This document shows, one piece after another, positions 1 to 64,000 of a stretch of 64,000 nucleotides of DNA. The stretch is from a virus. The stretch's first letter is position 1. Each line of letters opens with the position of its first letter. Below the pieces are notes generated by a model. It made no database searches and was not told where the DNA came from. It saw only the letters and a program-made list of their open reading frames with translations. Location: IMG/VR virus record IMGVR_UViG_3300006919_000001, positions 19,396 through 83,395 of that record; one strand, given 5' to 3'. The position numbers were made by a program, and so were the translations under genes.

Positions 1-468
1 TCCAAACCATTCGCTCTCCTTATTTGGAGCATCATTATTTCTGATATTTAACTTCTCACCATCTTGTCTAAATGAGATTCCTTGCACTCTTTTATTAGCC
101 TTGTCCGTAAAATCGTAAGGCTTAATAAATACATTTTTCTCTAAGTCCATAACTAACAACGCCTTCATCATATCTTGAGAATAACGATTGTTTGTTGAAA
201 TAGAAATAATATAAATTTCACCATCCGCATCAAAAACGACATTAATACTTTCCCCGTACTTATCATGGGTTCTAAACTCCACTTCTTTAACCATTCCAGT
301 TAAGTCAGCATATCTTGCGCCCTGTCTAGTTTTTACACCTTCAGAGGTAGTATACTCTTGAGTTGCAAAGTTTGGGTCATTCGACTCCGCCTTTCTGTTC
401 CATACGTATCCACCTGCTAAAGATAAATACAATCCTTTTGATTCTTTTACTGCTCCTAATCCTGCCAT
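1..468 (-). CDS. Hypothetical protein, C-terminus outside window
   Basis: An open frame reads leftwards from an ATG at 466-468, with an A-rich untranslated region in front, and leaves the window still open after about 156 codons. The protein begins MAGLGAVKESKG and is soluble and mixed in charge, with no membrane segment. It is the last gene visible in the early/replication operon, downstream of UvsY-like and sigma genes. Its small size, acidic tail (DAPNKES near the cut) and neighbours would fit a phage single-stranded DNA-binding protein, but no diagnostic motif is visible. That idea is inference only. Confidence 0.6.
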   Translation of the reverse strand, partial: MAGLGAVKESKGLYLSLAGGYVWNRKAESNDPNFATQEYTTSEGVKTRQGARYADLTGMVKEVEFRTHDKYGESINVVFDADGEIYIISISTNNRYSQDMMKALLVMDLEKNVFIKPYDFTDKANKRVQGISFRQDGEKLNIRNNDAPNKESEWFG

Positions 469-553
469 AATTTTTAAAATTTTATAATATTGATAATTTG
501 TTATAAGGACTTTTCTAAGTTAAACACGGATTGCCTTGGGTCTGTGTTGTTTT

Positions 554-829
554 TTAATTGACCAGCTTTTCGGCTTTCTCAATTATTCTTTCTGATATTT
601 CACTATACCTATCTAAATATTCTCCAAGTGTCATTGTGGCCTGCATATTAAAGGTTACCTCATGAGCTATGATTTCTAATGCTCGCTTGAATGTAACTCC
701 ATATGCTTCCGAATGCTCACTCTCCTTTCCAATATTTTTCCCGGTCTTGGCTGTCATCATTTGATATACATCAAACTTGTTTATGCCCTCACTTTTTTTA
801 ATCCTAAAATTTTCAATTTCAATTATCAT
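554..829 (-). CDS. Hypothetical 91-aa protein
   Basis: Complete small gene in the replication operon, ending about 85 bases before the next gene and starting about 10 bases after the stop of a 44-aa gene. The protein is mostly helical by composition, with a lysine/glutamate-rich C-terminus (KAEKLVN). There is no recognisable domain or membrane segment. It is probably real because the operon is continuous and the codon use is A-rich like its neighbours; its function is unknown. Confidence 0.6.
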   Translation of the reverse strand: MIIEIENFRIKKSEGINKFDVYQMMTAKTGKNIGKESEHSEAYGVTFKRALEIIAHEVTFNMQATMTLGEYLDRYSEISERIIEKAEKLVN

Positions 830-838
830 AATTTAGTT

Positions 839-973
839 TTAAATGTTTGTATTCCTTCTATTTTCTCTCACCTTTTGTCCAAAAGTATTTCCTAGTCCTC
901 TGAGTTTTTTAACTCTACTATTTACGCCAGCGCGGCTCTCGTTTAATTGTGAACTTCCATTTGATGGTTTCAT
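839..973 (-). CDS. Hypothetical basic 44-aa protein
   Basis: Short frame with ATG at 971-973, one base after the stop codon of the UvsY-like gene, and stop TAA at 839-841. The peptide begins MKPSNGSSQLNESRAG and is rich in Arg, Lys and Asn. Tight packing between two genes of the same strand argues that it is translated. Small and basic, it could bind nucleic acid or another phage protein; no family is recognised. Confidence 0.5.
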   Translation of the reverse strand: MKPSNGSSQLNESRAGVNSRVKKLRGLGNTFGQKVRENRRNTNI

Positions 974-974
974 A

Positions 975-1508
975 TTATTTCTTTATTAGTATTCCGTTAA
1001 TCTTACCTTCAACCATCCCTGCAATATATTCATCAGGGGTAGTTCCATTCACAAGTCCATTTAATTTTCTAGACTTATCTTGACATGCCCAATATAAAAC
1101 ATCCAGTGCATTAAAATTCTTTTCTGCAAGTATAAATGCCCGCTTTAATTTTATCCAAGCCTCATCTGTTTCAAAGCAAGTCTCCAATGCCTTCTCTGTT
1201 AATTTAACTTCTACATCTTCATTCCCTACCCTAAGGTTATACTTGCCAACATTTTTTGAAGCTTGTCTTCTTAGTTCGGACTTAAAAGTACCCTCATAAA
1301 GTTTATACTCTAATTTAGCTTCAGCCATCCTAGCCTCCACCTCAGATTTTAATAATCCAATTCTTGCAACGGCAGTTGATATCGTGGTATGTTCTCCAAA
1401 AATATTCGAAGAATCAATTCTAGTTAAGTCATCAATGTTGATATTGCTATCTAAATTATCATGCTCTAAAACTATTGCAGTGTCTCCAATGTGTATTGTG
1501 TATTTCAT
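975..1508 (-). CDS. UvsY-like recombination mediator (putative)
   Basis: 177 aa. The central and C-terminal parts (residues about 45-170) show the pattern of phage recombination mediators of the UvsY type: a helical stretch rich in Lys/Glu, then Tyr-containing helices (KLEYKLYEGTF, ALDVLYWACQDKSRKLNGL). UvsY loads the phage recombinase onto ssDNA coated with binding protein. The gene overlaps the sigma-factor gene by 4 bases (ATGA), so the two are probably translationally coupled. No UvsX/RecA homologue is seen in this window. The assignment rests on overall pattern rather than on a single catalytic motif, so it is tentative. Confidence 0.45.
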   Translation of the reverse strand: MKYTIHIGDTAIVLEHDNLDSNINIDDLTRIDSSNIFGEHTTISTAVARIGLLKSEVEARMAEAKLEYKLYEGTFKSELRRQASKNVGKYNLRVGNEDVEVKLTEKALETCFETDEAWIKLKRAFILAEKNFNALDVLYWACQDKSRKLNGLVNGTTPDEYIAGMVEGKINGILIKK

Positions 1509-2041
1509 TTTAAATATATTTTTCTAAGTTCTCTTATTGCTATTCTTTTTCTACTCTTTATTGTTCCCAATGGAACTCCTAATACCACACTTGCCTCAAG
1601 TTCGCTTAGCCCCCGAAAGTATAGTGCATTCAAAACACTTTGATATGGTAATCTTAATGACCTTATGTGGTGGTGTATAAAAGTTTTATCCAACTCTTTT
1701 TCCACTGGTGCTTCTAGGTGAAAATTATAATCCTGATTGTCTATAGAATCTTCTCTGAAATTCCTCAGATTAAAAGACCTTTGAATATCAATGGTTTTAT
1801 TCTTTACTATTTTTAACATCCAAGTATATAACCTTCCAGCCTTTGGATTATATTTATCTCTATTCTCCCAAATCTTAATAAATGATTCCTGCATAGCATC
1901 GGAGGATAGTGTGTGGTCTTTTAGAATACCATAGGCTGTCTTATAAAGCTGATTATAATAATTCTTGTATAATATACTCATTGCCTTTTCAGGCTCGTTA
2001 GAGAGCTTTAAAGCGAGGGACTCTTCCATGTCTACTTTCAT
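1505..2041 (-). CDS. ECF-type RNA polymerase sigma factor
   Basis: 178 aa with the two-domain layout of group 4 (ECF) sigma factors. Region 2 lies at about residues 20-85 (LYKNYYNQLYKTAYGIL, SSDAMQESFIKIWENRDKY). Region 4 lies at about 125-178, with a helix-turn-helix (LSELEASVVLGVPLGTIKSR). Region 4 would contact the -35 element and the host core enzyme. A phage ECF sigma factor suggests redirection of host RNA polymerase to phage promoters, and this phage also encodes its own single-subunit RNA polymerase. The gene overlaps both its neighbours (37-aa membrane protein upstream, UvsY-like downstream). Confidence 0.88.
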   Translation of the reverse strand: MKVDMEESLALKLSNEPEKAMSILYKNYYNQLYKTAYGILKDHTLSSDAMQESFIKIWENRDKYNPKAGRLYTWMLKIVKNKTIDIQRSFNLRNFREDSIDNQDYNFHLEAPVEKELDKTFIHHHIRSLRLPYQSVLNALYFRGLSELEASVVLGVPLGTIKSRKRIAIRELRKIYLK

Positions 2042-2151
2042 AATTTTTTATCTTTTTTTTTCTTCTTATAATACCAAATAGATATTGCAATCCCTTCAGA
2101 TATTAATCCAATTAGTATTCCGAAGAATACCATTCCAAAACAGTTTTCCAT
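2038..2151 (-). CDS. 37-aa single-pass membrane protein
   Basis: Tiny gene whose stop TGA overlaps the ATG of the sigma factor. The peptide begins MENCFGMVFFGILIG, with one hydrophobic segment (residues about 4-28) followed by a run of lysines at the C-terminus. That topology fits an inner-membrane protein with a cytoplasmic basic tail. Coupling to a sigma gene resembles small anti-sigma or sensor partners, but the protein is too small for a known anti-sigma fold. Confidence 0.55.
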   Translation of the reverse strand: MENCFGMVFFGILIGLISEGIAISIWYYKKKKKDKKL

Positions 2152-2165
2152 TTTATTATTTTTAG

Positions 2166-2254
2166 TTTCAAGGAGAGGGTTCGAACCTCCAAGAATATTT
2201 ATAATATATCCGAACCCTTTAGAGCTCTACCTTTACCAGTTTGGCTACCTTGAT
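2166..2254 (-). tRNA. tRNA-like element 1 (class II shape, anticodon unclear)
   Basis: About 89 nt between the 37-aa gene and the 65-aa gene. Clear parts: acceptor ATCAAGG with CCTTGAA (six pairs plus an A-A), a D-arm with loop AAACTGGTAAA, a long variable arm (GGATAT/ATATTC) as in Leu, Ser or Tyr tRNAs, and T-arm GGAGG-TTCGAAC-CCTCT. No CCA is encoded. The anticodon arm is 16 nt instead of 17, with a weak stem GAGCT/GGTTC and six-base loop CTAAAG, so no anticodon can be assigned. It may be a degenerate tRNA or a tRNA mimic. Confidence 0.5.
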
Positions 2255-2289
2255 TCCTTTTTCGATTTGGGGCAAAAAAGGGTTTGTTA

Positions 2290-2487
2290 TTAAATCCAAT
2301 TCTGTTTTACAAAATACTTGTATGCAGTTTTAAGAGAACGAAAATAATTAACGCCATCCCATTTATTCATAGTAAAAAACATACCATCGTTTGGGTCTCC
2401 CTTTTCTTTTACTTCACTAATACATAATCCTTTTGATTCAAATATTTTTACTATCTCTTCGTTTGTGATATCTACTAATGTTGTCAT
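2290..2487 (-). CDS. Hypothetical 65-aa protein
   Basis: Small soluble protein beginning MTTLVDITNEEIVKIF and ending KYFVKQNWI. It has its own strong phage promoter (2524-2555) directly upstream. The transcript would continue through tRNA-like element 1 into the sigma, UvsY-like and downstream genes, so this gene heads a transcription unit. No domain is recognised. Confidence 0.65.
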   Translation of the reverse strand: MTTLVDITNEEIVKIFESKGLCISEVKEKGDPNDGMFFTMNKWDGVNYFRSLKTAYKYFVKQNWI

Positions 2488-2523
2488 GATATTTGATTTT
2501 AATTGTTGTTATAATTTCTTACG

Positions 2524-2555
2524 TAAAGATAATATTAATTTCCTTACAAACCTAC
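2524..2555 (-). promoter_or_regulatory. Phage promoter of the GTAGG-N13-TATCTTTR family
   Basis: On the minus strand the site reads GTAGGTTTGTA, 13 bases, then TATCTTTA. It is preceded by an AAAAGTTTTTTAAG block. The -7 box fits the Bacteroidota consensus TAnnTTTG and the upstream box lies in the -33 position. It drives the 65-aa gene and the operon beyond it. Confidence 0.8.
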
Positions 2556-2576
2556 ACCTTTCTTAAAAAACTTTTA

Positions 2577-2608
2577 AAAATAAAAAGGGACATAAATTAA
2601 TATGTCCC
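2577..2608 (-). terminator. Rho-independent terminator after DNA polymerase genes
   Basis: Downstream of the polymerase C-terminal gene the minus strand forms GGGACATA / TATGTCCC with a six-base loop, followed by TTTTTATTTTT. This is a textbook intrinsic terminator. It separates the polymerase operon from the promoter at 2524. Confidence 0.85.
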
Positions 2609-2616
2609 ACTTTCTA

Positions 2617-4638
2617 TTATAAAACAATTAAACTACTCGAGTCTTTTAATGTAAATTGGTTGGCCTTTGACCACTTCCCATCATACTTTAATTCTCCATC
2701 GAATAATACTAACCTTTTTTCACTGCCCTTTAATTGGTCTGAGAATTTTTCGAATTCATTTGACCAAACTAGAATTTTACAAAGCTTATAATTATGCTCT
2801 ATGGTTAACCTAGCATATTGTCCATTCTTACTTCTAGCAACCCTGCACTCAACTACGTATCCACCGAATGCTCTGAATATTCCCTTCTCTTGTCTTTTTG
2901 TAAAATCGGACATAGAACAAAATTGAGATTCAATACCTTTCTCTATTGCAATTTTCTCATAACCAATATGAGCCAAACCTGTTAACTTCTTTTGTTGAAG
3001 GTTCCACCACCAACGCTCCCCTAGTTCCCCTATCGTATAGATGTCTCTAGCTGGATTCGATGGCTTTTTCTTAGCATGTATTCTATACCTCTTTATTAGA
3101 GAATGTCTTTTTTGCTCTTGTCCTGAGAATCCATATAGTATATCAAATGCTCCAGATGTTATCAATGCTTCAAATGTTGTTTTCTTCACCTTTGAACCTT
3201 TGAAGTTATGCCTTGAATAAAAATCAGCAAAAGATAAATAGAAACCATTGGCTTCTCTTTCATTGATAACTTGAAAAGCTGTATCCTCTCCAATTCCCTT
3301 AACAGAACCTAAGCCCCAGTAAATTGTTGAAGTCTCTTGGTTGGATATCATATTGATTCCCGACTTATTTATATCCGGCGACTTTATCTCTATCTGTTTT
3401 GATTGTAATATCTCAGACAGGTATGATAAGGTATCCGCCTCATTGGCATAATCCAAAGCCACTGTCCAATACTCTATGGGATAGTGTACTTTTAGGTATT
3501 GGCTTACATATCCGGTTAATGCATATGCCGCGGAGTGACTCTTGTTAAAAGAATACTTTGCAAACTCTGCAATTGCCGCCCATATCTCTTGGAACTCTTT
3601 ATCGGTAGCTCCTCTTTCTATGAAACCCTTTTTAACTATACCCTCCCATTGCTGGAGTACATCTAGTTTTTTCTTTCCAAGTGCCCTTCTTACATCATCA
3701 GCCTCTTTCATTGATAGACCACCTAGGTCCTGAAAGATTTGCATAATTTGCTCTTGATAAATTAACAGCCCATATGTGTCCTTGGTTATATGCTCCGTTC
3801 CCCAAAGGTATTTCGGAGACCTATTTCCATTCTTACACTTAACGTATATTTCATGGAAATGATTCTCCATAGGCCCCGGTCTATATAGCGCAACCGCAGC
3901 AATTAAATCATCTATTACCTGTGGCTTTAACGATTTAGTGTATGACGTTAATCCAGCTGAACCCATTTGGAATACATCTCCATTCCAACCGTTACTAAAA
4001 TACCTATATACTTCCCTATCCTGTGGAAGGTTATATATATTCGGAACCACCTTTCCACTCTTTTCTATTAGCTTTAATATATCGGCGAATTTATCCAACT
4101 GCCTAATCCCCAATATATCCTCTTTTAAGAATCCGGCATCATCCAAGTCTTCTCCACCCCACTCGCTTACCAACAAGCCTTGCTGTCTCCTCATCGGAAC
4201 CCATTCTTTGGCCGTTAATACATCCGGGAATACAACCATAGCGCAAGGGTGTATTGACTCCGTTTTTGGCTGGTCTAATAAGGAAGGCAGCATATGAAAT
4301 ATCTCAGAATTCTGTTTAATGAAGTTCTTGAGCTTAGGCTCCAGTGTTGCCCTCTTAATTAAATCAAGCATTGACGAATCCCCCTGACTTATAATTGCAG
4401 TCATTAGATTGGCCTCACTAAAATCAACCGATGATATTCTAGCCAAATCTTTTACCAATCCTTTTACCCTAAAAGTTGTAAAAGTACCAATTGAGCAAAC
4501 CTGAGTTTCTCCAAACCGCTCTTCAATATAAGACTTAATTGCCGCTCTGTCTCTACCACATAAATCTTGGTCAATATCTGGTAAGGTACCTCCGACTAAT
4601 TTAGGCTTTAATGATTCTGTTATATTATCTACTTTCAT
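2617..4638 (-). CDS. DNA polymerase III alpha-like, catalytic C-terminal subunit
   Basis: 673 aa carrying the second part of a DnaE-type (C family) replicative polymerase. The N-terminus contains LPDIDQDL, which holds the two palm aspartates. A third conserved Asp lies near LKEDILGIRQL. Fingers motifs follow: LYRPGPMENHF, YGLLIYQEQIMQI, KYSFNKSHSAAYAL. Residues about 445-520 resemble the helix-hairpin-helix region (GLGSVKGIGED). The PHP domain and the first part of the palm are in the separate gene immediately upstream (4641-6188). The two products must associate to make one polymerase, since neither half alone has a complete active site. Confidence 0.9.
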   Translation of the reverse strand: MKVDNITESLKPKLVGGTLPDIDQDLCGRDRAAIKSYIEERFGETQVCSIGTFTTFRVKGLVKDLARISSVDFSEANLMTAIISQGDSSMLDLIKRATLEPKLKNFIKQNSEIFHMLPSLLDQPKTESIHPCAMVVFPDVLTAKEWVPMRRQQGLLVSEWGGEDLDDAGFLKEDILGIRQLDKFADILKLIEKSGKVVPNIYNLPQDREVYRYFSNGWNGDVFQMGSAGLTSYTKSLKPQVIDDLIAAVALYRPGPMENHFHEIYVKCKNGNRSPKYLWGTEHITKDTYGLLIYQEQIMQIFQDLGGLSMKEADDVRRALGKKKLDVLQQWEGIVKKGFIERGATDKEFQEIWAAIAEFAKYSFNKSHSAAYALTGYVSQYLKVHYPIEYWTVALDYANEADTLSYLSEILQSKQIEIKSPDINKSGINMISNQETSTIYWGLGSVKGIGEDTAFQVINEREANGFYLSFADFYSRHNFKGSKVKKTTFEALITSGAFDILYGFSGQEQKRHSLIKRYRIHAKKKPSNPARDIYTIGELGERWWWNLQQKKLTGLAHIGYEKIAIEKGIESQFCSMSDFTKRQEKGIFRAFGGYVVECRVARSKNGQYARLTIEHNYKLCKILVWSNEFEKFSDQLKGSEKRLVLFDGELKYDGKWSKANQFTLKDSSSLIVL

Positions 4639-4640
4639 CT

Positions 4641-6188
4641 CTAGTGTTTTATTATTTCATCTCCGACTACTATTTCATCGCAGTATACATTTATGATATT
4701 TCCATTTCTTTTAACCTTGGCTAATTGACCTTCGGCTAATCCAATTACATTTCCTTCTTTATCCTCATATTCAAAATAAGGCCTATCTTCAAATGCCCCC
4801 ATTCTCCCACTGTTCAAAAACCTTTCAAATAGTAAATCAAATTCCAAAGGGTCTACGTGGATTATGTTCAATAAATAAGCCACCAAAGAGCCTCCAGCAG
4901 AACCCCTTCCAATACCGGTTAACATGCCTTCACTTCTTGCGTGCTTAACTATGTCATGTAATATTAAAAAGTAATCAATAACATCACCCATTTTAAGAAC
5001 CTCGATTTCTTTCTTAACTCTATCAACATATTTCTGCTCTGTAATACCTTTTGATTTAAAACCCTCCGTAATTAAATTGATAAATAAAGCTTCGTTTGTA
5101 GCAAATGATTTAGCCTCTACTTTTGTCATTTCATACTTTGGTAAATGACGAGTATCAGTATCATATTTAAAATTACAATTTGCAACTAGTTCATCTTCGT
5201 TACTAGTGGCTTGCTTGAATAATTTAACCCAAGTTTTATTACCTCCCTCAAACATTACAATAAGTTCCTTTGCATATTGGTCTCTACTTTTAAAATATTG
5301 ATTATTAGTTTTATCATCAAACGCTTTTGCCACAGTCCACAAAGATTCTCTGGTTACATAATCATCCTGCTCTAGATAATATGCATCTGAAATACTTATA
5401 GGAGATAAGTCTGATTTTAGATAGCTCTCCAAGTTATCAATATATGCCGAATCTATGTCCTCGTTTAAAAACACAACAGTGTCCAGTTGGTAGAAATCAA
5501 TAGCATGCGAAAATTTAACTGTTTCCGCGTATCTAAGGGACTTTGGGTCTACCACCAAGTATAATCCATCTAAATTATTTAAAAGCTCCTCTAAAGCTAT
5601 CTTTCCGACTTTGTCAATATTCAACATTGAATTGAATTTAAGTAGACTTTGCCATCCTTGAAAATCTTTGGCATAGACCTTAACTTCGAAATCACTTTCT
5701 CCAGCAATTGGAAGTGTTTCTCCTATGATGGATTTGATACCATTTCTTTCACATAAGTTTTGAAATACTAGTACTCCACTTAATGTAGATTTCTCACAAA
5801 TTCCCAAAGCCTTAGTTCCTAAAAACTTTGCCTTCTTAATCCAATCTGAATAAAGACCCATTCCATTCATTAATTCATAACCAGAATGTATTCCTAAAAA
5901 GCTTGGAGTTGGTAATTGCATTTCCGGCTCTCCATAATACACCAATTCTTTTAGTTGGAGTTCTTCCTCCTCTGAAGATTGCAGATACCATCTACCTCCA
6001 AACTCATAAACCCAACCATCAACATCATTCACCAATACTGGCAAGAATTCCATGTCATTATTGAATAGCAATATATCACTTTCAACAATTTCAAACTCTG
6101 CCTCTTCTCCTAGTGTTAGGATTCCATCTTCTATCTCAAATTTTAATAATCTGGACTTGCAATATTTCTCTAATTTTTTATCCTGCAT
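4641..6188 (-). CDS. DNA polymerase III alpha-like, N-terminal subunit (PHP + start of palm)
   Basis: 515 aa. Residues about 95-175 are a PHP-like domain (FLGIHSGYELMNGMG ... GIKSIIGE). Most metal ligands of active PHP domains are replaced: the usual HxH is GIH and the TDH motif is CEK, so the 3'-5' exonuclease activity should be lost. The palm begins near residue 410 (GIGRGSAGGSLVAYLL, FERFLNSGRMG). The chain then ends in about 48 residues (EYEDKEGNVIG ... VVGDEIIKH) that occupy the place of the usual link to PDIDxD. Stop TAG and two bases separate it from the C-terminal subunit, which suggests coupled translation. Confidence 0.88.
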   Translation of the reverse strand: MQDKKLEKYCKSRLLKFEIEDGILTLGEEAEFEIVESDILLFNNDMEFLPVLVNDVDGWVYEFGGRWYLQSSEEEELQLKELVYYGEPEMQLPTPSFLGIHSGYELMNGMGLYSDWIKKAKFLGTKALGICEKSTLSGVLVFQNLCERNGIKSIIGETLPIAGESDFEVKVYAKDFQGWQSLLKFNSMLNIDKVGKIALEELLNNLDGLYLVVDPKSLRYAETVKFSHAIDFYQLDTVVFLNEDIDSAYIDNLESYLKSDLSPISISDAYYLEQDDYVTRESLWTVAKAFDDKTNNQYFKSRDQYAKELIVMFEGGNKTWVKLFKQATSNEDELVANCNFKYDTDTRHLPKYEMTKVEAKSFATNEALFINLITEGFKSKGITEQKYVDRVKKEIEVLKMGDVIDYFLILHDIVKHARSEGMLTGIGRGSAGGSLVAYLLNIIHVDPLEFDLLFERFLNSGRMGAFEDRPYFEYEDKEGNVIGLAEGQLAKVKRNGNIINVYCDEIVVGDEIIKH

Positions 6189-6191
6189 GTT

Positions 6192-6443
6192 TTATTTTTT
6201 TACCCAAGTCTTATTGTTGACTATATTAGATATTGCGGTTGAACTTTTCTTATATCTATCCGCTATTTTTTTATTCGACATTCCAACCTCATTCGACAAT
6301 CTTCGAATCTCTGCTATATCATCCCAATTTAGTTTAGTCTTTTCTATTGGTGGGCTTTTATACTTTGGCTCCGGTTTTTCAACACTAGAGTTCCTAGCCC
6401 ATCCCGCACTTCCTACTTTACCATCTTTTCTTATCCAAGTCAT
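6192..6443 (-). CDS. Small helix-turn-helix DNA-binding protein
   Basis: 83 aa. The C-terminal half (LNWDDIAEIRRLSNEV, SNKKIADRYKKSSTAISNI, KTW) matches the short HTH repeat commonly found at the ends of HNH homing endonucleases and in phage regulators. The N-terminal half is Pro/Lys-rich and includes GKVGSAGWAR. There is no nuclease motif. It sits three bases ahead of the polymerase genes, so it may regulate that operon. Confidence 0.65.
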   Translation of the reverse strand: MTWIRKDGKVGSAGWARNSSVEKPEPKYKSPPIEKTKLNWDDIAEIRRLSNEVGMSNKKIADRYKKSSTAISNIVNNKTWVKK

Positions 6444-6457
6444 AATATATATTTTGT

Positions 6458-6492
6458 TTGTCTAAAGATAATTTTAATATTTGGTTAAAACT
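6458..6492 (-). promoter_or_regulatory. Weak promoter candidate
   Basis: Minus strand reads TTAACCAAATAT, then TTATCTTTAG just upstream of the HTH gene and polymerase operon. The -7 box is good; the upstream box is a poor match to the family. Confidence 0.4.
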
Positions 6493-6495
6493 AAT

Positions 6496-6527
6496 AAAAC
6501 CCCAACTATTTTACCAGCTGGGGTTTT
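6496..6527 (-). terminator. Intrinsic terminator
   Basis: Minus strand forms AAAACCCCA ... TGGGGTTTT with a loop of about 14 bases, followed by a T-rich run. It lies just after the stop of the 82-aa gene at 6543. Confidence 0.85.
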
Positions 6528-6542
6528 ATTAATCTTATGAAT

Positions 6543-6791
6543 CTAATCTTCCATCATTTCATCATCTTCCTTTTCCTCCTCCATTTGCTCAATAATCTTA
6601 TCAATGTTTAGGTCACTAGATAAGAAACCGTGGCCTTCACTTGTCATAATTTTCAAGTGGTCTAAAAAGTAAGCTTTTACATTTGACCTCATTCTAGTTC
6701 CGGCAATTGCCTCCTCTATTAATGCATGTGCCAATTCTAAAGCATCTCTCGCCTCTTCAAGTTGTTGGATTTTGTCTGTGTAATTTTTCAT
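6543..6791 (-). CDS. Hypothetical acidic 82-aa protein
   Basis: Begins MKNYTDKIQQLEEARDALEL and ends with a strongly acidic tail (EEEKEDDEMMED). It is probably helical. It has its own strong promoter at 6820-6851 and its own terminator, so it is a monocistronic, highly expressed early gene. The acidic, DNA-mimic-like tail and early expression would suit an inhibitor of a host protein, but no family is recognised. Confidence 0.65.
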   Translation of the reverse strand: MKNYTDKIQQLEEARDALELAHALIEEAIAGTRMRSNVKAYFLDHLKIMTSEGHGFLSSDLNIDKIIEQMEEEKEDDEMMED

Positions 6792-6819
6792 AATGTTTGT
6801 TTTTAATTATTCGTTACTC

Positions 6820-6851
6820 CAAAGATATGGAAACTTATAATACGAACCTAC
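6820..6851 (-). promoter_or_regulatory. Strong phage promoter (consensus copy)
   Basis: Minus strand GTAGGTTCGTA, 13 bases, TATCTTTG, preceded by AAAGTTTTTTAG. This copy defines the consensus of the family. It drives the 82-aa acidic protein. Confidence 0.88.
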
Positions 6852-6867
6852 AAAAATCTAAAAAACT

Positions 6868-7665
6868 TTAATTTGAATCCAAAACTAATTGAACCGCAAG
6901 CTTTACTTTGTCCCACGAAACAGTTCCATTCTCATCTGCATACAATGCTGGATCTTGCCTTCCAATTTCTAAAAACGCCTCTACTCTTTCAACCGAAGAT
7001 GCTGATTTATAATCAGAATACCAATGACCTTCGATTAAAATAGGCTTGTAGGATGTAAGCGTTTTAGAATACGCTGTGTCAAAATCAATACCTAACTTTT
7101 CACATGATACTAAACCTTCTCTTAATATATCAGCTTTCATCATTTCCAAATATGGAGTATAAAAGGAAACCTTATCCGCTCCCCAATTACCCTCCACAAA
7201 TGCTTTGAAATCAGCATCTCTAAATTCCTGTCTACAGTCTGGATACACAGCATGGTCTCCGGCATGGATTCCCATTGCAATCTTTACATCGCAACCTCCA
7301 TTTTCAGCAGAAACACTTAAAGCCACAGCTTGAATGATGGATGAAAATATTTTATTCCTATTTGGAACCACTGTGGCCTTCATGTTTTCATTCTCATAAT
7401 GACCCTCCGGCACATCCTCTCCACCTTCAACTAATGCTGAATTTAATAATGAAGTTAGGGTACTTAGGTCTATTACTTTATGTGTGACCTTGCAGCCTTC
7501 ATCCGTTAAATAATTAACTAAAGATTGGGCCTTTAATAATTCTACCCTATGCTTTTGTCCGTAGTCAAAAGAAAGTGCTGTTACTGAATAATCGTTAGCC
7601 AATAAGTTTAATAAAAGGGATGATGAATCCATCCCGCCTGATAATGATAATACCGCTCTTTTCAT
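6868..7665 (-). CDS. queC: QueC-like 7-cyano-7-deazaguanine (preQ0) synthase
   Basis: 265 aa, ATP pyrophosphatase (PP-loop) fold with SGGMDSSSLLL at the N-terminus, the usual YGQKHRVEL segment and VVPNRNKIFSS. QueC converts 7-carboxy-7-deazaguanine to preQ0 with ATP and ammonia, the last step of preQ0 synthesis. Bacterial QueC has four zinc-binding cysteines near the C-terminus (SCY and CxxCxxC before ER.EAF). Here the same stretch reads TSYKP ... SDYKSASSVERVEAF, with Ser or Asp at every one of those positions. The structural zinc site is therefore absent. The start adjoins the P-loop gene upstream, in the deazaguanine island. Confidence 0.9.
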   Translation of the reverse strand: MKRAVLSLSGGMDSSSLLLNLLANDYSVTALSFDYGQKHRVELLKAQSLVNYLTDEGCKVTHKVIDLSTLTSLLNSALVEGGEDVPEGHYENENMKATVVPNRNKIFSSIIQAVALSVSAENGGCDVKIAMGIHAGDHAVYPDCRQEFRDADFKAFVEGNWGADKVSFYTPYLEMMKADILREGLVSCEKLGIDFDTAYSKTLTSYKPILIEGHWYSDYKSASSVERVEAFLEIGRQDPALYADENGTVSWDKVKLAVQLVLDSN

Positions 7666-7666
7666 T

Positions 7667-8179
7667 TTAAATGTTTTTTAATAATGTTTCTAACCTTTCC
7701 TCCACTGTTCCAGTTAATGTAATTGGAGATAAACCGTGGTAATCTATTCTCTCTAATAATATTTCATCAATTTCTCTTTGAAAACTTTCTCCTTCAAATC
7801 GAATTCCATCGCTAATCAAACCAAATTCAATTGGTATATAAAAGAATTTAACATCGGGGCGTGGAGTACTTGTAAATAAGTTATTCCTTCTTTCAGCCAA
7901 ATCATCCCAACCCAGAGCCTTGCAATATGCATAGTGGTCTAGTGGAGTCCTTGTTGTAAATAGGTTACTTATTCGAGTTTCTAAATCCCATTTATTGTCT
8001 GAAATTCTATTAATCAATATCTGCTGGTCTCTTGCGGTTAACTTACCTCCAATTTCTTTATCGAAGGCTTTAACTATTCTTGAATCACCATCTTTAACTA
8101 TGTAATTAGAGCCTCTAAGGGCCAAACTATTTAGCAAGGTAGTTTTACCTACACCGTGTGTTCCTATTAATGCTATCAT
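7667..8179 (-). CDS. P-loop NTPase / nucleotide kinase-like protein
   Basis: 170 aa. The N-terminus is a Walker A motif, IGTHGVGKTTLLN. Further motifs are kinase-like (TTRTPLDHYAYCKALG, RPDVKFFYIPIEF), similar to the AAA_28/NadR-type kinase group. It overlaps the upstream TGT-like gene by four bases and abuts queC, so it is translated with the deazaguanine enzymes. It may phosphorylate a nucleoside or deoxynucleotide in that pathway; the substrate cannot be read from the sequence. Confidence 0.7.
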   Translation of the reverse strand: MIALIGTHGVGKTTLLNSLALRGSNYIVKDGDSRIVKAFDKEIGGKLTARDQQILINRISDNKWDLETRISNLFTTRTPLDHYAYCKALGWDDLAERRNNLFTSTPRPDVKFFYIPIEFGLISDGIRFEGESFQREIDEILLERIDYHGLSPITLTGTVEERLETLLKNI

Positions 8180-8958
8180 ATTAAATTCTTTTTAAATGAG
8201 CTTACGTTAAAGTCTATTGCTGCCCGTTGAGACTTTGTAGGAATGTGGGACAAAAGGTCAACTAATTTAATTGATTCTTTATAGTCCAGCGCTCCACCCT
8301 CATATGTGATATTTTTAATACCATGTACAATCGGGTTAGAAGTATCCAAAGAATAAACCCACTTATAATCTTTATAGTGTTTAAATTCTTGAGGTAATGA
8401 GCATCCTAATAAATGGTGTTCTTTTTCCTCATTAATAATACCTTCTTTTAACCAACGGTCAATCAGATTTTGACGACCTTCCATTCTACCTTTATCCGTT
8501 TGTTCGTAGTATGGATAATGGAAACAAATTGCGATTTGGTCACAAGCCCTATCCATGGCCCTGTAGCATGCAGTTAGTTCTTCATAGGTTGAACCCTGAA
8601 CTACCCCAATTGCTTTGCCCGGCACGTGGGCATAATACCTAAACCAATCATCTAGTTGTTGGCAAGTTTCCATTCCTTTCCCAAGTACATCTGGTACTAC
8701 ATAATGACTTGGTTTTAGTTTCATAATCCAGTATGCAAATTTGCTTGCTTCAAAAGCTTCGCCCAATTCAAATATGGAGTTATCTAAAATTACATCTCTA
8801 CCCGATTCTACCACGTCTTTATAAAATTGATAATACACAGAATTCTCTTCAAATAAATGAACGAGTGCATAATCATAATCATTAAATTCTAAGCTTTCTC
8901 CCAACATACAAGTTGGGACCTCGTGTGATACTTTGATTCTATTTATCGCTTGACCCAA
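8176..8958 (-). CDS. DpdA-like DNA transglycosylase paralogue (TGT fold), divergent
   Basis: 260 aa. Short blocks match the tRNA-guanine transglycosylase barrel: DVILDNSIFELGEAF (first catalytic Asp region), HYVVPDVLGKG, AIGVVQGSTYEEL, HLLGCSLPQEF and VYSLDTSNP (candidate nucleophile Asp). The zinc site of tRNA-acting TGTs is missing, as in phage DpdA enzymes that exchange guanine for a 7-deazaguanine in DNA. It sits between dUTPase and the P-loop/queC pair. A second TGT-like gene (10149-10952) lies 1.2 kb away, so this phage carries two different paralogues. Confidence 0.7.
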   Translation of the reverse strand: MGQAINRIKVSHEVPTCMLGESLEFNDYDYALVHLFEENSVYYQFYKDVVESGRDVILDNSIFELGEAFEASKFAYWIMKLKPSHYVVPDVLGKGMETCQQLDDWFRYYAHVPGKAIGVVQGSTYEELTACYRAMDRACDQIAICFHYPYYEQTDKGRMEGRQNLIDRWLKEGIINEEKEHHLLGCSLPQEFKHYKDYKWVYSLDTSNPIVHGIKNITYEGGALDYKESIKLVDLLSHIPTKSQRAAIDFNVSSFKKNLI

Positions 8959-9376
8959 AACCTTTTTCCCCCCTATCTGCTTTAGTTACTTCATCAATAA
9001 ATGAAACCTCAGATGGTATCATAAAGTATGGAATTATTTGAGCAACTCCTTGCCCTTTTTTTATTACCTGAGTGTCACTTGAAAAGTTATATAATTTAAC
9101 TCCCAAGTCTCCGCGGTATCCATTATCAATAATTCCCAAGTGTGGTTGTAATCCTTTCTTGAATCCCAACCCAGACCTTGGTTCTATTCTGAACCAATAT
9201 CCCGGAGTTATATATCCCAATTTTAAACCCACCGATACTACTGCCGAACATCCAGCTTCGATTAATACATCCTCTACTGAGAATAGGTCATAACCAGCAT
9301 CTCCAGTTGATTTGCAATCATGGTTCTTTTCTGGAAGCATAGCCTCCTCATGTGTTTTTACAAATTTTATTTCCAT
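8939..9376 (-). CDS. dut: dUTP pyrophosphatase (dUTPase)
   Basis: 145 aa trimeric dUTPase with all five family motifs: AGYDLFS, PRSGLGFKKG, GIIDNGYRGDLGVKL, KKGQGVAQIIP and the C-terminal RGEKGFGSSDK. It hydrolyses dUTP to dUMP and pyrophosphate, keeping uracil out of phage DNA and supplying dUMP. Its 3' end overlaps the DpdA-like gene and its 5' end shares a base with the folE stop region, so it is embedded in the nucleotide/deazaguanine operon. Confidence 0.95.
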   Translation of the reverse strand: MEIKFVKTHEEAMLPEKNHDCKSTGDAGYDLFSVEDVLIEAGCSAVVSVGLKLGYITPGYWFRIEPRSGLGFKKGLQPHLGIIDNGYRGDLGVKLYNFSSDTQVIKKGQGVAQIIPYFMIPSEVSFIDEVTKADRGEKGFGSSDK

Positions 9377-10083
9377 TATCTTAAGTTATTTGCTAATTCA
9401 ATATTCTTATAAAATTCACTTCTTGCCATTGGCTCAGTAAAGAAAGCTCCAGTTAATTTTGCTGTTTGCATTGAAGCACCTTGATGTCCAACACCCCTAC
9501 AACTTACGCAATTATGTGTTGCCGAAATGTGTACGGCTACTCCTAAATTACCTTCGCAAATTTCCTCTACTGCGTTATGAATAGCGACTGTCAATTGCTC
9601 TTGTATAGCACCTCTTCTTCCGAAGTGTTCAACTATTCTATTTAGCTTTGATAAGCCTACTACCATTCCTTCGCTTGATGCAATGTAGGCTACGCTTACT
9701 TTTCCCATAATAGTTTGGTGGTGGTGGCTACATTGAGATACCAATGGAATATTACTTTCCTGCACAATAGCTCCATACCCATCACTTGGGAATGCAGTTA
9801 TTTTACTCATGTTTTCATAACGTCCCTTCCATAGGTCATTCACATAAGCTTTGGCCACTCTGCGTGGAGTGTCATTTGAATTTGGATCATTCTTCCAATC
9901 ACAACCTAATGCGTCTAAGAAATATCCATATGCGACCGCTGCATTGTTTATGATTACCTCTTTTTCTTCGGTTGATAATACTGCCTTTTTCCCCTCCGCT
10001 TTTTGCTTTTCTGCCAACTGCGTTGAAATTCCATTGGAGTGGCCAATTTTGGCTATCTCTAGGTTTAATACTTTTTCACTCAT
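9376..10083 (-). CDS. folE: GTP cyclohydrolase I (FolE)
   Basis: 235 aa. The C-terminal two thirds carry FolE signatures: SQCSHHHQTIMGKVSVAYI (zinc/substrate residues), GLSKLNRIVEHFGRR, EQLTVAIHNAV and HNCVSCRGVGHQG (zinc Cys). It converts GTP to dihydroneopterin triphosphate, the first step toward preQ0. An N-terminal extension of about 50 residues (EKQKAEGKKAVLSTEEK) is longer than in minimal enzymes. With queD, queE and queC in the same operon the phage has the whole GTP-to-preQ0 route. Confidence 0.95.
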   Translation of the reverse strand: MSEKVLNLEIAKIGHSNGISTQLAEKQKAEGKKAVLSTEEKEVIINNAAVAYGYFLDALGCDWKNDPNSNDTPRRVAKAYVNDLWKGRYENMSKITAFPSDGYGAIVQESNIPLVSQCSHHHQTIMGKVSVAYIASSEGMVVGLSKLNRIVEHFGRRGAIQEQLTVAIHNAVEEICEGNLGVAVHISATHNCVSCRGVGHQGASMQTAKLTGAFFTEPMARSEFYKNIELANNLR

Positions 10084-10120
10084 ATTTGTTTTCTAGTTTT
10101 ATTATTATTCGTTAAAGGTA

Positions 10121-10142
10121 TGGAGAACTTTTCAATTCTCCA
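10121..10142. promoter_or_regulatory. Inverted repeat upstream of folE
   Basis: Perfect seven-base arms TGGAGAA / TTCTCCA around an eight-base loop, in the 65-base gap between the TGT-like gene and folE. A TACCTTTAACG box follows on the minus strand. It may be an operator, a processing hairpin or part of a weak promoter. Confidence 0.4.
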
Positions 10143-10148
10143 CGCCTT

Positions 10149-10952
10149 TTAAAATGTATCGTATAAAAAGCTTCTGCTCTTAGCTCTTGCAAATGCATAT
10201 AGGGCCGCGTGTATTTTTAACTCTGCATAGGTATCCAATTCTGGATGCTCTTTTCTAGCATGAGCCAAATTGATAGCATATTGAAAAATTGAATAATCCA
10301 CAGTATCCGGTCGAACGAATTTAAAGGTCTCCACATTTTGGCAACCTAGTAAATGAACCTTCTTTCCACACTGTCTAGCATAGTTCATCATTTTCAATAA
10401 CTCTTCCCTATTGGTATGCCATGCTCTCTCCTGAGCTAAACCTCCAATTGCTAAAGTTGGATACATTTCGCTTTCACATAAATCTTTCCAATATTGAAAT
10501 CCTTGGTGTAGTTTAAATACTGGAGTAGGATACATGCCTGTAACATCAAACACCTCTTGCCTGCAATAATTGGATGGACACAATAGGTCTTCCGATTTTC
10601 TAAAGTATTCATTATCCAATTCAAATATCATATGATACTCTGCAATGGAACACATTTTTAAAAATTTCCTTTTCATCTTTTCACAAAGCTTTTCGAAATC
10701 TTCCTTGTCCAGTGTTTGTTGCTTTTTAAATAAAGTAAAACCACCAGAATCCAAAAATAATCTATCCTTGCCAACCATGTCATAAATCTCTTTCGTTACC
10801 ACAAATGGCATATCTACTGTTGAGATTAATACACTATTTGTAAAGGAGTCAAGTAGAGCTGGAAGTACTTTTCTCCACGTACCCTTTTCTCCGCACGAAT
10901 AGATAAGTCCGGCACCTAGTCCGTATACTAATTTGTCCTGCTCTTTACTCAT
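10149..10952 (-). CDS. DpdA-like 7-deazaguanine DNA transglycosylase (TGT fold)
   Basis: 267 aa TIM-barrel protein of the TGT superfamily. Visible blocks are RLFLDSGGFTLFKK (equivalent of the DSGGFQ substrate loop), FKLHQGFQYWKDL, LAIGGLAQERAWH (GGL/GE ribose-binding loop), VHLLGCQN and VDYSIFQYAIN. It lacks the zinc-binding CxCxxC of tRNA TGTs, as expected for a DNA-acting DpdA. It would swap guanine in phage DNA for preQ0 or a derivative. The gene follows a ParB-like gene with an 8-base overlap, so the two may act as a pair. Confidence 0.82.
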   Translation of the reverse strand: MSKEQDKLVYGLGAGLIYSCGEKGTWRKVLPALLDSFTNSVLISTVDMPFVVTKEIYDMVGKDRLFLDSGGFTLFKKQQTLDKEDFEKLCEKMKRKFLKMCSIAEYHMIFELDNEYFRKSEDLLCPSNYCRQEVFDVTGMYPTPVFKLHQGFQYWKDLCESEMYPTLAIGGLAQERAWHTNREELLKMMNYARQCGKKVHLLGCQNVETFKFVRPDTVDYSIFQYAINLAHARKEHPELDTYAELKIHAALYAFARAKSRSFLYDTF

Positions 10953-11373
10953 CTTTTTTTCCTTTTAAAAGTTCCTCTAAATCTTTCTTATTGTTACTGA
11001 ATGAGGTGAGTCCTAATTCTCCCATGAGCTCATCTGGATTCTCAGACATTAGCCTGTCAATTTCAGCATAGTTCCATTGGGAATATTCTCCCACTCTATT
11101 GTCAGCAATTACAAAACCCTTTATCTGGTCTTCCGTTAATCCACTTATTGCAAGCACATCAATTTCGCCTTCATATTTTAGAAGCTTCAAAGCTTTCAAC
11201 CTTGTGTGTCCAGCTAGTATCATTAGCTTGTCGGTAACCACTATTGGATTGATATATCCGTAGGCCTCAATTGACTTGGCAACCACTTTTGCAGATTTAT
11301 TATTTCTACGTGGATTCCTTCCATAAGGGACAAGGTCGTTTATATCTACCTTTATTAATTTTTTCTCCATCAT
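10945..11373 (-). CDS. ParB/Srx-fold protein, partner of DpdA
   Basis: 142 aa with an N-terminal ParB-type nuclease/CTPase-fold domain: VDINDLVPYGRNPRRN, KSIEAYGYINPIVV, LAGHTRLKALKLLK and KGFVIADNRVGEYSQW. In phages this domain is often linked to DNA modification genes, where it is thought to help recognise DNA. Here it overlaps the TGT-like gene by eight bases and heads the transcript segment leading into folE and the rest. No partition system (ParA, parS arrays) is seen. Confidence 0.8.
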   Translation of the reverse strand: MMEKKLIKVDINDLVPYGRNPRRNNKSAKVVAKSIEAYGYINPIVVTDKLMILAGHTRLKALKLLKYEGEIDVLAISGLTEDQIKGFVIADNRVGEYSQWNYAEIDRLMSENPDELMGELGLTSFSNNKKDLEELLKGKKDE

Positions 11374-11405
11374 TATTTGTTTTTATTATTAATATTAATT
11401 CTTAG

Positions 11406-11476
11406 CCGTCGGTGTGGGAATCGAACCCACGGTCTTTTACTGTACTGTAAATGCTCTACCTTTGAGCTATCCTCCG
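11406..11476 (-). tRNA. tRNA-like element 2
   Basis: 71 nt with a canonical D-arm (GCTC-AAAGGTA-GAGC) and perfect T-arm (GTGGG-TTCGATT-CCCAC). The acceptor pairs CGGAGGA with ACCGACG but contains a tandem G-A/A-G mismatch and an A-A. The anticodon stem TTTAC/GTAAA is perfect, but its loop has six bases (AGTACA) rather than seven and lacks U33, so no anticodon can be assigned. CCA is not encoded. It is either a decayed tRNA or a specialised tRNA mimic. Confidence 0.55.
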
Positions 11477-11490
11477 TTTTGTAGCTGCGA

Positions 11491-11640
11491 TTTAAAAAAG
11501 ATCGAACTTTAGAAAATTTAGCTACATTTTGTGGTCAAAAAAGATCGTTTTACATTTTTTACAAAATATATTTTTATCAAATCCAGCTTTTTCAAGCGCG
11601 ATTTCGATCTTTTCGATCTTAAAATCGATCTTTTTAAATC
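11491..11640. repeat. GATC-rich iterated motif region with inverted repeats
   Basis: Five GATC sites occur within about 130 bases (11500, 11543, 11606, 11616, 11627), each inside the motif AAAAGATCGA or its complement. Two face right and three face left. The outer copies form an inverted repeat GATTTAAAAAAGATCGA / TCGATCTTTTTAAATC. The stretch is non-coding and AT-rich and lies between tRNA-like element 2 and queE. It could be a replication origin, a ParB-like or DpdA recognition site, or a regulator-binding region. Confidence 0.6.
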
Positions 11641-11678
11641 CGTATGTCGAAATGCGTGAACCGTTAATTACTAACTAG

Positions 11679-12467
11679 TTACACTTCTCTCTGGTCTTCA
11701 AAGGCAATAATGTGTGGCCTCCATGTCATACGATATCCGTTATCCCTTACCCAATCAAATACCAATGGGTATGATTTGAATAATGATTCCCTAGAGTCGC
11801 CTGCAGGCATGAACCAAACCTTACCACTTGGTGCCTCTATGCAATCGAGAAAATATAATATCTCATCAAGTGCATCCTCATCTTTACCATCCCACACTGG
11901 TTTGATATGAAAGTCTTTATGGTAATTGATTGACTTTGAAATCGCATCCACATTAAGCCTAAACTTATTGTGTTGTCTAATCATTTTCTCATCCGTAATT
12001 TTTCCCTTGGGAGTTTCCACTCCAAGCACCGGAACACTATTACTAAACTTTGGACTAATAGATAATAAATCAATAGGATAATCAGTTTCAAGAAAATGAC
12101 TACCCTCAGTTTCGATTGTAATAAAAATTCCATTATCATTTGCAAAATGTGTTAATTCATTTACCAGCTTAGGCCACATTGTCGGGCTTCCGCCTGTAAG
12201 CATCATCTCCTTGATATGTGGATTCTTTTTATAAGCTTCCACTATATCATCAAAAGAGTAGAGCCCCTTGTCCGGATGAATGCTCGTGTACCATGAATCA
12301 CACCAACCGCCTTCTCCAAAAAAGCATCTATGTGTACATCCGGTGGTCCTGATTACCACAGTTGGATAACCTGCCCTACTACCCTCTGATTGTACCGCGG
12401 TATAAATCTCAACAATTCCTTGCCTTTTTGATTTGTCCTCCTCGGACATTCTTTTTATTTTTCCCAT
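11679..12467 (-). CDS. queE: 7-carboxy-7-deazaguanine synthase (QueE), radical SAM
   Basis: 262 aa. The radical-SAM cysteines lie in TTGCTHRCFFGEGGWCDSWY (Cys at three positions for the 4Fe-4S cluster), preceded by EIYTAVQSEGSRAGYPT as in QueE. MMLTGGSPTMW is the SAM-binding GGxP segment. The enzyme converts 6-carboxy-tetrahydropterin to CDG, the third step toward preQ0. The spacing between the first two Cys and the third is typical of the short-cluster-loop QueE group. It lies downstream of queD. Confidence 0.92.
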   Translation of the reverse strand: MGKIKRMSEEDKSKRQGIVEIYTAVQSEGSRAGYPTVVIRTTGCTHRCFFGEGGWCDSWYTSIHPDKGLYSFDDIVEAYKKNPHIKEMMLTGGSPTMWPKLVNELTHFANDNGIFITIETEGSHFLETDYPIDLLSISPKFSNSVPVLGVETPKGKITDEKMIRQHNKFRLNVDAISKSINYHKDFHIKPVWDGKDEDALDEILYFLDCIEAPSGKVWFMPAGDSRESLFKSYPLVFDWVRDNGYRMTWRPHIIAFEDQREV

Positions 12468-12661
12468 CTTAATATTACATTTTGGTCTAATACTTTATCT
12501 GGACAATCCAGAAATCTTTTAATTATTTCATCCCTCTCTTTTAGTAAACATTCTTCCTTGGAACATTTTTCTAAAATATTAAACTCAAATAATTCTCCAT
12601 CATCATATGTAAACCTAATTTTCTTTATAAATTGAACTATTGTTGTCGTTCTCCCAACACT
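12455..12661 (-). CDS. Open frame lacking an ATG between queD and queE
   Basis: A frame of up to 68 codons, open from a TAG at 12662-12664, runs through the end of queD and the gap, and stops inside the first codons of queE (TAA at 12455-12457). The predicted peptide is protein-like: KKIRFTYDDGELFEFNI, then LEKCSKEECLLKERDE and RFLDCPDKVLDQNV. There is no in-frame ATG, GTG or TTG early in the frame; an AUA or AUU start, or a frameshift from queD, would be needed. It may be a real gene with a non-standard start. Confidence 0.4.
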   Translation of the reverse strand, partial: SVGRTTTIVQFIKKIRFTYDDGELFEFNILEKCSKEECLLKERDEIIKRFLDCPDKVLDQNVILRWEK

Positions 12662-13109
12662 CTACTTTTGTAACTCTACACCTAGCACCATCCGTTAAGG
12701 CCAACCTTTCATTAAAATGGTCATAGACTAGCTTAGCGCAACTCTCTGCGCCCATCTTTTCTAGTACGACTAACTTAGCCAAGCCTAGCTCTTGAAGCAC
12801 CTCAAAAGTCTCTAATTGCGGGTCATCCTTTTCAATTAACAAAGTATGATCCCACATGCTATTCATCCATTTCTTTAGGCCATTGCCCGGAGTTGGTTCC
12901 GCATCCGTATCTTTGAATCCACCATAGTCAACTACCCAATTCATTTCGTCCAATCCTTGGTTTCCATCCATTGGAGTATTCGATTCAAAATACACTTTAA
13001 ATTTTAAAGCATACCCATGTAATAATTGACAATGAGAATGCGCAGCTCTCCACTGTCTTAATGCAACGCTGTAATTGCTAAACGTTTTTGTAGATTGATA
13101 TAGTCCCAT
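12615..13109 (-). CDS. queD: 6-carboxy-tetrahydropterin synthase (QueD)
   Basis: 164 aa. Zinc-binding histidines lie in AAHSHCQLLHGYALKFKV, followed by MNWVVDYGGFK and MWDHTLLIEKDDP as in QueD/PTPS proteins. Residues CAKLVYDHFNERL and VTKVECWEND complete the fold. It converts dihydroneopterin triphosphate to 6-carboxy-5,6,7,8-tetrahydropterin, the second step of the preQ0 route. It starts two bases after the stop of a small membrane-protein gene. Confidence 0.9.
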   Translation of the reverse strand: MGLYQSTKTFSNYSVALRQWRAAHSHCQLLHGYALKFKVYFESNTPMDGNQGLDEMNWVVDYGGFKDTDAEPTPGNGLKKWMNSMWDHTLLIEKDDPQLETFEVLQELGLAKLVVLEKMGAESCAKLVYDHFNERLALTDGARCRVTKVECWENDNNSSIYKEN

Positions 13110-13111
13110 AA

Positions 13112-13372
13112 TTATTTATTTTTTTTAGTTGGTAATAATTCCATGTCCCATATTTTACTTTCACTTAATTTCATCCAGCCCAATGCTAGTAAGAAAAATA
13201 TTGAGACTATTGTTAGTACTGGTCCAAATACTGCAAATAAAAGTGATATAAGAATATCCTTTACTCGTAGTGACCCGCTAAGTAAGCATACTCCAATTGC
13301 GGATAAAAGTCCGCTAAGGTACCATAATAAAAATAATTCAATTTCTGTTAATCCTGATAAAAATGTATCCAT
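13112..13372 (-). CDS. 86-aa membrane protein
   Basis: Contains two or three hydrophobic helices (FLLWYLSGLLSAIGVCLL, LLFAVFGPVLTIVSIFFLLA) separated by a short charged loop. Co-transcribed between the DnaQ-like and queD genes. It could be a transporter-like or host-takeover membrane protein; no family is recognised. Confidence 0.65.
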   Translation of the reverse strand: MDTFLSGLTEIELFLLWYLSGLLSAIGVCLLSGSLRVKDILISLLFAVFGPVLTIVSIFFLLALGWMKLSESKIWDMELLPTKKNK

Positions 13373-13383
13373 AGTTTTTGTTT

Positions 13384-14268
13384 TTAAAAGTTAAAATTAT
13401 ATTTTTTTCTTTTATACTTGGAAGATTGAGCCCCCTCTCCTCGTAAGCCTTTTAATAGCTTTACTAAAAATTGTGCATTTGAAATTGTATCGGCCAATGC
13501 CCGGTGCGCACCCTTTAAGGTTAAACCAACTTCATTGGCACAAACTCCTAATGCAAAACTTGATAATTCAAACCATCTTAATCTGGCCCATTCTAATGTA
13601 TCAATCATTTGAGTGTCCGAAATTACTTTATGTAGGTTTGCTCCGTTTTTTTCAAATAGCTTTTCTAGAAATGGATTATCAAATTTCTTTATATTATGAC
13701 CAGCCAATATCGGCTTGCTATTTCCCACGGTGTGTTTTTTAATCATAGTTTGAATCAACTCAAATGCTTCTTTTATATCTACACCTTCTTCAACCATAAG
13801 CTCTCTTGAAATACCTGTTACTTCTAAAGCTTGTGGATTATAAGATTTGTCAAAATACAATTTTGCAATTGAGCCTAGGTCTTCTCTTTCCTCTAATTGG
13901 AGGTAAGTTTCATAATCAATAATACTTCCATTTGCCTCCATCCATATGTAGAATGTTTTAATATCCTCCACCAATGGCTCTAAATTCTTTAAAGTAATCA
14001 TGTGTCCATTATACTCCAATATATTTAATCCAGTCTCAGTGTCTTTTTCCTTCAACATTTTAAATAATTCCCTTGCTTCTCTAATTGGCTCTTCTTCCAC
14101 CATTGTTAAATTAAGCCAAGGTTTAATCAATGTGCTAAATTCATCTGCTATTTCTAATGTTTCTAAATCAATAGCAACGATTGCTATTTCTGTAATTTGG
14201 TTGTGCGAGGAACTAAACCCTCCAGTCTCTAAATCATAGACTAAAATCTTCTTATAAGGTGATATCAT
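13384..14268 (-). CDS. DnaQ-like 3'-5' exonuclease
   Basis: 294 aa DEDDh-type exonuclease. Motif I is VYDLETGGFSSSHNQITEIA (catalytic Asp and Glu), motif II LAGHNIKKFDNPFLEKLF, motif III HRALADTISNAQFLVKLL (His and Asp). It is longer than bacterial epsilon subunits because of an insertion at about residues 60-150. Since the PHP domain of the phage polymerase looks inactive, this protein probably supplies proofreading in trans. Confidence 0.88.
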   Translation of the reverse strand: MISPYKKILVYDLETGGFSSSHNQITEIAIVAIDLETLEIADEFSTLIKPWLNLTMVEEEPIREARELFKMLKEKDTETGLNILEYNGHMITLKNLEPLVEDIKTFYIWMEANGSIIDYETYLQLEEREDLGSIAKLYFDKSYNPQALEVTGISRELMVEEGVDIKEAFELIQTMIKKHTVGNSKPILAGHNIKKFDNPFLEKLFEKNGANLHKVISDTQMIDTLEWARLRWFELSSFALGVCANEVGLTLKGAHRALADTISNAQFLVKLLKGLRGEGAQSSKYKRKKYNFNF

Positions 14269-14328
14269 ATTTGTTGTTTTTTAATTGTTTTGAGGTACTA
14301 CTTCTCTATAAGGATTGAGGTAACGCGT

Positions 14329-14351
14329 AACTCTTTGATATTTAAAGAGTT
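14329..14351. promoter_or_regulatory. Inverted repeat in gap before dnaQ-like gene
   Basis: Perfect arms AACTCTTT / AAAGAGTT with a seven-base spacer in the 110-base gap between the HNH gene and the exonuclease gene. No T-run follows on the minus strand, so an operator or mRNA hairpin is more likely than a terminator. Confidence 0.35.
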
Positions 14352-14380
14352 CTCTGTATTTTCGAAATTTTTTACAACGA

Positions 14381-14908
14381 CTAAAAATAATCGGGTAGTA
14401 AAATTGAATTGGCCCTATATATGTCCATTGACTTCTTATCCCCAAAGTCCCATTTTGTATGGCATCTTAAACATAAATGATTTATGTTTTTTAAACTATG
14501 CCTCAATTCTGGTGCAATTGATTTTGCTACTATATGAGAGTATCTAAACCTAGCTATTAGCTTTCCAGCTCCATCTCTAAATTCAATTGGCAATGAAGTT
14601 CCACATTCCTCACATTCATGGTTTGAATTGTTAAAACATTTCTCATAAAATACCTCATCCAATATTAAATTACTTAGACCCTTGGGCTTGCCACCTCCAC
14701 CATAAACCAATTTGTGCCTAGAGCTTCCCTTGTCTATATCTCGTTTAAGGCGCGTTTCCGTCGTTTTGACAGCCTTTATATCTTTCCTGACATACTTATA
14801 TGCCCTAGGCTCTTTGCCTTCATCTAATCGCTCCCTATTGCATATTGCACAAAGCTTCCAATGTTTGTTGGCAATCTCCTTTTCTTTATTGCATCCTTTG
14901 CATTCCAT
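14381..14908 (-). CDS. HNH endonuclease-like protein with N-terminal zinc knuckle
   Basis: 175 aa. The N-terminus has paired cysteines (CKGCNKEKE, CAICNRERL). The C-terminal half is an HNH-type zinc finger nuclease: HECEECGTSLP, RYSHIVAKS, ELRHSLKNINHLCLRCH, KWDFGDKK, with the catalytic His in SHIV and the Asn in NINHLC. It could be a free-standing homing endonuclease, a recombination or packaging nuclease, or a host-DNA degrader. It follows the 79-aa gene directly. Confidence 0.8.
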   Translation of the reverse strand: MECKGCNKEKEIANKHWKLCAICNRERLDEGKEPRAYKYVRKDIKAVKTTETRLKRDIDKGSSRHKLVYGGGGKPKGLSNLILDEVFYEKCFNNSNHECEECGTSLPIEFRDGAGKLIARFRYSHIVAKSIAPELRHSLKNINHLCLRCHTKWDFGDKKSMDIYRANSILLPDYF

Positions 14909-15148
14909 TTACCAAATTGTTATAAAGTTTGAATACCCATTTCTATAAACAAACTTCCATTGTTGGCATTCAAATATTTTTCTTTCATATTCAAAAACCT
15001 CACCTATTGTATTTGTGATTGTTTTCGGAAATGTATGGTCATACTTCCCAGCGCAGTTTTCAAAATGTCTTTTCCTTACCACCGTGTGGCCACCTTCTAT
15101 TTTATAATCTCCTTTAAATTCTACTTTTAAATTTCTTGTCTGTAACAT
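14909..15148 (-). CDS. Hypothetical 79-aa protein
   Basis: Begins MLQTRNLKVEFKGDYKIEGG and ends NGYSNFITIW, with two cysteines and a basic central part. First gene after a strong phage promoter (15218-15249), heading the operon of HNH, exonuclease and deazaguanine genes. Its function is unknown. Confidence 0.6.
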   Translation of the reverse strand: MLQTRNLKVEFKGDYKIEGGHTVVRKRHFENCAGKYDHTFPKTITNTIGEVFEYERKIFECQQWKFVYRNGYSNFITIW

Positions 15149-15217
15149 ATTGTTTTTTGTTTTTTATTAGTTAAAACAGTTCCACCAAAAGTTAATGGTC
15201 ATGTTATTTATTTTTGA

Positions 15218-15249
15218 TAAAGATAAAGCTTATATCTCTACGAACCTAC
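15218..15249 (-). promoter_or_regulatory. Phage promoter for the HNH/exonuclease/queuosine operon
   Basis: Minus strand GTAGGTTCGTA, 13 bases, TATCTTTA. It lies 70 bases upstream of the 79-aa gene. No other good family promoter is seen until 6.8 kb, so it may drive the whole deazaguanine island. Confidence 0.85.
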
Positions 15250-15302
15250 ATAATTCGAAATTTTTTTGTTTTTCTTTATTTTAGCCTACTGTGTTATACA
15301 AG

Positions 15303-15378
15303 GTACTGACTCTTTTTTTTTAACCTCGATACTATAGATAGCTTTCAAAAAAAACAGGGATATAATAAGATTTATTAA
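15303..15378 (+). promoter_or_regulatory. 76-bp repeat with T7-promoter-like core, plus-strand orientation
   Basis: This block is almost identical to the complement of 60175-60253: both contain GTACTGACTC, nine Ts, TAAC(C/G)TCGATACTATAGATA, TTTCAAAAAAAACAGGG and ATAATAAGATTTATT. The core TAACCTCGATACTATAG resembles the T7 promoter (TAA ... CTATAG). The phage encodes a T7-like RNA polymerase, so this is a candidate phage promoter. Here it points right, antisense to the endolysin, holin and spike genes. The rest of the 300-base gap (15149-15447) holds the divergent promoter at 15218 and a hairpin at 15393. Confidence 0.65.
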
Positions 15379-15392
15379 ATCTATATATAAAT

Positions 15393-15423
15393 AAGGGGTT
15401 ATATATTTACATATTACCCCTTT
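15393..15423 (-). terminator. Probable terminator after endolysin gene
   Basis: AAGGGGT and ACCCCTT arms flank a 17-base AT loop just beyond the endolysin stop. The following minus-strand sequence is TTATTTATATATAG, a moderate T-run. It marks the end of the late operon. Confidence 0.65.
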
Positions 15424-15447
15424 ATTATAAATAATGATAGATAAAAA

Positions 15448-15870
15448 CTATCGCACTTGAAAATGTGGTAGGTCTTTAAACCTTCTCCAATCACCACCCC
15501 ATTCGAAGCTTTCGTGGTCTTTAAAGAGACCCTCCTCCTTCATTAAAATGAACTCCTTCTTCATTAAGTCAGCTATTGTTTTATATTTTCCTATACAATC
15601 CCAACAAGCTCCATGCTCGTCATATACAAATATGTCAACTGCATTTCCACTTTGATGGTAACTTATTTTTTTAAATCCATCCAACCAACTTACTTTTGGT
15701 CTTTGATGGAATAAGTTATTTTGTTCTTGTGCGGTTCTTATTCCTCCACTTGAAGGTATTCCAAAATCAATATCAGATTTAGCTAGTACTCGTACCACTA
15801 ATTTCTCAAGGTCTTTATTTATTCCTTTGATATTTTTTTTAGAATTCTTACTTAGCTTAAAATCTGCCAT
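15448..15870 (-). CDS. Endolysin, M15-family L-alanyl-D-glutamate/VanY-like peptidase
   Basis: 140 aa, a single peptidase M15 domain. Motifs: SGGIRTAQEQNNLFHQR, SYHQSGNAVDIFVYDEHG (zinc His and Asp) and EWGGDWRRFKDLPHFQ (catalytic and third zinc ligand). It would cleave peptidoglycan cross-links at lysis. There is no signal peptide, so it needs the adjacent holin (15877-16323) to cross the inner membrane. Last gene of the late operon. Confidence 0.92.
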   Translation of the reverse strand: MADFKLSKNSKKNIKGINKDLEKLVVRVLAKSDIDFGIPSSGGIRTAQEQNNLFHQRPKVSWLDGFKKISYHQSGNAVDIFVYDEHGACWDCIGKYKTIADLMKKEFILMKEEGLFKDHESFEWGGDWRRFKDLPHFQVR

Positions 15871-15876
15871 TGTTTT

Positions 15877-16323
15877 TTATTTTTTAAAGTTATCATTGCT
15901 TTCCACTTTCCCAATCAAACTTGATAAAGTTCTCGATAGTCCAGCTCTAATTGCAATCAATAAACCGGAAACAACATCCATCTTCTTTAGTATCACTTTA
16001 TTTTTAGCCATATAGATATTACCCATAATTGAGTAACCTTCTGATACGGTTAAAATTGCCATGACTATATTTATTGCTACGACGAAATCGTAACCTAAAC
16101 TTTTTGCCATTAATGCGAGTGTAACTGGAATCATTAGAAATATTAATTTCATTGTAATCCCCCAAAGCATAGTCTTAAATTGAAAATCACGACCCAGCCT
16201 TACTGCTTTAACAGCTCCTAGCAATGAGTCAATGCACATCAATATCATTAAGATTGAAAATGTTTCTTGGTTTAAATTCAGATAAGTAAATATTGCGTAA
16301 CATAAATATTTAACTTTCTCCAT
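15877..16323 (-). CDS. Holin (phage_holin_4 / toxin-secretion family)
   Basis: 148 aa with about four hydrophobic segments (LMCIDSLLGAVKA, ITMKLIFLMIPVTLALMA, FVVAINIVMAILTVSEGY). The segment after the first helix (RLGRDFQFKTMLWGI) and EGYSIMGNIY are typical of this family. It lies six bases upstream of the endolysin gene. It would form the lesion that releases the endolysin. Confidence 0.85.
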   Translation of the reverse strand: MEKVKYLCYAIFTYLNLNQETFSILMILMCIDSLLGAVKAVRLGRDFQFKTMLWGITMKLIFLMIPVTLALMAKSLGYDFVVAINIVMAILTVSEGYSIMGNIYMAKNKVILKKMDVVSGLLIAIRAGLSRTLSSLIGKVESNDNFKK

Positions 16324-16377
16324 TTTTTTATTGTATTCTATTATTAAAATTAACTAATTTAAGTCTCTCTTAAATCA

Positions 16378-18135
16378 TTACATTATGTACTTTGCTATCT
16401 TTGAAATAGCACGTCTCCCTCTGCGCCTTTGTGATTGGGATAAGTTGAAAACTACATTACTCCCAACTGGTATTACATTTACTATTCTAGAAACTTGTAT
16501 TGCTGAATTAGAACCTGAATCAATAACGTTGTAATAAATTAAATAAGCCCCAACTGTATTTACATCTACAGTTCCACTAATTATAATACTACCCGTTACA
16601 TCTCCATCTTCAAAGTCAGATGCCGTAGCTCCTAATTCTATATATGCATCTCCTTCTTCAATATTTACAATAGATGAACCTACTAATGTTATTACAGGTG
16701 GATTCACTACTACCAAATCATCTATGACGAAACTATACATTTCAATATTGGTGTACGTAGCGCTTAAATCATATCCAACAGGGTCAAACGTATTAGGGTC
16801 TAAACCGTTATTTGTAATCCAAGTATTTGCAACTGTTGCTGTGTGTGTATTTACATCATGAGTATTTGCTATTACTCCAGAATTTAAATCATAATCAGTA
16901 TCTTTATATTGAACTAGTTCCGGTATTATTTTATAATCCAAAGCAGTTGTCCATCCAAAAGTAGTATTATTATCTATCCTATCAAAAGAGCTTGCGTCGA
17001 TTGGTTGTATTTGTTGAATCTTATTTCCATTAGAATCTACCCTTGCACAATTGCCTACATTTCTTTCTGTTATGATTTTATTTTGCCACCAAGCTGCGCT
17101 TTCTAAATCTGCTTCTAAGAAATTTATTAGTGGAAACATTGTGTCCGTCCTATAATTTTCATGAGGTGCGGAATTTAAAGGAAATATATCATGTTCAAAT
17201 TCTCCAGATGTATAGTTGGTGACTCTATTTTGCCATAAGCCTTGAGTTACTATTACTGGCTCCGGTCTATATTGACCCTGAACTACAGTGCCCGTTCCCC
17301 ACTGGTCATCAGTCGCTGTTACTCCTATTCCATTATGTACATTCCCTGCACAATATATAGTTGGTGCTGTTGTTACTGTTGGAGTCCCAACCGTGTTTGC
17401 TCTTGCTTGGTTTTTAGAACCGTTTCCAGATGGCGTTAAGTATGAGTTATTAATCTCATTTAATTGTACATTCCCCTCTGTCACCATTATTCTATTTGCC
17501 CAATCGAATACTACATTACCAATCGCATCACATCTTCCATCTATATTAACATTTGGAAAACGGTGACTCATCACGCTCCATAAATTACCAATACTTGATA
17601 AGTCTACATTTCTAGATGTATCATCACTATCCCCAAGTAGCATTCCAGTTTTACTAAAATTGAAATGGTTATTACTGTTAGTTATTCTCTCCACTACCGC
17701 ATCAACATAAGAAGCTCTAAAGCTCATAGTTTCATCTCCACCAAATGAGACGGAGCAATGGTCTACTATTACATCCTTGCATCCTATAAAATCCAAAGCA
17801 TCTCTTCCAAACCATGTGTTTCTCAAAGATACATATCTCATTATAAAATTATTTACATAATCTGCTCTAATCCCTGGACCTCCATATTCGAAGCCACCCA
17901 TCGGTGCAGTTTGACCCAATACTATTACATTTTGCAAATTAGTATAGGTTGTATTTATACTCTTACAAAGTCCTGATACATTAAAGCTAACAATCGTATT
18001 TGGATTATTCATGGCCCAAGATATTGAACCAACTCCACTGTCATCTAAATTAGTTACTATCCTATGTGTGTAGGTTACATTTGCCCTAGCATTTGCACCC
18101 CCACCAGTTGCTGTTGGAAAAGCTTTTTGTGACAT
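16378..18135 (-). CDS. Tail spike: pectate-lyase-like beta-helix plus DUF5011 Ig-like domain
   Basis: 585 aa. Residues 1-300 resemble polysaccharide lyase family 1 pectate lyases: RIVTNLDDSGVGSISWAM, FNVSGLCKS, LGQTAPMGGFEYGG, DALDFIGCKDVIVDHCSVSFGGDET. The DHCS segment is where PL1 enzymes bind calcium/substrate. Residues about 480-560 (PVITLVGSSIVNIEEGDAYIELGATASDFEDG is the region, given in part) match the DUF5011 Ig-like fold common in Bacteroidota. There is no secretion signal, as expected for a virion protein. It probably depolymerises host surface or algal-type polysaccharide during adsorption. Confidence 0.82.
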   Translation of the reverse strand: MSQKAFPTATGGGANARANVTYTHRIVTNLDDSGVGSISWAMNNPNTIVSFNVSGLCKSINTTYTNLQNVIVLGQTAPMGGFEYGGPGIRADYVNNFIMRYVSLRNTWFGRDALDFIGCKDVIVDHCSVSFGGDETMSFRASYVDAVVERITNSNNHFNFSKTGMLLGDSDDTSRNVDLSSIGNLWSVMSHRFPNVNIDGRCDAIGNVVFDWANRIMVTEGNVQLNEINNSYLTPSGNGSKNQARANTVGTPTVTTAPTIYCAGNVHNGIGVTATDDQWGTGTVVQGQYRPEPVIVTQGLWQNRVTNYTSGEFEHDIFPLNSAPHENYRTDTMFPLINFLEADLESAAWWQNKIITERNVGNCARVDSNGNKIQQIQPIDASSFDRIDNNTTFGWTTALDYKIIPELVQYKDTDYDLNSGVIANTHDVNTHTATVANTWITNNGLDPNTFDPVGYDLSATYTNIEMYSFVIDDLVVVNPPVITLVGSSIVNIEEGDAYIELGATASDFEDGDVTGSIIISGTVDVNTVGAYLIYYNVIDSGSNSAIQVSRIVNVIPVGSNVVFNLSQSQRRRGRRAISKIAKYIM

Positions 18136-18179
18136 ATTTTTATTTATTTTTAAATTGTTATCTACTTCGTATTACATGA

Positions 18180-18791
18180 CTATACTAAAGCCCATCCTGC
18201 TGGATAAGCATCGGGTGTCCAAACATTAGCATTTATTAGGCTAATATATATCGGGTCATTAATTGTTGGATAGTGAACCGTATCTCCAATTTGATAAGCA
18301 TCATGACCACCAGTCGGTTGCACGAATACTAAAGTTTCCACTGTCGCTATAACCTCTAATTGCCAAAGTGCAGGCACAACATCCGGAGTCCATGAAGCTA
18401 ATGTAAAATGACTTTGGATACATTTATATGTATTACCAAGATAAGTTCTAGTATCTCCTAAAATTACATCTTCATTTTCAATCCATTCTGCTCCTTCCGT
18501 ATTTGCCCTATATATAGAAAATAAAGCTGGCGTTTCACTTGGACTAAATAAAGTCCTTTGATGTGATTGCCTTACCTCTACCATAGCTCCCTCATACGAA
18601 TATACCTCACCTTCATTAAGTTGTCCACTTGATGGAAGTATTGGATAAATATTCGCTGGGTCTGAATCCTGAATCATAGTTGGAAATCCTGTTTCCGTTA
18701 CTTGGTTTGAATCAGTAAATCCTTTATGAGTTGTCACCCCATCCGTTACTTCCCAAAATGTTCTTTTATTTGGCTTTTGTATTTTCCCCAT
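18180..18791 (-). CDS. Tail protein with two chitin-binding-like (CBM5/12) repeats
   Basis: 203 aa. Residues about 110-145 (YLGNTYKCIQSHFTLASW, VVPALWQL) and about 175-203 (YPTINDPIYISLINANVW, YPAGWALV) follow the Y-G-x-Y-x-C/S ... W-x-P ... W pattern of CBM5/12 carbohydrate-binding modules. The N-terminus (MGKIQKPNKRTFWEV) is probably the virion attachment part. It lies between the lyase spike and a DUF285 fibre, so it likely contributes to glycan recognition. Confidence 0.65.
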   Translation of the reverse strand: MGKIQKPNKRTFWEVTDGVTTHKGFTDSNQVTETGFPTMIQDSDPANIYPILPSSGQLNEGEVYSYEGAMVEVRQSHQRTLFSPSETPALFSIYRANTEGAEWIENEDVILGDTRTYLGNTYKCIQSHFTLASWTPDVVPALWQLEVIATVETLVFVQPTGGHDAYQIGDTVHYPTINDPIYISLINANVWTPDAYPAGWALV

Positions 18792-18836
18792 TTTTATTTA
18801 CTTAATTATTAAGTTTAACGTGTGTTTTAAACATCC

Positions 18837-18912
18837 TAAGAGACTTTAAATTAAAAGCTTGTATAATATACTACTTTTAATTTAAAGTCTCTTAAAACGC
18901 TTGTTATTGATT
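18837..18912. repeat. Perfect 21-bp inverted repeat with conserved tail sequence
   Basis: Arms TAAGAGACTTTAAATTAAAAG and its exact complement (18837-18857, 18874-18894) flank a 16-base loop between two fibre genes. The right arm runs into GTCTCTTAAAACGCTTGT plus ATTGATT, which recurs at 25359-25385 and in altered form at 52060. It could be a bidirectional terminator or a recombination site for fibre-gene exchange. Confidence 0.7.
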
Positions 18913-18914
18913 TA

Positions 18915-20825
18915 TTAGATTGTAATTTCCTTTATTGAAATTCCTATATCGCAATTAAAAACTACTGTTCCATCAAATGACATGAAAGGGCTTACAGCAC
19001 CCATTGTGAAAGCAAACTTCCAAATACCATCCGTTAAAGTATAATTAGAATATTGATAAGTTGAACCGTTATATATGTCAATCCTAGTGTCACCAGTTAA
19101 ATTAGAAATATCCAAAGTCATTTCATAAGGTACACCAGTCACACAATTCGAAAACGACAATGACGGTCTAATTGTACTACCACTAGTTCCATCGCTAGTG
19201 CAATTATAATTCAATGGAGACGTTAGAGTTGCTATTGCCCCTGCATCATTTGATATTGCTATATTACTAGCTATTTCAGTTGTCTCCAATTGTGGACTTC
19301 CAACCATCACAATATTATCAATGCTAAATGCACCTCCAGTACTGCTATTTATTGCAGCTACAAGGAAGCTGGCAGCAGAACCTGTGTTATAATTTACACC
19401 AGCATAAATATGAGAACCATTTTGAAATTTACGATAACTCACAAGATTAGGATTACCACTACCACTACCCCACATTGCAAAATAAGCATCCTCTGCAACC
19501 GCGACATTAGATATATCAAACGAAATGACATAGGTATCGTATTGTTCGATATAATCAGTAATAGATAAAATTTGACTTAATTTTTTAGAAGTTATCACCC
19601 CGTCATAAGTAGCCACTCCTGAACCTATAGACCAACTGTCTTGCACTGTCCAATCACTAGCAGTGTCAAATGTTCCATTTATGATTTGGTTATTTGAACC
19701 TCCATCAGTAATTGTCCAACCGTAAGTATTAATTAATGTATTTCTAGCTGCTTCCGCCGCTCCTCCATAACTATATCTTGAATTTCCGAAACTAATTACT
19801 TGATTTAATTGCGGTACTTGACCCGCCCAAGATATTAATGTCGCATCGTAGTTTGCTGTTGAAAGTGTTGCATCAATAATAAAAGATGTACCAAAATCTG
19901 CTATTGTAGATATATCCCAATTCGCTAAACTTCTATCAAAGTTATAACATTGGTAAAACATAGACCTTACGGTTGTAACCCCATTCATATCGAAATTTGA
20001 AACATCAACATTATTTAAAACCCTTGCTTGATAAAACAAAAGGGACATATCCGTAGCACTTGTAGTGACCCAATTGCTTACATCTAAATTTACTATAGAA
20101 TTAGTATTACTTCTAAACATTTGAGTAAATAACGTAACGTTACTCACGTCCCAATTACTAACATCTATAGTTGTTAAATTAGTATTATAAAACATTGCAG
20201 ACATATTTGTAGCGTTACTCACGTCCCAATTACTAACATCTAAAGTGGTCAAACTAGTTGAATCTCGAAACATTATGTCTAATCTGTCAGCACTAGACAT
20301 GTCCCAATTAACTACATTTAAAGATATTAAATTTGTACAACTTCTAAAAGTATCAGTCCAACGTGTAACGTCAATTAAATTAGGTATATCCGTAGCCGTT
20401 ACTGTTGTTAATTGGTTACAACCTCTAAAAGACCTATACATAGTTTTCCATGCAATTTCCCCCCATTGTTTAATATCTATTAATTTAGATTTATCACCAC
20501 CATCATTAAAAAATATACTTGGAAAATTACCACTAATTGAAACATCGTAAGTTCCAGCACTTGGAAAAGTAATTGTTAAGTTACCTATATTTCCTAAGAT
20601 TGTTTGTCCATCGGAAGTACTTACATCGTATAAGTACGTTTCAGTCCCAGTGGGTATAGTGAATTGAGTGTCTAAACTAGTTCCAACATTATCCGTTTTA
20701 ACTTGAATTATAAATGGAGCCAATGGTGGAATGTTATCATAAACTAAAGTACTTCCTAAGTATAGCTTAGATATTTCTGAGCTACCTATATACATTTTAG
20801 ATATATCTATATTTCCTATTTTCAT
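18915..20825 (-). CDS. Tail fibre with BspA/DUF285 repeats and jelly-roll C-terminus
   Basis: 636 aa. The N-terminus is a two-copy virion-anchor motif (KIGNIDISKMYIGS, SEISKLYLGSTLVYD). Residues about 110-330 contain at least six repeats of the DUF285/BspA type (LTTLDVSNWDVSNATNMSAMF and variants), which form leucine-rich-like surface solenoids. The C-terminal 260 residues (IINGTFDTASDWTVQ, IEQYDTYVISFDI) resemble CBM_4_9-like carbohydrate-binding jelly rolls. It probably binds the host receptor. Confidence 0.75.
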   Translation of the reverse strand: MKIGNIDISKMYIGSSEISKLYLGSTLVYDNIPPLAPFIIQVKTDNVGTSLDTQFTIPTGTETYLYDVSTSDGQTILGNIGNLTITFPSAGTYDVSISGNFPSIFFNDGGDKSKLIDIKQWGEIAWKTMYRSFRGCNQLTTVTATDIPNLIDVTRWTDTFRSCTNLISLNVVNWDMSSADRLDIMFRDSTSLTTLDVSNWDVSNATNMSAMFYNTNLTTIDVSNWDVSNVTLFTQMFRSNTNSIVNLDVSNWVTTSATDMSLLFYQARVLNNVDVSNFDMNGVTTVRSMFYQCYNFDRSLANWDISTIADFGTSFIIDATLSTANYDATLISWAGQVPQLNQVISFGNSRYSYGGAAEAARNTLINTYGWTITDGGSNNQIINGTFDTASDWTVQDSWSIGSGVATYDGVITSKKLSQILSITDYIEQYDTYVISFDISNVAVAEDAYFAMWGSGSGNPNLVSYRKFQNGSHIYAGVNYNTGSAASFLVAAINSSTGGAFSIDNIVMVGSPQLETTEIASNIAISNDAGAIATLTSPLNYNCTSDGTSGSTIRPSLSFSNCVTGVPYEMTLDISNLTGDTRIDIYNGSTYQYSNYTLTDGIWKFAFTMGAVSPFMSFDGTVVFNCDIGISIKEITI

Positions 20826-20842
20826 TCTATGATTTTTTTACA

Positions 20843-21142
20843 TTATACTGGAATTACATACCAAGTTGTAGCCACTGGAGTTCCAAGGTCATAATTGGCC
20901 TGAGAAATCGTTACTACATTTGGTATCGTTGAACTACCAGCTGGCTCTCCTATTACTGTACTATTAAATACAGTTTCCCAGCTTATTCCATTCCATTTTT
21001 CTTGTCTCTCTTCTGTGAGATTATATACCGACACTCTATCATTAGCTCCAAAAGAAAAGGCATCTATTTCAGCCTGAGTTTTTGGTGTTAATGAGAGTAA
21101 GGGGGCTTTTAAACCCCCATTTTTTAACTCTTCTTGTATCAT
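20843..21142 (-). CDS. Small virion-associated protein
   Basis: 99 aa in the fibre cluster. The segment DAFSFGANDRVSVYNLTEERQ, read in part, and EKWNGISWETVF are typical of short phage fibre/collar adaptor proteins. The stop lies 18 bases from the DUF285 fibre and the start 2 bases from the larger tail protein. Its role is inferred only from position. Confidence 0.55.
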   Translation of the reverse strand: MIQEELKNGGLKAPLLSLTPKTQAEIDAFSFGANDRVSVYNLTEERQEKWNGISWETVFNSTVIGEPAGSSTIPNVVTISQANYDLGTPVATTWYVIPV

Positions 21143-21143
21143 C

Positions 21144-23654
21144 TTAATTTGTTTTTGTTAACGTTACATTGTCCATATAGAATGCCGTAGCTCCCGCTGA
21201 ATTATTAGCTCTAAGTACTATTGAACTTATCGCTACTCCAGAGAAAGTGAAATTAACCGTTTGACCTAATGCCGTTGGGTAATTTGTTGCAGCAACCACT
21301 TCTACTCCATTAACTAAAACAGCGAACCTATTTGTTCCACCATTTAAGATATCAAAGTCTAAATCATAGTTTCCTGTATCAACTATATCTTCACTAGTAG
21401 CAAATGTTACTAAAGCATTATCAAATCCATCGTTAAAGAATAACTCACCTGTAACTACTGACCACCCATTACCTAAAGTAAGATTTGATGCATCATCAAA
21501 AGTACTATTTAATATAATGTTAGTTGCAGCTACTGCTGTTACTGTTATTGCACTTGAATCCGTAAATGCGCCATCATTTGTTGTAAAAGTAATGTTAGCT
21601 ACTCCCGGAGAAACCGTAGTAACTAAGCCATCTATATCTACAGTTGCACTTGCACTATCACTACTCCAAGTCCCTGTTTGGTCCGTGGCATTTGCTGGTG
21701 CTATTGTTGCTGTTAATTGTTGAGGGTCTCCAGCTGGAACGCTAGCTGTTGCCGGTGTTACTGTCACTCCAGTTACTGGTATGTTAATTATCTCTGAATT
21801 AGTATTATTCCATTTCATCCAAATATCATCATCTGTACTCACAATACTAAAAACTTCATCAACAATACGAGGTGTAAATATTATTTGACTTACGCCAACA
21901 TCTGGAGTTATTGAAATTGGTATTCCATTAACACTTCTCATTTTCACTTCTACTATATCCGTATTTACTTTCGTTATTGCTGGCATTGTTACTATTATTT
22001 CACTAGCTACATTATTCGTAAATAAGAAAATCTTATTTGCCAAAATATCTGCTTCCAATAAAGTATAAGTAGCTGTTGCAACTATCACTGGAGTTCTATT
22101 TTCTCCTGTGGCTCCACTTAGATTCAAAGGAGGATTTAAAAATTCCCATGTATCAATCGAAACTTGACGAACTGTTATCAAATCATCTAGTTGATAAGTT
22201 TGATAAGAAGGCATTGTTACACCTGCTCCACCTGCTATTATTACATTGCCAACTCCACTTCTTTTATAAGTTAATAAAGTTCCAATTGGAAGATTTACCG
22301 TAGCATTGTTTACAATTGTAATTGTAACATCTGAACCTGCAATAGAATTATTTAATCCATCTGCGTCTGTCAATAGAGAATCTCTACTTGATGAGATAGT
22401 TGATGAAGTTAAAAGTAAGTCACTACCAATGTAGTATTTATCTCCATACTCTTTTGTAATTAAAAACTTATCATCAACTGCAGCTTCTAAAACTGTAAGT
22501 GCTGATGTTACATTTACAAGTCCACCAAAATCAGATTGCTCCGTTCCAGTATATCTTATAAATCTTTTATTTCCACCTACTGTAATTCCAGATAGTGCAT
22601 CTCCATTTGCTTCAATGTAAGATAAATTTCCAGTAATTGTAGCATTGACTGATACGTCAAAATCTAAAAATATCACCTGAGCTTGAGCAAGTGTCCCATT
22701 TTGAATATCAACTGTAGGGTGAATTCCTTGCATCGTAGCGACTGTTGCATTTGGATTATTCATTGATACATTTGGAGAGATTCCACGCATTATAGTTGAT
22801 ACACTTGATGCTGATGTTCCATCAATAAGCACTCTAACTACCTGTCCATTTAAGAATCCTATATCTCCACTTCCACTATGCCTAGATGTTATATCTGAAG
22901 CATATTGAAAAACTGCATCTCCTGTCCCTTGATTTCTTATATCAATTACGTGACCAGTTGAACCATTTTCGGCCGTCGCTGATGTATTATTTAATTTTAA
23001 GTATTCTCCATACCATGTACTCCCAGTTGCCCCAACTGCTGTCTTAAATAGGTTTTTGAAATCTCCTATAAAATATCCTGTTGAATCTACTGGTTCTGTT
23101 CTTTCTGTATATATTGCAGATGGTACTGATGGAAGATTTCCAGTAAAGTATTTTATACTTTGACCTAGTATTTCTATTCCATTAGTTTCATCTAAATTTA
23201 TAGTTGAAGTTCCAACTGAAAGGGCTACATTCGCATCATTAAGTCCACCACCTTTCCAAAGATAAAGAGAGGCTGCACCTGCTTGCACATTTACTTCTCC
23301 CTCAGCTTCATCAATGTAAAGAGAATTAATTCCACCCGCAGCACCTATTTCTATGAATAAGTCTGAACCAGGAGTTCCTGTTTCTCTATATCCCAAAAGG
23401 GCTCCTGCTGAACCTATTTTCAAATCTACATCAGCTATTCCTCCATCGAAATTATAAACTTCAACTGTTCCACCTGTATAATTTCCAGCGCCATCTTTAG
23501 TGCCACCAGTAATTATATAAATAGGCATACCTAGAGACCTTGAATTTGTATCCAAAGCAGATAATGCCAATACTGTGGAATCATAAGGTCCACTTCTTTT
23601 ATCGAGCAATTCTCTTGATGAAGAATTAAAGCCCGTAATTATATCTATTGCCAT
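21144..23654 (-). CDS. Large tail protein with Big_2 Ig-like domain and carbohydrate-binding C-terminus
   Basis: 836 aa. The N-terminal 500 residues are Gly/Thr/Asn-rich, with short beta-rich segments as in phage fibre shafts. Residues about 620-710 are a bacterial Ig-like group 2 domain (VTPATASVPAGDPQQLTATI, DIDGLVTTVSPGVANITFT). The last 120 residues (NIILNSTFDDASNLTLGNGW, VVAATNYPTALGQTV) form a CBM-like jelly roll similar to that of the DUF285 fibre. The gene starts six bases after the upstream tail protein. It is a likely receptor-binding or fibre shaft protein. Confidence 0.7.
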   Translation of the reverse strand: MAIDIITGFNSSSRELLDKRSGPYDSTVLALSALDTNSRSLGMPIYIITGGTKDGAGNYTGGTVEVYNFDGGIADVDLKIGSAGALLGYRETGTPGSDLFIEIGAAGGINSLYIDEAEGEVNVQAGAASLYLWKGGGLNDANVALSVGTSTINLDETNGIEILGQSIKYFTGNLPSVPSAIYTERTEPVDSTGYFIGDFKNLFKTAVGATGSTWYGEYLKLNNTSATAENGSTGHVIDIRNQGTGDAVFQYASDITSRHSGSGDIGFLNGQVVRVLIDGTSASSVSTIMRGISPNVSMNNPNATVATMQGIHPTVDIQNGTLAQAQVIFLDFDVSVNATITGNLSYIEANGDALSGITVGGNKRFIRYTGTEQSDFGGLVNVTSALTVLEAAVDDKFLITKEYGDKYYIGSDLLLTSSTISSSRDSLLTDADGLNNSIAGSDVTITIVNNATVNLPIGTLLTYKRSGVGNVIIAGGAGVTMPSYQTYQLDDLITVRQVSIDTWEFLNPPLNLSGATGENRTPVIVATATYTLLEADILANKIFLFTNNVASEIIVTMPAITKVNTDIVEVKMRSVNGIPISITPDVGVSQIIFTPRIVDEVFSIVSTDDDIWMKWNNTNSEIINIPVTGVTVTPATASVPAGDPQQLTATIAPANATDQTGTWSSDSASATVDIDGLVTTVSPGVANITFTTNDGAFTDSSAITVTAVAATNIILNSTFDDASNLTLGNGWSVVTGELFFNDGFDNALVTFATSEDIVDTGNYDLDFDILNGGTNRFAVLVNGVEVVAATNYPTALGQTVNFTFSGVAISSIVLRANNSAGATAFYMDNVTLTKTN

Positions 23655-23659
23655 ATCTT

Positions 23660-25285
23660 TTATTGATTAAATTCGTATGTTTGTCCAACTACAGAAGTTA
23701 CTGAAGTTGTTTGATATACATAATAAGGTTCTGTCCATTCAGTTGTTTGTCCTGAACTTATTACATTTACGCTATAAAGTGTAAATGAACCAGTAACATC
23801 AAATCCATTCCCATCTTTTATTTGACTTAATAAACCATAAGATTGTGGGTATGCAAATTGTATATATTCGTTTGTTCCATTTAGAGCTACTGACTTATTT
23901 CCACTAGTTACTAAATATTTAGTTTGTCCAGTATAAAGTGCAGTCCCTCCAGTCGATAAATCAACAGCACTCATTCCATAAAAATATGGAAATAAACCTT
24001 GCTTATTTAAAGTTACATTATTTGGTATAGTATCAGCCTTTGCTGATTCAATTGAAGCTACAACATCTGTACCACCTTTATTGTCAGTATAGGTTGTTAC
24101 ACCTGCTTGATTCGTTCCACTTAATACCCAAGAATTGGTTCCTTCTAGTAAAGAATAAATTGCAGTTATGTGAGAATCGGAATTTGCCACTACTGAATTA
24201 TTTGCATAGAAAGCTCCATCTGGATTCTCTAGACGGAAAGTTAATGCATCACCCGAAACAGGCCCAGCAGAAGTTCCATCTCCATTATTAATATTTCCAG
24301 TATCGAAGGACATTGCTGCCGTGAAAGAATACCCAGTCCCAACCTCTAGTGTAGCTGTAGAATATCCACTCATTATTAAATTTGAAATATCACTAATAAA
24401 TGCCAATACAGTTGGGAAGTTTTGTTCCTCAATGTATCTAGTAAATGTATATCCTTGTAAATCTCCTATTGTTGTCCCTGCAGGTATTGAACCTACAGCA
24501 TCTTCCATTGCTAGAGTATTACTTAATGAAGAGTCAAATGTTGATTCTCCACCACTACCAGCTACTATTCCATAGTCAATATTAATTAATAATCCTTCCT
24601 CTATTTTAGTTCCAACAAATTGTTCATATTGTCCATCTACAAATACCGGAGATTCATCTACCTGTCCCGCTACACCTGTACTTAGAAAATAACTTGCACC
24701 TTCAGTCCAAGTTCCTTTCGTATAAACTCCACCGAATTGATATGTGAATGAATCAACTCCAACTATCTCGTTTACTAATCCTAAGACTCCAGCATTTGCT
24801 TCCAAATCAGCCTGAGCTAGTATATATTCTGTTCCATTAAACTTTATGGCATCTCCTATTGTGAAGCCATGAGCTGTTTGGTTAATTTCTATTGTATAAG
24901 GTGTTTCAAGAACCTCCACTAATGGAAGGGCTTGAACTCCACCTGAGTTTGTAACATCATTATAAAATATAATGCTACCTGTATAAATTTTTCGAGCTAC
25001 TGCTCCTTCTGTATCCGGTGTCCACTCGACATCGAAATACCATTTTCCTTCAACGGCTTCAACTAGTGTTTCTCCATCATAGAAGTCACTTGTCTCAATC
25101 CCTGTCATTGTTAAGTATTGTCCATCTACAATTGTAAATGGTCTGTAAGTAGTATCGTTTGGGGATTTTTTCATCCAAGCTTCAAGTGTACCCACAAACG
25201 GCAAACCTAAATCAATAGATAATGGGTTCCCCCTCAATGCCTTTACTACTTTTATATTCCTAATATTATTTGCTTTAGATATCAT
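23660..25285 (-). CDS. Baseplate/tail protein (BppU-like N-terminus)
   Basis: 541 aa. The first 110 residues (NPLSIDLGLPFVGTLEAWM, TMTGIETSDFYDGETLV, EGKWYFDVEWTPD) follow the pattern of upper-baseplate attachment proteins and neck-passage-like domains. The remaining Gly/Ser/Thr-rich part is beta-structured, with a segment VDSFTYQFGGVYTKGTW. First of the fibre cluster after the capsid/tube genes. Confidence 0.65.
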   Translation of the reverse strand: MISKANNIRNIKVVKALRGNPLSIDLGLPFVGTLEAWMKKSPNDTTYRPFTIVDGQYLTMTGIETSDFYDGETLVEAVEGKWYFDVEWTPDTEGAVARKIYTGSIIFYNDVTNSGGVQALPLVEVLETPYTIEINQTAHGFTIGDAIKFNGTEYILAQADLEANAGVLGLVNEIVGVDSFTYQFGGVYTKGTWTEGASYFLSTGVAGQVDESPVFVDGQYEQFVGTKIEEGLLINIDYGIVAGSGGESTFDSSLSNTLAMEDAVGSIPAGTTIGDLQGYTFTRYIEEQNFPTVLAFISDISNLIMSGYSTATLEVGTGYSFTAAMSFDTGNINNGDGTSAGPVSGDALTFRLENPDGAFYANNSVVANSDSHITAIYSLLEGTNSWVLSGTNQAGVTTYTDNKGGTDVVASIESAKADTIPNNVTLNKQGLFPYFYGMSAVDLSTGGTALYTGQTKYLVTSGNKSVALNGTNEYIQFAYPQSYGLLSQIKDGNGFDVTGSFTLYSVNVISSGQTTEWTEPYYVYQTTSVTSVVGQTYEFNQ

Positions 25286-25358
25286 TTAAGTATGTTTTTG
25301 TTAATTTTAAGAGCCTTTTATCTCTTTCTAGTATATTTATATAGAGGAGTCAATTATA

Positions 25359-25385
25359 GTCTCTTAAAACGCTTGTAATTGATTA
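25359..25385. repeat. Second copy of the fibre-cluster intergenic repeat
   Basis: GTCTCTTAAAACGCTTGT followed by AATTGATTA matches 18887-18912 with one difference. It lies in the 150-base gap at the other end of the fibre cluster. The 21-bp inverted repeat itself is not intact here. Confidence 0.6.
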
Positions 25386-25388
25386 GGT

Positions 25389-25416
25389 AAAAAAAAGCAT
25401 AGAATGAACTATGCTT
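25389..25416 (-). terminator. Intrinsic terminator after tail tube gene
   Basis: Minus strand: AAGCATAG, six-base loop, CTATGCTT followed by eight Ts. It follows the stop of the 189-aa gene. Confidence 0.88.
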
Positions 25417-25433
25417 CGTTTTTACTTAATTTA

Positions 25434-26003
25434 TTAAACTGCAGTGTTTATAGCCGTAGCTAATTCACCAAGGTTTCCTTCTCTAATTACAGCGATGTCC
25501 GGTGTGGCAATCGTTACTGTATAAAAATTAGAATTTTGTGCACCAACATAAGCTCTTTCAACTCCAGATAATTTCAACCCTTGGTCCATTCCGAATAATT
25601 CGTAAAGTCCTGTTGACCTATCTATTGCAATTGCAATAACTCTTGAACCAGCTAATTGTTCTAAGGTCTTACGAGCCTCAGCTGTCTTGCTGTATACTGT
25701 GAAAGCGATAGAGTGGATATACCATGAATCTCCATCTTCTTTTACTTCTGATGTTACATTTGGTACTACTGAATAATCAGTACCTTCAAACGGGTATTGA
25801 ACCGCGCCTGTTTTTAATTCGATGTTTGTTAATCCTCCAATATTATCACCTGCAATTTCTCTGTTTGCCACAAGGTTAGTTGCTGCAAAATCAAAGTCAT
25901 TATAATTTACTAATATTAAATCCTTATCTACTCCAACTGCTGCATTTATAGCATCACAGTCTCTAAGAATACCTGAGGTTAACAACTCATTACAATCTGC
26001 CAT
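25434..26003 (-). CDS. Putative major tail (tube) protein
   Basis: 189 aa. The N-terminus MADCNELLTSGILRDCDAIN, the mid-part FTVYSKTAEARKTLEQLAGS and the GVERAYVGAQNSNFYTVTI segment suit a beta-rich structural subunit. The gene has its own terminator and a terminator upstream, and lies next to the capsid gene; both are signs of a highly expressed structural gene. No sequence motif proves tube function. Confidence 0.5.
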   Translation of the reverse strand: MADCNELLTSGILRDCDAINAAVGVDKDLILVNYNDFDFAATNLVANREIAGDNIGGLTNIELKTGAVQYPFEGTDYSVVPNVTSEVKEDGDSWYIHSIAFTVYSKTAEARKTLEQLAGSRVIAIAIDRSTGLYELFGMDQGLKLSGVERAYVGAQNSNFYTVTIATPDIAVIREGNLGELATAINTAV

Positions 26004-26030
26004 AGCATTATATAATTTTAATTGTTAATA

Positions 26031-26058
26031 AAAGCCCCTTAACCGAATGAGGGGCTTT
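26031..26058 (-). terminator. Intrinsic terminator after capsid gene
   Basis: Minus strand: AAAGCCCCT, a ten-base loop, AGGGGCTTT and then TTATT. It lies 26 bases after the major capsid stop codon. Confidence 0.88.
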
Positions 26059-26084
26059 GTTGATATTTATTCAAAAACTTTAGA

Positions 26085-27074
26085 TTATACTAAAGCTTCC
26101 GGAGTATAGAAACATACTTCTTCTGGACGAACCACGAAGATATCCAAAGCAAGTGTTAAACACATACCCCATTGTCTTCCGAAGTTACCTAAACGTTCAA
26201 CTTCAACATTGTTGAAATCTCCTGACATAGATGTACCCAATTGGATAGCATCAGTCTGCCACGCACCTGTCATAGAGCAAAGTAACATTGTGTTATCAGG
26301 GAAAGATGTGTTTACGATAATATCATAACCAGCATATCTTAATACACCCTCATCAGTTATATCAACACCTTTGAAATTTAATTCAGTACGTTGAGCGTTT
26401 GTAAGGATATCCGCAGTTGTATGGTTAACCATAAATTTACGGCCCGGTCTTTTTCTTTGGTCAGCAGTTTGAGATGCTATCATTAACTCTAATTTAGAGA
26501 AGATATTAGCAGTTGTTAAAGCAGCGTAAGCATAATCACCAGCACCACCAGTAAAAGCTCTAAAGGCAATTGCAGTGTTGTTTGTGATTTGAGTTGGCGT
26601 TGCCTTAACTCCCGGTGTCATTTGTGTGTAACCAGTTGAAACTAGTTGGTCAACAAGACCTGAAGCAAAAGCTGAAGAACCATTAGTTAAAGAACCTTCA
26701 ACAGCTTCAGCTGCAGAACCTAAAAATAACTCTTCAAGAACTGATTGCACTTGAGATGGTAAACCTTCCCATTGGAATTCACCAGCTGGCTGGTAATCTT
26801 TCCAGTGAGAGTAATAATCTGCTGGGTCAAAAGTCTCAAAAGACTCAAGAACAGTTAAACTTCTTTTGAAGTCATTTTTTTGAGACGTGTTTGCAACGTT
26901 AGAAGCTGGGTCTACCGAACGAGCTCTAAGTACATTTTGTACGTCATGTTTGTATACGTTGTAGCCATCTTTGTCTCCTTCATTCATGAAAGCTAAAGAT
27001 TGTTCAACGAAAATATTTCCGGTTAAAGCTCTTGCTAAAATTCCGATTGGTGCACTTCCTACATTAAAAGCCAT
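26085..27074 (-). CDS. Major capsid protein
   Basis: 329 aa. It lies directly downstream of the protease/scaffold gene, begins MAFNVGSAPIGILARALTGN, and has the mixed alpha/beta composition of HK97-fold subunits (RKRPGRKFMVNHTTADIL, RLGNFGRQWGMCLTLALDIF). It is followed by a strong terminator. There is no separate delta domain; the scaffold function lies in the upstream fusion protein. The fold itself is inferred from position, size and composition. Confidence 0.75.
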   Translation of the reverse strand: MAFNVGSAPIGILARALTGNIFVEQSLAFMNEGDKDGYNVYKHDVQNVLRARSVDPASNVANTSQKNDFKRSLTVLESFETFDPADYYSHWKDYQPAGEFQWEGLPSQVQSVLEELFLGSAAEAVEGSLTNGSSAFASGLVDQLVSTGYTQMTPGVKATPTQITNNTAIAFRAFTGGAGDYAYAALTTANIFSKLELMIASQTADQRKRPGRKFMVNHTTADILTNAQRTELNFKGVDITDEGVLRYAGYDIIVNTSFPDNTMLLCSMTGAWQTDAIQLGTSMSGDFNNVEVERLGNFGRQWGMCLTLALDIFVVRPEEVCFYTPEALV

Positions 27075-27147
27075 AATAATAATAATTTATTTAATTAATT
27101 GTTGAGATGTTTTTTTATATCTCTGATTTGTGTTTGTTTGCGAATTA

Positions 27148-28977
27148 TTATAATCCGGCTTTTTCTTTCATTTGAGAGAATAAACTCCCCTTGCTTTCTT
27201 TTATTTCAGCAACCGCTTTGGCTGCAGGATTAAAAGAAGATGCAGTATTTTTGTAAATTCCATCAATAGCCTGTGTAGCTAAATCCTCGAACTTACTTGC
27301 ATTGACAAGCTTTGCTTCGACCTCTTTTGCTTTAGCTTCTGCTTCGGTTGCCCTAGCTTCTGCCTCAACATTCTTAGCCTCTAACTTAGCCATCCTGTCA
27401 ACAAGCGCTTGATACTTATCCTCAACCTCAATAGCCTCTGGTTCAACCTCTGGACTCATAGCCTCTGGTTCAACATCGGGAGCTACCTCAGCTACAGTTT
27501 CAGTTGTTGTCTTAGTTTCTGCTACCTCTACAACTTTTGCAGGCATAGCATCTTTTGCCTTTACCGGCTCTTCAGTTGGAGCCACTATTGGCTCACCTGC
27601 TGGTGCTGGGCCTTCATTGAATTCTGCCATCGGAGCTTCCTTCTCTGGAGCCTCAATTATAGATTCTACGATTCCCGGCTCTTCGATTGCTGGCTCAATT
27701 ACTGTTTCTCCCTCTGGAGTTTCAGTTACTTCTTCGCTTTCTGGGGCCACTTCAACATCTCTATTGATGTCTTCGATGATACCGCCTTTAACGATAAGTT
27801 TAGCTCCATCAGATAATGTAATTTCACCTTCATCAATATTCACTCTGTCACCTACTTTGTAAGTAGAAGGGTCAGCTTGATATATTTCAATCTGTGAACC
27901 ATCGTTAGTATGATAAAGCTGATTTACTACATCTGACTTGTTTACAGCTGCAATTACTCTATTGAGCATGTTAAATGTCTTTGACATATTAATCTCAGTT
28001 TTAATATTAACGGCCATTTGAAATGACCTCTTTTTTATATCTATCACAGTATCTGCAAATCCATTTTTGACGGATTCATCTGGTGATAAATATGTTTCAT
28101 TGTCCATTAGGGACTTTATTTGTTCTTTGTCTAATCCAGTAAATACTTGATATAAATCATACATCATACCTTCTAAACTTCTCAGTTCATTAACGTATTT
28201 TTGTAAATCATTTGCATTCGCATATTCTATTTCTGGTACCATTGGATTGTGTACCATTACTTCTCCATGCTTACTGATAAATCTCATATCAGCTGATAGC
28301 ATAATTAGTGAAGCTATTGAATAAGCATTTGCAACTACTACTGTAACTATTTCCTTACCCTGTTGTGATAGCATGTCTAACCATACCATAATTTCTAATC
28401 CTTCGGAGACACTCCCTCCCGGACTTGCAATTTCAACAACTAAAGTATCAAAAGAACTTAAATCTCCAGCTTGGTCTTTTAGAGATTGTAAGGTTTTACC
28501 CTCAACAACTTCTCCAAACATTTGGATAGTTTTAATTCTAGCTTCTTCCGCCATATCTATATTTTTATTTATTGGATGAATTGTTTTCTCACCATCATTA
28601 AGCCAATTTCTAAAATTACCTAATGAGTATGTTTTTATATTTCCTAATCCTTTCCAACCATCTTCATAGTTATCATAATAAGCCTTAGTTGCACTCTCTA
28701 CATTCTCAAAGCCAAACATTACTTTATGCTCATCAAATATATTAGTTCCATCTTGTACTTGATTAATTACGAATACATTAAAATTTGATTCTGTATTTGG
28801 ACCTATAAATACATCCACTTCATCTCCATCTGAGCCCTTAGAGCCCTCAAAAAATCCGTATTGATGTTTCATCTCAGTACTCCATTCAGTACCATCAGAG
28901 CTAGTCCCTTTGCGTATAGAGCCAACTATGTTCTCAATGACTATAGAGAAACCTTTTATTTTCTTTATATTTTTCAT
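27148..28977 (-). CDS. Prohead protein: InPase-like domain + ClpP-like protease + scaffold
   Basis: 609 aa with three parts. Residues 1-135: a pyrophosphatase-like phage domain (KGSDGDEVDVFIGPNT, FDEHKVMFGFENVESATKAY). Residues about 145-325: a ClpP-type serine protease (VVEIASPGGSVSEGLE, ANAYSIASLIMLSADMRF with the nucleophile Ser, EVMVHNPMVPE with His). Residues about 370-609: a Pro/Glu-rich and then coiled-coil region (AKLEAKNVEAEARATEAEAK) expected of scaffold. It overlaps the tape-measure gene by one base. It would build and then mature the procapsid. Confidence 0.85.
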   Translation of the reverse strand: MKNIKKIKGFSIVIENIVGSIRKGTSSDGTEWSTEMKHQYGFFEGSKGSDGDEVDVFIGPNTESNFNVFVINQVQDGTNIFDEHKVMFGFENVESATKAYYDNYEDGWKGLGNIKTYSLGNFRNWLNDGEKTIHPINKNIDMAEEARIKTIQMFGEVVEGKTLQSLKDQAGDLSSFDTLVVEIASPGGSVSEGLEIMVWLDMLSQQGKEIVTVVVANAYSIASLIMLSADMRFISKHGEVMVHNPMVPEIEYANANDLQKYVNELRSLEGMMYDLYQVFTGLDKEQIKSLMDNETYLSPDESVKNGFADTVIDIKKRSFQMAVNIKTEINMSKTFNMLNRVIAAVNKSDVVNQLYHTNDGSQIEIYQADPSTYKVGDRVNIDEGEITLSDGAKLIVKGGIIEDINRDVEVAPESEEVTETPEGETVIEPAIEEPGIVESIIEAPEKEAPMAEFNEGPAPAGEPIVAPTEEPVKAKDAMPAKVVEVAETKTTTETVAEVAPDVEPEAMSPEVEPEAIEVEDKYQALVDRMAKLEAKNVEAEARATEAEAKAKEVEAKLVNASKFEDLATQAIDGIYKNTASSFNPAAKAVAEIKESKGSLFSQMKEKAGL

Positions 28978-31124
28978 TAATCCATTGTTGTTTGCCCTTC
29001 CACGAAATTAACTTGGTCTTGGAAATCATTATACGCCCCTTCTGAGAATACTACATTCCCTCCAGAACTTCCTGATACATTATTAGAAGCTGCAGCCGTT
29101 GCTGAATTTTCTAAGGCAGTTTCTGCACCCAAATTGGCTGCGTTGTTTGCCGATAAATCTCCAACTGCTGTAGCTGATACTCCTTGAGGGGCTGCGATTG
29201 TTCCACCTCCACCACCAGAGCCTCTTCCTCCAGCTCTACCTTTCATTTTTGTTTTCTTTATAGTAGACAAACTCTTAGCTATTGGAGCTAGTACCATTGC
29301 TGTCCCAACTGCTCCATGTAAAGCAATTTGCGGAATTGTTTTTTTATCTGCAGCTCGAGCCCAAACTGCGCCTATTGCTTCCGGTGCTTTAATTAAGGCC
29401 AATGCAATTGCAGCTTCCTTACTTACTCCGAAGGCTTCAGCTGCCATAGCTATACCAGATTCTAACATTGCATTGTCACTTGCTTTAGACCTTTTAACTG
29501 CCTCTGCCTGTAACTTGTCCGTTACATTCTGGTAGTTCTTTTCTATCGCTTCTTTTTCTAATGCAGTTAATCCTAGTTGTTCTAATTCTTGGTCTCTTTT
29601 TCGTATTAAGAAATCGAGTTCTTCTTGGAGAGTTAATTCTCCAGATTCTCTTTTTCTTTCTATTTCTAAAAGGTCAATTTCATTCCTAGCCTCTCTATCT
29701 TTTTCAGCATTCTCTGCAAGTAATTGCCTTTCAACTTCTGCCTCGTCTGCTTCTCTTTGTTTCTTCTGTTTTTCTATTTCAGCAAATGCTGCTTGTTGTT
29801 CTTGAAAACCTTTGATTTCTTTGGCCCTTGCGTCCATAGCAGCTTTTTCTAACTTTGCTGCTTCTGCTTCTTTCTTTTTATTTTCGGTTCTAATTTGACC
29901 ATTGACTCTCTTATTTTCAGATTCAATCTGTCTAGCTAGGTTTAATCTTGCAGTTTGTTGATTATTTACCGCTGCGATTGCCTCAGCCTCTGCATCTAAA
30001 TTTTCTTTATTGGAGCGACTAAATGTATTCTCTAAGCTTTGGGCATCTCTTCTTAATTCTAAAGATTTCAATTCTTTTGCTAATAATTGGTCTCCAATAT
30101 CTAAAGCTTCCTGTAAGAAAACTTTTCTTTCTGCTGCTGAGAATTTTTCCTCTTGTTTTGCCTTTAATCTTAAGTCCGCTATTTTCGCATCTAGAACTGA
30201 ACGTTCGACCTTTAATTTACGGTCTATACGGTCAGCCTTAGCTCTCATGTCAGCCACTTCGCCTGCAGCCTCAGCTTCCTTTTCTTGTTCTTTTATAAAT
30301 TCACCTAATGCATTTTTGGCTCCATCTATTGAATCCGTAACACTGTCAACGCCTAGGGCAACTTTACCCATTGCATCTAAAGCTACTTTACCAGCTTCTG
30401 CAAATTTACCTTTAAATACTAATGATATTGCACTACCTAATTTTGGAATGATTTCTATTAGTCCATCTATCCTATTTGAGATATTTGTTTTTATAAAGTT
30501 TCCAAAACTTTCTAGAGCTTCTCTTGGATTTGTAAACATCCAAACTAAAGCTTCAGCTACTTCAGCAACTAAATCCATAAGGTTTCCTAATAGAGCACTC
30601 GCAACTCCCATTGCTTTATTCCATTTGTCTTGACCTTCTTCACTAGATGTGAATGCTTCTTTTAATAGTTTGAATAGTCCAACTAAAAGTGTAATCATTA
30701 AAACAATTGGATTTGCAGCCAGAGCTTTGAATGAAGTTATCATTCCACCAGTTGCATTGTCCAATTTATTAACGGCTCCTTGTTGGGCGTTATATGATTT
30801 CCTTAAAGAATTAGACTGCTTTATTAATGCGGTCTCCTGCTTTGTTGCTTTTAATTTTGTGTTAGTTAATTTTTTGGATGCTTGGTCCAATTCCTTTTCC
30901 TTACCTACAACACCAGTTAATGCTTTTACCTCATTTTCTAATCCGGCTATTGTTTGCTTATTAAGCTTTTCCTGAATTTCAGTTTGCTTATTTTTTGCGG
31001 AAATTCTTTCTTCTAAAGTCTTGGTACTATCTGACGCAACAGCATTTAATTTAACAATCTCTTGTTGTGCCTGCGAAGCGTCTAAGATGACCTTAGTTTC
31101 AATTGTATTATTTTCTGTTGCCAT
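28977..31124 (-). CDS. Tail tape measure protein
   Basis: 715 aa. Long Lys/Glu/Ala-rich coiled coils dominate (residues 1-110 and 270-530), with a hydrophobic middle (ITLLVGLFKLLKEAF, residues about 140-210) and a Gly-rich end (GGRGSGGGGGTIAAP). It determines tail length and plugs the tube. The size suggests a tail of roughly 100 nm at about 0.15 nm per residue, which is inference. Confidence 0.9.
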   Translation of the reverse strand: MATENNTIETKVILDASQAQQEIVKLNAVASDSTKTLEERISAKNKQTEIQEKLNKQTIAGLENEVKALTGVVGKEKELDQASKKLTNTKLKATKQETALIKQSNSLRKSYNAQQGAVNKLDNATGGMITSFKALAANPIVLMITLLVGLFKLLKEAFTSSEEGQDKWNKAMGVASALLGNLMDLVAEVAEALVWMFTNPREALESFGNFIKTNISNRIDGLIEIIPKLGSAISLVFKGKFAEAGKVALDAMGKVALGVDSVTDSIDGAKNALGEFIKEQEKEAEAAGEVADMRAKADRIDRKLKVERSVLDAKIADLRLKAKQEEKFSAAERKVFLQEALDIGDQLLAKELKSLELRRDAQSLENTFSRSNKENLDAEAEAIAAVNNQQTARLNLARQIESENKRVNGQIRTENKKKEAEAAKLEKAAMDARAKEIKGFQEQQAAFAEIEKQKKQREADEAEVERQLLAENAEKDREARNEIDLLEIERKRESGELTLQEELDFLIRKRDQELEQLGLTALEKEAIEKNYQNVTDKLQAEAVKRSKASDNAMLESGIAMAAEAFGVSKEAAIALALIKAPEAIGAVWARAADKKTIPQIALHGAVGTAMVLAPIAKSLSTIKKTKMKGRAGGRGSGGGGGTIAAPQGVSATAVGDLSANNAANLGAETALENSATAAASNNVSGSSGGNVVFSEGAYNDFQDQVNFVEGQTTMD

Positions 31125-31140
31125 TTATTTATTGTTTATT

Positions 31141-31169
31141 AAAACTAGCCTAAATAAAGTCTAGGCTAG
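31141..31169 (-). terminator. Intrinsic terminator between tail genes
   Basis: Minus strand: CTAGCCTA, nine-base loop, TAGGCTAG, then TTTTAAT. It follows the stop of the 930-aa tail gene. Confidence 0.8.
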
Positions 31170-31184
31170 CTCTATGTGTTATGT

Positions 31185-33977
31185 TTATGATACTATCCAA
31201 CCTCCACCTGGTGGAACTGCTGAATCAGCTTCATTAGTTTTCAATACTACTTTGTGAAATCCTGTGTTTTGGAAATCTACTAATACAGTTCCCGTACTTG
31301 GAGAAACTGGAAAAGCCACTGAATATAGTGGTCCTAATGCTACATCATTTGTATTGTCCCATTTCTGGAATTCAAATGTTGCAAAAGTTGGAGTATTATT
31401 GAAATCTGTATATGTATAAGTTACATTAACAAACTCTGTATCAGTCCCCATTTGATTTGGAGATATCGTTACCGTTGCCGGAGTTGTATCTGGCCCATAG
31501 TATAGAGTTATCTCATTAGATTCTAATCCTCCATCATCAGTTACTTTTAATACGTACCATCCAGCATCACTGCCTATTGGGTCTGCATTTAACCAAGATT
31601 GTTGATTGTCAATATATGGTGGAAATGAAAGCGTTGAATTATATTGAAATCCAGTTGGAGTTCCTCCGGTTGCTGGATTATCTGAATACTTGATTCTTGT
31701 TAGAGTCGCTGCATTCGGTGTATAATATTTAAAAGTTGCTTCACTTACCATATTCCAGAAATCAAATCCAACATAAGGCTCTTCAACCCTACCAGATAAT
31801 CTAATTTCAGCTGCTGGGGGAATTATATCCTCATTGTTTAAATTAGCTATTAATTTAATAAGACTAACTGAAGTTGGCGTTGAAGAATTTTCATATTCTG
31901 AAATTTCCTCTATTATATAAAAGCCTCCAAGTTCACCTATATAAATTGGTTCGCTTAAATCTATGTTTTTAATTATTGGTGCCGGCAATAAGAAGTCTTG
32001 TTTCACTCTAACCGCATTGTCAACTAACCTATACCATTCAGTAACTCCTTGAGGAATCGTTGCATAATTTACATTTGCCATTAATGGAAGTCCGGTGAAG
32101 TCTCCTTGTATTGAACCATCAGCTCTTTGTTGAGATAATACCCCAGCAAGTGCGCCCCTATATTGAATTAACCCAAGTCCTTTATTTGTAAATTCAGTAT
32201 ACGGAGAAATGGTGTTTCTCACATTGACAACTTGCTCTACATCTTTAAAGTTTTTATTATAATCTTCGGCTGTTGCCTTGTATCTATTTTCTTGACCTTG
32301 ATTTACTAAATTGTATTTGAATGTATTTCCCAAATATGGGTCATTTAATCCAATTGAATTTATCTTACCATATTCATTTCCAAAATTAGTCTTCCACGTT
32401 GGGGGATTATATTTTAGTAAATATTCATCCCATACTCCATAATTACCATTGTCTTGCTGCGTTTCATATTGACCGTATGTGAAGAACTTAATAACTTTTG
32501 TGTCGTTATTTATATCCATCAAAATACCTTCTTTATGCATTAAGCTTGTAAGTAATGTTTTTAAAGATTCTGTTGGTGCTCCAAATGTTAAATCCGCTGT
32601 GTTGGGTAAAAATTGTCCAAACTCATCAAATGCTATTACATCTACAGGTAATATTACCTCTATTGCTCTCATTGAACTCAATAGGGTATTATATGAATAA
32701 AGTTGGTTTTGTCTATATCCAATTTGCATACCGATAAAGGCTCCGACACCTGCTGGTGCTAGATTTATTATACTTTTATTTACATTCAATTCTATATCAA
32801 ACTCTCTCGCTGGGTCAACGTTTAATTCAATTACTCCAGCTGGAAATTCATTTGGGTCTCCTATTGGTAAACCACTTGAATAATAAGTAGATACTATAGG
32901 GTCTCCTTGAACTAGCGGATGCCAATACAATATAACTCTAACTCTAACATTAGAATGAGCATCTGGACTTACATTAAATTGAAAATCAATTTCTCCAGCA
33001 TTACCAGATTCTAAATTTGGAACAAACACATAGTTACCATTAAGTGATGGATTGTCCTCTAATATTGGGTTGTTTACCCAATTAGAATAATCGGCCGGAT
33101 TTACCGAAACTGATTGTGGAAAAATCATCAATGAAGATGTGGCCCTAAGAACTACTGATACGGCCTCTGCCCAAAATTCTCCGACTTGTTCAATTACTTC
33201 ATGTGGTACGGTTTCAAAAACCGAATCACTATCTTCATTGTCCTTATTGCTTGAACCAACCATGTATGTCGATTCAATAGTCGCCCAATCTACTGACGGG
33301 TCATATATTGCCGTGTATCCAAATCTTTCAGTTGCTAAATCAAATAATGACATAGCATTAAAGACTGGTCTAGATTGATATGGATTAAACACATTATCTA
33401 CTCTAATTCCAGCATTGTTTTGTTGAAATTGGTCACCTATAACATTCAAGTTATTTGGAAATAAACATAAATTATACCCTCTAGTTCCAACTTCAGTAAG
33501 CGGAGTTAATACTGCATTTGTTGGCAATGAATATCCACGTAGTTCAGCTATTGAAGCTGCGTAATCCGCTGGAATGTCATATGCTATATTTAATAATAAT
33601 TCTTTATAAGTTATTGAGCTCCACCTTGAAATTACATCAAAGGCTTCATCTACAAAATTTACATTTATATCACCACGTAAAGTATTATTGATTAATAAAA
33701 ATCCAACCTTTATAAGTTGGTCATTTATAAAATATTTAGCATTATATTTACTATTCAAAGACCTTGCCAGTTGAGATTGATTAAATACATTAATCCCTAA
33801 TGCATTTATATTCTTCCAAGTATTTGGAAGTGAAAATGTATTACTTCCTCCAATTTGCCTATTCTTTGTTTCTCCTATTTTATTAACTCTTGCATTATAC
33901 TTAACGGACTTAGAATCTCTGAATTCGAGTTCCACCCAGTTCCCGTTTTTTAATATTTCGATTCTGTCTGCATTCAT
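31185..33977 (-). CDS. Large tail-tip protein
   Basis: 930 aa, upstream of the tape measure gene. The N-terminus (RIEILKNGNWVELEFRDSKS, KIGETKNRQIGGSNTFSLP) resembles phage distal tail/tail-associated proteins. The middle has Tyr/Asn-rich beta segments (GKINSIGLNDPYLGN). The last 200 residues are Ig-like (TVTISPNQMGTDTEFVNVTY). It probably forms the tail tip or baseplate hub. No enzymatic motif is visible. Confidence 0.6.
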   Translation of the reverse strand: MNADRIEILKNGNWVELEFRDSKSVKYNARVNKIGETKNRQIGGSNTFSLPNTWKNINALGINVFNQSQLARSLNSKYNAKYFINDQLIKVGFLLINNTLRGDINVNFVDEAFDVISRWSSITYKELLLNIAYDIPADYAASIAELRGYSLPTNAVLTPLTEVGTRGYNLCLFPNNLNVIGDQFQQNNAGIRVDNVFNPYQSRPVFNAMSLFDLATERFGYTAIYDPSVDWATIESTYMVGSSNKDNEDSDSVFETVPHEVIEQVGEFWAEAVSVVLRATSSLMIFPQSVSVNPADYSNWVNNPILEDNPSLNGNYVFVPNLESGNAGEIDFQFNVSPDAHSNVRVRVILYWHPLVQGDPIVSTYYSSGLPIGDPNEFPAGVIELNVDPAREFDIELNVNKSIINLAPAGVGAFIGMQIGYRQNQLYSYNTLLSSMRAIEVILPVDVIAFDEFGQFLPNTADLTFGAPTESLKTLLTSLMHKEGILMDINNDTKVIKFFTYGQYETQQDNGNYGVWDEYLLKYNPPTWKTNFGNEYGKINSIGLNDPYLGNTFKYNLVNQGQENRYKATAEDYNKNFKDVEQVVNVRNTISPYTEFTNKGLGLIQYRGALAGVLSQQRADGSIQGDFTGLPLMANVNYATIPQGVTEWYRLVDNAVRVKQDFLLPAPIIKNIDLSEPIYIGELGGFYIIEEISEYENSSTPTSVSLIKLIANLNNEDIIPPAAEIRLSGRVEEPYVGFDFWNMVSEATFKYYTPNAATLTRIKYSDNPATGGTPTGFQYNSTLSFPPYIDNQQSWLNADPIGSDAGWYVLKVTDDGGLESNEITLYYGPDTTPATVTISPNQMGTDTEFVNVTYTYTDFNNTPTFATFEFQKWDNTNDVALGPLYSVAFPVSPSTGTVLVDFQNTGFHKVVLKTNEADSAVPPGGGWIVS

Positions 33978-33978
33978 A

Positions 33979-34986
33979 TTATCTTGTTTTTTGTTTTGTT
34001 TCTGAAATACTCTTCATTGATACTGAAAAATCCCCACCGCTTGACAAAGAAGTTATTGGAGTCGATGAACTAGTTTTTCTAACTAATTCTAATGGACTAG
34101 TAACAGTTCTTTTATAGTATAGTGCAGGTGTCGAGTGAATACCACTAACAGCCATTAAGTCTTCCTTAGAAAGAGATAATGCTTTTGTTGAGATTGTATA
34201 CGAAGACATAACCTCAGTGTAGTTAACTCCAATGTATGGAGAACCATTTATTTCTTCAGTTGATTTAAACATACCTGATGATATGTTTCCACTATATGAA
34301 CCTGATTCCGATTCTGTTGCTATATCCATACCCCAAATCATCCACGACCCAAATCTACTTTTAAATACTAGGAATCCACCATCTGCAGCGCAGCCTTCGT
34401 CTTCGATATTTGTCGTTATTATTGGCGATGAATCGACGGCAGTTGCTAATGCTAATTGGGAATCAAAAGTTGGATATCCAATCCATCTCCCTTTTAACTG
34501 TACCCCGTAAAGTTCAGCTTCTGTCAATACTTGACTTTCGTCAACTAATGGTACAAAATTCTTAAGAGTCCTGCCCCCTATTATTGGTAATTTTGTAACT
34601 ATAGTTTCGGCCACAGTGTAGTCCGTATAAATTCTAAACTCATACTTATATTTTGAAACTACGGATTGCCAACCACTTACACTATCAGTCATCTCAGTAG
34701 TAGATTGATACTTGTAAACATCTGCATCATGATACTGCCTAGCTAGCTCCATTAAGTCTACACTTAAAGCTACTCCAGAATTAATGTCATAGATTGCATA
34801 CTTTGATTCAAAAGCTACTTGAACAGAACTATCCGTTGTGTCTATTATACTAATGTCTATAAAGAATAAAGTTGATAGTGGATTGTCATCCAATAAAACT
34901 ACCCTTAGGGGCTCGAACAAATAACAGTAAGAGCATGCTGGTGTAATTACTTGCCCGGATATTTCCGGATTAATTGTTATTGCCAT
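33979..34986 (-). CDS. Tail protein, probable distal tail component
   Basis: 335 aa, beginning MAITINPEISGQVITPACSY and ending with SSGGDFSVSMKSISETKQK. It is co-transcribed with the large tail-tip gene (stop and start one base apart) and precedes it, as distal tail proteins do. Several Cys residues are present (ACSYCY, EGCAADGG). No recognised domain. Confidence 0.5.
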   Translation of the reverse strand: MAITINPEISGQVITPACSYCYLFEPLRVVLLDDNPLSTLFFIDISIIDTTDSSVQVAFESKYAIYDINSGVALSVDLMELARQYHDADVYKYQSTTEMTDSVSGWQSVVSKYKYEFRIYTDYTVAETIVTKLPIIGGRTLKNFVPLVDESQVLTEAELYGVQLKGRWIGYPTFDSQLALATAVDSSPIITTNIEDEGCAADGGFLVFKSRFGSWMIWGMDIATESESGSYSGNISSGMFKSTEEINGSPYIGVNYTEVMSSYTISTKALSLSKEDLMAVSGIHSTPALYYKRTVTSPLELVRKTSSSTPITSLSSGGDFSVSMKSISETKQKTR

Positions 34987-34991
34987 TTTAT

Positions 34992-35147
34992 TTATTTTTT
35001 AGGTGACCAAATATTTCCTGAGAAATTATTTAACCATTGTTTTTTATTATTACACGATACGCAATCTTTTTTACGTTCTGCTGTTTTTGGTAATACGGTT
35101 TTGATTATGGTCTCAACCATATCGCCAAGTCCTTTTGTATTTTCCAT
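34992..35147 (-). CDS. Small tail-module protein with CxxC
   Basis: 51 aa, ATG at 35145-35147, stop at 34992-34994, directly upstream of the tail protein gene. The peptide (MENTKGLGDMVETIIKTVLP, then KKDCVSCNNKKQWLNN) has a CxxC pair. Small proteins with this layout commonly precede tail genes in Bacteroidota phages. Its function is unknown. Confidence 0.6.
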   Translation of the reverse strand: MENTKGLGDMVETIIKTVLPKTAERKKDCVSCNNKKQWLNNFSGNIWSPKK

Positions 35148-35162
35148 ATTATTTTATTTTAG

Positions 35163-35226
35163 TAACTCATAGGGGATTCGAACCCTTCTCTATAATTGTA
35201 CCACCTGGCCAGTTGGTGGATGAGTT
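35163..35226 (-). tRNA. tRNA-like element 3, anticodon arm truncated
   Basis: 64 nt. The acceptor AACTCAT/ATGAGTT is perfect, the D-arm is ACC-AACTGGCCA-GGT, and the T-arm is AAGGG-TTCGAAT-CCCCT with one mismatch. Only about 15 nt (GGTACAATTATAGAG) lie between D-arm and T-arm, where a tRNA needs about 23, so no normal anticodon arm exists. It sits inside the late tail operon. It may act as an RNase P/Z processing signal or be a relic. Confidence 0.45.
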
Positions 35227-35312
35227 AAAAGATAATAAGTTTGTATTTCACTTACTACCAACAATTGCCCTCGACTATACTGCATGTAGCAATATATTAT
35301 CTCGAAGTACCG

Positions 35313-35543
35313 TTATCTTAAATTAATTATAATTCTACTTACTGTTCTGCTTAAGTGCTGTAGGTACACATTAAATGCGTCCATAACCCTTGATTGACCA
35401 TCGCCTTCGAATCTAGTATTTGTTGCGAAATTAATCGTATCTCCAAATCTAATATCTTGACAATCCTGTAAATGTGCTAATAATTCTCCATTGTAATATG
35501 AAGTCATATCGCTGCTATTAATTATTAATATATCTTTCGTCAT
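35313..35543 (-). CDS. Hypothetical 76-aa protein in neck/tail module
   Basis: Begins MTKDILIINSSDMTSYYNG. It shares one base with the upstream gene. The 85 bases between it and tRNA-like element 3 contain ATAACGGTACT, also found within tRNA-like element 4, but no gene. The position suggests a head-tail joining or tail terminator protein; unproven. Confidence 0.6.
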   Translation of the reverse strand: MTKDILIINSSDMTSYYNGELLAHLQDCQDIRFGDTINFATNTRFEGDGQSRVMDAFNVYLQHLSRTVSRIIINLR

Positions 35544-35992
35544 TATGCTTTAAATTTTATTTCAGTGGGTAACGCCTTGTCATAAGCTTTATTTACATCT
35601 TGAGATTGCTTCTCCATGACCTCAACACTTAAAGTTTTAGTGTATTCTCCTACGCTATTATTAATTGCCTCCTGAATTGCATTCGGTGCATTAGGTACCC
35701 AATTTTTGGTTCCCTTTTTTCCAATGCTATTCTGTATTGCAAACGCGGTTCCCATCTCATTTGTACCCTCAAAAATAATTCCCTTGTCTCCAATCCATTC
35801 TAAAATTGGGTCTAGTGGTGGTTTCTTTCCAGGGCCTCTTCCGTACTTCGCAAATTGTACGTGTGCTGGGGTTAACATTGTGACATTGTCTGAACCTATA
35901 TTAATAACACTTTTGTCAGTTGTGTATTGGTCAAGGTCTTCAGCAATTGCTTTTAGAAATGCCTCTGATAACCTTATGAATATGTCGTTCAT
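35543..35992 (-). CDS. Tail completion/neck protein (putative)
   Basis: 149 aa. Composition and layout (FAKYGRGPGKKPPLDPILEW, FAIQNSIGKKGTKNWVPNA) resemble HK97 gp10-like tail-completion proteins, which typically carry a GRGPGK..P segment. The gene lies between two other small joining-protein candidates ahead of the tail genes. Confidence 0.6.
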   Translation of the reverse strand: MNDIFIRLSEAFLKAIAEDLDQYTTDKSVINIGSDNVTMLTPAHVQFAKYGRGPGKKPPLDPILEWIGDKGIIFEGTNEMGTAFAIQNSIGKKGTKNWVPNAPNAIQEAINNSVGEYTKTLSVEVMEKQSQDVNKAYDKALPTEIKFKA

Positions 35993-35998
35993 TTTTGG

Positions 35999-36445
35999 TT
36001 AGCAGTTTTTAACCGGGGCTGCCATTGTAAATCTGCCCAATATCCCGGCATGTTTTCCGGCGCCATGCTTTGGTACTAATTTACTTCCAACTGCGGACAA
36101 AGGTTCTCCTGCATAATTAGTAAGAGTTGGAGACAATAGACCCCTCAAGTTTTGGACGAATTGCATATACAAATAATGCATTTCAGTTGCCATGCTTTCA
36201 GCTTCATCTTTTGTTGTGTCTTCTGGTTTACCCATTAGTAAACAAACCACATCCACGGTTGGGTTGTCTAAGAATCCATGTTCGTTAAAAGTCATTTTAA
36301 TATCCATGTCCCAAGATACCAACATAATTGGCAAATCAGCTTGTGATGTTATTCTATTTAATTGTACTTCTATTTTTTCAGTGGAATTTGTGATTACAGC
36401 CGTAATTCCAACTGACTCAGCTGCTTCTTTTATTTTTGTAATCAT
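35999..36445 (-). CDS. Neck/tail terminator-like protein (putative)
   Basis: 148 aa beginning MITKIKEAAESVGITAVITN. The centre (LPIMLVSWDMDIKMTFN) and end (GILGRFTMAAPVKNC) suit a small alpha/beta joining protein such as a tail terminator. Evidence is position only: first of three similar-sized genes before the tail proteins. Confidence 0.5.
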   Translation of the reverse strand: MITKIKEAAESVGITAVITNSTEKIEVQLNRITSQADLPIMLVSWDMDIKMTFNEHGFLDNPTVDVVCLLMGKPEDTTKDEAESMATEMHYLYMQFVQNLRGLLSPTLTNYAGEPLSAVGSKLVPKHGAGKHAGILGRFTMAAPVKNC

Positions 36446-36458
36446 TTTTTTGTTTTTA

Positions 36459-36581
36459 TTAAATTAATCCACTCCAATATAATATAAACCCTATGAGATG
36501 GGTTGTCATAGGGTATTTGAATAAATTTGAATCGACATATGCACCATTAAAATACATCAATAATACTATAAGTCTTTCCAT
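36459..36581 (-). CDS. 40-aa hydrophobic peptide
   Basis: ATG at 36579-36581, seven bases after the stop of the holin-like gene. The peptide MERLIVLLMYFNGAYVDSN, ending in THLIGFILYWSGLI, has two hydrophobic stretches. A hairpin (36488-36514) lies within the frame, so the segment may instead be a terminator region. Its position between a holin and a neck gene is plausible for a lysis accessory peptide. Confidence 0.45.
   Translation of the reverse strand: MERLIVLLMYFNGAYVDSNLFKYPMTTHLIGFILYWSGLI
36488..36514 (-). terminator. Hairpin, possible terminator within 40-aa frame
   Basis: Perfect arms ACCCTATGA / TCATAGGGT with a nine-base loop, then TTATATTATATT on the minus strand. The stem is good and the T-run poor; it overlaps the 40-aa open frame. 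Confidence 0.5.
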
Positions 36582-36587
36582 TATTTT

Positions 36588-37061
36588 TTATTTTCTAGTT
36601 GAGATATTTCTATATTTCTCCATCCCCCTTGAACCAAAATATGCTATGTAAACACCAAGCAATAATGATTTCAAAAGTTCAATCCATTCTGACGGTACTT
36701 CAATTTCCGTGCTGAAAGAATCTAAATAAATTAATACAATTGTTGTAACTGTTAGGAATACTAAACTTAGAGGTCTAACATTTTTTGATAACCAAGAATC
36801 TGACATCATATCAGAATCCCATCTATCGGTAACGCCTTCCATTTCTGCAATATCAAGTTTCATAACTGTTATTGCAAATTCTCTATCAGCATCCGACATT
36901 GAATCATCTCCTGCAATTATATCCATTGCACCTTTTATGTTTCCAGTAGAAAGGTTTCCTACAACCCCAGCCACATCTCTAAAATTTATGGAACGTAGGA
37001 ATTTACCTACTGCAGTTCCATCTCCTCCGTTCTTTCTTTTATTCGGGTTAGGTTGTTTCAT
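36588..37061 (-). CDS. Holin-like protein (3-TM GTA holin type)
   Basis: 157 aa. The C-terminal half has the pattern of three-TM holins of gene-transfer-agent type: RWDSDMMSDSWLSKNVRPL, then TVTTIVLIYLDSF and a second hydrophobic segment LLLGVYIAYFGSRGMEKY. The N-terminal half is hydrophilic. It lies in the tail module, away from the endolysin, so it may be a second holin or a virion-linked membrane protein. Confidence 0.7.
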   Translation of the reverse strand: MKQPNPNKRKNGGDGTAVGKFLRSINFRDVAGVVGNLSTGNIKGAMDIIAGDDSMSDADREFAITVMKLDIAEMEGVTDRWDSDMMSDSWLSKNVRPLSLVFLTVTTIVLIYLDSFSTEIEVPSEWIELLKSLLLGVYIAYFGSRGMEKYRNISTRK

Positions 37062-37067
37062 ATTTTT

Positions 37068-37808
37068 TTATTTTGCGTATCTTCTTTGTTCTCTCATCTT
37101 CCTTTCTTTGATGACCCTTAAATTCTCATGAATATGAGCGTAGGTTGCATCTGAATAAGAATTCATTTGAGTTAAAGCATAGCTTACTTGCCAAGCTTCA
37201 TCATAAGAACTATTAAAGTCCTTACATATTTTTTTTATTGTTGACAGCATGTTGAATTGTTGCATCCTATGAATTCCAGCAGTTTGCATATCTTCATTGG
37301 GTACCTCAACCGAGGCGAATCTTTTTTTCCACTCTAGCTGTGATTCTTTTAGATTTTTGTAAATCCAATTATACAATCCAACCATATCTACCAATGATTC
37401 ATTCTCTATTTTTTCAATAAAGTCTTTAAACTTTTTACAATCCGAATCATAGTGGTCATCTATATTTTTCTCATAGCATGATATTGCTATCATCCTACTC
37501 ATCATATTTACAACATCTGAATCTTCATCCACTGAGCCAAGGAAAGAATTTATTTCCATCATTGCCTTGAACGATATTGAATCTATATTGCTAGGTCTTT
37601 TTATATTTCCTTTTTCATTATACTCCAATTCCTCAAGGTCAAGATTTTGACCATGCTTGATTATAAGTAATGCTTTTTTTAGTGCTCCGCTAAATCCAAT
37701 ATTATTGAAGAACCAAAGCTTCTTATATCCAACGACTTCTTCAACAACTCCAGTAACATCGATGGAGCTTCCAGTTATCTTTGTTAAGTCTTTTAATCTC
37801 AATTTCAT
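37068..37808 (-). CDS. Hypothetical 246-aa protein, tail module
   Basis: Helical, charged protein beginning MKLRLKDLTKITGSSIDVTG. There is no catalytic motif. The segment KALLIIKHGQNLDLEELEYNE and a C-terminal basic end (KERKMREQRRYAK) are visible. Upstream of the joining proteins and tape measure, it could be a tail assembly chaperone; no frameshifted partner is evident. Confidence 0.6.
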   Translation of the reverse strand: MKLRLKDLTKITGSSIDVTGVVEEVVGYKKLWFFNNIGFSGALKKALLIIKHGQNLDLEELEYNEKGNIKRPSNIDSISFKAMMEINSFLGSVDEDSDVVNMMSRMIAISCYEKNIDDHYDSDCKKFKDFIEKIENESLVDMVGLYNWIYKNLKESQLEWKKRFASVEVPNEDMQTAGIHRMQQFNMLSTIKKICKDFNSSYDEAWQVSYALTQMNSYSDATYAHIHENLRVIKERKMREQRRYAK

Positions 37809-37823
37809 TTTACCTAGTTTTTT

Positions 37824-37854
37824 AAAATAGAAAAGGAGCCGTTTTAAGGGCCCC
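37824..37854 (-). terminator. Intrinsic terminator
   Basis: Minus strand GGGGCC, eight-base loop, GGCTCC, then TTTTCTATTTT. It follows the membrane-protein gene at 37886. Confidence 0.75.
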
Positions 37855-37885
37855 TAATTTTTATTCTATATATTTGTATTAAACC

Positions 37886-38458
37886 TTATTGATTATCCCT
37901 TATGGTTGCGCTATGATATTCCTCGTAGGTTAGATTAACAAAGATTGCTAACGGGATTGCCGCCACAACCTCTCCCCAAGCTACTGAGTATATTTTTAAT
38001 ACGAATCCTCCGACAAACCCGAGTATTCCAACTATGGCTCCAATCAAGGCGATTAACTGTGCTCTTTTTGACCTATGGTAAGTTACCATTGCAACATACC
38101 CAAATAGGATTGCGCTTCCGGTTCCAGCCAAATGCAAAGCCTCTATTATCTTTGATGGGTTATTTACACTAAATGTAATTACCGTTCCAAACAAATAAGC
38201 CACTGCTATAAAACATTGTCCCAATGTAATTCTACCAAGTAACCAAATTTTAGTTATCTCAACTTCTTTATTCGGATTTGTAAAACCCGATATCATAAAT
38301 AAGGATGATATACATACTAGCGTTGAATATAAAAGTGGGTCATGCATAGTTCCAGCATATTGACTCCAACTTGGATATAAATTTAGTACGGCCATAAGTA
38401 ATCCAAGGACTAATGAAATTGCCGTTAAAATTCTTACATTTAAGATTGCTCTTTTCAT
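37886..38458 (-). CDS. 190-aa polytopic membrane protein
   Basis: Five or six predicted transmembrane helices (ILTAISLVLGLLMAVLNLY, TLVCISSLFMISGF, ALIGAIVGILGFVGGFV, VVAAIPLAIFVNL) and a short polar C-terminus. It is flanked by terminators on both sides, so it is expressed as its own unit. No transporter signature is seen. It could mediate superinfection exclusion or lysis timing. Confidence 0.7.
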   Translation of the reverse strand: MKRAILNVRILTAISLVLGLLMAVLNLYPSWSQYAGTMHDPLLYSTLVCISSLFMISGFTNPNKEVEITKIWLLGRITLGQCFIAVAYLFGTVITFSVNNPSKIIEALHLAGTGSAILFGYVAMVTYHRSKRAQLIALIGAIVGILGFVGGFVLKIYSVAWGEVVAAIPLAIFVNLTYEEYHSATIRDNQ

Positions 38459-38512
38459 AGTTTTGTTTTTTAATGGATATCTACCCTAATGGTTTTGCAT
38501 TAGAATCGATTT

Positions 38513-38544
38513 TAAACAATAAAAGAGGCCCTCTACGAGCCTCT
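38513..38544 (-). terminator. Intrinsic terminator
   Basis: Minus strand AGAGGC, nine-base loop, GCCTCT, then TTTATTGTTT. It lies after the 123-aa gene, in a 140-base gap that shows nothing else. Confidence 0.75.
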
Positions 38545-38598
38545 AATGTGTTTTGTATATATTTATGTCACTATATAAAAGATAAGCCGTTAGACCTC

Positions 38599-38970
38599 TT
38601 ATTTTAAATAGTCTCCATTGGTTAACATTTTCTCAAACGTTTCCAATCTAACCAGTAATCCTTTTTTATGAGAAGCGATTGCAACTCCAGAAGCTCTTTT
38701 TAATTTTGCAATCAAAGTTTCTAACTCAGCTTTTGGTAGTAATTCTTCTTTTTCTTTTTCCTCCTGAACCAAAGCAATCTCAGCCTCCTCAGCCTTCTTA
38801 CCAGAAATCTCTGCTAATTTATCTAATGCAGATTTGATTAGTTCATTTGCTTTTTTGCCGGGCTTCCAAACTCCCTCAATTCCCAAATCGGTAAACTTTG
38901 ATTTTAAATCTCCGTATTTTACTTTTGATAATGATTCGAATGTCTCTCCTTTTCCTTGTGTATTTTCCAT
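38599..38970 (-). CDS. Hypothetical 123-aa protein with coiled coil
   Basis: Begins MENTQGKGETFESLSKVKYG; residues about 30-50 (IEGVWKPGKKANELIKSAL) resemble a LEM/HeH-type helix-extension-helix, followed by a Glu/Lys-rich coiled coil (KAEEAEIALVQEEKEKEE). Such domains occur in phage structural and DNA-binding proteins. It is co-transcribed with the 99-aa gene. Confidence 0.6.
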   Translation of the reverse strand: MENTQGKGETFESLSKVKYGDLKSKFTDLGIEGVWKPGKKANELIKSALDKLAEISGKKAEEAEIALVQEEKEKEELLPKAELETLIAKLKRASGVAIASHKKGLLVRLETFEKMLTNGDYLK

Positions 38971-38982
38971 AATTTGTTTTTG

Positions 38983-39282
38983 TTAAATTAAACCTTTTAA
39001 TTGTTTTTCTAGTTTTTTTGATGCTATTACATCCCGGATAATTGCAAGGTGCCCATACAATTCATATGGTTCAAATGCTTTTAGCATCTCCTCATTGTCT
39101 TCTGCAAATCCGGTTTCACACCAAGTCTTAAATTCATCTAGCGTTTTAAATTGCTGGATGAGGTTTGTTGGCTTGAGCAATTCTTCAAACATGGCATCCA
39201 TCTCTGTATGCCCATAATTTTTTCCCTCGAAGTGTTCGCCTCCGTTTTGGTTATCTTCGTTATACATATCCTCTGGTGTCAT
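38983..39282 (-). CDS. Hypothetical 99-aa acidic protein
   Basis: Begins MTPEDMYNEDNQNGGEHFEG; the rest is helical (EFKTWCETGFAEDNEEMLKA). It lies 13 bases upstream of the 123-aa gene. No family is recognised. Confidence 0.6.
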   Translation of the reverse strand: MTPEDMYNEDNQNGGEHFEGKNYGHTEMDAMFEELLKPTNLIQQFKTLDEFKTWCETGFAEDNEEMLKAFEPYELYGHLAIIRDVIASKKLEKQLKGLI

Positions 39283-39293
39283 TTTGATTATTA

Positions 39294-39401
39294 TTAATCG
39301 TTATCGTCGAAGTCGCTTGGGTCTCCGTATTTTGAATATAAAATATCTGAAACTATCAAAGATACTATCAAAATGATTATTAGTCTTACACAGTCCTCCA
39401 T
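39294..39401 (-). CDS. 35-aa single-pass membrane peptide
   Basis: ATG at 39399-39401. The peptide begins MEDCVRLIIILIVSLIVSDI and has one hydrophobic segment and an acidic C-terminus (DPSDFDDND). Close packing with the next gene supports translation. Confidence 0.5.
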   Translation of the reverse strand: MEDCVRLIIILIVSLIVSDILYSKYGDPSDFDDND

Positions 39402-39411
39402 AATGTTCTAT

Positions 39412-39437
39412 TTTAAAGGCCGGCTTTTTACACCGGC
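39412..39437 (-). terminator. Weak terminator candidate
   Basis: Minus strand GCCGG, nine-base loop, CCGGC, then CTTTAAAAT. The stem is strong and the T-run weak. It follows the 76-aa gene. Confidence 0.5.
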
Positions 39438-39447
39438 TCTGTTAAAC

Positions 39448-39678
39448 TTAACTTCTAAGCGCTTGGATTATTTCCTCCGCCATTATATTGGCTTGCTCTT
39501 CTTTTCTTTTCCTCGTGTCTCGGGTTAGTGTTTCTAGGTGGATTTCTGTTCCATCTATTTTAACAATTTTCTGTCCCGCCAATAAGGCTCCTACAACTTG
39601 CTCATGGTCTGTGTTTGGTAAAAATTTCATAACGGTATTTTTTATAGTTTTATAATTCATAATTTTATTAGTCAACAA
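39448..39678 (-). CDS. Hypothetical 76-aa protein
   Basis: Begins MLTNKIMNYKTIKNTVMKFL and ends AEEIIQALRS; small alpha/beta composition. It overlaps the 187-aa gene by 11 bases. An internal start at MNYKT (codon 7) is also possible. Confidence 0.5.
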   Translation of the reverse strand: MLTNKIMNYKTIKNTVMKFLPNTDHEQVVGALLAGQKIVKIDGTEIHLETLTRDTRKRKEEQANIMAEEIIQALRS

Positions 39679-40231
39679 TTTTCATTCCTAATTTTTTCTC
39701 AGCCTCTTCTTTTGTAATGGTTGTCACAATATCAACCCACCCCGTTTCTGGAGAAAATACTATTACATTCTCACCATGGCCCATTGCCCAAACTCGATTA
39801 TAATTATCTACGTGCCAAAATTCAGAAATAGAAATAACTTTATCACCGTCTCCTCTTACTTGAGCTCCACCCGAATAACCCTTTTTATTAAATTGTATTT
39901 TTAATGCCTCATGTATTTCTTTCCCAGTCATTTCAATCAATTGCTGCGACCATCTAGTATTCGACCATGAACTTACGGCCCATTCTCCATCACTAATTTC
40001 AAAATGCTCATGTTGAACTGAACCTTCGAAAAAACCATCCTTGGTAATAGATTTAATTAGTATTTCATAATTAATACTAGTTTCTTCGTATCCATCTGGA
40101 AGTCTATACCATTTTCCAACTTCTAATTTAATTGGAAATAATCTTGGGAAAATGGCCTTAACTTCTGAAAGTTTTGGTACATAATTTTGCTCGTTTAAAT
40201 TTTTAATAAATTCTTTTTGTTCTGCGTTCAT
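39668..40231 (-). CDS. H-/W-rich hypothetical 187-aa protein
   Basis: Begins MNAEQKEFIKNLNEQNYVPK; rich in Trp and Gly in the middle (DGEWAVSSWSNTRWSQQL). The end (TKEEAEKKLGMKIVD) is helical. No known family. Early small-gene region with its own A-rich leader. Confidence 0.6.
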   Translation of the reverse strand: MNAEQKEFIKNLNEQNYVPKLSEVKAIFPRLFPIKLEVGKWYRLPDGYEETSINYEILIKSITKDGFFEGSVQHEHFEISDGEWAVSSWSNTRWSQQLIEMTGKEIHEALKIQFNKKGYSGGAQVRGDGDKVISISEFWHVDNYNRVWAMGHGENVIVFSPETGWVDIVTTITKEEAEKKLGMKIVD

Positions 40232-40276
40232 GATTTTAAAATTTGTGGGTCTATATTTATTTTTAAATAACCCGGT

Positions 40277-40726
40277 TTATAATTTTACTTCTTTTAATAA
40301 TCCTACTTGAGTCTGTGTTGCCTTGGTAAGTAAGTCAACTGCATTAGTATACTTCTCTACCAACTTCTCAACCTCTTTAAAGTTCTTAACTAATTCTCCC
40401 ATCATTATGGCTTTAGATACTGAGGCCACACAGGATAAATCAAAACTTCCCATTGAACCAGTATTGAGTTCTAATTTTGTACTTTCCTCTTTATTGAAAA
40501 AGTCTTCCCTGTAATACATATTGATATCAGACCCAAAAACTCTTTTACCATCCTTTTTTTCCACCAACAATTCTACTTGGTCTGAATAAACTACCGCTTT
40601 AAAATCTTCACTAAAATTTAATCCTATTACCCTAAGGCTTGATACAAATTCATCTGACATGAATTGGCGTGCATTTTTTAAAGTTGAATAAAGTGCTTTA
40701 ATTTGTTGAGCGTTTGAATTTTTCAT
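40277..40726 (-). CDS. Hypothetical 149-aa protein
   Basis: Begins MKNSNAQQIKALYSTLKNAR; alternating beta and helical segments (EDFKAVVYSDQVELLVEKK). It is driven by the promoter at 40772-40797. No domain is recognised. Confidence 0.6.
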   Translation of the reverse strand: MKNSNAQQIKALYSTLKNARQFMSDEFVSSLRVIGLNFSEDFKAVVYSDQVELLVEKKDGKRVFGSDINMYYREDFFNKEESTKLELNTGSMGSFDLSCVASVSKAIMMGELVKNFKEVEKLVEKYTNAVDLLTKATQTQVGLLKEVKL

Positions 40727-40765
40727 AATATTTGATTTTAGTATTTGTTATTATTCGTTATCCAA

Positions 40766-40797
40766 ATATACACCCACTTTATGGAATCCACACGCTT
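40766..40797 (-). promoter_or_regulatory. Phage promoter (variant)
   Basis: Minus strand GTGTGGATTCC, about 12 bases, TATATTTG. A variant of the family box, also seen at 49996. It faces the 149-aa gene and diverges from a plus-strand copy at 40840. Confidence 0.7.
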
Positions 40798-40839
40798 TTT
40801 TTAAAAGAATTTTTTTTTTTTTTATTAATGCTCAGTTAG

Positions 40840-40871
40840 CTAGGTTCGTATCAAAAAATTTTGTAACTTTG
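40840..40871 (+). promoter_or_regulatory. Plus-strand phage promoter
   Basis: Plus strand CTAGGTTCGTA, 13 bases, TAACTTTG, an exact fit in spacing. It points right, into the region of the 28-aa minus-strand gene, so it would make an RNA antisense to that gene and to the 3' end of the 263-aa gene. Confidence 0.75.
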
Positions 40872-40882
40872 GTTCGATGTCT

Positions 40883-40969
40883 TTATTTTTCCCTTGTTTC
40901 CAGTTTAAACTTTTTAGACATTACTTCCCAAATTCCTTTTGGTGAAAGAAAATTGTCCGGAGTTCTCAT
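40883..40969 (-). CDS. 28-aa microprotein
   Basis: ATG at 40967-40969, stop at 40883-40885. The peptide MRTPDNFLSPKGIWEVMSKK continues KFKLETREK. It is preceded by the typical A-rich leader (CAAACATTATG) of this phage. It lies under the plus-strand promoter at 40840, so it may be under antisense control. Confidence 0.5.
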   Translation of the reverse strand: MRTPDNFLSPKGIWEVMSKKFKLETREK

Positions 40970-40984
40970 AATGTTTGAATTTAA

Positions 40985-41003
40985 AGGGGGCCTTTCGACC
41001 CCT
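40985..41003 (-). terminator. Probable terminator
   Basis: AGGGG / CCCCT stem with a nine-base loop directly after the 263-aa gene, followed on the minus strand by CTTTAAATT. Confidence 0.6.
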
Positions 41004-41010
41004 CTATTAA

Positions 41011-41802
41011 TTATATCTTTGATAATCTCTCTTGTTCTTTTTTAAGGTCTTTCTCCAAGTAAGCTATTCTATTTACTATATGAGTAGACTCTTCCATTGC
41101 TCGGTCAATTGTTTTCTCATTGGTATCCACTATCCATTGTTTATAAACCTCGTATGAACCTTGAAATATTTCATCCCTATGGTCTTGTGGAAATTCACTC
41201 CAGTTATCATTTGTGATAAATCTGTTGGCATCATTCGCATTGATATACTCAATCCAATCTTCTCTAGTGAGTTTTGATAACATATCAGATTTCACATAGG
41301 CATTTTTAATATGCTTTTCCAACCTTGAAATATCATCCATCTTTCTCTGTTTCTTATTTTTCAAAGCAATCACTTTCTTAATCTCCTTAGCCAATACCAT
41401 ATTCCCTGTTTTAGGAAGGTTCGTTTTGGTTAGATATCTATAGTGGTCTCTCTGAATATACCCTCCAGCTATAATTGCTTCGGTTGAAAAACTATATCTC
41501 TTTCCACCTCTTTCAATTTCTCCAGTCATTTCAAAATTACCTTTTACTGAGGTACCAGCATTGAACCATAATAACATATCATCTTCATTGGTGTAGCTAA
41601 TAATGCTTTTGCATATATCATGTATCAATTGTAATTCAATACACTCTTTACCAAACTCGGTAACTGGCATTGCATTTTTTTCTGACTCCATCCATTTAAT
41701 AGTGCTTTCAATTTTTTTCTCAATCTGAGGCTTCATTGAATTTAACACGTTCTTTAACACTTGGTTTTTCGAAGACTCGATGTACTGGTTTGTAAATTTC
41801 AT
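41011..41802 (-). CDS. Hypothetical 263-aa helical protein
   Basis: Lys/Glu-rich, probably largely helical (NSMKPQIEKKIESTIKWME, RIAYLEKDLKKEQERLSKI). Contains ISYTNEDDMLLWFNAGTSV. No catalytic motif; could be structural or DNA-binding. It has its own promoter upstream (41825-41856). Confidence 0.6.
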   Translation of the reverse strand: MKFTNQYIESSKNQVLKNVLNSMKPQIEKKIESTIKWMESEKNAMPVTEFGKECIELQLIHDICKSIISYTNEDDMLLWFNAGTSVKGNFEMTGEIERGGKRYSFSTEAIIAGGYIQRDHYRYLTKTNLPKTGNMVLAKEIKKVIALKNKKQRKMDDISRLEKHIKNAYVKSDMLSKLTREDWIEYINANDANRFITNDNWSEFPQDHRDEIFQGSYEVYKQWIVDTNEKTIDRAMEESTHIVNRIAYLEKDLKKEQERLSKI

Positions 41803-41824
41803 AATATTTGGTTTTAAATTATAT

Positions 41825-41856
41825 GTAAAGATACACCTTTTTTGAATACCTCACAA
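41825..41856 (-). promoter_or_regulatory. Phage promoter (variant)
   Basis: Minus strand GTGAGGTATTC, ten bases, TATCTTTA. Shorter spacer than the usual 13 bases. It drives the 263-aa gene. Confidence 0.6.
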
Positions 41857-41868
41857 CGTTTATTTCAA

Positions 41869-42054
41869 TTATCTTTTAGTGATTTGATTCCATCTCTTTG
41901 AAGCTTCCTTTAGTGAGGTGAATCTTTGCATGCTAACAACCTTAATTTCATTAGTCACCTCGACATAGTATTGACTTGAATCATATGATACGATTCCAAA
42001 AGAACAACTGTTTGTTCCGTATGTGTTTTGGTAAGTGTGTTTTTGAGTTTTCAT
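41869..42054 (-). CDS. Hypothetical 61-aa protein
   Basis: Begins MKTQKHTYQNTYGTNSCSFG and ends SLKEASKRWNQITKR. Beta-rich with a basic C-terminus. It is driven by the promoter at 42076-42107. Confidence 0.6.
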   Translation of the reverse strand: MKTQKHTYQNTYGTNSCSFGIVSYDSSQYYVEVTNEIKVVSMQRFTSLKEASKRWNQITKR

Positions 42055-42075
42055 AATCTATATTTTTCTTATATG

Positions 42076-42107
42076 TAAAGATACATATAATTCTAATACG
42101 AACCTAC
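42076..42107 (-). promoter_or_regulatory. Strong phage promoter (consensus)
   Basis: Minus strand GTAGGTTCGTA, 13 bases, TATCTTTA: a perfect match to the family. It drives the 61-aa gene. Confidence 0.88.
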
Positions 42108-42126
42108 AAATAAATTATTTTCTAAA

Positions 42127-42375
42127 TTAATTCTCCAGAGTTAATTCTCCATCATAGACTATAAAAACGTCCTTTGCCCAAGACCTTGAAAACTCCCCAA
42201 TATGAAACGGGTCATCTTTCGACAGGTGAACCAGTGTGCCATCGAATAAATCATCCGCATGTTCTCCGCTGGTCAATATGATTTTACCATCTCCGGAACC
42301 AGACTCCATAATTACAAGCTGAGGTGTGTCCCAATTAATGGCTTGTACCTCATGTGGTGTTGCTTTACTTTTCAT
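42127..42375 (-). CDS. Hypothetical 82-aa protein
   Basis: Begins MKSKATPHEVQAINWDTPQL; the region SGSGDGKIILTSGEHADDLF suggests a small beta-barrel. It is followed immediately by the 124-aa gene with two bases between them. Its role is unknown. Confidence 0.6.
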   Translation of the reverse strand: MKSKATPHEVQAINWDTPQLVIMESGSGDGKIILTSGEHADDLFDGTLVHLSKDDPFHIGEFSRSWAKDVFIVYDGELTLEN

Positions 42376-42377
42376 AA

Positions 42378-42752
42378 TTATATTTTTTCAGCGTTAATTT
42401 TTACTACTAATCTTCTCACATACGTTGGATGGGAACCAATAGTTTTGGCAATCTCTTTTGGAATGGTATTACCTAAAGCTATTTGCTCTCTCACTTGGTC
42501 AATCCTACTTGGGACATCCTTTTTCATATGCACCGGCGTTGGAAGTTCTATTTCAACAACCTTAACTGGTACCGTTGAAAAATGCTTTTTAAACATAGCT
42601 GGCGTGGTTGTAATAACCGTTTCATCATCTACTGTAATAGTTGCCGCTCTTGTAGTAAGCTTCGTTAGAACGCCTAATACTGCTCCATTAAATTTCTTAC
42701 CATCGATTTGGTAAGGTGTGTTTACTGCAATAACTTGGTCTTGTAATTTCAT
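42378..42752 (-). CDS. HTH-containing 124-aa protein (putative)
   Basis: The C-terminal 45 residues (DQVREQIALGNTIPKEIAKT, GSHPTYVRRLVVKI) fit a helix-turn-helix; the N-terminus is a beta-rich domain (AVNTPYQIDGKKFNGAVLGV). Likely a small DNA-binding regulator of the early region. Its stop is two bases from the next gene. Confidence 0.6.
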   Translation of the reverse strand: MKLQDQVIAVNTPYQIDGKKFNGAVLGVLTKLTTRAATITVDDETVITTTPAMFKKHFSTVPVKVVEIELPTPVHMKKDVPSRIDQVREQIALGNTIPKEIAKTIGSHPTYVRRLVVKINAEKI

Positions 42753-42763
42753 AATATTTGATT

Positions 42764-42904
42764 TTAATTGTTTATTTTTACTTCTATTAATTTATAACCC
42801 TTGGCTTTCCCACCAAGCTTTTTCAATATCTCTAGGCCATCGCTCATAACCACTGTTGTGTTATCAACTCTTTTACCCCTCTTATATAGTTTAAATGTTC
42901 TCAT
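42764..42904 (-). CDS. Basic 46-aa microprotein
   Basis: ATG at 42902-42904, stop TAA at 42764-42766. The peptide MRTFKLYKRGKRVDNTTVVM continues to KGYKLIEVKINN; it is basic and may bind nucleic acid. It follows the promoter at 42919. Confidence 0.6.
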   Translation of the reverse strand: MRTFKLYKRGKRVDNTTVVMSDGLEILKKLGGKAKGYKLIEVKINN

Positions 42905-42918
42905 AATATTTGGTTTGA

Positions 42919-42950
42919 TAAAGATAATGAATAGTTCCTTACGAACCTAC
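42919..42950 (-). promoter_or_regulatory. Strong phage promoter (consensus)
   Basis: Minus strand GTAGGTTCGTA, 13 bases, TATCTTTA, just 15 bases upstream of the 46-aa gene. Confidence 0.85.
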
Positions 42951-43195
42951 TATAATCCAATAAACTTTACATTAAATAATTCATCTGATAATCTATTGGC
43001 TTTTGCCATACTCAGTTTCGCAGTATCCTTGAGTTTCTGGCTGTAAGTATCATCATTAACCCTAATTGATATATTGTCCCTAAAGACCTCTCTACCCTTC
43101 GGAGACTTAGCCACAACTAATAAATACTGGATATTGTCAGCTCCCTCATTTACTCTTACTCCGTCATACTCTATTGTTACTAAACCTAATTTCAT
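42950..43195 (-). CDS. Hypothetical 81-aa protein
   Basis: Begins MKLGLVTIEYDGVRVNEGAD; contains VVAKSPKGREVFRDNISIRV. The stop codon lies next to the promoter at 42919. No family is recognised. Confidence 0.6.
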   Translation of the reverse strand: MKLGLVTIEYDGVRVNEGADNIQYLLVVAKSPKGREVFRDNISIRVNDDTYSQKLKDTAKLSMAKANRLSDELFNVKFIGL

Positions 43196-43229
43196 AATGT
43201 TTGATTTTAATGTTATTATTTCGTCTATC

Positions 43230-43261
43230 CAAAGATAAGTATAAATTCCTTATGAACCTAC
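43230..43261 (-). promoter_or_regulatory. Strong phage promoter
   Basis: Minus strand GTAGGTTCATA, 13 bases, TATCTTTG. It drives the 81-aa gene and follows a terminator-like hairpin pair. Confidence 0.85.
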
Positions 43262-43286
43262 ACTTATCTGAAAAACTTTTCTAAAG

Positions 43287-43325
43287 TTGAGGTATACCCT
43301 CAAATGATTTGGAGCTATGCTCCAA
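43287..43325 (-). terminator. Tandem hairpin pair after the 118-aa gene
   Basis: Two perfect short hairpins in a row, TTGGAGC/GCTCCAA and TTGAGG/CCTCAA on the minus strand, separated by five bases, directly after a stop codon and immediately before the next promoter. The same design occurs at 43911-43948. Probably a terminator or an mRNA-end stabiliser. Confidence 0.65.
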
Positions 43326-43682
43326 CTAGAAATCCGATTTAATTAAATCCTGACATATAATAACCATCTCTTCCAACATTTGGCTGGTCAATACTGTATG
43401 ATTATCCACACTATCATCTAAGTGGCGTTTAAGTTGATTTGCAACCTTCCTCTTCTCAAACTCTACTTGGTCATATTCTACATGTTCCTCCTTGAGATAC
43501 ATCGTTAGAACGCCTCCATTGCAGTCATAGTATCCCGGGAACGATACGTAGAGGTATCCATTTTCCTCTGCTTCTTTACATACTATCTTTTGACCATCTA
43601 GGTTTTCAATAACCTCTTGTTCCATTTGCACATAGTCCGCTAACTCTAATGCAAATCCATTTGTTCTAAATACTCCTTTCAT
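43326..43682 (-). CDS. Hypothetical 118-aa protein
   Basis: Begins MKGVFRTNGFALELADYVQM; alpha/beta with a basic helix near the end (FEKRKVANQLKRHLDDSVDN). Its start codon is four bases before the next gene. No family is recognised. Confidence 0.6.
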   Translation of the reverse strand: MKGVFRTNGFALELADYVQMEQEVIENLDGQKIVCKEAEENGYLYVSFPGYYDCNGGVLTMYLKEEHVEYDQVEFEKRKVANQLKRHLDDSVDNHTVLTSQMLEEMVIICQDLIKSDF

Positions 43683-43706
43683 AATGTTTGATTTTTATAA
43701 TTGTTA

Positions 43707-43829
43707 TTAATACTCTGGTGTGAATTCTTCTATCTTAGCCAACACCTCTGTCAACTCAGCTTCCATATTATTATTGTAAAAATGATTTCTTTGTGTTTGC
43801 AAGTAAGCTAATTCTGATAAATTTCTCAT
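43707..43829 (-). CDS. 40-aa microprotein
   Basis: ATG at 43827-43829, stop at 43707-43709. The peptide MRNLSELAYLQTQRNHFYNN continues to KIEEFTPEY; helical. It is driven by the promoter at 43852. Confidence 0.55.
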   Translation of the reverse strand: MRNLSELAYLQTQRNHFYNNNMEAELTEVLAKIEEFTPEY

Positions 43830-43851
43830 GGTGTATATATTTTTCGTTATC

Positions 43852-43883
43852 CAAAGATACAGAAAAGAATAACATGAACCTAC
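43852..43883 (-). promoter_or_regulatory. Strong phage promoter
   Basis: Minus strand GTAGGTTCATG, 13 bases, TATCTTTG, upstream of the 40-aa gene. Confidence 0.85.
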
Positions 43884-43910
43884 TCTTTTCTGAAATCTTT
43901 TTAGAATTAA

Positions 43911-43948
43911 TTGAGGGGAACCCTCAAAACTTTGAGACTGTGTCTCAA
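43911..43948 (-). terminator. Tandem hairpin pair after the 41-aa gene
   Basis: Two perfect hairpins on the minus strand, TTGAGAC/GTCTCAA and TTGAGGG/CCCTCAA, five bases apart, just after a stop codon and before a promoter. The layout is the same as at 43287-43325, though the arm sequences differ. Confidence 0.65.
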
Positions 43949-44074
43949 CTAATTATTCTCCTTCAGATTTTCATACAAATCTATTACATCCACCTCCACA
44001 TAATCTCCATTGGATAGGTTTAACAAAGTCGTTCTGTCATCTCGGTTGTCCATACTCACTACATATACTTTCAT
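43949..44074 (-). CDS. 41-aa microprotein
   Basis: ATG at 44072-44074, stop TAG at 43949-43951. The peptide MKVYVVSMDNRDDRTTLLNL continues to DLYENLKENN; a small beta-like fold. It is driven by the promoter at 44095. Confidence 0.6.
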   Translation of the reverse strand: MKVYVVSMDNRDDRTTLLNLSNGDYVEVDVIDLYENLKENN

Positions 44075-44094
44075 AATCTATATTTATTTATATC

Positions 44095-44126
44095 TAAATA
44101 TACAAACAATTCTAATAAGAACCTAC
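44095..44126 (-). promoter_or_regulatory. Phage promoter
   Basis: Minus strand GTAGGTTCTTA, 13 bases, TATATTTA, upstream of the 41-aa gene. Confidence 0.75.
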
Positions 44127-44183
44127 ACTTTCTCTTGATATATTTTCAGGAAAGTTCTTTGTTTACTTGATTTTTTTTTTTTA

Positions 44184-44253
44184 AAAAAGTTCGGTGGAGT
44201 CCAGTCTTCCGGAGTTGGCGTTACTCCCGGCCCTTGTCACCTCTCGGTTTTTA
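44184..44253 (-). ncRNA. GC-rich structured element
   Basis: About 70 bases of unusually high GC downstream of the 34-aa gene. On the minus strand several stems can form, including CCG-GAGT/ACTC-CGG around loop AACGCCA with one bulged base. Outer segments (ACCGAGAGGTG with CACCGAAC) can pair too, and a run of Ts follows. It could be a complex terminator, a small RNA or an mRNA 3'-end structure. Confidence 0.5.
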
Positions 44254-44268
44254 GAAATCAGTTTTCTA

Positions 44269-44373
44269 TTAAATCAGGCGGGTGCCTACATAGATTACTG
44301 CGCTGGTAATTATAATGGCTATTACCAGTAAGAAGACTACGTCTACTTTGTCCATTTTTTCATCGTCTTTCAT
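44269..44373 (-). CDS. 34-aa single-pass membrane peptide
   Basis: ATG at 44371-44373; peptide MKDDEKMDKVDVVFLLVIAI, continuing IITSAVIYVGTRLI. One transmembrane helix with an acidic/basic N-terminus outside it. Its promoter is at 44409. Confidence 0.6.
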   Translation of the reverse strand: MKDDEKMDKVDVVFLLVIAIIITSAVIYVGTRLI

Positions 44374-44408
44374 AATGTTTGTTTTATAAAGGTTATTATT
44401 AATATATC

Positions 44409-44440
44409 TAAATATACAAATAATAACCTTTGCCTCCTAC
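44409..44440 (-). promoter_or_regulatory. Phage promoter
   Basis: Minus strand GTAGGAGGCAA, 13 bases, TATATTTA. The -33 box is a variant shared with 45494. Confidence 0.7.
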
Positions 44441-44447
44441 ATAAATC

Positions 44448-44729
44448 TTAGTTATTTGCCCAAGTAATACATTTGAAGTTTGCATCACCAGCATCTAGAA
44501 CAATCGTGTATTCTAAATCCACGTGCATTAAATGTGGGGAACGGTCTGTGTAATGGTATGTAAATACAGCACTACCGCCTACGTAGGTTTTTGTGATATA
44601 GTCATCTCCATTCGGATTTGCACAATGAACCGTTGGCACATCGGCTTTTGTAATTACCGGTTCTGGAGAGCTCATTGAGATACTCACGATTCCAGCAAAG
44701 ATTGCCATTGTTAAAAATACTTTTTTCAT
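44448..44729 (-). CDS. Secreted 93-aa protein with signal peptide
   Basis: The best start is the ATG giving MKKVFLTMAIFAGIVSISMS, a classical signal peptide; upstream codons of the longer frame overlap the 58-aa gene and look unreal. The mature part (SSPEPVITKADVPTVHC, ending FKCITWANN) has two Cys that could form a disulfide. Function unknown; expected in periplasm or outer membrane. Confidence 0.65.
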   Translation of the reverse strand: MKKVFLTMAIFAGIVSISMSSPEPVITKADVPTVHCANPNGDDYITKTYVGGSAVFTYHYTDRSPHLMHVDLEYTIVLDAGDANFKCITWANN

Positions 44730-44773
44730 ATAATATATATTGCGTCCCCTTTTGATTAGGCGGTGGACAATAC

Positions 44774-44950
44774 CTATTTTTTCAGTTGGAAATATATGGT
44801 TAATCCATTGTGGTGGGCCTCCACCTTGTTTAAGGCGCATAGCTCTCGCAATCCGGCGTGGACATCGTCTATGAACATATCCGCTTTTTTCGAAATGTAC
44901 GGTGCGCTACGCCCGGCTCCATCGCTTAATACTTCTAATATCTCTTCCAT
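44774..44950 (-). CDS. 58-aa protein, winged-helix-like
   Basis: ATG at 44948-44950, stop TAG at 44774-44776. The peptide (MEEILEVLSDGAGRSAPYIS, KKADMFIDDVHAGLREL, HNGLTIYFQLKK) looks like a short winged-helix or acyl-carrier-sized domain; a DNA-binding regulator is possible. It packs head-to-tail with a zinc-ribbon microprotein. Confidence 0.55.
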   Translation of the reverse strand: MEEILEVLSDGAGRSAPYISKKADMFIDDVHAGLRELCALNKVEAHHNGLTIYFQLKK

Positions 44951-44952
44951 AA

Positions 44953-45039
44953 TTATATCTTTTTCTTACATATGGTACACACACCATTTTTAGTTGAGGT
45001 CATGGCACAACACTTTTTACAAAATCTAAATTGAGCCAT
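44953..45039 (-). CDS. 28-aa zinc-ribbon microprotein
   Basis: ATG at 45037-45039. MAQFRFCKKCCAM ... GVCTICKKKI has two CxxC pairs, the layout of a minimal zinc ribbon. It starts two bases after the stop of the 63-aa gene. One of several such tiny zinc proteins in this region. Confidence 0.6.
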   Translation of the reverse strand: MAQFRFCKKCCAMTSTKNGVCTICKKKI

Positions 45040-45040
45040 A

Positions 45041-45232
45041 TTACCTTATGTTAGGTCTTCCAACAAATTCGCCTTCATCATTATATTTCCAAGTCTCGGT
45101 AATGTGACAATCGTCACTGAACGCCTCCTTTATACCCATCCATTCATCGCGCGCCTCTTGTAAGGTCTTGTGACCATCTGATGAGTACTCATCGCCTTCG
45201 TTATCCTTGTAGTTAAAATCGTAAGTTGCCAT
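45041..45232 (-). CDS. Hypothetical 63-aa acidic protein
   Basis: Begins MATYDFNYKDNEGDEYSSDG and is strongly acidic and aromatic. It is driven by the promoter at 45261. Possibly a DNA mimic or host-protein inhibitor; inference from charge only. Confidence 0.6.
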   Translation of the reverse strand: MATYDFNYKDNEGDEYSSDGHKTLQEARDEWMGIKEAFSDDCHITETWKYNDEGEFVGRPNIR

Positions 45233-45260
45233 AGTGTTTGTTTTATATTATTTCATTACA

Positions 45261-45292
45261 TAAAGATACCTATAATAATTGGTTCCACTTAC
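45261..45292 (-). promoter_or_regulatory. Phage promoter (variant)
   Basis: Minus strand GTAAGTGGAAC, about 13 bases, TATCTTTA. It drives the 63-aa gene and overlaps, back-to-back, the plus-strand promoter at 45333. Confidence 0.7.
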
Positions 45293-45343
45293 TTTTTTCT
45301 ATTAATATTTAAAGAAAAAGTTTTTTATAAAAGTCGAGGTTAT
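45291..45343 (+). repeat. 53-bp direct repeat, copy A
   Basis: Identical to 45835-45887. It begins ACTTTTTTCTATTAAT and ends AAAAGTCGAGGTTAT, leading straight into a plus-strand -7 box. The conserved block therefore contains the upstream part of a promoter. Confidence 0.85.
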
Positions 45344-45366
45344 ATGAATTCTTTTACGTATCTTTA
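45333..45366 (+). promoter_or_regulatory. Plus-strand promoter of RNA cassette 1
   Basis: Plus strand GTCGAGGTTAT, 15 bases, TATCTTTA. It points into the structured region 45372-45488. Its upstream half is the 53-bp direct repeat. Confidence 0.65.
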
Positions 45367-45371
45367 TGTAT

Positions 45372-45488
45372 GCCAATAGAGGCACAGAGCAAGCGAGCAA
45401 AGCTGAGACGTAGACGGCGCTGATCCCTATACCGAGATTTTTAAAACAGAGTGGTCCTTCCGCTCACTCTTTGTATGATTCGCTCCCG
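45372..45488. ncRNA. Structured RNA cassette 1, flanked by inward-facing promoters
   Basis: About 117 bases of higher GC with no good ORF in either strand. A left promoter (plus) and a right promoter (minus, 45494-45525) both point into it, so both strands could be transcribed over the same segment. A hairpin AGAGTG / CACTCT lies near its right end. Likely a regulatory RNA pair or decoy; its function is unknown. Confidence 0.55.
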
Positions 45489-45493
45489 ATGTA

Positions 45494-45525
45494 TAAAGAT
45501 ACCATTAATAAATGGTTCCTCCTAC
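45494..45525 (-). promoter_or_regulatory. Right-hand promoter of RNA cassette 1
   Basis: Minus strand GTAGGAGGAAC, 13 bases, TATCTTTA. It points left into cassette 1. It lies directly downstream of the 59-aa gene. Confidence 0.75.
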
Positions 45526-45550
45526 ACTTTTCTCATTTATTTTTAAATGA

Positions 45551-45730
45551 CTACCACTCTGTTATTTTACTCATACTGCTTACTCTTACATTTTGACCCT
45601 CAGGTGAGGTCATGAAGTAAGTTCTTTCTGAGCAATGTGCTCCAACTTCTTGAAACTGTCTGTAACCGTGATTTTTATATCCTTGTAATTTTAATTCGTT
45701 TACTGTTGATGTCTGTGTTACTTTTTTCAT
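45551..45730 (-). CDS. Hypothetical 59-aa protein
   Basis: ATG at 45728-45730, stop TAG at 45551-45553. The peptide MKKVTQTSTVNELKLQGYKN, then RTYFMTSPEGQNVRVSSM, has one Cys and a small alpha/beta composition. It is driven by the promoter at 45760. Confidence 0.6.
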   Translation of the reverse strand: MKKVTQTSTVNELKLQGYKNHGYRQFQEVGAHCSERTYFMTSPEGQNVRVSSMSKITEW

Positions 45731-45759
45731 GATATTTGGTTTTAATTATTTCTTCTATC

Positions 45760-45791
45760 CAAATATACCATATATATAGGTATGAACCTAC
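45760..45791 (-). promoter_or_regulatory. Strong phage promoter
   Basis: Minus strand GTAGGTTCATA, 13 bases, TATATTTG, upstream of the 59-aa gene. It diverges from the plus-strand promoter at 45878. Confidence 0.8.
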
Positions 45792-45834
45792 ACCTTTCTC
45801 ACATTTCTTTTTCGACACATGGATTTTTTTAGCT

Positions 45835-45887
45835 ACTTTTTTCTATTAATATTTAAAGAAAAAGTTTTTTATAAAAGTCGAGGTTAT
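45835..45887 (+). repeat. 53-bp direct repeat, copy B
   Basis: Identical to 45291-45343; again it leads into a plus-strand promoter and a structured cassette. The two cassettes themselves differ in sequence. Confidence 0.85.
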
Positions 45888-45910
45888 GTGAATTATTTAT
45901 TGTATCTTTA
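45878..45910 (+). promoter_or_regulatory. Plus-strand promoter of RNA cassette 2
   Basis: Plus strand GTCGAGGTTAT, 15 bases, TATCTTTA, pointing into 45916-46010. Confidence 0.65.
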
Positions 45911-45915
45911 TATTA

Positions 45916-46010
45916 TCATAAGAGCTACACTCCCAAGGGGAGAGGGAACCCTGTATTGAAATATTTGGATATAGGGTTCGGTGTGATTACTACCTGCCCC
46001 GGACCTCCTT
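45916..46010. ncRNA. Structured RNA cassette 2, flanked by inward-facing promoters
   Basis: A strong central stem GAACCCTGTAT / ATATAGGGTTC with a 12-base loop, a small hairpin CTCCC-AAG-GGGAG, and outer segments ACAC/GTGT that could enclose them. No ORF. Promoters at 45878 (plus) and 46016 (minus) both point inward, as in cassettes 1 and 3. Confidence 0.6.
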
Positions 46011-46015
46011 CAATA

Positions 46016-46047
46016 TAAAGATACCATTTATTCCTCACATATCCTAC
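46016..46047 (-). promoter_or_regulatory. Right-hand promoter of RNA cassette 2
   Basis: Minus strand GTAGGATATGT, 13 bases, TATCTTTA, pointing left into cassette 2. Confidence 0.7.
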
Positions 46048-46064
46048 AAAAATCGGATTTATTT

Positions 46065-46103
46065 AAACAAGAAAAACCCCACAGATTTCTCCATGGGGTT
46101 TTT
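46065..46103 (-). terminator. Intrinsic terminator of lipoprotein gene
   Basis: Minus strand GAAAAACCCCA, a 12-base loop, TGGGGTTTTTC: a strong stem with a T-run, ten bases after the lipoprotein stop. Confidence 0.9.
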
Positions 46104-46112
46104 CAATACTAT

Positions 46113-46640
46113 TTAATCAAACGGGTTTCCACCAGGATCTGGAGGTCCAGTTATTGCTGAAAAATCAGTTTCTGAAGATACCATTTCTTTAAACTCATCA
46201 TCGGAATTAAAAGCCGAGATTGTAAAGATAGCGGTTCCTTTCATACTTTGTGGAATATCCACATAAATTAAACCTTTCTTTTCAATAAACTTTTCTTCAT
46301 AAGTTGCATGAACTGCTCCGCTCTTATTTAAGATAATTACTTCAAGTACATAATAACAATACTTGTCCCAAGGCTGACGGTCAACATCTAGTTCTGCAAC
46401 TAGGTGTCCAGCCGAGGCTCTGGTTACACTAATAAGTGTCAAATCATAATTACCTTGTGAACCAGGGTATACCGCAGTACTCCATGGACCATAGTAACAA
46501 GAAGAGCCGGGATTATCCATAGTGCTACTTTTCGTAATCTCAGTTTCAAAAACCGATTGGTCATCCATCTGGATTGACTCATCTTTACTACAGCTGGACA
46601 TTCCAACCATAAGTACTAATAATAATAATACTTTTTTCAT
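46113..46640 (-). CDS. Phage-encoded lipoprotein
   Basis: 175 aa counted from the internal ATG that gives MKKVLLLLVLMVGMSSCSKD, a lipoprotein signal with lipobox GMSSC; upstream codons of the longer frame lie in the leader and are unlikely to be translated. The mature part is beta-rich (YDLTLISVTRASAGHLVAEL) with a Pro/Asp/Gly tail (GPPDPGGNPFD). Surface lipoproteins made early are typical superinfection-exclusion or phage-resistance factors. It has its own promoter (46862), a structured leader and a strong terminator. Confidence 0.75.
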   Translation of the reverse strand: MKKVLLLLVLMVGMSSCSKDESIQMDDQSVFETEITKSSTMDNPGSSCYYGPWSTAVYPGSQGNYDLTLISVTRASAGHLVAELDVDRQPWDKYCYYVLEVIILNKSGAVHATYEEKFIEKKGLIYVDIPQSMKGTAIFTISAFNSDDEFKEMVSSETDFSAITGPPDPGGNPFD

Positions 46641-46861
46641 AAGCGTAATAGTATTTGCCTCGGGTTCGAGGACTTTATTATCCACCGGAATTATTTCCAA
46701 TGGTGTGATACAAATCAAAATGTCAAATAACTTATAAAAATGATGGTGCCAATGTACTTTTTCTATGGAAGGTTTGTTTCAACCGATTCACCATCATTGA
46801 GAAAATCCGCTGGTTCAGTTCCGGTTTTGACTCCGTTTCACACCTACCCTATTTCCTTACA
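46641..46861 (-). promoter_or_regulatory. 210-nt structured leader of the lipoprotein gene
   Basis: The untranslated region between promoter 46862 and the lipoprotein ATG. It contains a long stem ATGATGGTG / CACCATCAT followed by TTTTTATAAG, which looks like an intrinsic terminator (46734-46796). It also contains a hairpin CCTCG-AACC-CGAGG near the start codon. A 21-codon open frame (MMVNRLKQTFHRKST, ending PSFL) spans the terminator-like stem. The design suggests transcription attenuation of the lipoprotein. Confidence 0.55.
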
Positions 46862-46893
46862 TAAAGATAATGAAAATATCCTTTGTAACCTAC
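46862..46893 (-). promoter_or_regulatory. Phage promoter for lipoprotein gene
   Basis: Minus strand GTAGGTTACAA, 13 bases, TATCTTTA. It diverges from the plus-strand promoter at 46937. Confidence 0.8.
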
Positions 46894-46936
46894 CTTTTTC
46901 TAAAAAACTTTTAAATAAATCTTTTTTACTAAATGT

Positions 46937-46968
46937 GTAGGTTGGTATTATAATTTTTTGTATCTTTG
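46937..46968 (+). promoter_or_regulatory. Plus-strand promoter of RNA cassette 3 (consensus)
   Basis: Plus strand GTAGGTTGGTA, 13 bases, TATCTTTG, a near-perfect family member on the strand opposite to the genes. The best evidence that cassettes are transcribed rightwards. Confidence 0.85.
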
Positions 46969-46974
46969 GTTATA

Positions 46975-47092
46975 CGCAATAAGACGTGGGCTGGAGGGCA
47001 TATCAACTCCAGAAGAGTAGACCTGACTGAACCTCTGTTTGTAAAATCTGAGGTGTGCAATCAGTTGCCCCTTGAGGCATTGTATCAAATCC
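46975..47092. ncRNA. Structured RNA cassette 3, flanked by inward-facing promoters
   Basis: About 118 bases without an ORF. Stems visible: CTGGAG / CTCCAG; a two-part helix ACTGA-ACCTC ... GAGGT ... TCAGT; and GCC / GGC near the end. The left promoter (46937, plus) and the right promoter (47098, minus) both point inward. Confidence 0.6.
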
Positions 47093-47097
47093 TTACA

Positions 47098-47128
47098 TAA
47101 AGATACAAAAAAATCCTTTGAAACGCAC
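47098..47128 (-). promoter_or_regulatory. Right-hand promoter of RNA cassette 3
   Basis: Minus strand GTGCGTTTCAA, 12 bases, TATCTTTA, pointing left into cassette 3. Shares the AAGGAT spacer start with 46862. Confidence 0.6.
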
Positions 47129-47130
47129 AT

Positions 47131-47530
47131 GTTTAGGCTAAAGATTTTGTCGAATTGTCATTTTGACAAAAATATGTAACTAGTTGATACTTAAATGCAA
47201 GCTATGTCTTTTTACCGGGGTTGATGCAAGCTTTTTTGCAAGAAAACGGCTTTCCACTGAGAATAGTGCAAAAGCACGGATTTGTTCATAAAGAAAAGTG
47301 TTAAAAAATTTGGATATAAAAGAAAAAAAGCGCGCCTGTTTGTTCCCCCACCTTTTTTTAAGTCCGTTGTTGTAAAACTTCTAATAACCAAAACATAGCG
47401 ATACAAGGGTTTTTTCCGTAACTATGTGGGGATGTGGCCCTTTACTCAAATCTGGTATAAGACCTCCTGTTTTTACAATCCTGTTCCTAAAATCCATACC
47501 TTGGAGTCCTTCCTACTGTATGGGTAAATA
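47131..47530. other. 400-base stretch without a convincing gene
   Basis: Between cassette 3 and the Lys-rich small gene. Short frames exist on both strands (for example a minus-strand 38-codon frame starting MDFRNRIVKTGGLIPD near 47490, and a plus-strand 26-codon frame starting MQAFLQENGFPLRIV near 47224), but none has the usual A-rich leader and operon context. A direct repeat ATGCAAGCT occurs at 47194 and 47224. It may hold decayed genes or a boundary between transcription units. Confidence 0.4.
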
Positions 47531-47698
47531 TCATCCAGTTGTTAATGTTTCTGTCCGTTTGGTTGAATTTGATTCTATTTCTATTCTTTGTTTTTTTTTG
47601 TATAACTTGCTCTTTTTTATAGATTTTCTATTGTTCGTTTTCTTTTTTAGTGTTGACCTGCCGTTTTGTTCATTTTGGTATAAACGCGATATGCTCAT
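47531..47698 (-). CDS. Lys-rich 55-aa protein, possibly the end of an amber-interrupted gene
   Basis: ATG at 47696-47698 gives MSISRLYQNEQNGRSTLKKK and a very basic C-terminus. The same frame is open upstream through LYECIRDIALE to a TAG, and beyond that TAG continues back to an ATG (MHISSHTIDLTAFKDKVS). The combined peptide reads like one helical protein with a single amber codon. It could be a pseudogene, a read-through gene or two peptides. Confidence 0.45.
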   Translation of the reverse strand: MSISRLYQNEQNGRSTLKKKTNNRKSIKKSKLYKKKQRIEIESNSTKRTETLTTG

Positions 47699-47814
47699 TT
47701 CTAAGGCTATATCTCTTATGCATTCATATAACTATGACACTTTATCTTTAAACGCTGTTAAATCGATTGTATGGGAGCTTATATGCATCTCTTATAAAGA
47801 GTTTAATATAATTA

Positions 47815-47964
47815 TTATATTTTTGCATATGGTATATACACTCTTGTATTACATCTTTGGCAATACAAATGGTGTGTTATTACACTATGGTCTACTTTCT
47901 TTTCTTCTGTACTATCTTTATATACTACTAGGTTACTTGCTTTGTGTTTACATTTGAATATCAT
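47815..47964 (-). CDS. 49-aa zinc-binding microprotein
   Basis: ATG at 47962-47964, stop at 47815-47817. MIFKCKHKASNLVVYKD ... HHLYCQRCNTRVYIPY has C-x-H and CxxC ligands as in small zinc ribbons. Its presence on the minus strand argues that the overlapping long plus-strand frame is not a gene. Confidence 0.6.
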   Translation of the reverse strand: MIFKCKHKASNLVVYKDSTEEKKVDHSVITHHLYCQRCNTRVYIPYAKI

Positions 47965-47971
47965 AGCTTTA

Positions 47972-48139
47972 TTATTCTACTGGTTGACTGTTTTGTAATT
48001 CCTCCAGCTCCTCCTTGGTCATATACTTTATGCTGAAGTAGTCTTCCTTCTCTTCTATTATTCCAATATGACTCAAGCCTCCTGACTTAGGGGTGTTCAT
48101 CATATAGTTTACCGTGTGTTTCATTATAAATAATCTCAT
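47972..48139 (-). CDS. Hypothetical 55-aa protein
   Basis: ATG at 48137-48139, stop at 47972-47974. The peptide MRLFIMKHTVNYMMNTPKSG ends with an acidic helix (MTKEELEELQNSQPVE). A GTATATTTG box lies about 20 bases upstream. Its function is unknown. Confidence 0.55.
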   Translation of the reverse strand: MRLFIMKHTVNYMMNTPKSGGLSHIGIIEEKEDYFSIKYMTKEELEELQNSQPVE

Positions 48140-48185
48140 ATCTTTTTTATTTTAATTATTTTCGTTATACAAATATACTTCTTTT

Positions 48186-48737
48186 TTATTTCTTTAATAT
48201 CTTTTTGGTTACTGTATATCCTTCTACTGTTCTTATGATTGCCATATAGATTCCAGTGGATAGATTGTCCAGCATTACCTTATTCTTTCTTGTTGTTGTC
48301 CTAAAATCTTTTACTAGCTTTCCACTTAATGTGTAGACCTCGATTGATTGTATTCCATCTCCTTCTATGTAAACGTATCCTTCACTTGGAGTTGGCCATA
48401 GTTTGAAGTCTCTGTTTGCTATCGGAACCATTGGTACACTTAATACCTCTCCTCTTATCTCTAACCATGCTGAATCGCATCCAAGAATTATCTCTCCTTC
48501 ATTTAGTATTTCTCCTATTACAATTATATGTGCATTGAGAATCTCTAAGGTGAACCCGTTCATATCTAGATTACCCTGAATGGTTATCTCGAAGTCATCG
48601 GTTGAATCACATGCGTTTCCATATGTATAATTTGCTTGCATTACTTCTATTTGGTTGGCAACCTCTTCTCCATTCTGTCTTTGACTAAATGATAGTGTGG
48701 TGCTTACTAGTAATAGTATTGTAAGTAATCTCTTCAT
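48186..48737 (-). CDS. Secreted protein with T9SS type A C-terminal sorting domain
   Basis: 183 aa. The N-terminus is a signal peptide (MKRLLTILLLVSTTLSFSQR). The C-terminal 75 residues have the type A sorting-domain pattern of Bacteroidota: FKLWPTPSEGYVYI, IQSIEVYTLSGKLVKDF, LSTGIYMAIIRT, VTKKILKK. Such domains direct cargo through the type IX secretion system to the cell surface. The middle part (residues about 25-105, with CDSTDDFEITIQGNLDMNGF) is a small beta domain. A phage gene using host T9SS could modify the host surface. Confidence 0.82.
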   Translation of the reverse strand: MKRLLTILLLVSTTLSFSQRQNGEEVANQIEVMQANYTYGNACDSTDDFEITIQGNLDMNGFTLEILNAHIIVIGEILNEGEIILGCDSAWLEIRGEVLSVPMVPIANRDFKLWPTPSEGYVYIEGDGIQSIEVYTLSGKLVKDFRTTTRKNKVMLDNLSTGIYMAIIRTVEGYTVTKKILKK

Positions 48738-48755
48738 CTTTCTTTTATTTTTAGT

Positions 48756-49076
48756 TTACCAATTACTCATATCAATCTCTTCTATAAAAGTGATATATTC
48801 ATCCGGTATTAATTTGTGGGATTGTATTTCATATCCTCTATACTTAGTTCCTATTTCTAATCCAGTTAGTATCATTAAATCCACACTCACCATCAAATAA
48901 TATTCTCTACCATCTTGTAATACTTCTGTATTGGCTACTATAAGCTCATCTACCGCATCAAAGAAATCCTTTAATGTATTTATACGCCCGACTAATTTGG
49001 GTTCCTTAAAACCTCCTTTTAGTCTCATGTATCCTCTTGCCCTTATTATAGCTTCAATGTTTATATCTTTCTCCAT
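48756..49076 (-). CDS. Hypothetical 106-aa protein
   Basis: The start chosen is the internal ATG of MEKDINIEAIIRARGYMRLK, because the longer frame runs back into the 52-aa membrane gene. Contains LKDFFDAVDELIVANTEVLQ and a Tyr-rich strand. It lies just upstream of the T9SS cargo gene in the same operon. Confidence 0.6.
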   Translation of the reverse strand: MEKDINIEAIIRARGYMRLKGGFKEPKLVGRINTLKDFFDAVDELIVANTEVLQDGREYYLMVSVDLMILTGLEIGTKYRGYEIQSHKLIPDEYITFIEEIDMSNW

Positions 49077-49078
49077 GT

Positions 49079-49237
49079 CTATTTCTTTTTGTCTAAATAT
49101 ATGCAACATAGTGCACCAACTAACATTCCAACTAGGAATTCCCACCCTACCTTATCAAAGTAAGCTAAAAATCCAGTAAGTAATGCTATTAGAAATATAA
49201 GTCTTCCACCTCTTGGGCTCTCTTCGTATGTTGTCAT
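49079..49237 (-). CDS. 52-aa two-helix membrane protein
   Basis: ATG at 49235-49237, stop TAG at 49079-49081. MTTYEESPRGGRLIFLIALL and WEFLVGMLVGALCCIYLDKK: two hydrophobic segments with a basic C-terminus. The start overlaps the stop of the zinc-ribbon gene upstream. Confidence 0.6.
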   Translation of the reverse strand: MTTYEESPRGGRLIFLIALLTGFLAYFDKVGWEFLVGMLVGALCCIYLDKKK

Positions 49238-49356
49238 AGTATGTCTTCTGATTTACAATATCTATCGCAATATGCCTGTGTTGCTGGTCTTCCGCAATTC
49301 TTACATTTGCCTACTTTATCCTCACCCTGAGGGTCTATTTCATCATAATAATTCAT
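49234..49356 (-). CDS. 40-aa zinc-ribbon microprotein
   Basis: ATG at 49354-49356; MNYYDEIDPQGEDKVGKCKN continues CGRPATQAYCDRYCKSEDIL. The CxxC ... CxxxC pattern suggests a zinc ribbon. Overlaps the membrane-protein gene by four bases (ATGA). Confidence 0.65.
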   Translation of the reverse strand: MNYYDEIDPQGEDKVGKCKNCGRPATQAYCDRYCKSEDIL

Positions 49357-49377
49357 AGTTTTATTTTTAGTCTCTAT

Positions 49378-49479
49378 CTATATTTGAAGGACTAGTTCTT
49401 TGAGTTTGGTTTCTAATGACTCTACCTTATGGATAAGCCTACTTAGTCTTAATGCTAATCTAAATTTAAATCGTTTCAT
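49378..49479 (-). CDS. Basic 33-aa microprotein
   Basis: ATG at 49477-49479; MKRFKFRLALRLSRLIHKVE continues SLETKLKELVLQI. An amphipathic, very basic N-terminal helix followed by a leucine-rich helix; may bind RNA or membrane. Confidence 0.55.
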   Translation of the reverse strand: MKRFKFRLALRLSRLIHKVESLETKLKELVLQI

Positions 49480-49501
49480 AATTTTTTGTTTTATAATATT
49501 T

Positions 49502-49747
49502 TTACCAAACCTTCATTCCACATCTTGCCATCTCATTAGACCACTTAACTAAAATCTTTTCTTTTCTTTGGTAGAACAAAGGACTGAATCCATTTTCATA
49601 CCCAACCTCCAAACAAGTTTCAGAAGCGTTTTTTCTTAATTCTTTTAATTGAGCTTTAAATAAGGCAATGTTTGTCTCTGCCTCATCATCTAATAAATGT
49701 AACTCATTTTTTTTGTAACTCGTTTTTGCTAAAGTTTCAGTTCTCAT
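49502..49747 (-). CDS. Hypothetical 81-aa protein
   Basis: Begins MRTETLAKTSYKKNELHLLD; helical, with FKAQLKELRKNASETCLEVG. It follows the 65-aa gene in the operon driven from 49996. Confidence 0.6.
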   Translation of the reverse strand: MRTETLAKTSYKKNELHLLDDEAETNIALFKAQLKELRKNASETCLEVGYENGFSPLFYQRKEKILVKWSNEMARCGMKVW

Positions 49748-49758
49748 AATATTTGTCT

Positions 49759-49956
49759 TTAAACTCTTAATAATTTAATATTCTTTTTAAGGGTTTTTAG
49801 CTCTTCTGCATAATATGCATTAACTATCTCATGGTGTCTAGGCCTTAAATCCTTTTCTTTAATCCTAAAATAAATAGCCATTGCCTCGGTTCTTGATTGT
49901 GCCTTGATATGTGCATGGCATGATAATAATTGGTCTAATAAAATAAAAGTTTTCAT
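49759..49956 (-). CDS. Hypothetical 65-aa protein
   Basis: Begins MKTFILLDQLLSCHAHIKAQ and ends AEELKTLKKNIKLLRV. First gene after the promoter at 49996. No family is recognised. Confidence 0.6.
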   Translation of the reverse strand: MKTFILLDQLLSCHAHIKAQSRTEAMAIYFRIKEKDLRPRHHEIVNAYYAEELKTLKKNIKLLRV

Positions 49957-49995
49957 AATATTTGATTTTTAGTTGTTGTTATAATTTCTATACTC

Positions 49996-50026
49996 CAAAG
50001 ATACGGACACATATTTGATTCCACAC
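49996..50026 (-). promoter_or_regulatory. Phage promoter (variant)
   Basis: Minus strand GTGTGGAATCA, 12 bases, TATCTTTG, preceded by AAAGTTTTTTAG as in the consensus copies. It drives the small-gene operon 49956-48186. Confidence 0.8.
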
Positions 50027-50052
50027 GCTTTTTCTAAAAAACTTTTAAATTA

Positions 50053-50080
50053 AATAAAGACGGGGCTTTTAACCCCGCCT
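50053..50080 (-). terminator. Intrinsic terminator
   Basis: Minus strand GGCGGGGTT, loop, AGCCCCGTC followed by TTTATTTAATTT. It separates the fibre/packaging genes from the small-gene operon. Confidence 0.85.
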
Positions 50081-50117
50081 TAGATTTAACACGCTCCTTT
50101 CTTTTATCCTTCCTTCA

Positions 50118-50306
50118 CTATGAATCAGAAGGCTTTCCTTTCGGGCCTTCTTCATCCTCTACTTCTGGTTGAATAATTTGTGCTGACTGCACCGCTTGTA
50201 TTAAGTTAGCTACCTCTATGTAAGGTCGCTTCCCTAAATATTCTAATACTGCATTTAATTTACTTACTTCAATCTTTGCAATCTCTTCTTTCTTTACTTT
50301 TGACAT
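50118..50306 (-). CDS. Hypothetical 62-aa protein
   Basis: Begins MSKVKKEEIAKIEVSKLNAV; a helical N-terminus and a polar, Pro/Glu-rich tail. Last gene of the packaging/fibre unit before the terminator. Confidence 0.6.
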   Translation of the reverse strand: MSKVKKEEIAKIEVSKLNAVLEYLGKRPYIEVANLIQAVQSAQIIQPEVEDEEGPKGKPSDS

Positions 50307-50330
50307 AATTTAATTTAGTTTATTATTTAT

Positions 50331-51911
50331 TTATCTTTCCTCTACTGACCATGATGAATCTATTTCTAGTGTACAGTTTTCTATACCTGTTATGTTTTTA
50401 ACATTCCAGAATAAGAATTCATTTTGATTTAATATTACGTTTGCCATACTGCTAAAATATGTAATGTCTCTTCCACCTTGTAAGTTATTTACAACTCTGG
50501 TTTGTGAGAATAATATATTATCTACCCCATCATTTTTGATAAGGTCTATTGTATATTCAGCATTGGCAGCTCCCTCTAATACAAAATCAAAGTTAACTGT
50601 ATATTCTCTAGGATTAATTCCCAAATGCCTTAACCTTCCATTGGATGGAGAGTCAAAGTGCTGTAGGTCTGTATTGGCAAACGTTCCAGCTATTTGAACT
50701 GGAGTATTTATAGTTGCTATAACCGTTTCTATCTGTGTAGATATTGTTGCTATTCCCCCTACAAAAGTGTTTGGCAATCCATTGTTTCCTTTCCAAAATG
50801 ATGCTAAATCTGAAGCGGATATGTTTGGCGTCAAGTTTGTATCTTTTGGAGACAATACTCCGTCTCTAGTGATTATTGTATTCCTTATATCCAACGTTCC
50901 AGGGTTTGGAAAGTTCACTTGTGAAAAGTCAAATAAAGATGCCAGAGTTGGCAAGTCACAATTGATATCCGTTAAGAATCTACTGTTCATTAAGAAAGCA
51001 GTTCCTGCTTTAAATAATGGTGTGGCCATTGATGCACTCAGGCTTCTAACTATTGAAGTTGTTATTCTGTACCCACCTAGCCAAGTTCCATGTAAAGTTA
51101 GAGATGGTGCTCCACCAAATCTTCCAGTCCCTTCCTCTAGTCCTTGTCTATAGTTATACATATCACCCAATGAGGAGCAGTCTATGAAGTTAACTCTTGC
51201 GAATTCAAATGCACTAAAACCCGTAGCATCATACAATTCATATACTTTACTATTAGTTCCTGATGTGGTTACAAAGTAATCGACACCTAGAATATTTCCA
51301 CTTCCAATTTCTGGAGATTCGGATACAAACATTGTATAATTATCTGCAGTGGAAACTAATCCAGCTACATCAAAGCTTGCGCCTCCTAATGTTAATCCAG
51401 TTGGTGGTACTGTAATTTGAGTTGTACCCATATCTATAACTCCATCTATGAAATATTTCTTAGATGAATCTATTATTCCACCAATTGTTTGGTCTTTATT
51501 TAATTGAGTAACCCTTATTTCAGAGTCTCTCGTATTAAGTTCTAATTGATTTGCAATTGCATTCCTATCAGATAACCAAGTTGAACCATTCCATACATAG
51601 AATCCCGCTGGATAGTATGTCCCACCAAGAGAACCGGGTGCCCAAGATGTTCCTTGGGAATTGTATACGTATGCTATTTGACCTAGGCTTCCGCCCGGTG
51701 TTAATGATGAATAATTATTTGCTACTTCTGTTATTTGAATAGCTGCGCCTGATGTCGCCTCGTTTATTGCTATTGGAATCTTACTATAATTGTATTTGTA
51801 CAATACATTTATGTCCTCAGCCCAATAGAAATCTCCGTATGGAAGTTCGCTTGGCTTATCAGCGTCGAGTCCTCCGTAGTGATTTATTGTGTATTGTCTT
51901 AAAAAACTCAT
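50331..51911 (-). CDS. Fibre protein with shared N-terminal virion anchor (1)
   Basis: 526 aa from the ATG at 51911 (the frame is open 10 codons further, but this start has the usual A-rich leader). The N-terminus INHYGGLDADKPSELPYGDF is clearly related to the next fibre gene. The body is beta-rich, with Asn/Ser/Gly repeats (YVYNSQGTSWAPGSLGGTYY). The C-terminal 130 residues look like a receptor-binding head. It follows a homologous-headed fibre gene, so the two likely share one attachment site on the virion. Confidence 0.7.
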   Translation of the reverse strand: MSFLRQYTINHYGGLDADKPSELPYGDFYWAEDINVLYKYNYSKIPIAINEATSGAAIQITEVANNYSSLTPGGSLGQIAYVYNSQGTSWAPGSLGGTYYPAGFYVWNGSTWLSDRNAIANQLELNTRDSEIRVTQLNKDQTIGGIIDSSKKYFIDGVIDMGTTQITVPPTGLTLGGASFDVAGLVSTADNYTMFVSESPEIGSGNILGVDYFVTTSGTNSKVYELYDATGFSAFEFARVNFIDCSSLGDMYNYRQGLEEGTGRFGGAPSLTLHGTWLGGYRITTSIVRSLSASMATPLFKAGTAFLMNSRFLTDINCDLPTLASLFDFSQVNFPNPGTLDIRNTIITRDGVLSPKDTNLTPNISASDLASFWKGNNGLPNTFVGGIATISTQIETVIATINTPVQIAGTFANTDLQHFDSPSNGRLRHLGINPREYTVNFDFVLEGAANAEYTIDLIKNDGVDNILFSQTRVVNNLQGGRDITYFSSMANVILNQNEFLFWNVKNITGIENCTLEIDSSWSVEER

Positions 51912-52011
51912 TTGTTTTTGTTTTATGTTAATAAGTATCAATTTTAATTGTACTCTATATTCTCTATTAATAATTAAAGGAATACGTATCGTTTGAATGT
52001 AAATAAAGCAA

Positions 52012-52073
52012 TCTAAGGGACTTTAAATGGTTTAACATATATTGTGTCAAATCATTATTTAAAGTCTCTTAGA
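52012..52073. repeat. Inverted repeat between two fibre genes
   Basis: Arms TAAGGGACTTTAAAT and ATTTAAAGTCTCTTA (one mismatch) with a loop of about 26 bases. The arm sequence matches the perfect repeat at 18837-18894, so the same element occurs in two separate fibre clusters. Confidence 0.65.
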
Positions 52074-52088
52074 CCGTTTATATTTTAT

Positions 52089-53096
52089 TTATAGTTTTAT
52101 TCTTAATTCTCCTGTTGGTGTAGAATAGAATACTCCACTTGTAAGTCCACCAGCTAAAGCCGCAGCTTCATCTGCATATACTGGACTTGCACTTGTTTCT
52201 AAGTACTTTGCCATAACTTCACCTGCAAAGGTAGAAGGTAGGTCAACGTCTGAATCAATTACTTTAATTCCATTTGCTCTACCTTGAGTTAAATCATATC
52301 CAGCTTTTACCCAAAGATAAGAGCCTGAACCCCAACTTGAATTGCCTACTGGTCCTTGGTCAACTTCTAACATTAATCCAGTATAGAAAGCCATATCTCC
52401 TTTGGTCATTGCTAACTTAGAAATTGACCCATATACATCTATTATTGTAGCAGAATCATTATTCAAAGAAACATTACTTCTAGTTCCGTATGCAAAACTT
52501 ATTTCACCAGTTCCAGCAACATCCGTAAAATCAACTAAATTCTCAGCTGCACCTAATAACGCTACAGTTTCAATGCCTCTATTTCTATAGGATGCCTCGT
52601 TGTATAAACCGATTATCTCTGACGGTGCTCCAGTTGAATCAGTTCTTGCTCTATTATAAATACCTCTTAATTGAGATATATTACCAGCTCCATCATGTTC
52701 AGTTAGATTTGATATACCGTATACTAAATCTGCATTGTTTGCTGCATTGGCTTTGTTCACTGCATTGTAAAATGGAAACGTATTTCCACTTGTGGTTACT
52801 GAACCTAAAGAGTTAGAAAGGTTTGAACCAAAAGGGCTTGAAGCTCCTATGGTTAATTTTCCCGATACTAACTGTAAACTTTGAGTCGCTGCTACTGAAC
52901 CAACTGTTAATACTTGTTCTATGTTTCCTACCCCTGAAATTGCAGCACCACCAACCTTAACTGGTACGCCTTCATAATCATAAAGAAATAATTCTTTAGT
53001 GTCATCTGCAAAGTATCTATCACCGTATGGCAACGTTGCTGGTATGTCAGCGGCAGGTCCACCGTACTCACTTGTGTTAAAAATTTTTAAATACAT
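52089..53096 (-). CDS. Fibre protein with shared N-terminal virion anchor (2)
   Basis: 335 aa. Residues 1-55 (SEYGGPAADIPATLPYGDRY, ELFLYDYEGVPVKVG) align with the N-terminus of the neighbouring fibre. The rest is Gly/Ser/Ala-rich and beta-structured, with repeated motifs such as LVYGISNLTEHDGAGN. Probably a second, shorter fibre or an adaptor; it lies directly after the large terminase gene. Confidence 0.68.
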   Translation of the reverse strand: MYLKIFNTSEYGGPAADIPATLPYGDRYFADDTKELFLYDYEGVPVKVGGAAISGVGNIEQVLTVGSVAATQSLQLVSGKLTIGASSPFGSNLSNSLGSVTTSGNTFPFYNAVNKANAANNADLVYGISNLTEHDGAGNISQLRGIYNRARTDSTGAPSEIIGLYNEASYRNRGIETVALLGAAENLVDFTDVAGTGEISFAYGTRSNVSLNNDSATIIDVYGSISKLAMTKGDMAFYTGLMLEVDQGPVGNSSWGSGSYLWVKAGYDLTQGRANGIKVIDSDVDLPSTFAGEVMAKYLETSASPVYADEAAALAGGLTSGVFYSTPTGELRIKL

Positions 53097-53116
53097 TTAT
53101 TTTATTTTTTGTACTA

Positions 53117-54382
53117 TTAAATGAATCCCTTTTGCCTATGCCTTCTAGCAGAGCGCTTTTGATTCTTATCTGGATTCTTCTTTGGAGTCTTACTGTTTAT
53201 ACCATATCTCATGGCAGCTAAACAATCTGGTTCGTGTGGAAGTTTCCCTTTCTTATCTCTTCTAAAAGTCATATAGGCTACATACAAATCTGTTGTATCA
53301 TCCCCTATTAACGTTATGTCCTTGTTTTGTACTTTTTTTATACCAGCCTCAACGTTACCCTTGGTTGCTTTTCTTATACTTGAATGGCCACCCATTCTAA
53401 TCTCAGAGATTAGTAATGGCATTGCTGAATCTGCATATATCTTAGCGTTAAAAGGTACACCAGCTTTTCTTAATAATGTAAGAGTGGCTCGTATTGATAA
53501 CTTGGCTTCGGAAAACATTTCCTCTACATAATAAACTCCATCTATCCACGTAATCTTCACGCAGGATGTTTTATCATTTCCACCATAACCAAAGTCCATA
53601 CCATACCATACATCACCATCCTCCATTAAATCAGGCCAATGATTCCATCCAGCATAGATTCTTCCTGATGCCTCAAGAGTCCACTCCGCTAAAATAGTAT
53701 TCCTATAGTAAACCGGATTGGTTCTTTCTAGGTCTCGGTATCTTTTAATAACCGATGGGTTCATATTCTCTAGGTTGTCTAGATAAGTACTATGAATATA
53801 CATGGTGTCAGAATGTCTTTCCGGATTCGGAAATCCTTCTATAAACCATTCTTTATGTATCCATGAACCAACTGAGGTTCCGGGATTGTAAATCAATATC
53901 ACTGCAAGTGGTTTACCTGCAATCCTGATTGATTCATCAACCTTTGAGAACTCATCAAAAGACTCCAGCTCTTCAGCCTCCTCTATTATCAAAGTAGTTA
54001 TACCTGACAATGATTTTAGCTTTGCTGTTTGTCCGCCTGTAGACCTAATACCTTTGAATGATATAGTCGCCCCTGTTTTTATATTTGTTATTACACCTTT
54101 GGATTCTCTAAAGTCTTTCTGCTTTCCGAGTAGCACAATCGCTGCCCTAACATCTGCTATGGTTGAATCCTCTGACGAACTCATGGTTTGTCTTAGGTAT
54201 AAAATCTTATGCTTGAATTTACTATACGTCTTTAATACTGATGATATTGACACCGTAAATGACTTTCCACTTCCCCTTCCACCATACACTTGGTAGTATC
54301 TAGGCTGGTCGATATAGTCTAGAAATAATGGTTCGAAGAGTGGTGATATTTTTAATACTCTCTTTTCCACTTTTTCTTTCAT
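53117..54382 (-). CDS. terL: Terminase large subunit
   Basis: 421 aa. ATPase: Walker A VYGGRGSGKSFTV at residue ~34, Walker B TTLIIEEAEEL. Nuclease: WYGMDFGYGGNDKTS (first acidic residue), KIYADSAMPLLISEI (second) and PHEPDCLAAMRYG (third). Layout and size fit the PBSX/Terminase_3 group. It translocates and cuts DNA during packaging. It lies seven bases after the small-subunit gene. Confidence 0.95.
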   Translation of the reverse strand: MKEKVEKRVLKISPLFEPLFLDYIDQPRYYQVYGGRGSGKSFTVSISSVLKTYSKFKHKILYLRQTMSSSEDSTIADVRAAIVLLGKQKDFRESKGVITNIKTGATISFKGIRSTGGQTAKLKSLSGITTLIIEEAEELESFDEFSKVDESIRIAGKPLAVILIYNPGTSVGSWIHKEWFIEGFPNPERHSDTMYIHSTYLDNLENMNPSVIKRYRDLERTNPVYYRNTILAEWTLEASGRIYAGWNHWPDLMEDGDVWYGMDFGYGGNDKTSCVKITWIDGVYYVEEMFSEAKLSIRATLTLLRKAGVPFNAKIYADSAMPLLISEIRMGGHSSIRKATKGNVEAGIKKVQNKDITLIGDDTTDLYVAYMTFRRDKKGKLPHEPDCLAAMRYGINSKTPKKNPDKNQKRSARRHRQKGFI

Positions 54383-54388
54383 AATCTT

Positions 54389-54814
54389 TTAATCTTTATT
54401 TTGTCCACCTGTAAATTTAATTACAACCGGATTATCATCTACACCATCAGTTCCACCAATCTCAATTTGTAAATCGGATTGTGTTGGAAACAATATTGTT
54501 GATAGTTCAGAGTCAATATTTGAGGCCACCCATTTGGATGCTTGAAAATGGTCTTTGTGTTGCGGGTCGTTTATAATATCATTTATATTATCAACCGACA
54601 CGTCCACCATCATTCTCTTATTAACTATCCACTCGTTTCTTAATTCGGTATTGTTAGCAAGCATCATGGAGACAATCGTTTTCTCTAGGCCGGTAGCTTT
54701 GGCTATCGTACTCCTAGTTGTCTTACCTTGCTTTATCGCAGCCCTGATTAGAACCTCTCTTTCACTACTAACTATCGCAGCTTCCCGAATACTATTCTTC
54801 ATGCTCTTTGCCAT
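54389..54814 (-). CDS. terS: Terminase small subunit
   Basis: 141 aa. A helix-turn-helix near the N-terminus (STIAKATGLEKTIVSMML) and a C-terminal segment DDNPVVIKFTGG as in many phage small terminases. It would recognise the packaging site and form the ring that loads the large subunit. Adjacent, in frame order, to terL. Confidence 0.82.
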   Translation of the reverse strand: MAKSMKNSIREAAIVSSEREVLIRAAIKQGKTTRSTIAKATGLEKTIVSMMLANNTELRNEWIVNKRMMVDVSVDNINDIINDPQHKDHFQASKWVASNIDSELSTILFPTQSDLQIEIGGTDGVDDNPVVIKFTGGQNKD

Positions 54815-54821
54815 AGTTCTC

Positions 54822-54995
54822 TTATTTTATTACCTCGTCCCTTATAGACTTAATGAGGTAGGTTAATGTCTCTTCTGTTATCTTACACACTATTTTTATG
54901 AACCTAACTACTACTATCACAATTTGAATTGGTGACAGTAGAAGCGCTAATAATAATGCTACAATCAATACTCCGAGTCTTTTCAATGTTCTCAT
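54822..54995 (-). CDS. 57-aa membrane protein in packaging module
   Basis: ATG at 54993-54995, stop at 54822-54824. MRTLKRLGVLIVALLLALLL and PIQIVIVVVRFIKIV give one or two hydrophobic helices; the C-terminal third is polar. It lies between terS and tRNA-like element 4. A packaging-linked membrane role cannot be shown. Confidence 0.6.
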   Translation of the reverse strand: MRTLKRLGVLIVALLLALLLSPIQIVIVVVRFIKIVCKITEETLTYLIKSIRDEVIK

Positions 54996-55016
54996 AATTT
55001 GATCTTTTTTATTTAG

Positions 55017-55084
55017 TTAGTACCGTTGGGATCGAACCAACCACTCCGGCTATAGTACCGTTATGTCCTTTACACTTCTACTAA
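55017..55084 (-). tRNA. tRNA-like element 4
   Basis: 68 nt. The T-arm GTTGG-TTCGATC-CCAAC is perfect. The acceptor pairs TAGTA with TACTA plus flanking mismatches. The presumed D-arm is minimal (TGT-AAAGG-ACA). The anticodon-position hairpin is CGGT/GCCG with a six-base loop ACTATA, so no anticodon can be read. It lies between packaging genes of one late operon. Confidence 0.4.
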
Positions 55085-55138
55085 TCTCCTTGTCGGGAGT
55101 ATAAAGTTCCAATGCACGAATGCCCGAAACTTACTTTT

Positions 55139-55654
55139 TTAATTACTTGCTCTCCATTCTCCTCCTCCAAATACTTGGATTCTTGGAACTAGTTTGCCCA
55201 CCTGCTGCTCTCCATCATCATCAAACTCTTCCTCTAAAAAAGAAAGAACATCAACCATAAAATCTTCTGCTACTGACTTTGCCTCATTTGACAATGCCTT
55301 TGCAGCATTTCTATCTTCAGCTCCATCTTCAGACGCAGAGATTAAACCCGAATCCGTAAAGACCGTGTGGTATAATCTTAATAGTCTACTATACGTATAA
55401 AAGCATAGTGCTGGTATAATCAAAGCTTTCAACTGCTTATCAGCATCGCTCACTGGAGTTATAGACGCTGGGTCTACAATACACCTCTTGAGATTATCTT
55501 CTCCGATTACCCTTTTTATATCTATATTTTGTGCTATCAGTTGTGCTGACTTACATTTGGTTTCATCAATATCCTGTTGAATATTACAATAATCTGCAAG
55601 CGCATCAACTATATTCGGGAGAATTAAAGAATTCTCATTTATTCCCGTATACAT
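55139..55654 (-). CDS. Head-tail connector / head completion protein (putative)
   Basis: 171 aa, immediately downstream of the portal gene. Helical with an acidic C-terminus (EEEFDDDGEQQVGKL, then PRIQVFGGGEWRASN). This position and composition match head-tail connectors of the gp6 type. Evidence is mainly positional. Confidence 0.55.
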   Translation of the reverse strand: MYTGINENSLILPNIVDALADYCNIQQDIDETKCKSAQLIAQNIDIKRVIGEDNLKRCIVDPASITPVSDADKQLKALIIPALCFYTYSRLLRLYHTVFTDSGLISASEDGAEDRNAAKALSNEAKSVAEDFMVDVLSFLEEEFDDDGEQQVGKLVPRIQVFGGGEWRASN

Positions 55655-55672
55655 AATTGTTGTTTGTTTTTA

Positions 55673-57040
55673 TTAATCCAGCCAAACAGATACCTGCTCT
55701 TCTGTTAATCCAAAACCGGTAAGCATTTGCTCTGCTTGTGCTCTTGAGATTTCTTCTTTGTTAAATTTTCTAACCACCCTTTGTAGGTTTTGCATTTCAC
55801 GTCCACTCATTTTTGAAAATACAGCGTTCGCTTTTGCCTCCTCTAAAGTCTCTCCTTCAATTACTTCACCTTCAGGAAGAACGTCCTCTTCATCAAGTGA
55901 TAATTTCTTAATACTAATTGACTTGGTATTAAAAACGGAATGAGCCAGTATTCGATTTAGCTCTCCTTCTATCATATCTCTACCACCTTGTGTAATGGAA
56001 TTGAATACAAAGTAAGCCTCCTTTAAATCTGCCCCTGAGAATCCAGTTGAGTTGTCAATTCCCGATAATGCTGGTGGTATTAAATACGCCCCAGTGATTA
56101 CGTTCTTGTCAAGGTTATATGCTAATTCAGCAGCTTCTATAATTGCTTTCGAACCAGCTCCACCTCCACCTATTTCTTCAAGTAATGTAGCTGTAACCTC
56201 CTCTGGAGATAATCCACTAAATGTGATTATCTTTCCTGAGCCTCTAGCCCCTTGAGCTTCTGCTATTGCTGATTGCATTGCATCCAATGTTGCATCTCCA
56301 CTTTCCAATGAAGTTTTCAACATATATGTATTAATGAATCCAGTTGAAGTTTCTTTCCTTACTAGGATTGAATTTTCAACATCACTCAATACATAATTTA
56401 CTGGAGCCTGTAATGGAGATATCGGGTATGAACTATGCCCAGTTTCAGTGTGGTAAAGCATTTGCCCTAAATAGTTTCCTATTCCACCTTTTGTGCTCTC
56501 TATTTGCTTCAAGGCAACCTCCGGATTGAATCTATCAAACCATCTTATGTCTCCTTTTGTAAGTGCTTTTGTAATTGCTTTGTGAACCTCTGAATTCCTA
56601 CCAAAGTTTTGGTGGTATCCTATTTTAGAAGCATAGTTTAATTCATCGAATTGATTGAACCTAAGCTCTGCAATTCTCATTGGATTAATTCCAGTTACTT
56701 TTCCTTCTAAATTATAATTAACCTGCAAGGCGAATGCCTCCCAAGTAGCGTAATCTTCAGCCATGATTGATACAACTTTCTTCAAAGTCAATCCTCTAGT
56801 TGAAACTATTTCATCTTCTCCATCAAACCCAGCACCTTTGTAAAACTTAGCGGTTCTTGTAACTGCTGGTTTTGCGTTGGCTGATTGTTCGATTAAATTA
56901 ATCATTGATTGTGGAAATGTATTTGTAAATCCCCAATCCATAATACCCAAGGAAATATTCTCCCTTGTCCATATTTGTGCAACTTCTCGATGTGATTGCA
57001 TGTTGAAGTTGGTTACTGCTGGTATGTTATATTTTGACAT
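55673..57040 (-). CDS. Portal protein
   Basis: 455 aa. Upstream of the connector and downstream of the late leader. The middle contains segments usual for portal proteins (IKYTHE-type regions absent, but LLYHTETGHSSYPISPLQAP and TFSGLSPEEVTATLLEEIGG are present). A helical C-terminus (REMQNLQRVVRKFNKEEIS) follows. Size and position relative to terminase strongly support a portal. Confidence 0.82.
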   Translation of the reverse strand: MSKYNIPAVTNFNMQSHREVAQIWTRENISLGIMDWGFTNTFPQSMINLIEQSANAKPAVTRTAKFYKGAGFDGEDEIVSTRGLTLKKVVSIMAEDYATWEAFALQVNYNLEGKVTGINPMRIAELRFNQFDELNYASKIGYHQNFGRNSEVHKAITKALTKGDIRWFDRFNPEVALKQIESTKGGIGNYLGQMLYHTETGHSSYPISPLQAPVNYVLSDVENSILVRKETSTGFINTYMLKTSLESGDATLDAMQSAIAEAQGARGSGKIITFSGLSPEEVTATLLEEIGGGGAGSKAIIEAAELAYNLDKNVITGAYLIPPALSGIDNSTGFSGADLKEAYFVFNSITQGGRDMIEGELNRILAHSVFNTKSISIKKLSLDEEDVLPEGEVIEGETLEEAKANAVFSKMSGREMQNLQRVVRKFNKEEISRAQAEQMLTGFGLTEEQVSVWLD

Positions 57041-57085
57041 AAGTCTATCTAATTTTATTTTAGATAGACTTTATCATCTATCCTG

Positions 57086-57307
57086 TTATTGTTGTGTTTC
57101 TTTTTTTCTATGCTTTCTTAATGTTTGAACGCAATGAGAGAATGAGTGTTTTTTCATATTGTGGTCCTCTACTTTAAATGTAGTTTGATATACATCATAA
57201 ACCGCACGCTCAGCGATTGGCCCAAATGATTTTGCAAATACGTCCACATCCAAGAATTTTTTCCTTGGCTTTCTTTTTACTGTTGTACTCTTGTTTACTA
57301 CTGACAT
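57086..57307 (-). CDS. Hypothetical basic 73-aa protein
   Basis: Begins MSVVNKSTTVKRKPRKKFLD and ends with a Lys/Arg/Gln-rich tail. First gene of the late unit after the 500-base leader. The strongly basic ends suggest DNA or RNA binding, possibly at packaging. Confidence 0.65.
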   Translation of the reverse strand: MSVVNKSTTVKRKPRKKFLDVDVFAKSFGPIAERAVYDVYQTTFKVEDHNMKKHSFSHCVQTLRKHRKKETQQ

Positions 57308-57378
57308 TGTAATATAATTTTGGTAATATACTTTTGGAATATTCCGAGGTGTATACTGTGAACCTCTTTAATCCTTTT

Positions 57379-57412
57379 CAAAAATACGGATTGAGTTTTA
57401 ATTCAACCCGTA
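57379..57412 (-). terminator. Terminator-like hairpin in late leader
   Basis: Minus strand TACGGGTTGA, eight-base loop, TCAATCCGTA, then TTTTTG. It lies between tRNA-like element 5 and the first late gene, so it may act as an attenuator or terminate host-polymerase transcription. Confidence 0.65.
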
Positions 57413-57448
57413 CCCATAAAAACTAAATTATGAAAATTGAAAAGATTG

Positions 57449-57524
57449 TTAACTAGCGGAGAGTCGAACTCCTATTATGAATACCCATTGTCCTGATTAA
57501 CAGTGTCAATGTTATTCCTAGTTA
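57449..57524 (-). tRNA. tRNA-like element 5 in the late leader
   Basis: 76 nt with a perfect seven-pair acceptor TAACTAG/CTAGTTA and T-arm AGGAG-TTCGACT-CTCCG (one mismatch). The D-arm position is taken by a 17-nt hairpin TAACA-TTGACAC-TGTTA that looks like an anticodon arm (would read GAC, valine). The anticodon position itself has no good stem. The fold is thus not a normal tRNA. Confidence 0.4.
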
Positions 57525-57663
57525 TAAAAATATTAGCTCCTAGCGAATCAAGCAACCTACGGAAATAGGTTGATGATATTTTATTTAATGTCCGCTCTAC
57601 TCTTTTTAATATCTTATGTTAATATAGTAGTACCAGACGCAATTACTTACTATCTGGACGCAA

Positions 57664-57690
57664 TACTATACTATAAGTATCGAGGTAAGG
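57664..57690 (-). promoter_or_regulatory. Candidate phage-RNAP late promoter
   Basis: Minus strand TTACCTCGATACTTATAG matches the promoter-like core of the 76-bp blocks (TAACCTCGATACTATAG) with one inserted T. It lies in the 507-base gap upstream of the late genes. Just downstream is an inverted repeat CCAGA/TCTGG around a direct repeat ACGCAAT. It is the obvious place for a late promoter. Confidence 0.55.
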
Positions 57691-57813
57691 CCTAACATTC
57701 TAATTACCAATACTTTAACTCTCTTTTCTATTCTACTTTATTTTTATAAAAACACTTATAATATAACGTCCAAAAAAACTCAGATGAGCCATTCCGGGAT
57801 TTTTTTAGTAATT

Positions 57814-60132
57814 CTACGAAAAAAACCAGTCTGAGTTTTTCAGTTCATCAATCCCCTTCTCCAAATCAAACCCTCTAAACGATGGAACCTCGACTTTACT
57901 TAACTCTTTCTGTATCTTAGATTCTCCAGATACCTGAGCCCTAAGCTCCTTGTCAAGCGTGTAGAGAGGCTTTCTCTTAATTAACTTATTGAACTCCTCC
58001 TTTGTAATATCTAGCATCACATCCACGTAATTTGGATGACACCCATATGAGTCATGAATCCAATCCGAATTTTCAATACCAGCCTTCTTCATCTTCATAG
58101 CCACTCTCCTTAGTAATTCAGCATCCAGTGCGTGAATATAATTTGGAGATATTGCTGACCGCATCTTAGCTGGAGAAACCCTTTTTGAAAACGTTTTCTT
58201 ACTAATGGTTACCCTTGACCTAGAGCCCGGCAAGGTACATAGTATTTGCCTTGACTTTAATTCCTTATTCTTTTTGTGTTCCACATAGAATCCATCATCG
58301 GTCGTCCACGTTACCTTACAATCTCCTCTTGAGATTAAATTACACATTCGTTGTACATATACCTCAAAGGCTTTACCGCCGTTTAAAACGCCTTGTATTG
58401 AGTCTCCAATTATCTTGGAGAATAATGCCGCGTTCTTCTTGGTAATCCACTTGTGTTCACATTTCAATTCCCTAAACATCTGCCATAGAATTTCAGCCCT
58501 ACCCTGAGCAGTTCCACCATAGTTGGAAACCATTGTAGGTTGCTTGCATATCTTTCTTCCATGCTCTGATAACAAATCTCTTAGAAATTCTAAGATTTCT
58601 CTCTCCGCTTTGTCATTGGACTGTATGATGCGTTTTTTAGTTTCCTCAATTGATTTCTGAGCCACCAACATATACGCATCCTGTCTTAGTATTTCACCAT
58701 CCTCATCATAAGTTGGCATCACATTAGTTGCTAGACATCCAGCTTTATCACCGGTGATGGCGCTAGTAAATTGAGAACCACTATTGCAGGCATCCAAATG
58801 TATTCTAGTATTTGGTGTATACATTCTATCATTCTCCCATTCATTCAATTCGATTTGGTGAGATAGGAATTGGTACGGTTCATCTGCTTCCATATAATCC
58901 GCATCAATCAAGTCTTTGCCTCTTTCAACTCTTTCTTCAAATGGTAATTTATCATCTCCATATAAACTTGCAAGGTATGCCCAATTCCATTCTGTACCGG
59001 CACTGGTTGGAGCCTCAACCTCTTTATACAATAGAAGCGCCTTAACAGCATCGGAGCCTTGAGGTGACAAACCAACTGGTAGCGGATAGATTCTTCCTCT
59101 AAAGTCATAAGAATGCGGAAAGTATAATACCTCCTCATCTTTATATCTATCAGCTATTCCAACAGCCAACTTTACGGCCCTATATTTACCGACCGCGCTT
59201 TCATAATCTCCCTTTTCCGCATTGTACAATTCAATCTGCTCCCTCGTTCTTAACCTTAGTTCTATAATCTCATTTTTCTTTTCCTCAGACATTTCCACAT
59301 CTTCCTCTAAGTCTTTTTCCCACACACATCCCCCCATCTCTGGAAATTCAGTATGGATGAAGTCGCTTTTTTTAGGGACACTAAGGTCTCTCTTTAGTTG
59401 GGCCAAAACTACTTTATTAATAACCCATGGAGTAGACTGTATGTAGTTTAGGCTGTTGTAAATCTTTTTAGAGAATGGCTCATACTCAATTTGAGAACCT
59501 GAAGGAGACCTTACCATCTCATATTGGTAATCTTCATAACCACCAGTGATTCCTAATTCGGGGTCATAGGTCCAATCAATTGGTTTAACCAACATAGGTT
59601 GAGGATAAAATGCCTCGGCCGCCTCTATGGTTAACTTCCCGATTATGGTCTCGGATAGCGTACATCTATAATTTAACCTCCATCTGTAGGTTTCTCCTTT
59701 TCTGTCCATCTCTCTTTCCGTATGAAAGTATGAGCTATAATCAACTATAACCTCTACCACTCTCCAAACCTCATCAAAGCCCAATTCTGGCATTAACTTA
59801 TCTTGAAGTGTTTGTATTTTTCTATGGCGATTTAAACTCTCTCCCTTTTGCTTGATGTCACCGGACAATAATAACATCACCTCCACGATTCTAACCAGTA
59901 AGATTTCGTCATCAGTAAAGTAGTTCTTATAAGCCTTTCTATGCATCTTTGCACAACCGGTACTTATCCAAACTTTTACATCATCAAAGATTCTCAATCC
60001 TTCGTCTAATAATAGTCTTTTTCCAATCTGTGTTGATGAAGCCTTCTTAGTGTCAAGAAAGTCTTTTGTCATAATGCCTTTCCACACCTGCCTCTCACCT
60101 AAGCGTTTCATTTGAAGTTCGTTTACATTCAT
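57814..60132 (-). CDS. T7-like single-subunit DNA-directed RNA polymerase
   Basis: 772 aa. Motifs of the single-subunit RNAP family: SYDFRGRIYPLP (N-terminal conserved block), IHLDACNSGSQFTSA (motif A, catalytic Asp), RKICKQPTMVSNYGGTAQG (motif B, Lys and Tyr) and DWIHDSYGCHPN (motif C, catalytic Asp). It is about 110 residues shorter than T7 RNAP. It would transcribe late genes from its own promoters; candidates with a CTATAG-containing core lie at 57664, 60175 and 15303. It is preceded by one of them, suggesting self-amplifying expression. Confidence 0.95.
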   Translation of the reverse strand: MNVNELQMKRLGERQVWKGIMTKDFLDTKKASSTQIGKRLLLDEGLRIFDDVKVWISTGCAKMHRKAYKNYFTDDEILLVRIVEVMLLLSGDIKQKGESLNRHRKIQTLQDKLMPELGFDEVWRVVEVIVDYSSYFHTEREMDRKGETYRWRLNYRCTLSETIIGKLTIEAAEAFYPQPMLVKPIDWTYDPELGITGGYEDYQYEMVRSPSGSQIEYEPFSKKIYNSLNYIQSTPWVINKVVLAQLKRDLSVPKKSDFIHTEFPEMGGCVWEKDLEEDVEMSEEKKNEIIELRLRTREQIELYNAEKGDYESAVGKYRAVKLAVGIADRYKDEEVLYFPHSYDFRGRIYPLPVGLSPQGSDAVKALLLYKEVEAPTSAGTEWNWAYLASLYGDDKLPFEERVERGKDLIDADYMEADEPYQFLSHQIELNEWENDRMYTPNTRIHLDACNSGSQFTSAITGDKAGCLATNVMPTYDEDGEILRQDAYMLVAQKSIEETKKRIIQSNDKAEREILEFLRDLLSEHGRKICKQPTMVSNYGGTAQGRAEILWQMFRELKCEHKWITKKNAALFSKIIGDSIQGVLNGGKAFEVYVQRMCNLISRGDCKVTWTTDDGFYVEHKKNKELKSRQILCTLPGSRSRVTISKKTFSKRVSPAKMRSAISPNYIHALDAELLRRVAMKMKKAGIENSDWIHDSYGCHPNYVDVMLDITKEEFNKLIKRKPLYTLDKELRAQVSGESKIQKELSKVEVPSFRGFDLEKGIDELKNSDWFFS

Positions 60133-60174
60133 CTATTGGTCTTTTTCTTTTTTTATTATTATGTTAAATCTCCT

Positions 60175-60253
60175 TGTTTAATAAATCTTATTATATCCCC
60201 TGTTTTTTTTGAAAGGTATCTATAGTATCGACGTTAAAAAAAAAGAGTCAGTA
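60175..60253 (-). promoter_or_regulatory. 76-bp repeat with T7-promoter-like core, minus-strand orientation
   Basis: Complement of the block at 15303-15378: minus strand GTACTGACTC, nine Ts, TAACGTCGATACTATAG, ATACC, TTTCAAAAAAAACAGGGG, ATAATAAGATTTATT. It lies 43 bases upstream of the RNA polymerase start and reads into it. The two copies differ at C/G and G/C positions and one extra G. Only the core resembles T7 promoters; the conserved leader is unusual. Confidence 0.7.
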
Positions 60254-60272
60254 CTATTCTATACCCAGTACC
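60236..60272 (-). terminator. Probable terminator before the RNAP gene
   Basis: Minus strand GTACT, 11-base loop, AGTAC, then TGACTC and nine Ts. It overlaps the start of the 76-bp repeat. It could stop host-polymerase transcription from the early genes just before the phage promoter core. Confidence 0.6.
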
Positions 60273-60283
60273 GCAATTCTTAA

Positions 60284-60703
60284 CTATAGCCCGTCGAAAT
60301 CTATCCAATACTGACCGTTTAAGCCCTGTTTACGCTCTTCTACTGGACTATCTATTGATTCTGCGCCACTAGTGTCGGTTTCCCTAGAGCCTTCGTTAAA
60401 CTCATTGTTATCAAACTCTAGTGACTTCCTAACTTGAGAAACTGTTTTGTTGTCAAACTCCCTAACAATTTCTTGTTGGGCCTTCGATGTTCTCTCAACA
60501 TATAATTCGGGGTCTCTAGTTAATCCAAGCAGGCTTCTAAATCCAGCAATTTGATATGCAAGGCCTTTTGGGCTGGTGTTTAATATATTGGTTATTCCGT
60601 AAATCCCACGAACCTCTCCCAAGAAATCAATCCCACTAAATCCAAATTTTGTGATAAAGTAAACGATTCTCATTTCTCTTTTTGTCCATTTCTTTTTTCC
60701 CAT
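60284..60703 (-). CDS. Hypothetical 139-aa protein
   Basis: Basic N-terminus (MGKKKWTKREMRIVYFITKF) and an acidic/Ser-rich C-terminus. The first 70 residues (GFRSLLGLTRDPELYVER) may form a small DNA-binding domain, as in HTH-containing phage proteins. It lies two bases after the 69-aa gene. Its function is unknown. Confidence 0.6.
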   Translation of the reverse strand: MGKKKWTKREMRIVYFITKFGFSGIDFLGEVRGIYGITNILNTSPKGLAYQIAGFRSLLGLTRDPELYVERTSKAQQEIVREFDNKTVSQVRKSLEFDNNEFNEGSRETDTSGAESIDSPVEERKQGLNGQYWIDFDGL

Positions 60704-60705
60704 GA

Positions 60706-60915
60706 TTATAAGTTTTTTCTTAACCCAAACAATATATCTCTTATCAAATTAGGATCACAATATTCTCCATATTGATTCCTACAAACCTCTGGAATACTTA
60801 TACCCATACTCGCTAATTGACTAAACGTTGTAAGTTCTTTTTGGCTCTCAATTGTTATTACAATTTCAATTGGAGTGAAATCATCCTCGTTTGGTAATGT
60901 TTTTTCTATTTTCAT
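60706..60915 (-). CDS. Hypothetical 69-aa protein
   Basis: Begins MKIEKTLPNEDDFTPIEIVI; alpha/beta with MGISIPEVCRNQYGEYCDPN. It resembles a small tail/replication accessory protein but matches no known motif. Confidence 0.55.
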   Translation of the reverse strand: MKIEKTLPNEDDFTPIEIVITIESQKELTTFSQLASMGISIPEVCRNQYGEYCDPNLIRDILFGLRKNL

Positions 60916-60935
60916 AATTCCTGTTTTAAATGTTA

Positions 60936-61121
60936 TTATTGATAAAAATGCTTTGAGGCCATATTTTCAGCATCTCGCTGGTCATATCCCTGATTCATAA
61001 AATCTGCCATTAACTCTTTAAAGTTATAAATTTCTGTTACCTCCTCTAATTCCACAACTTCAAAGCTGTTAATTAAAACTTTTTCCTCCTCGGTAAACCC
61101 GAAGTCATCCATTCCACTCAT
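60936..61121 (-). CDS. Hypothetical acidic 61-aa protein
   Basis: Begins MSGMDDFGFTEEEKVLINSF and ends NMASKHFYQ; strongly acidic N-terminus. Early operon, unknown role. Confidence 0.55.
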   Translation of the reverse strand: MSGMDDFGFTEEEKVLINSFEVVELEEVTEIYNFKELMADFMNQGYDQRDAENMASKHFYQ

Positions 61122-61139
61122 TTTATTCTTATTTTTATT

Positions 61140-61355
61140 TTAGTTAAACAACTCCGCCATTTGCGATGTCTCACGGAAACACTTTCCAGTTAATACTACA
61201 GAAACAGTGTCGCACTCACATATTGTCAAATCTAGCCAATTAGTTTTTCCTTGCAATGCCGTCTTGGCTATGCTTTGGGAAATTTTAAAATTAACACTCT
61301 CAGTTTTAAATGACGCCTGATGTTTACTGCTCAATCTTTCAAATAATGTTTTCAT
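61140..61355 (-). CDS. Hypothetical 71-aa protein
   Basis: The start is set at the ATG of MKTLFERLSSKHQASFKTES (61353-61355); codons upstream overlap the promoter at 61375 and look unreal. Contains a Cys pair region (NWLDLTICECDTVSVVLTGK). It is the gene served by that promoter. Confidence 0.6.
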   Translation of the reverse strand: MKTLFERLSSKHQASFKTESVNFKISQSIAKTALQGKTNWLDLTICECDTVSVVLTGKCFRETSQMAELFN

Positions 61356-61374
61356 AATTGTTATTTTGTTTTGA

Positions 61375-61406
61375 TAAAGATAAAACCTATATCCATACAA
61401 ACCTAC
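61375..61406 (-). promoter_or_regulatory. Strong phage promoter
   Basis: Minus strand GTAGGTTTGTA, 13 bases, TATCTTTA, inside the last codons of the primase-helicase gene and the gap after it. It drives the small genes 61355-60284. Confidence 0.8.
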
Positions 61407-61411
61407 AATTA

Positions 61412-63298
61412 CTATGAAAACTTTTTTTCAAGCCAATCTTTATCATAGTGGTCACCACTCAGTTCGTTCCCATCTTCATCAATAGGAATATACCTACCCG
61501 ATGCCTTGTGGTAATCAAAAAATGTCTCAGCTCCAGTTGTCCCAAGGTTATTCTGCTTAACCTTTAAAATCTTAACCATTACGGAACCATCGGACTTTCT
61601 ATAAACTACCCATCCATGATAACTCATTTCAAAGAATGCTGAACTACCCTTCACAGAATAAAAATCTGGAACTTCATATTCTCCGGTCTTCTCATCCTTC
61701 CTCATTTTAAAGGGGTGTGCTACTAATATAACCAATACTCCCATTTGATGAGAAAACTGTGTTAGGGCTCTTAATATCTGCTCTATCTTCTCATGTCCAC
61801 TTGACTTAGATTTTATAGATAACATATTAAAAGGGTCAATAACTACATACCTAGGGTCTCCACCCTCTTCTCTTGATAGTTGAATTTGCCTTGCCGCAAC
61901 ATCTAATATCTTTGTTACATTACCACCAGTCCTATTCGTATCAATATGCTTAAACTTACTAGTTATAAAATCATATGCCTCTCTTGTCCTACCATTATCA
62001 TCCCAAGTAGAACACGTAATATCTGAACCAACAGCTTTCCTCATTAACTTGATGATGTGCTCTTCTGGACTTTGCTCGAATCCAGCCACGATGGTTTCAT
62101 GCCCATATAGTCTAGCAAGGTCTCCCGTTATGGCATCAACAAATTCTGTCTTACCACTACCGGGTATTCCAGTGACGGTTAAAATTCCGGTACCTTTTGG
62201 TCGGAACACTTCTGCAAAGTTCTTAAAGGAAACTTCAAATCCAACCCTATCTCCTTCTGCAATAACCTCCAGTACTTTTCCGAACAATGAACTATAGTCA
62301 ATTAGTCCACTTTCCTCATCCGGCTCATCTTCCGAATCCTCACCAACAGACTCTCTTTTAACTTTCTTAGGCTCTTTTGACTTGAACTCCGAATAGTCAA
62401 TTTCATCATCATCATAATCCTCTACATCATCCGCTTTTCTCAAATCATATGGCCACCTTGTTTGTGGGTAGTCTTTGGCTAGATTAGTTACCTCTAGGAA
62501 TCGATTTTGATTGTCATTGGATACTTTAAATTCGGCCTCTGAAAAATCTATCACAAATGACAAATCTTCTTGAGGGTGTTTGAATCCAAATTTCGCAAGG
62601 TCTAATATTGAGACCTGAATGAAATGGAAATTGTTATTAGTCTTCTCCAAGATATCATCCAGCAATACCGTTTCGTAAAAATCCGAAACATCATCCCATA
62701 GATTCTTTGACTCATCTCTCTTTTCTAATTCTCCATTACTAACCTCGATATCCTTTAGCATAATAAAGGCTGGTTCCACTTCTAGGTTAATGAGAATATC
62801 AGGATCCCAAGTCACAATTAAGCAATCTGTAACTGACAAGAAATCTACCTTTCCATAGTCTTCAAATTCTTGAATAATCTGTTTTCCAATTTGCCTATAA
62901 TTATCAGCCGTTATAAATTCCGGCTGAACATAGTATAGAACTTTAATTCCGTTTCCACTTGGAGATACCATTGCAGCTAAAACATTATCAAACTGCTCCA
63001 TTATATCTACCTTATATTCTTCCAATTCATCGGCTATTATATCATCAATGTCCAATACAATCAATCCGCTTGCTTCTGTGAAATTACTTTTCTTTCTCTC
63101 AAATGAAAATAACCCGTGCATAGCATAGGTTGGAAGGTGTTGTTTGATGGTTTCATCTCCAGCCCTTAGTTTCGTAATCTCATCTCTATACTCACCGCAT
63201 TTTATTGAATTTAGAATTTCCTCAATTTTTGTTGAGTTTGCAACTTCTGTTTTGTATGTAGATTTAAATCCACTTACCTTTGTTTCAAATATACTCAT
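61412..63298 (-). CDS. Primase-helicase (VirE_N/BT4734 domain + DnaB-like helicase)
   Basis: 628 aa. Residues about 40-180 match the BT4734/VirE_N domain found in Bacteroidota mobile elements (EASGLIVLDIDDI, MVSPSGNGIKVLYYV, FLSVTDCLIVTWDP). Residues about 355-600 are a hexameric helicase: Walker A VTGIPGSGKTEFV, ARQIQLSREEGGDPRYVVID, then VLVILVAHPFKMRKD and an arginine-finger region. It would unwind phage DNA and make or locate primers, working with the split DnaE polymerase. It overlaps the replisome organiser gene's stop region. Confidence 0.85.
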   Translation of the reverse strand: MSIFETKVSGFKSTYKTEVANSTKIEEILNSIKCGEYRDEITKLRAGDETIKQHLPTYAMHGLFSFERKKSNFTEASGLIVLDIDDIIADELEEYKVDIMEQFDNVLAAMVSPSGNGIKVLYYVQPEFITADNYRQIGKQIIQEFEDYGKVDFLSVTDCLIVTWDPDILINLEVEPAFIMLKDIEVSNGELEKRDESKNLWDDVSDFYETVLLDDILEKTNNNFHFIQVSILDLAKFGFKHPQEDLSFVIDFSEAEFKVSNDNQNRFLEVTNLAKDYPQTRWPYDLRKADDVEDYDDDEIDYSEFKSKEPKKVKRESVGEDSEDEPDEESGLIDYSSLFGKVLEVIAEGDRVGFEVSFKNFAEVFRPKGTGILTVTGIPGSGKTEFVDAITGDLARLYGHETIVAGFEQSPEEHIIKLMRKAVGSDITCSTWDDNGRTREAYDFITSKFKHIDTNRTGGNVTKILDVAARQIQLSREEGGDPRYVVIDPFNMLSIKSKSSGHEKIEQILRALTQFSHQMGVLVILVAHPFKMRKDEKTGEYEVPDFYSVKGSSAFFEMSYHGWVVYRKSDGSVMVKILKVKQNNLGTTGAETFFDYHKASGRYIPIDEDGNELSGDHYDKDWLEKKFS

Positions 63299-63308
63299 AT
63301 TTTCATAA

Positions 63309-63986
63309 TTATTGTTTTTGGTATAAATATTCGTATTCTACTGAATCACCTCTTCTTAATTTCAAATCTTCCTTTATTAAAAGACTTTTTATAGCATTAC
63401 CTCTTAGCTTAGAATTTACTCCAGCTCCAATGCGCAACCCTTCTGCTGTTACTTTGTATGTTCTGACATTATATATAGATGATGGAGAAAAGTCCAGTAC
63501 ATCGCTTAAAACCAATACCTGTCCATGCTCTAGCGACATCTTCTCCGCACTCATAATTGATTCTCCAACCCTGGTACTCTTTGCGTCCTCAAAATACTTT
63601 TCGAAATTTTTTGTCCGGAAGATAGTTCCCGGATTCAAATTTGTATGCATTACCTTGTCATCTTTCCACCTTAGGTATCTATTTGAGACAACCGACTTAA
63701 TGTCATTGATTGAGTAGTTTTTTAACCTAGCGGTTAATATAGATATGTTGTGTTTCGAGTTTGGATCAAATTTTCGTCCATATAAATTATTCATGAAATC
63801 AATAATCTCCACAACCTCTTTTGATGCGGTTTTCTTTTTGATATTTTTTACGGCATTGTCACATCCACTCCATTCGATAAGTCCTTTTTTATGGAGAAGG
63901 ATAAGTGCCAAGTTAGCCTCTCTCATATTGGTCACTGCCTTGAACTTTGCCAAGGTCATTTTTGGGTCTATTTCTTTTACGGCCAT
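63309..63986 (-). CDS. Replisome organiser-like protein (conserved phage C-terminal domain)
   Basis: 225 aa. Residues about 55-125 contain the conserved phage replisome pattern: IDFMNNLYGRKFDPNSKHNI, TARLKNYSINDIKSVVSNRY, LRWKDDKVMHTNLNPGTIFR, FEKYFED. This domain is shared with DnaD/replisome organisers that recruit helicase to the origin. The N-terminus (MTLAKFKAVTNMREANLALI) looks like a winged helix for DNA binding. It lies directly upstream of the helicase gene. Confidence 0.8.
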   Translation of the reverse strand: MAVKEIDPKMTLAKFKAVTNMREANLALILLHKKGLIEWSGCDNAVKNIKKKTASKEVVEIIDFMNNLYGRKFDPNSKHNISILTARLKNYSINDIKSVVSNRYLRWKDDKVMHTNLNPGTIFRTKNFEKYFEDAKSTRVGESIMSAEKMSLEHGQVLVLSDVLDFSPSSIYNVRTYKVTAEGLRIGAGVNSKLRGNAIKSLLIKEDLKLRRGDSVEYEYLYQKQ

Positions 63987-64000
63987 TATTGTTAATAACA

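What the first reader, a model, noticed from the sequence alone, without database searches (positions are those of the whole stretch)
45291..47128. Three structured RNA cassettes with promoters pointing inward from both sides
At 45372-45488, 45916-46010 and 46975-47092, short GC-richer segments with strong hairpins and no ORF each lie between a plus-strand promoter on the left and a minus-strand promoter on the right. The promoters belong to the phage family GTAGGTTCGTA-N13-TATCTTTR or close variants. The left promoters of cassettes 1 and 2 share a 53-bp identical direct repeat. Convergent promoters over ~100 bases would make two complementary RNAs, which points to antisense control, dsRNA or a decoy of host transcription. 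The cassettes differ in sequence but keep the design, as a modular system would.
Basis: partly seen in the sequence, partly recalled or inferred. Interest (0 to 1): 0.88.

Follow-up and report, generated by a model that had tools for sequence, protein, structure and literature searches.

The report
Unknown phage small-RNA family, convergent pairs
Three short non-coding segments in a virus that infects Bacteroidota bacteria each appear to make two small RNAs from promoters pointing at each other, and some of these RNAs belong to a small-RNA family, absent from Rfam and nearly confined to phages, that occurs in up to eight copies per phage genome and whose function is unknown.

Summary
Three non-coding, GC-rich segments (105-129 bp) lie between inward-facing Bacteroidota-type promoters. 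The design recurs in terminase-related phages (three cassettes in L164; one or two in L156/G019, L161, L165, Larrie). Among closely spaced non-coding promoter pairs, inserts with GC>=0.40 occur in 8/15 convergent and 0/23 divergent or tandem pairs (p=1.3e-4, window included). The cassettes do not fold better than shuffled sequence.

The interpretation changes: each cassette looks like two different small RNAs placed tail to tail, not one RNA and its antisense. Relatives led to a structured RNA family absent from Rfam: GGGC, a strongly covarying hairpin, then GGAAGAGUAGACUCC. About 106 distinct copies were found in fetched loci, up to 8 per phage, including a significant one in this window (44183-44237 minus, E~1e-11); the strict pattern gave 1 match in 84,980 prokaryote genomes. 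In six other loci a second copy lies tail to tail (0 in controls).

In the window, c3+ and c1+ carry the family's loop, c1- matches RNAs of related phages, c2 is weak; none is significant with the covariance model by itself. Function is unproven; I favour early, trans-acting, protein-binding decoy RNAs for host takeover or anti-defence.

The parts
45335..45366 (+). left promoter of cassette 1: CGAGGTTATAT-N13-TATCTTTA
45367..45436 (+). cassette 1 plus-strand RNA (approximate ends); carries GAGACGTAGAC at 45405-45415, shared with L168 minus-strand RNA
   Evidence: z 4.6; start inferred from the promoter, end from T5 run
45430..45493 (-). cassette 1 minus-strand RNA (approximate ends): CGGGAGCGAATCATACAAAGAGTGAGCGGAAGGACCAC, shared with L164 cassette 3 plus strand, L161 and L164 cassette 1 plus strand
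   Evidence: z 8.9, 5.8, 4.5
45494..45525 (-). right promoter of cassette 1: GTAGGAGGAAC-N13-TATCTTTA
45879..45910 (+). left promoter of cassette 2: CGAGGTTATGT-N13-TATCTTTA
45911..45970 (+). cassette 2 plus-strand RNA (approximate); no convincing relative
45960..46015 (-). cassette 2 minus-strand RNA (approximate); weak similarity to Larrie family member at L032:16933
   Evidence: z 4.8
46016..46047 (-). right promoter of cassette 2: GTAGGATATGT-N13-TATCTTTA
46937..46968 (+). left promoter of cassette 3: GTAGGTTGGTA-N13-TATCTTTG
46969..47040 (+). cassette 3 plus-strand RNA; GGGC, hairpin TGGAG/CTCCA, loop AGAGTAGAC; 33/50 identical to the member at 44183-44237
   Evidence: 8.8 bits, E 1.7: not significant by itself; z 5.3
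47040..47097 (-). cassette 3 minus-strand RNA (approximate); no convincing relative
47098..47129 (-). right promoter of cassette 3: good TATCTTTA box, poor upstream element
44183..44237 (-). clear member of the new RNA family: GGGCCGGGAGTAACGCCAACTCCGGAAGACTGGACTCC, followed by a T run; lies downstream of a 34-aa ORF on the same strand
   Evidence: R2 47.1 bits, E 1.3e-11 in 14 kb; R1 E 6e-7
45290..45343 (+). 54-bp direct repeat, copy 1 (identical to 45834-45887)
45834..45887 (+). 54-bp direct repeat, copy 2
45261..45292 (-). separate promoter of the leftward gene 45041-45232, left of cassette 1
45760..45791 (-). separate promoter of the leftward gene 45551-45730, left of cassette 2
46862..46893 (-). 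separate leftward promoter left of cassette 3

Best explanation
Each cassette is a pair of separate small RNA genes (about 50-70 nt each) placed tail to tail, each with its own Bacteroidota-type promoter and meeting in an AT-richer centre. They sit in an accessory region of small ORFs with many similar promoters. They are fast-evolving relatives of a phage-specific structured RNA family absent from Rfam (GGGC, variable hairpin P2, invariant-looking loop AGAGUAGAC closed by a short stem). The most likely mode of action, which is inferred and not shown, is in trans: the conserved loop presented on a variable hairpin is bound by a conserved Bacteroidota host factor, so that the RNA works as a decoy or inhibitor in host takeover or counter-defence. 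Shown: promoters, cassette recurrence, RNA family, P2 covariation, phage restriction, tail-to-tail pairs elsewhere. Inferred: transcription, RNA ends, membership of the individual cassette RNAs, trans action, the target. Rough breakdown: family is real 0.95; cassettes are convergent pairs of distinct sRNAs 0.75; c3+ and c1+ are family members 0.75; protein-binding decoy mechanism 0.3.
For: P2 covaries: score 0.529 against 0.168 +- 0.014 in shuffles and at most 0.06 when slid; 127 cells changed on both sides against 38.8 +- 7.9. Up to 8 copies per phage record. Strict pattern: 60 stretches in IMG/VR, one in 84,980 prokaryote genomes; 15-mer at chance level in 394 genomes of that MAG's phylum, shown to be Bacteroidota by the T9SS sorting domain in 13 of 15 sampled. 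Intergenic, and opposite to both neighbours in 13 of 69, no shared neighbour gene, so not a leader of one gene family. Own TA[TC]CTTT[AG] box in 34% against 0-4% in control windows. Tail-to-tail second copy in 6 of 103 against 0 in seven control windows. Cassette RNAs related to RNAs of other phages: 12 of 140 pairs at p<=0.005. Each leftward gene has its own promoter between itself and the cassette.
Against: No expression data. The three cassettes are not significant with the covariance model; their link rests on pairwise alignments, and c2 is weak. Single-sequence folding is at shuffle level. 24 other terminase or phrog_16509 relatives gave no R2 hit, many being fragments. Facing boxes near ordinary family members are only modestly enriched (14% against 1-10%). 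The invariance of GGAAGAGTAGACTCC is partly ascertainment, because most loci were fetched with that pattern; P2 lies outside it. No target was found.
Confidence: 0.5

Rival explanations
1. The convergent transcripts overlap and act as a sense/antisense pair (dsRNA or mutual repression).
For: Promoters face each other at 105-129 bp without a strong terminator in the centre of c2 and c3; read-through would give complementary RNAs.
Against: The strands carry different RNAs with separate relatives, and in Larrie and five other loci two separate family copies are arranged tail to tail. Most family members have no facing promoter.
Confidence: 0.15
2. The RNAs are base-pairing regulators of host or phage mRNAs, with the conserved loop as seed.
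For: Small, independent, own promoter, conserved single-stranded-looking loop.
Against: A seed conserved over so many phages needs a conserved target; rRNA operon and tmRNA of a Bacteroidota genome show complementarity only at chance level. mRNA targets were not searched.
Confidence: 0.25
3. The cassettes are 5' leaders (cis-regulatory) of the leftward genes, and the plus-strand boxes are accidental.
For: The right-hand promoters read towards leftward genes.
Against: Each of those genes has its own promoter between the cassette and the gene, and the plus-strand promoters are full promoters with a 54-bp duplicated upstream region. Family members are often opposite to both neighbours.
Confidence: 0.07
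4. RNA anti-CRISPR (solitary CRISPR-repeat mimic).
For: Small structured phage RNAs directly downstream of promoters, as described for Racrs (PMC10651486).
Against: The core 15-mer is not found as an array or repeat in 394 genomes of the Bacteroidota; P2 is freely variable, unlike a mimic of a fixed repeat.
Confidence: 0.05

Closest known systems
RNA anti-CRISPRs (Racrs) / solitary repeat units in phages
   Same: phage-encoded small structured RNA close behind its own promoter, without an associated protein gene
   Different: no match to CRISPR repeats in Bacteroidota genomes searched; variable stem; several diverged copies per phage; convergent pairs
Convergent sense/antisense RNA pairs (type I toxin-antitoxin, plasmid copy-control RNAs)
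   Same: two promoters facing each other over about 100 bp
   Different: no ORF; the two strands appear to be two RNAs with separate relatives, not one RNA and its antisense
Promoters of Bacteroidota (-33/-7, TAnnTTTG type; from own knowledge)
   Same: TATCTTTR at -7, element about 20 bp upstream
   Different: the -33 element is GTAGG(TTCGTA) in this phage instead of TTTG; L164 uses TTTGGCTA

Membership tests
New phage RNA family (model R2) | significant covariance-model score | tested here: met
   window 44183-44237 minus, 47.1 bits, E 1.3e-11
New phage RNA family (model R2), cassettes c1-c3 | significant covariance-model score | tested here: not met
   c3+ 8.8 bits, E 1.7 with R1 and only the 9-nt loop with R2; c1 and c2 no hit
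New phage RNA family (model R2), cassettes c1-c3 | GGGC, hairpin, (R)AGA(S)GUAGAC loop at promoter distance | tested here: inconclusive
   c3+ complete, c1+ loop GAGACGUAGAC shared with L168, c1- and c2- diverged
Any Rfam 15 family | score at or above gathering cut-off | tested here: not met
   cassettes and family loci: only chance matches below cut-off
Racr / solitary CRISPR repeat | similarity to a host CRISPR repeat | tested here: not met
   core 15-mer in 2 of 394 other Bacteroidota genomes, single hits, chance level; diverged repeats not tested
Racr / solitary CRISPR repeat | own promoter directly upstream | tested here: met
   34% with TA[TC]CTTT[AG] box against 0-4% control
Racr / solitary CRISPR repeat | binds Cas proteins and blocks interference | not testable with these tools
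   needs experiment
Type I toxin-antitoxin | short toxin ORF on one strand, antisense RNA on the other | tested here: not met
   no plausible ORF in the cassettes; strands have separate relatives
tRNA / tmRNA | ARAGORN or Rfam match | tested here: not met

The most novel reading that the evidence does not exclude
A phage-specific structured RNA class spread over many Bacteroidota phages, from about 50 kb to jumbo size, deployed in many diverged copies and as tail-to-tail gene pairs, whose conserved loop blocks a conserved host factor (defence, RNase, ribosome or polymerase): an RNA counterpart of anti-defence proteins not derived from CRISPR repeats.
Probability: 0.25. Interest if true: 0.92.

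Novelty: new variant of a known kind. Interest (0 to 1): 0.72.

Why it matters
A structured RNA with strong covariation, several copies per genome and near-complete restriction to phages suggests an important role in infection that protein-centred annotation cannot see. Two cultured groups carry it (Cellulophaga phages phiST/phi13:1/phi19:2 and Tenacibaculum phage Larrie), so its expression and partner can be tested directly. The convergent cassettes show that such RNAs are arranged and duplicated as modules.

Tried and rejected
Antisense to rRNA or tmRNA: chance level. 5S rRNA loop E mimic: AGAGUAG is shared and follows a hairpin in both, but the other loop E strand is missing and R2 does not pick 5S; kept as a lead only. 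CRISPR-repeat mimic: no array hits. Leader of a conserved gene: no shared neighbour; frequent neighbours are DUF932, GroEL-like and SprT-like proteins in a few loci each. Invertible segment: the short inverted repeats are simply the two -7 boxes; I saw no recombinase gene among the proteins examined, but did not search for one systematically. Neighbouring genes 46113-46643 and 41011-41802 found no relatives, so relatives were reached through the terminase. A first MAFFT alignment with all hairpin lengths misaligned GGGC and was replaced by a fixed-length set. Exact-motif search for the c1- sequence found only L164 as a related phage locus, besides unrelated contigs. Literature: no paper with GGAAGAGUAGAC, none on Cellulophaga phage with noncoding RNA, none on phage-encoded small RNA with convergent promoters; only open-access PMC text was searched.

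Full report
OBSERVATION. The window is bases 19396-83395 of an 83,395-bp virus record. Its terminase is 69% identical to those of Cellulophaga phages phiST, phi13:1 and phi19:2 and of Tenacibaculum phage Larrie (genus Cbastvirus), and it encodes its own RNA polymerase (57814-60132, phrog_414). The promoter-like pattern occurs 13 times with up to 3 mismatches against 0.08 expected. The three inward pairs are 45359+/45494-, 45903+/46016- and 46961+/47098-. The inserts of 127, 105 and 129 bp are non-coding, with GC 0.45-0.49 against 0.20-0.34 in the flanks. The duplicated upstream region of cassettes 1 and 2 is 54 bp long. Each cassette is followed on its left by a further leftward promoter, which serves the next leftward gene, so the right-hand promoter of a cassette is not needed for that gene.

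CHANCE AND RECURRENCE. Promoters cluster at 42-47 kb, so three facing pairs by spacing alone would not be striking. In phage loci fetched without reference to the RNA, however, non-coding pairs 60-200 bp apart have GC>=0.40 inserts in 8 of 15 convergent pairs and 0 of 23 divergent or tandem pairs (Fisher p=1.3e-4). This count includes the three window cassettes, and a near-identical cassette of L164 and L165 counts twice. L164, whose terminase is 71% identical, has three cassettes 2.4-3.8 kb beyond its terminase; L156/G019, L161, L165 and Larrie have one or two. The design is therefore conserved although the sequences differ greatly.

FROM CASSETTES TO AN RNA FAMILY. Comparison with Larrie and phiST showed a repeated motif GGAAGAGTAGACTCC behind promoters. 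A scan of IMG/VR gave many loci with GGGC, a variable hairpin and this motif. A 19-sequence alignment gave model R1, and 78 matches gave R2. The hairpin P2 covaries strongly: score 0.529 against 0.168 +- 0.014 in shuffles, and at most 0.06 when partners are slid. The short stem GGA/UCC and an alternative pairing GUAG/CCUAC are nearly invariant and remain undecided. The invariance of the 15-mer is partly produced by the search, but P2 lies outside the search pattern, and copies found only by the model differ in the loop, for example GGAAGACTGGACTCC in this window. Rfam has no match.

DISTRIBUTION. A strict pattern found 60 stretches in IMG/VR and a single one in 84,980 bacterial and archaeal genomes; that contig, in a metagenome-assembled genome, carries three copies and may itself be phage DNA, though the two proteins tested do not settle this. 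The core 15-mer is at chance level in 394 other genomes of that phylum, which is Bacteroidota by its type IX sorting domain. Phage records hold up to eight copies. The RNAs are intergenic and often opposite to both neighbours, without a common neighbour gene. A Bacteroidota-type box lies just upstream in 34% against 0-4% in control windows; other phages of the set use other repeated upstream elements.

THE WINDOW'S OWN COPIES. The clear member is 44183-44237 on the minus strand (47.1 bits, E 1.3e-11), 1.1 kb left of the finding. Cassette 3 plus strand is 33/50 identical to it and has GGGC, a hairpin and the exact loop AGAGTAGAC, but scores only 8.8 bits with R1. Cassette 1 plus strand shares GAGACGTAGAC and its upstream GCAAAG with L168 (z 4.6), and cassette 1 minus strand shares ATACAAAGAGTGAGCGGAAGGAC-AC with L164 (z 8.9) and L161 (z 5.8). 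Cassette 2 minus strand resembles a Larrie member weakly (z 4.8). Twelve of 140 comparisons reached p<=0.005 where fewer than one is expected. Membership of cassettes 1 and 3 is likely, that of cassette 2 uncertain.

TAIL-TO-TAIL PAIRS. In six of 103 family loci an opposite-strand RNA, several with AAGGGUUCG-stem-CGCANAGGGUAGACUCC, lies 54-87 nt downstream; seven sets of control windows gave none. In Larrie and L042 both are driven by facing promoters. This supports reading the window cassettes as pairs of separate small RNA genes that meet at their 3' ends.

MECHANISM. Shown: promoters, recurrence, RNA family, covariation, phage restriction, pairing. Inferred: transcription, ends, trans action and target. 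A conserved loop on a freely changing stem is typical of protein recognition more than of base pairing to varied targets, and no complementarity to rRNA or tmRNA was found. The region is rich in small ORFs with similar promoters, as early accessory regions of phages are. I therefore favour a protein-binding decoy or inhibitor in host takeover or counter-defence, at about 0.3, with base-pairing regulation at about 0.25.

COMPARISON. The nearest described kind is the RNA anti-CRISPR (PMC10651486): small structured phage RNA behind its own promoter. The defining similarity to a CRISPR repeat was tested for the core and not met. Type I toxin-antitoxin pairs are excluded by the lack of an ORF. No paper in the searched open library describes the motif.

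Noticed in passing
window 48186-48737 minus: Phage-encoded 183-aa protein with signal peptide and a type IX secretion C-terminal sorting domain (PF18962, E 1.7e-9), so a phage protein apparently addressed to the host's T9SS.
   Followed up: partly
window 46113-46643 minus: Predicted lipoprotein (signal peptide with CSKDES after it) between cassettes 2 and 3, no relatives in IMG/VR or phage records.
   Followed up: partly
window 57814-60132 minus: Phage single-subunit (N4-like) RNA polymerase; which of the repeated promoters it might serve is open.
   Followed up: no
window 40840-40871 plus: A fourth plus-strand promoter (CTAGGTTCGTA-N13-TAACTTTG) reads towards the 3' end of the leftward gene 41011-41802 and may give an antisense transcript.
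   Followed up: no
window 11406-11476 minus: tRNA by Rfam (37.5 bits) that ARAGORN does not report; ARAGORN instead lists an odd tRNA at 2165-2254.
   Followed up: no
L041 and L082/L142 loci: Other phages carry the RNA behind different repeated upstream elements (TTGTAACTTTTT-N-ATCGTTATA; GTATAGCA...), probably phage-specific promoters.
   Followed up: no
L101 record (52.8 kb, G011): Eight copies of the RNA on both strands in one phage record, the highest number seen.
   Followed up: no

What the first reader, a model, noticed from the sequence alone, without database searches (positions are those of the whole stretch)
48186..48737. Phage gene for a type IX secretion cargo
A signal peptide plus a clear type A T9SS C-terminal domain in a phage small-gene operon. 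Exporting a protein to the host surface by T9SS would let the phage change adhesion, motility or receptors during infection, for example to block superinfection.
Basis: partly seen in the sequence, partly recalled or inferred. Interest (0 to 1): 0.75.

Follow-up and report, generated by a model that had tools for sequence, protein, structure and literature searches.

The report
Phage-encoded type IX secretion cargo
A virus that infects marine Flavobacteria-like bacteria carries a small gene whose protein ends in the bacterium's own 'export me to the cell surface' tag, so the virus probably decorates or modifies its host's surface during infection; this has been seen before in a few other phages, but this protein's business end is new and its job is unproven.

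Summary
On the minus strand at 48186-48737 lies a 183-aa ORF with a Bacteroidota-style signal peptide and a type A T9SS C-terminal domain (residues ~111-183). It scores above curated cut-offs for PF18962 (38.3 vs 27 bits) and TIGR04183 (39.6 vs 23). The model's CTD is confident (pLDDT >90 for most of it), and its three best PDB matches are T9SS CTDs, two of them bound to the SprA translocon. The record (83.4 kb) is a tailed phage related to Cbastvirus (Cellulophaga phages phiST and phi13:1, Tenacibaculum phage Larrie). The gene lies in an operon-like small-gene array behind a flavobacterial-type promoter, set off by a terminator from the tail genes. It is absent from five genome-sized relatives, so it is an accessory gene. 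The ~90-aa passenger is an orphan. The concept is not new: Bellas et al. 2020 (PMC7468147) described phage-encoded T9SS cargo in 'Cryophage' and proposed superinfection exclusion. I also found such genes in two ~640-kb phages and several IMG/VR contigs. Export by the host T9SS is likely (~0.8). What the protein does on the surface is untested. Verdict: real; a new member of a known kind.

The parts
48186..48737 (-). T9SS type A cargo gene, 183 aa (whole ORF)
48681..48737 (-). signal peptide, residues 1-19 (MKRLLTILLLVSTTLSFSQ)
   Evidence: simple hydrophobicity rule; resembles the N-termini of the cargo proteins of phage LR745206
48414..48680 (-). passenger, residues 20-108, orphan, probably beta-rich, 2 cysteines
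   Evidence: no relative at E<=0.001 in 395 genomes of the class, one negligible hit at E<=0.01 in 397 genomes of the family; low-confidence model
48189..48407 (-). T9SS type A C-terminal sorting domain, residues 111-183
   Evidence: PF18962 and TIGR04183 over cut-off; fold match
49996..50026 (-). promoter-like motif GTGTGGAATC-N13-TATCTTTG heading the small-gene array
   Evidence: six copies of the motif in the window, 0.015 expected; the -7 part and leader are 78% identical to Cellulophaga phage phi10:1
50057..50081 (-). intrinsic terminator separating tail genes from the small-gene array
49759..49956 (-). first small gene of the array (65 aa)
49502..49747 (-). small gene of the array (81 aa)
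49234..49356 (-). small Cys-rich (zinc-finger-like) gene, 40 aa
49079..49237 (-). small membrane protein gene (52 aa), overlaps its neighbour by 4 bp
48756..49076 (-). gene just upstream of the cargo (106 aa), 18-bp gap
47972..48139 (-). gene just downstream of the cargo (55 aa)
46113..46640 (-). nearby exported lipoprotein (175 aa, lipobox MSSC), followed by a terminator at 46104-46071
44448..44729 (-). nearby exported protein with a signal peptide (93 aa)

Best explanation
The gene is an accessory gene of a Cbastvirus-like flavophage that makes a small surface effector exported by the host's own T9SS. Steps: (1) the small-gene array is transcribed from a flavobacterial-type promoter, apart from the tail genes, so the protein is made during host takeover and not as part of the virion (motif and terminator shown; timing inferred); (2) the signal peptide sends it through Sec to the periplasm (inferred); (3) the type A CTD docks in the host SprA/PorV translocon and the protein crosses the outer membrane (CTD sequence and fold shown; export inferred); (4) the CTD is probably removed and the ~90-aa beta-rich passenger is anchored on, or released from, the cell surface (inferred); (5) there it masks or changes a surface structure, most likely to hinder adsorption of competing phages (inferred, roughly 0.28). 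The overall confidence refers to steps 1-3.
For: CTD over curated thresholds; CTD conserved residues P115, P117, G139, G162, Y164 and K179 kept in an alignment with 31 bacterial CTDs; CTD fold best matched by T9SS CTDs, including two in SprA complexes. Phage record with terminase, portal, T7/N4-like RNA polymerase, kin infecting Cellulophaga and Tenacibaculum. Shared promoter motif and a terminator isolate the array from the tail genes. The same anatomy recurs in unrelated phages: LR745206 and LR756502, next to a DnaJ-like gene in both, IMG/VR contigs L027-L029 and L177, and published Cryophage (PMC7468147). T9SS/gliding genes are phage-resistance loci in Flavobacteria (PMC9233685, PMC13288928).
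Against: Host unknown, so a working T9SS in it is not shown. The near-invariant YPNP motif reads WPTP here. No homologue of the passenger, so no function can be read from it. Absent from all related phages checked, so dispensable. The signal peptide was judged by a simple rule only.
Confidence: 0.78

Rival explanations
1. A captured host T9SS fragment with no phage function: the phage picked up a truncated bacterial cargo gene that is drifting and has not been kept by selection.
For: Orphan passenger, absent in relatives, CTDs are very abundant in Flavobacteria, so capture by chance is easy.
Against: Intact 183-codon frame with signal peptide and full CTD; 18-bp gap to the upstream gene in a compact array; independent recurrence of such genes in several phage lineages.
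Confidence: 0.12
2. The exported protein serves something other than superinfection exclusion: a public good or lysis/biofilm aid (as the enzymes reported in Cryophage), or a decoy released from the surface that binds outer-membrane vesicles, receptors or competitors.
For: Cryophage cargos are an endoglucanase, a GH39 and a PA14 protein, i.e. not obviously exclusion factors.
Against: This passenger is only ~90 aa and matches no enzyme family.
Confidence: 0.35
3. A virion protein: the CTD is used as a structural domain in the particle.
For: The gene lies about 1.6 kb downstream of a tail-associated gene (50331-51911), and in contig L027 a CTD gene sits next to likely structural genes.
Against: Signal peptide; terminator and separate promoter between the tail gene and this array; no PHROG match.
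Confidence: 0.05

Closest known systems
Cryophage T9SS type A cargo genes (Bellas et al. 2020, PMC7468147)
   Same: Phage-encoded proteins with type A sorting domains in a ~76-kb Bacteroidetes phage, in variable genome positions; same proposed use of the host T9SS.
   Different: Those cargos are recognisable enzymes or PA14 proteins and lie in metagenomic islands of a cryoconite phage; here the passenger is a ~90-aa orphan in a Cbastvirus-like phage.
T9SS-CTD genes of the ~640-kb phages LR745206 and LR756502
   Same: Small proteins (about 117-199 aa) with signal peptide, short passenger and type A-like CTD.
   Different: Different passengers; no clear passenger similarity to this one.
Bacterial T9SS type A cargo (TIGR04183/PF18962), e.g. 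RemZ, mirolase
   Same: Sorting domain by sequence and fold.
   Different: Phage-borne, very small passenger, WPTP in place of YPNP.
Lipoproteins encoded by Cbastvirus relatives in the variable region after the terminase (phiST CGPG_00010, Larrie 18904-19227)
   Same: Exported small proteins in the same genomic neighbourhood.
   Different: Lipoprotein route, not T9SS; no sequence similarity shown.

Membership tests
T9SS type A cargo (TIGR04183 / PF18962) | C-terminal sorting domain scoring over the curated model cut-offs | tested here: met
   38.3 vs 27 bits; 39.6 vs 23 bits
T9SS type A cargo (TIGR04183 / PF18962) | Ig-like beta-sandwich CTD fold | tested here: met
   pLDDT mostly >90 over the CTD; top three PDB hits are T9SS CTDs 8qb1, 8gl8, 8gl6
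T9SS type A cargo (TIGR04183 / PF18962) | Conserved motifs YPNP, G at the second motif, GxY, basic C-terminus | tested here: inconclusive
   P115, P117, G139, G162, Y164, K179 and the C-terminal KK are kept; Y114 is W and N116 is T
T9SS type A cargo (TIGR04183 / PF18962) | N-terminal Sec signal peptide | tested here: met
   rule-based only: K/R n-region, hydrophobic core 2.9 KD, SFSQ end; no trained predictor available
T9SS type A cargo (TIGR04183 / PF18962) | Producer cell has a T9SS | not testable with these tools
   host not known; kin infect Cellulophaga and Tenacibaculum
T9SS type A cargo (TIGR04183 / PF18962) | T9SS-dependent surface localisation | not testable with these tools
   needs experiment
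Phage-encoded T9SS cargo (Cryophage kind) | Gene lies inside a bona fide phage genome and not in host flank or contamination | tested here: met
   phage genes on both sides; terminase, portal, RNAP; neighbouring stretch down to ~49.7 kb 100% identical in a second IMG/VR record, L145; same promoter motif as other phage operons
Superinfection-exclusion protein | Expression alone blocks adsorption or entry of phage | not testable with these tools
   needs experiment
Virion structural protein | Similarity to known structural families or late-gene position | tested here: not met
   no PHROG match; terminator and own promoter separate it from tail genes

The most novel reading that the evidence does not exclude
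A dedicated phage superinfection-exclusion (receptor-masking) factor that reaches the cell surface by hijacking the host T9SS, the pathway whose exported adhesins may serve as receptors for flavophages.
Probability: 0.28. Interest if true: 0.7.

Novelty: new member of a known kind. Interest (0 to 1): 0.42.

Why it matters
Few phage proteins are known that use a dedicated host secretion machine to act from outside the infected cell. T9SS is central to gliding, adhesion and phage sensitivity in Flavobacteria, so a phage-borne cargo offers a small, testable protein for asking how phages remodel the host surface. The recurrence found here (Cbastvirus-like phage, two ~640-kb phages, several IMG/VR contigs) suggests that the Cryophage case is not unique.

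Tried and rejected
Chance ORF or misread strand: rejected. Bacterial contamination or host flank: rejected. Orthologues in phage kin: none in phiST, Larrie, phi13:1, IMG/VR 78.5-kb and 75.8-kb relatives, or fragments. Close homologues of the whole protein: none in IMG/VR or GTDB contigs. Relatives of the gene just upstream: none in IMG/VR. Passenger homologues in Bacteroidota: none convincing; apparent near full-length matches come from different passengers pulled in by the CTD. Passenger against PDB: weak chance-like hits only. 'Phage' records MT836089, MT836839, MT837615 with CTDs look like bacterial contigs from faeces and were not used as evidence. A six-sequence CTD alignment was too diverse for the locus search. 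The huge-phage cargo has no relatives in IMG/VR by this method. The sigma-70 promoter scan was not above chance.

Full report
WHAT IS THERE. The reported interval holds one open frame, on the minus strand (48737 to 48186), 183 codons, ATG start. No simple dinucleotide-block shuffle of the region gave an ATG frame of more than 165 codons in 300 trials. The protein has three parts: a signal peptide (1-19, MKRLLTILLLVSTTLSFSQ; judged by a simple hydrophobicity rule), a ~90-residue passenger, and a C-terminal domain from about residue 111 to 183.

THE SORTING DOMAIN. Pfam PF18962 matches residues 113-180 at 38.3 bits (cut-off 27). NCBIfam TIGR04183, the type A T9SS sorting domain, matches 114-183 at 39.6 bits (cut-off 23). 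In an alignment with 31 bacterial CTDs the invariant P115, P117, G139, G162, Y164 and the basic end are kept, but the near-invariant Y114 and N116 are W and T (WPTP for YPNP). A profile of that alignment finds the CTDs of solved T9SS cargos (8glk, 8glj, mirolase 8qb1, RemZ 8gl8, gingipain R2). AlphaFold2 models the CTD with pLDDT mostly above 90 and the passenger poorly. Foldseek's three best PDB matches are the mirolase CTD, the RemZ CTD in the SprA-PorV extended translocon, and the RemA CTD complex. So the CTD identity is shown by sequence and by fold; export itself is inferred.

THE GENOME. The window is part of an 83.4-kb virus record with a terminase, portal and T7/N4-like RNA polymerase. 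The portal is 68% identical to Cellulophaga phages phiST, phi13:1 and phi19:2 and 56% to Tenacibaculum phage Larrie, i.e. Cbastvirus and kin. The terminase-to-tail stretch is 100% identical in another IMG/VR record, L145, which ends at ~49.7 kb, just before the cargo. The host is not known; the kin infect gliding Flavobacteriia, presumably T9SS-positive (own knowledge).

THE SURROUNDINGS. The gene is one of the last members of a tight minus-strand array (49956 to 47972; gaps of -4, 2, 18 and 46 bp around it). A strong terminator (50081-50057) ends the tail-gene unit upstream, and between it and the array lies GTGTGGAATC-N13-TATCTTTG. Related GTAGGTTC/GTGTGGAATC ... TANNTTTG motifs occur six times in the window, always on the minus strand and just upstream of small genes (6.8, 40.8, 43.3, 43.9, 45.8, 50.0 kb), against 0.015 expected; TANNTTTG is the flavobacterial -7 consensus (own knowledge). 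The -7 part and leader at 50 kb resemble a site in Cellulophaga phage phi10:1 (78% over 75 bases). This argues for expression as host-takeover genes, separate from the structural genes; timing is inferred. Two other exported proteins lie close by: a lipoprotein (46113-46640, followed by a terminator) and a secreted 93-aa protein (44448-44729). Relatives carry small lipoproteins, in several cases in the same variable region after the terminase (phiST, Larrie, L147, L006).

HOW WIDESPREAD. No CTD was found in phiST, Larrie, phi13:1, or IMG/VR relatives of 78.5 and 75.8 kb, or in smaller fragments: the gene is an accessory acquisition. But CTD genes recur in other phages: LR745206 (a 199-aa protein over cut-off, a second small protein just under it, plus a weak third hit) and LR756502 (186 aa), where the main gene lies next to a DnaJ-like gene in both; IMG/VR contigs of 62, 82 and 228 kb (610-633 aa cargos; the last two carry the same gene); and two 7-kb contigs with a PARCEL-repeat cargo. 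Three faecal 'phage' records with CTDs look bacterial and were set aside.

THE PASSENGER. No Pfam, PHROG or NCBIfam match. No relative in IMG/VR or GTDB contigs, nor convincingly in ~800 Bacteroidota genomes. Its alternating pattern (NLDMNGFTLEILNAHIIVIGEILNEGEI) suggests beta structure; the model is too poor to say more. Function cannot be read from it.

LITERATURE. Bellas et al. [quoted passage not shown] T9SS/gliding mutations go with phage resistance in F. columnare (PMC9233685) and C. baltica, and the T9SS-exported adhesins SprB and RemA may be phage receptors (PMC13288928).

VERDICT. T9SS export likely (about 0.8); superinfection exclusion about 0.28.

Noticed in passing
window minus strand 50026, 45791, 43883, 43261, 40793, 6851: A repeated promoter motif, GTAGGTTC or GTGTGGA(A/T)TC, then 13-16 bases, then TANNTTTG, heads small-gene arrays; 6 found, 0.015 expected.
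   Followed up: partly
1505-2041 (-): The phage encodes a sigma-70/ECF-like factor (Sigma70_r2 51 bits) besides its own single-subunit RNA polymerase; it might read the repeated promoter motif.
   Followed up: no
6868-13109 (-): 7-deazaguanine gene set: QueC, FolE-like 9376-10083, radical SAM QueE-like 11679-12467, QueD-like 12615-13109 and a possible DpdA-like gene 10149-10952 (FolE, QueE, QueD and DpdA identities by eye), suggesting modified DNA.
   Followed up: no
50331-51911 (-): Tail-associated protein (phrog_16509) whose only relatives among 50,697 phage records are in Pseudoalteromonas phages (~50% identity), a cross-phylum sharing of a probable fibre domain.
   Followed up: partly
18915-20825 (-): Probable tail protein with PARCEL/BspA-like repeats; the same repeat type appears to be the passenger of the T9SS cargo in IMG/VR contig L177.
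   Followed up: no
46113-46640 and 44448-44729 (-): Two further exported proteins (a lipoprotein and a secreted protein) without database matches, near the T9SS gene.
   Followed up: partly
L131 (contig of G516, 8.4 kb): A 203-aa protein that looks like the cargo of huge phage LR745206 in both passenger and CTD lies in an 8.4-kb contig filed under a bacterial genome; possibly a misbinned huge-phage fragment or the cellular source.
   Followed up: no
L023, L024, L025 (MT836089, MT836839, MT837615): Faecal 'Bacteriophage sp.' records that look like bacterial contigs, with large T9SS-CTD proteins and typical cellular genes.
   Followed up: partly
46940-47970: About 1 kb with little convincing coding sequence between the cargo array and the lipoprotein gene, unusual in a compact phage genome.
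   Followed up: no
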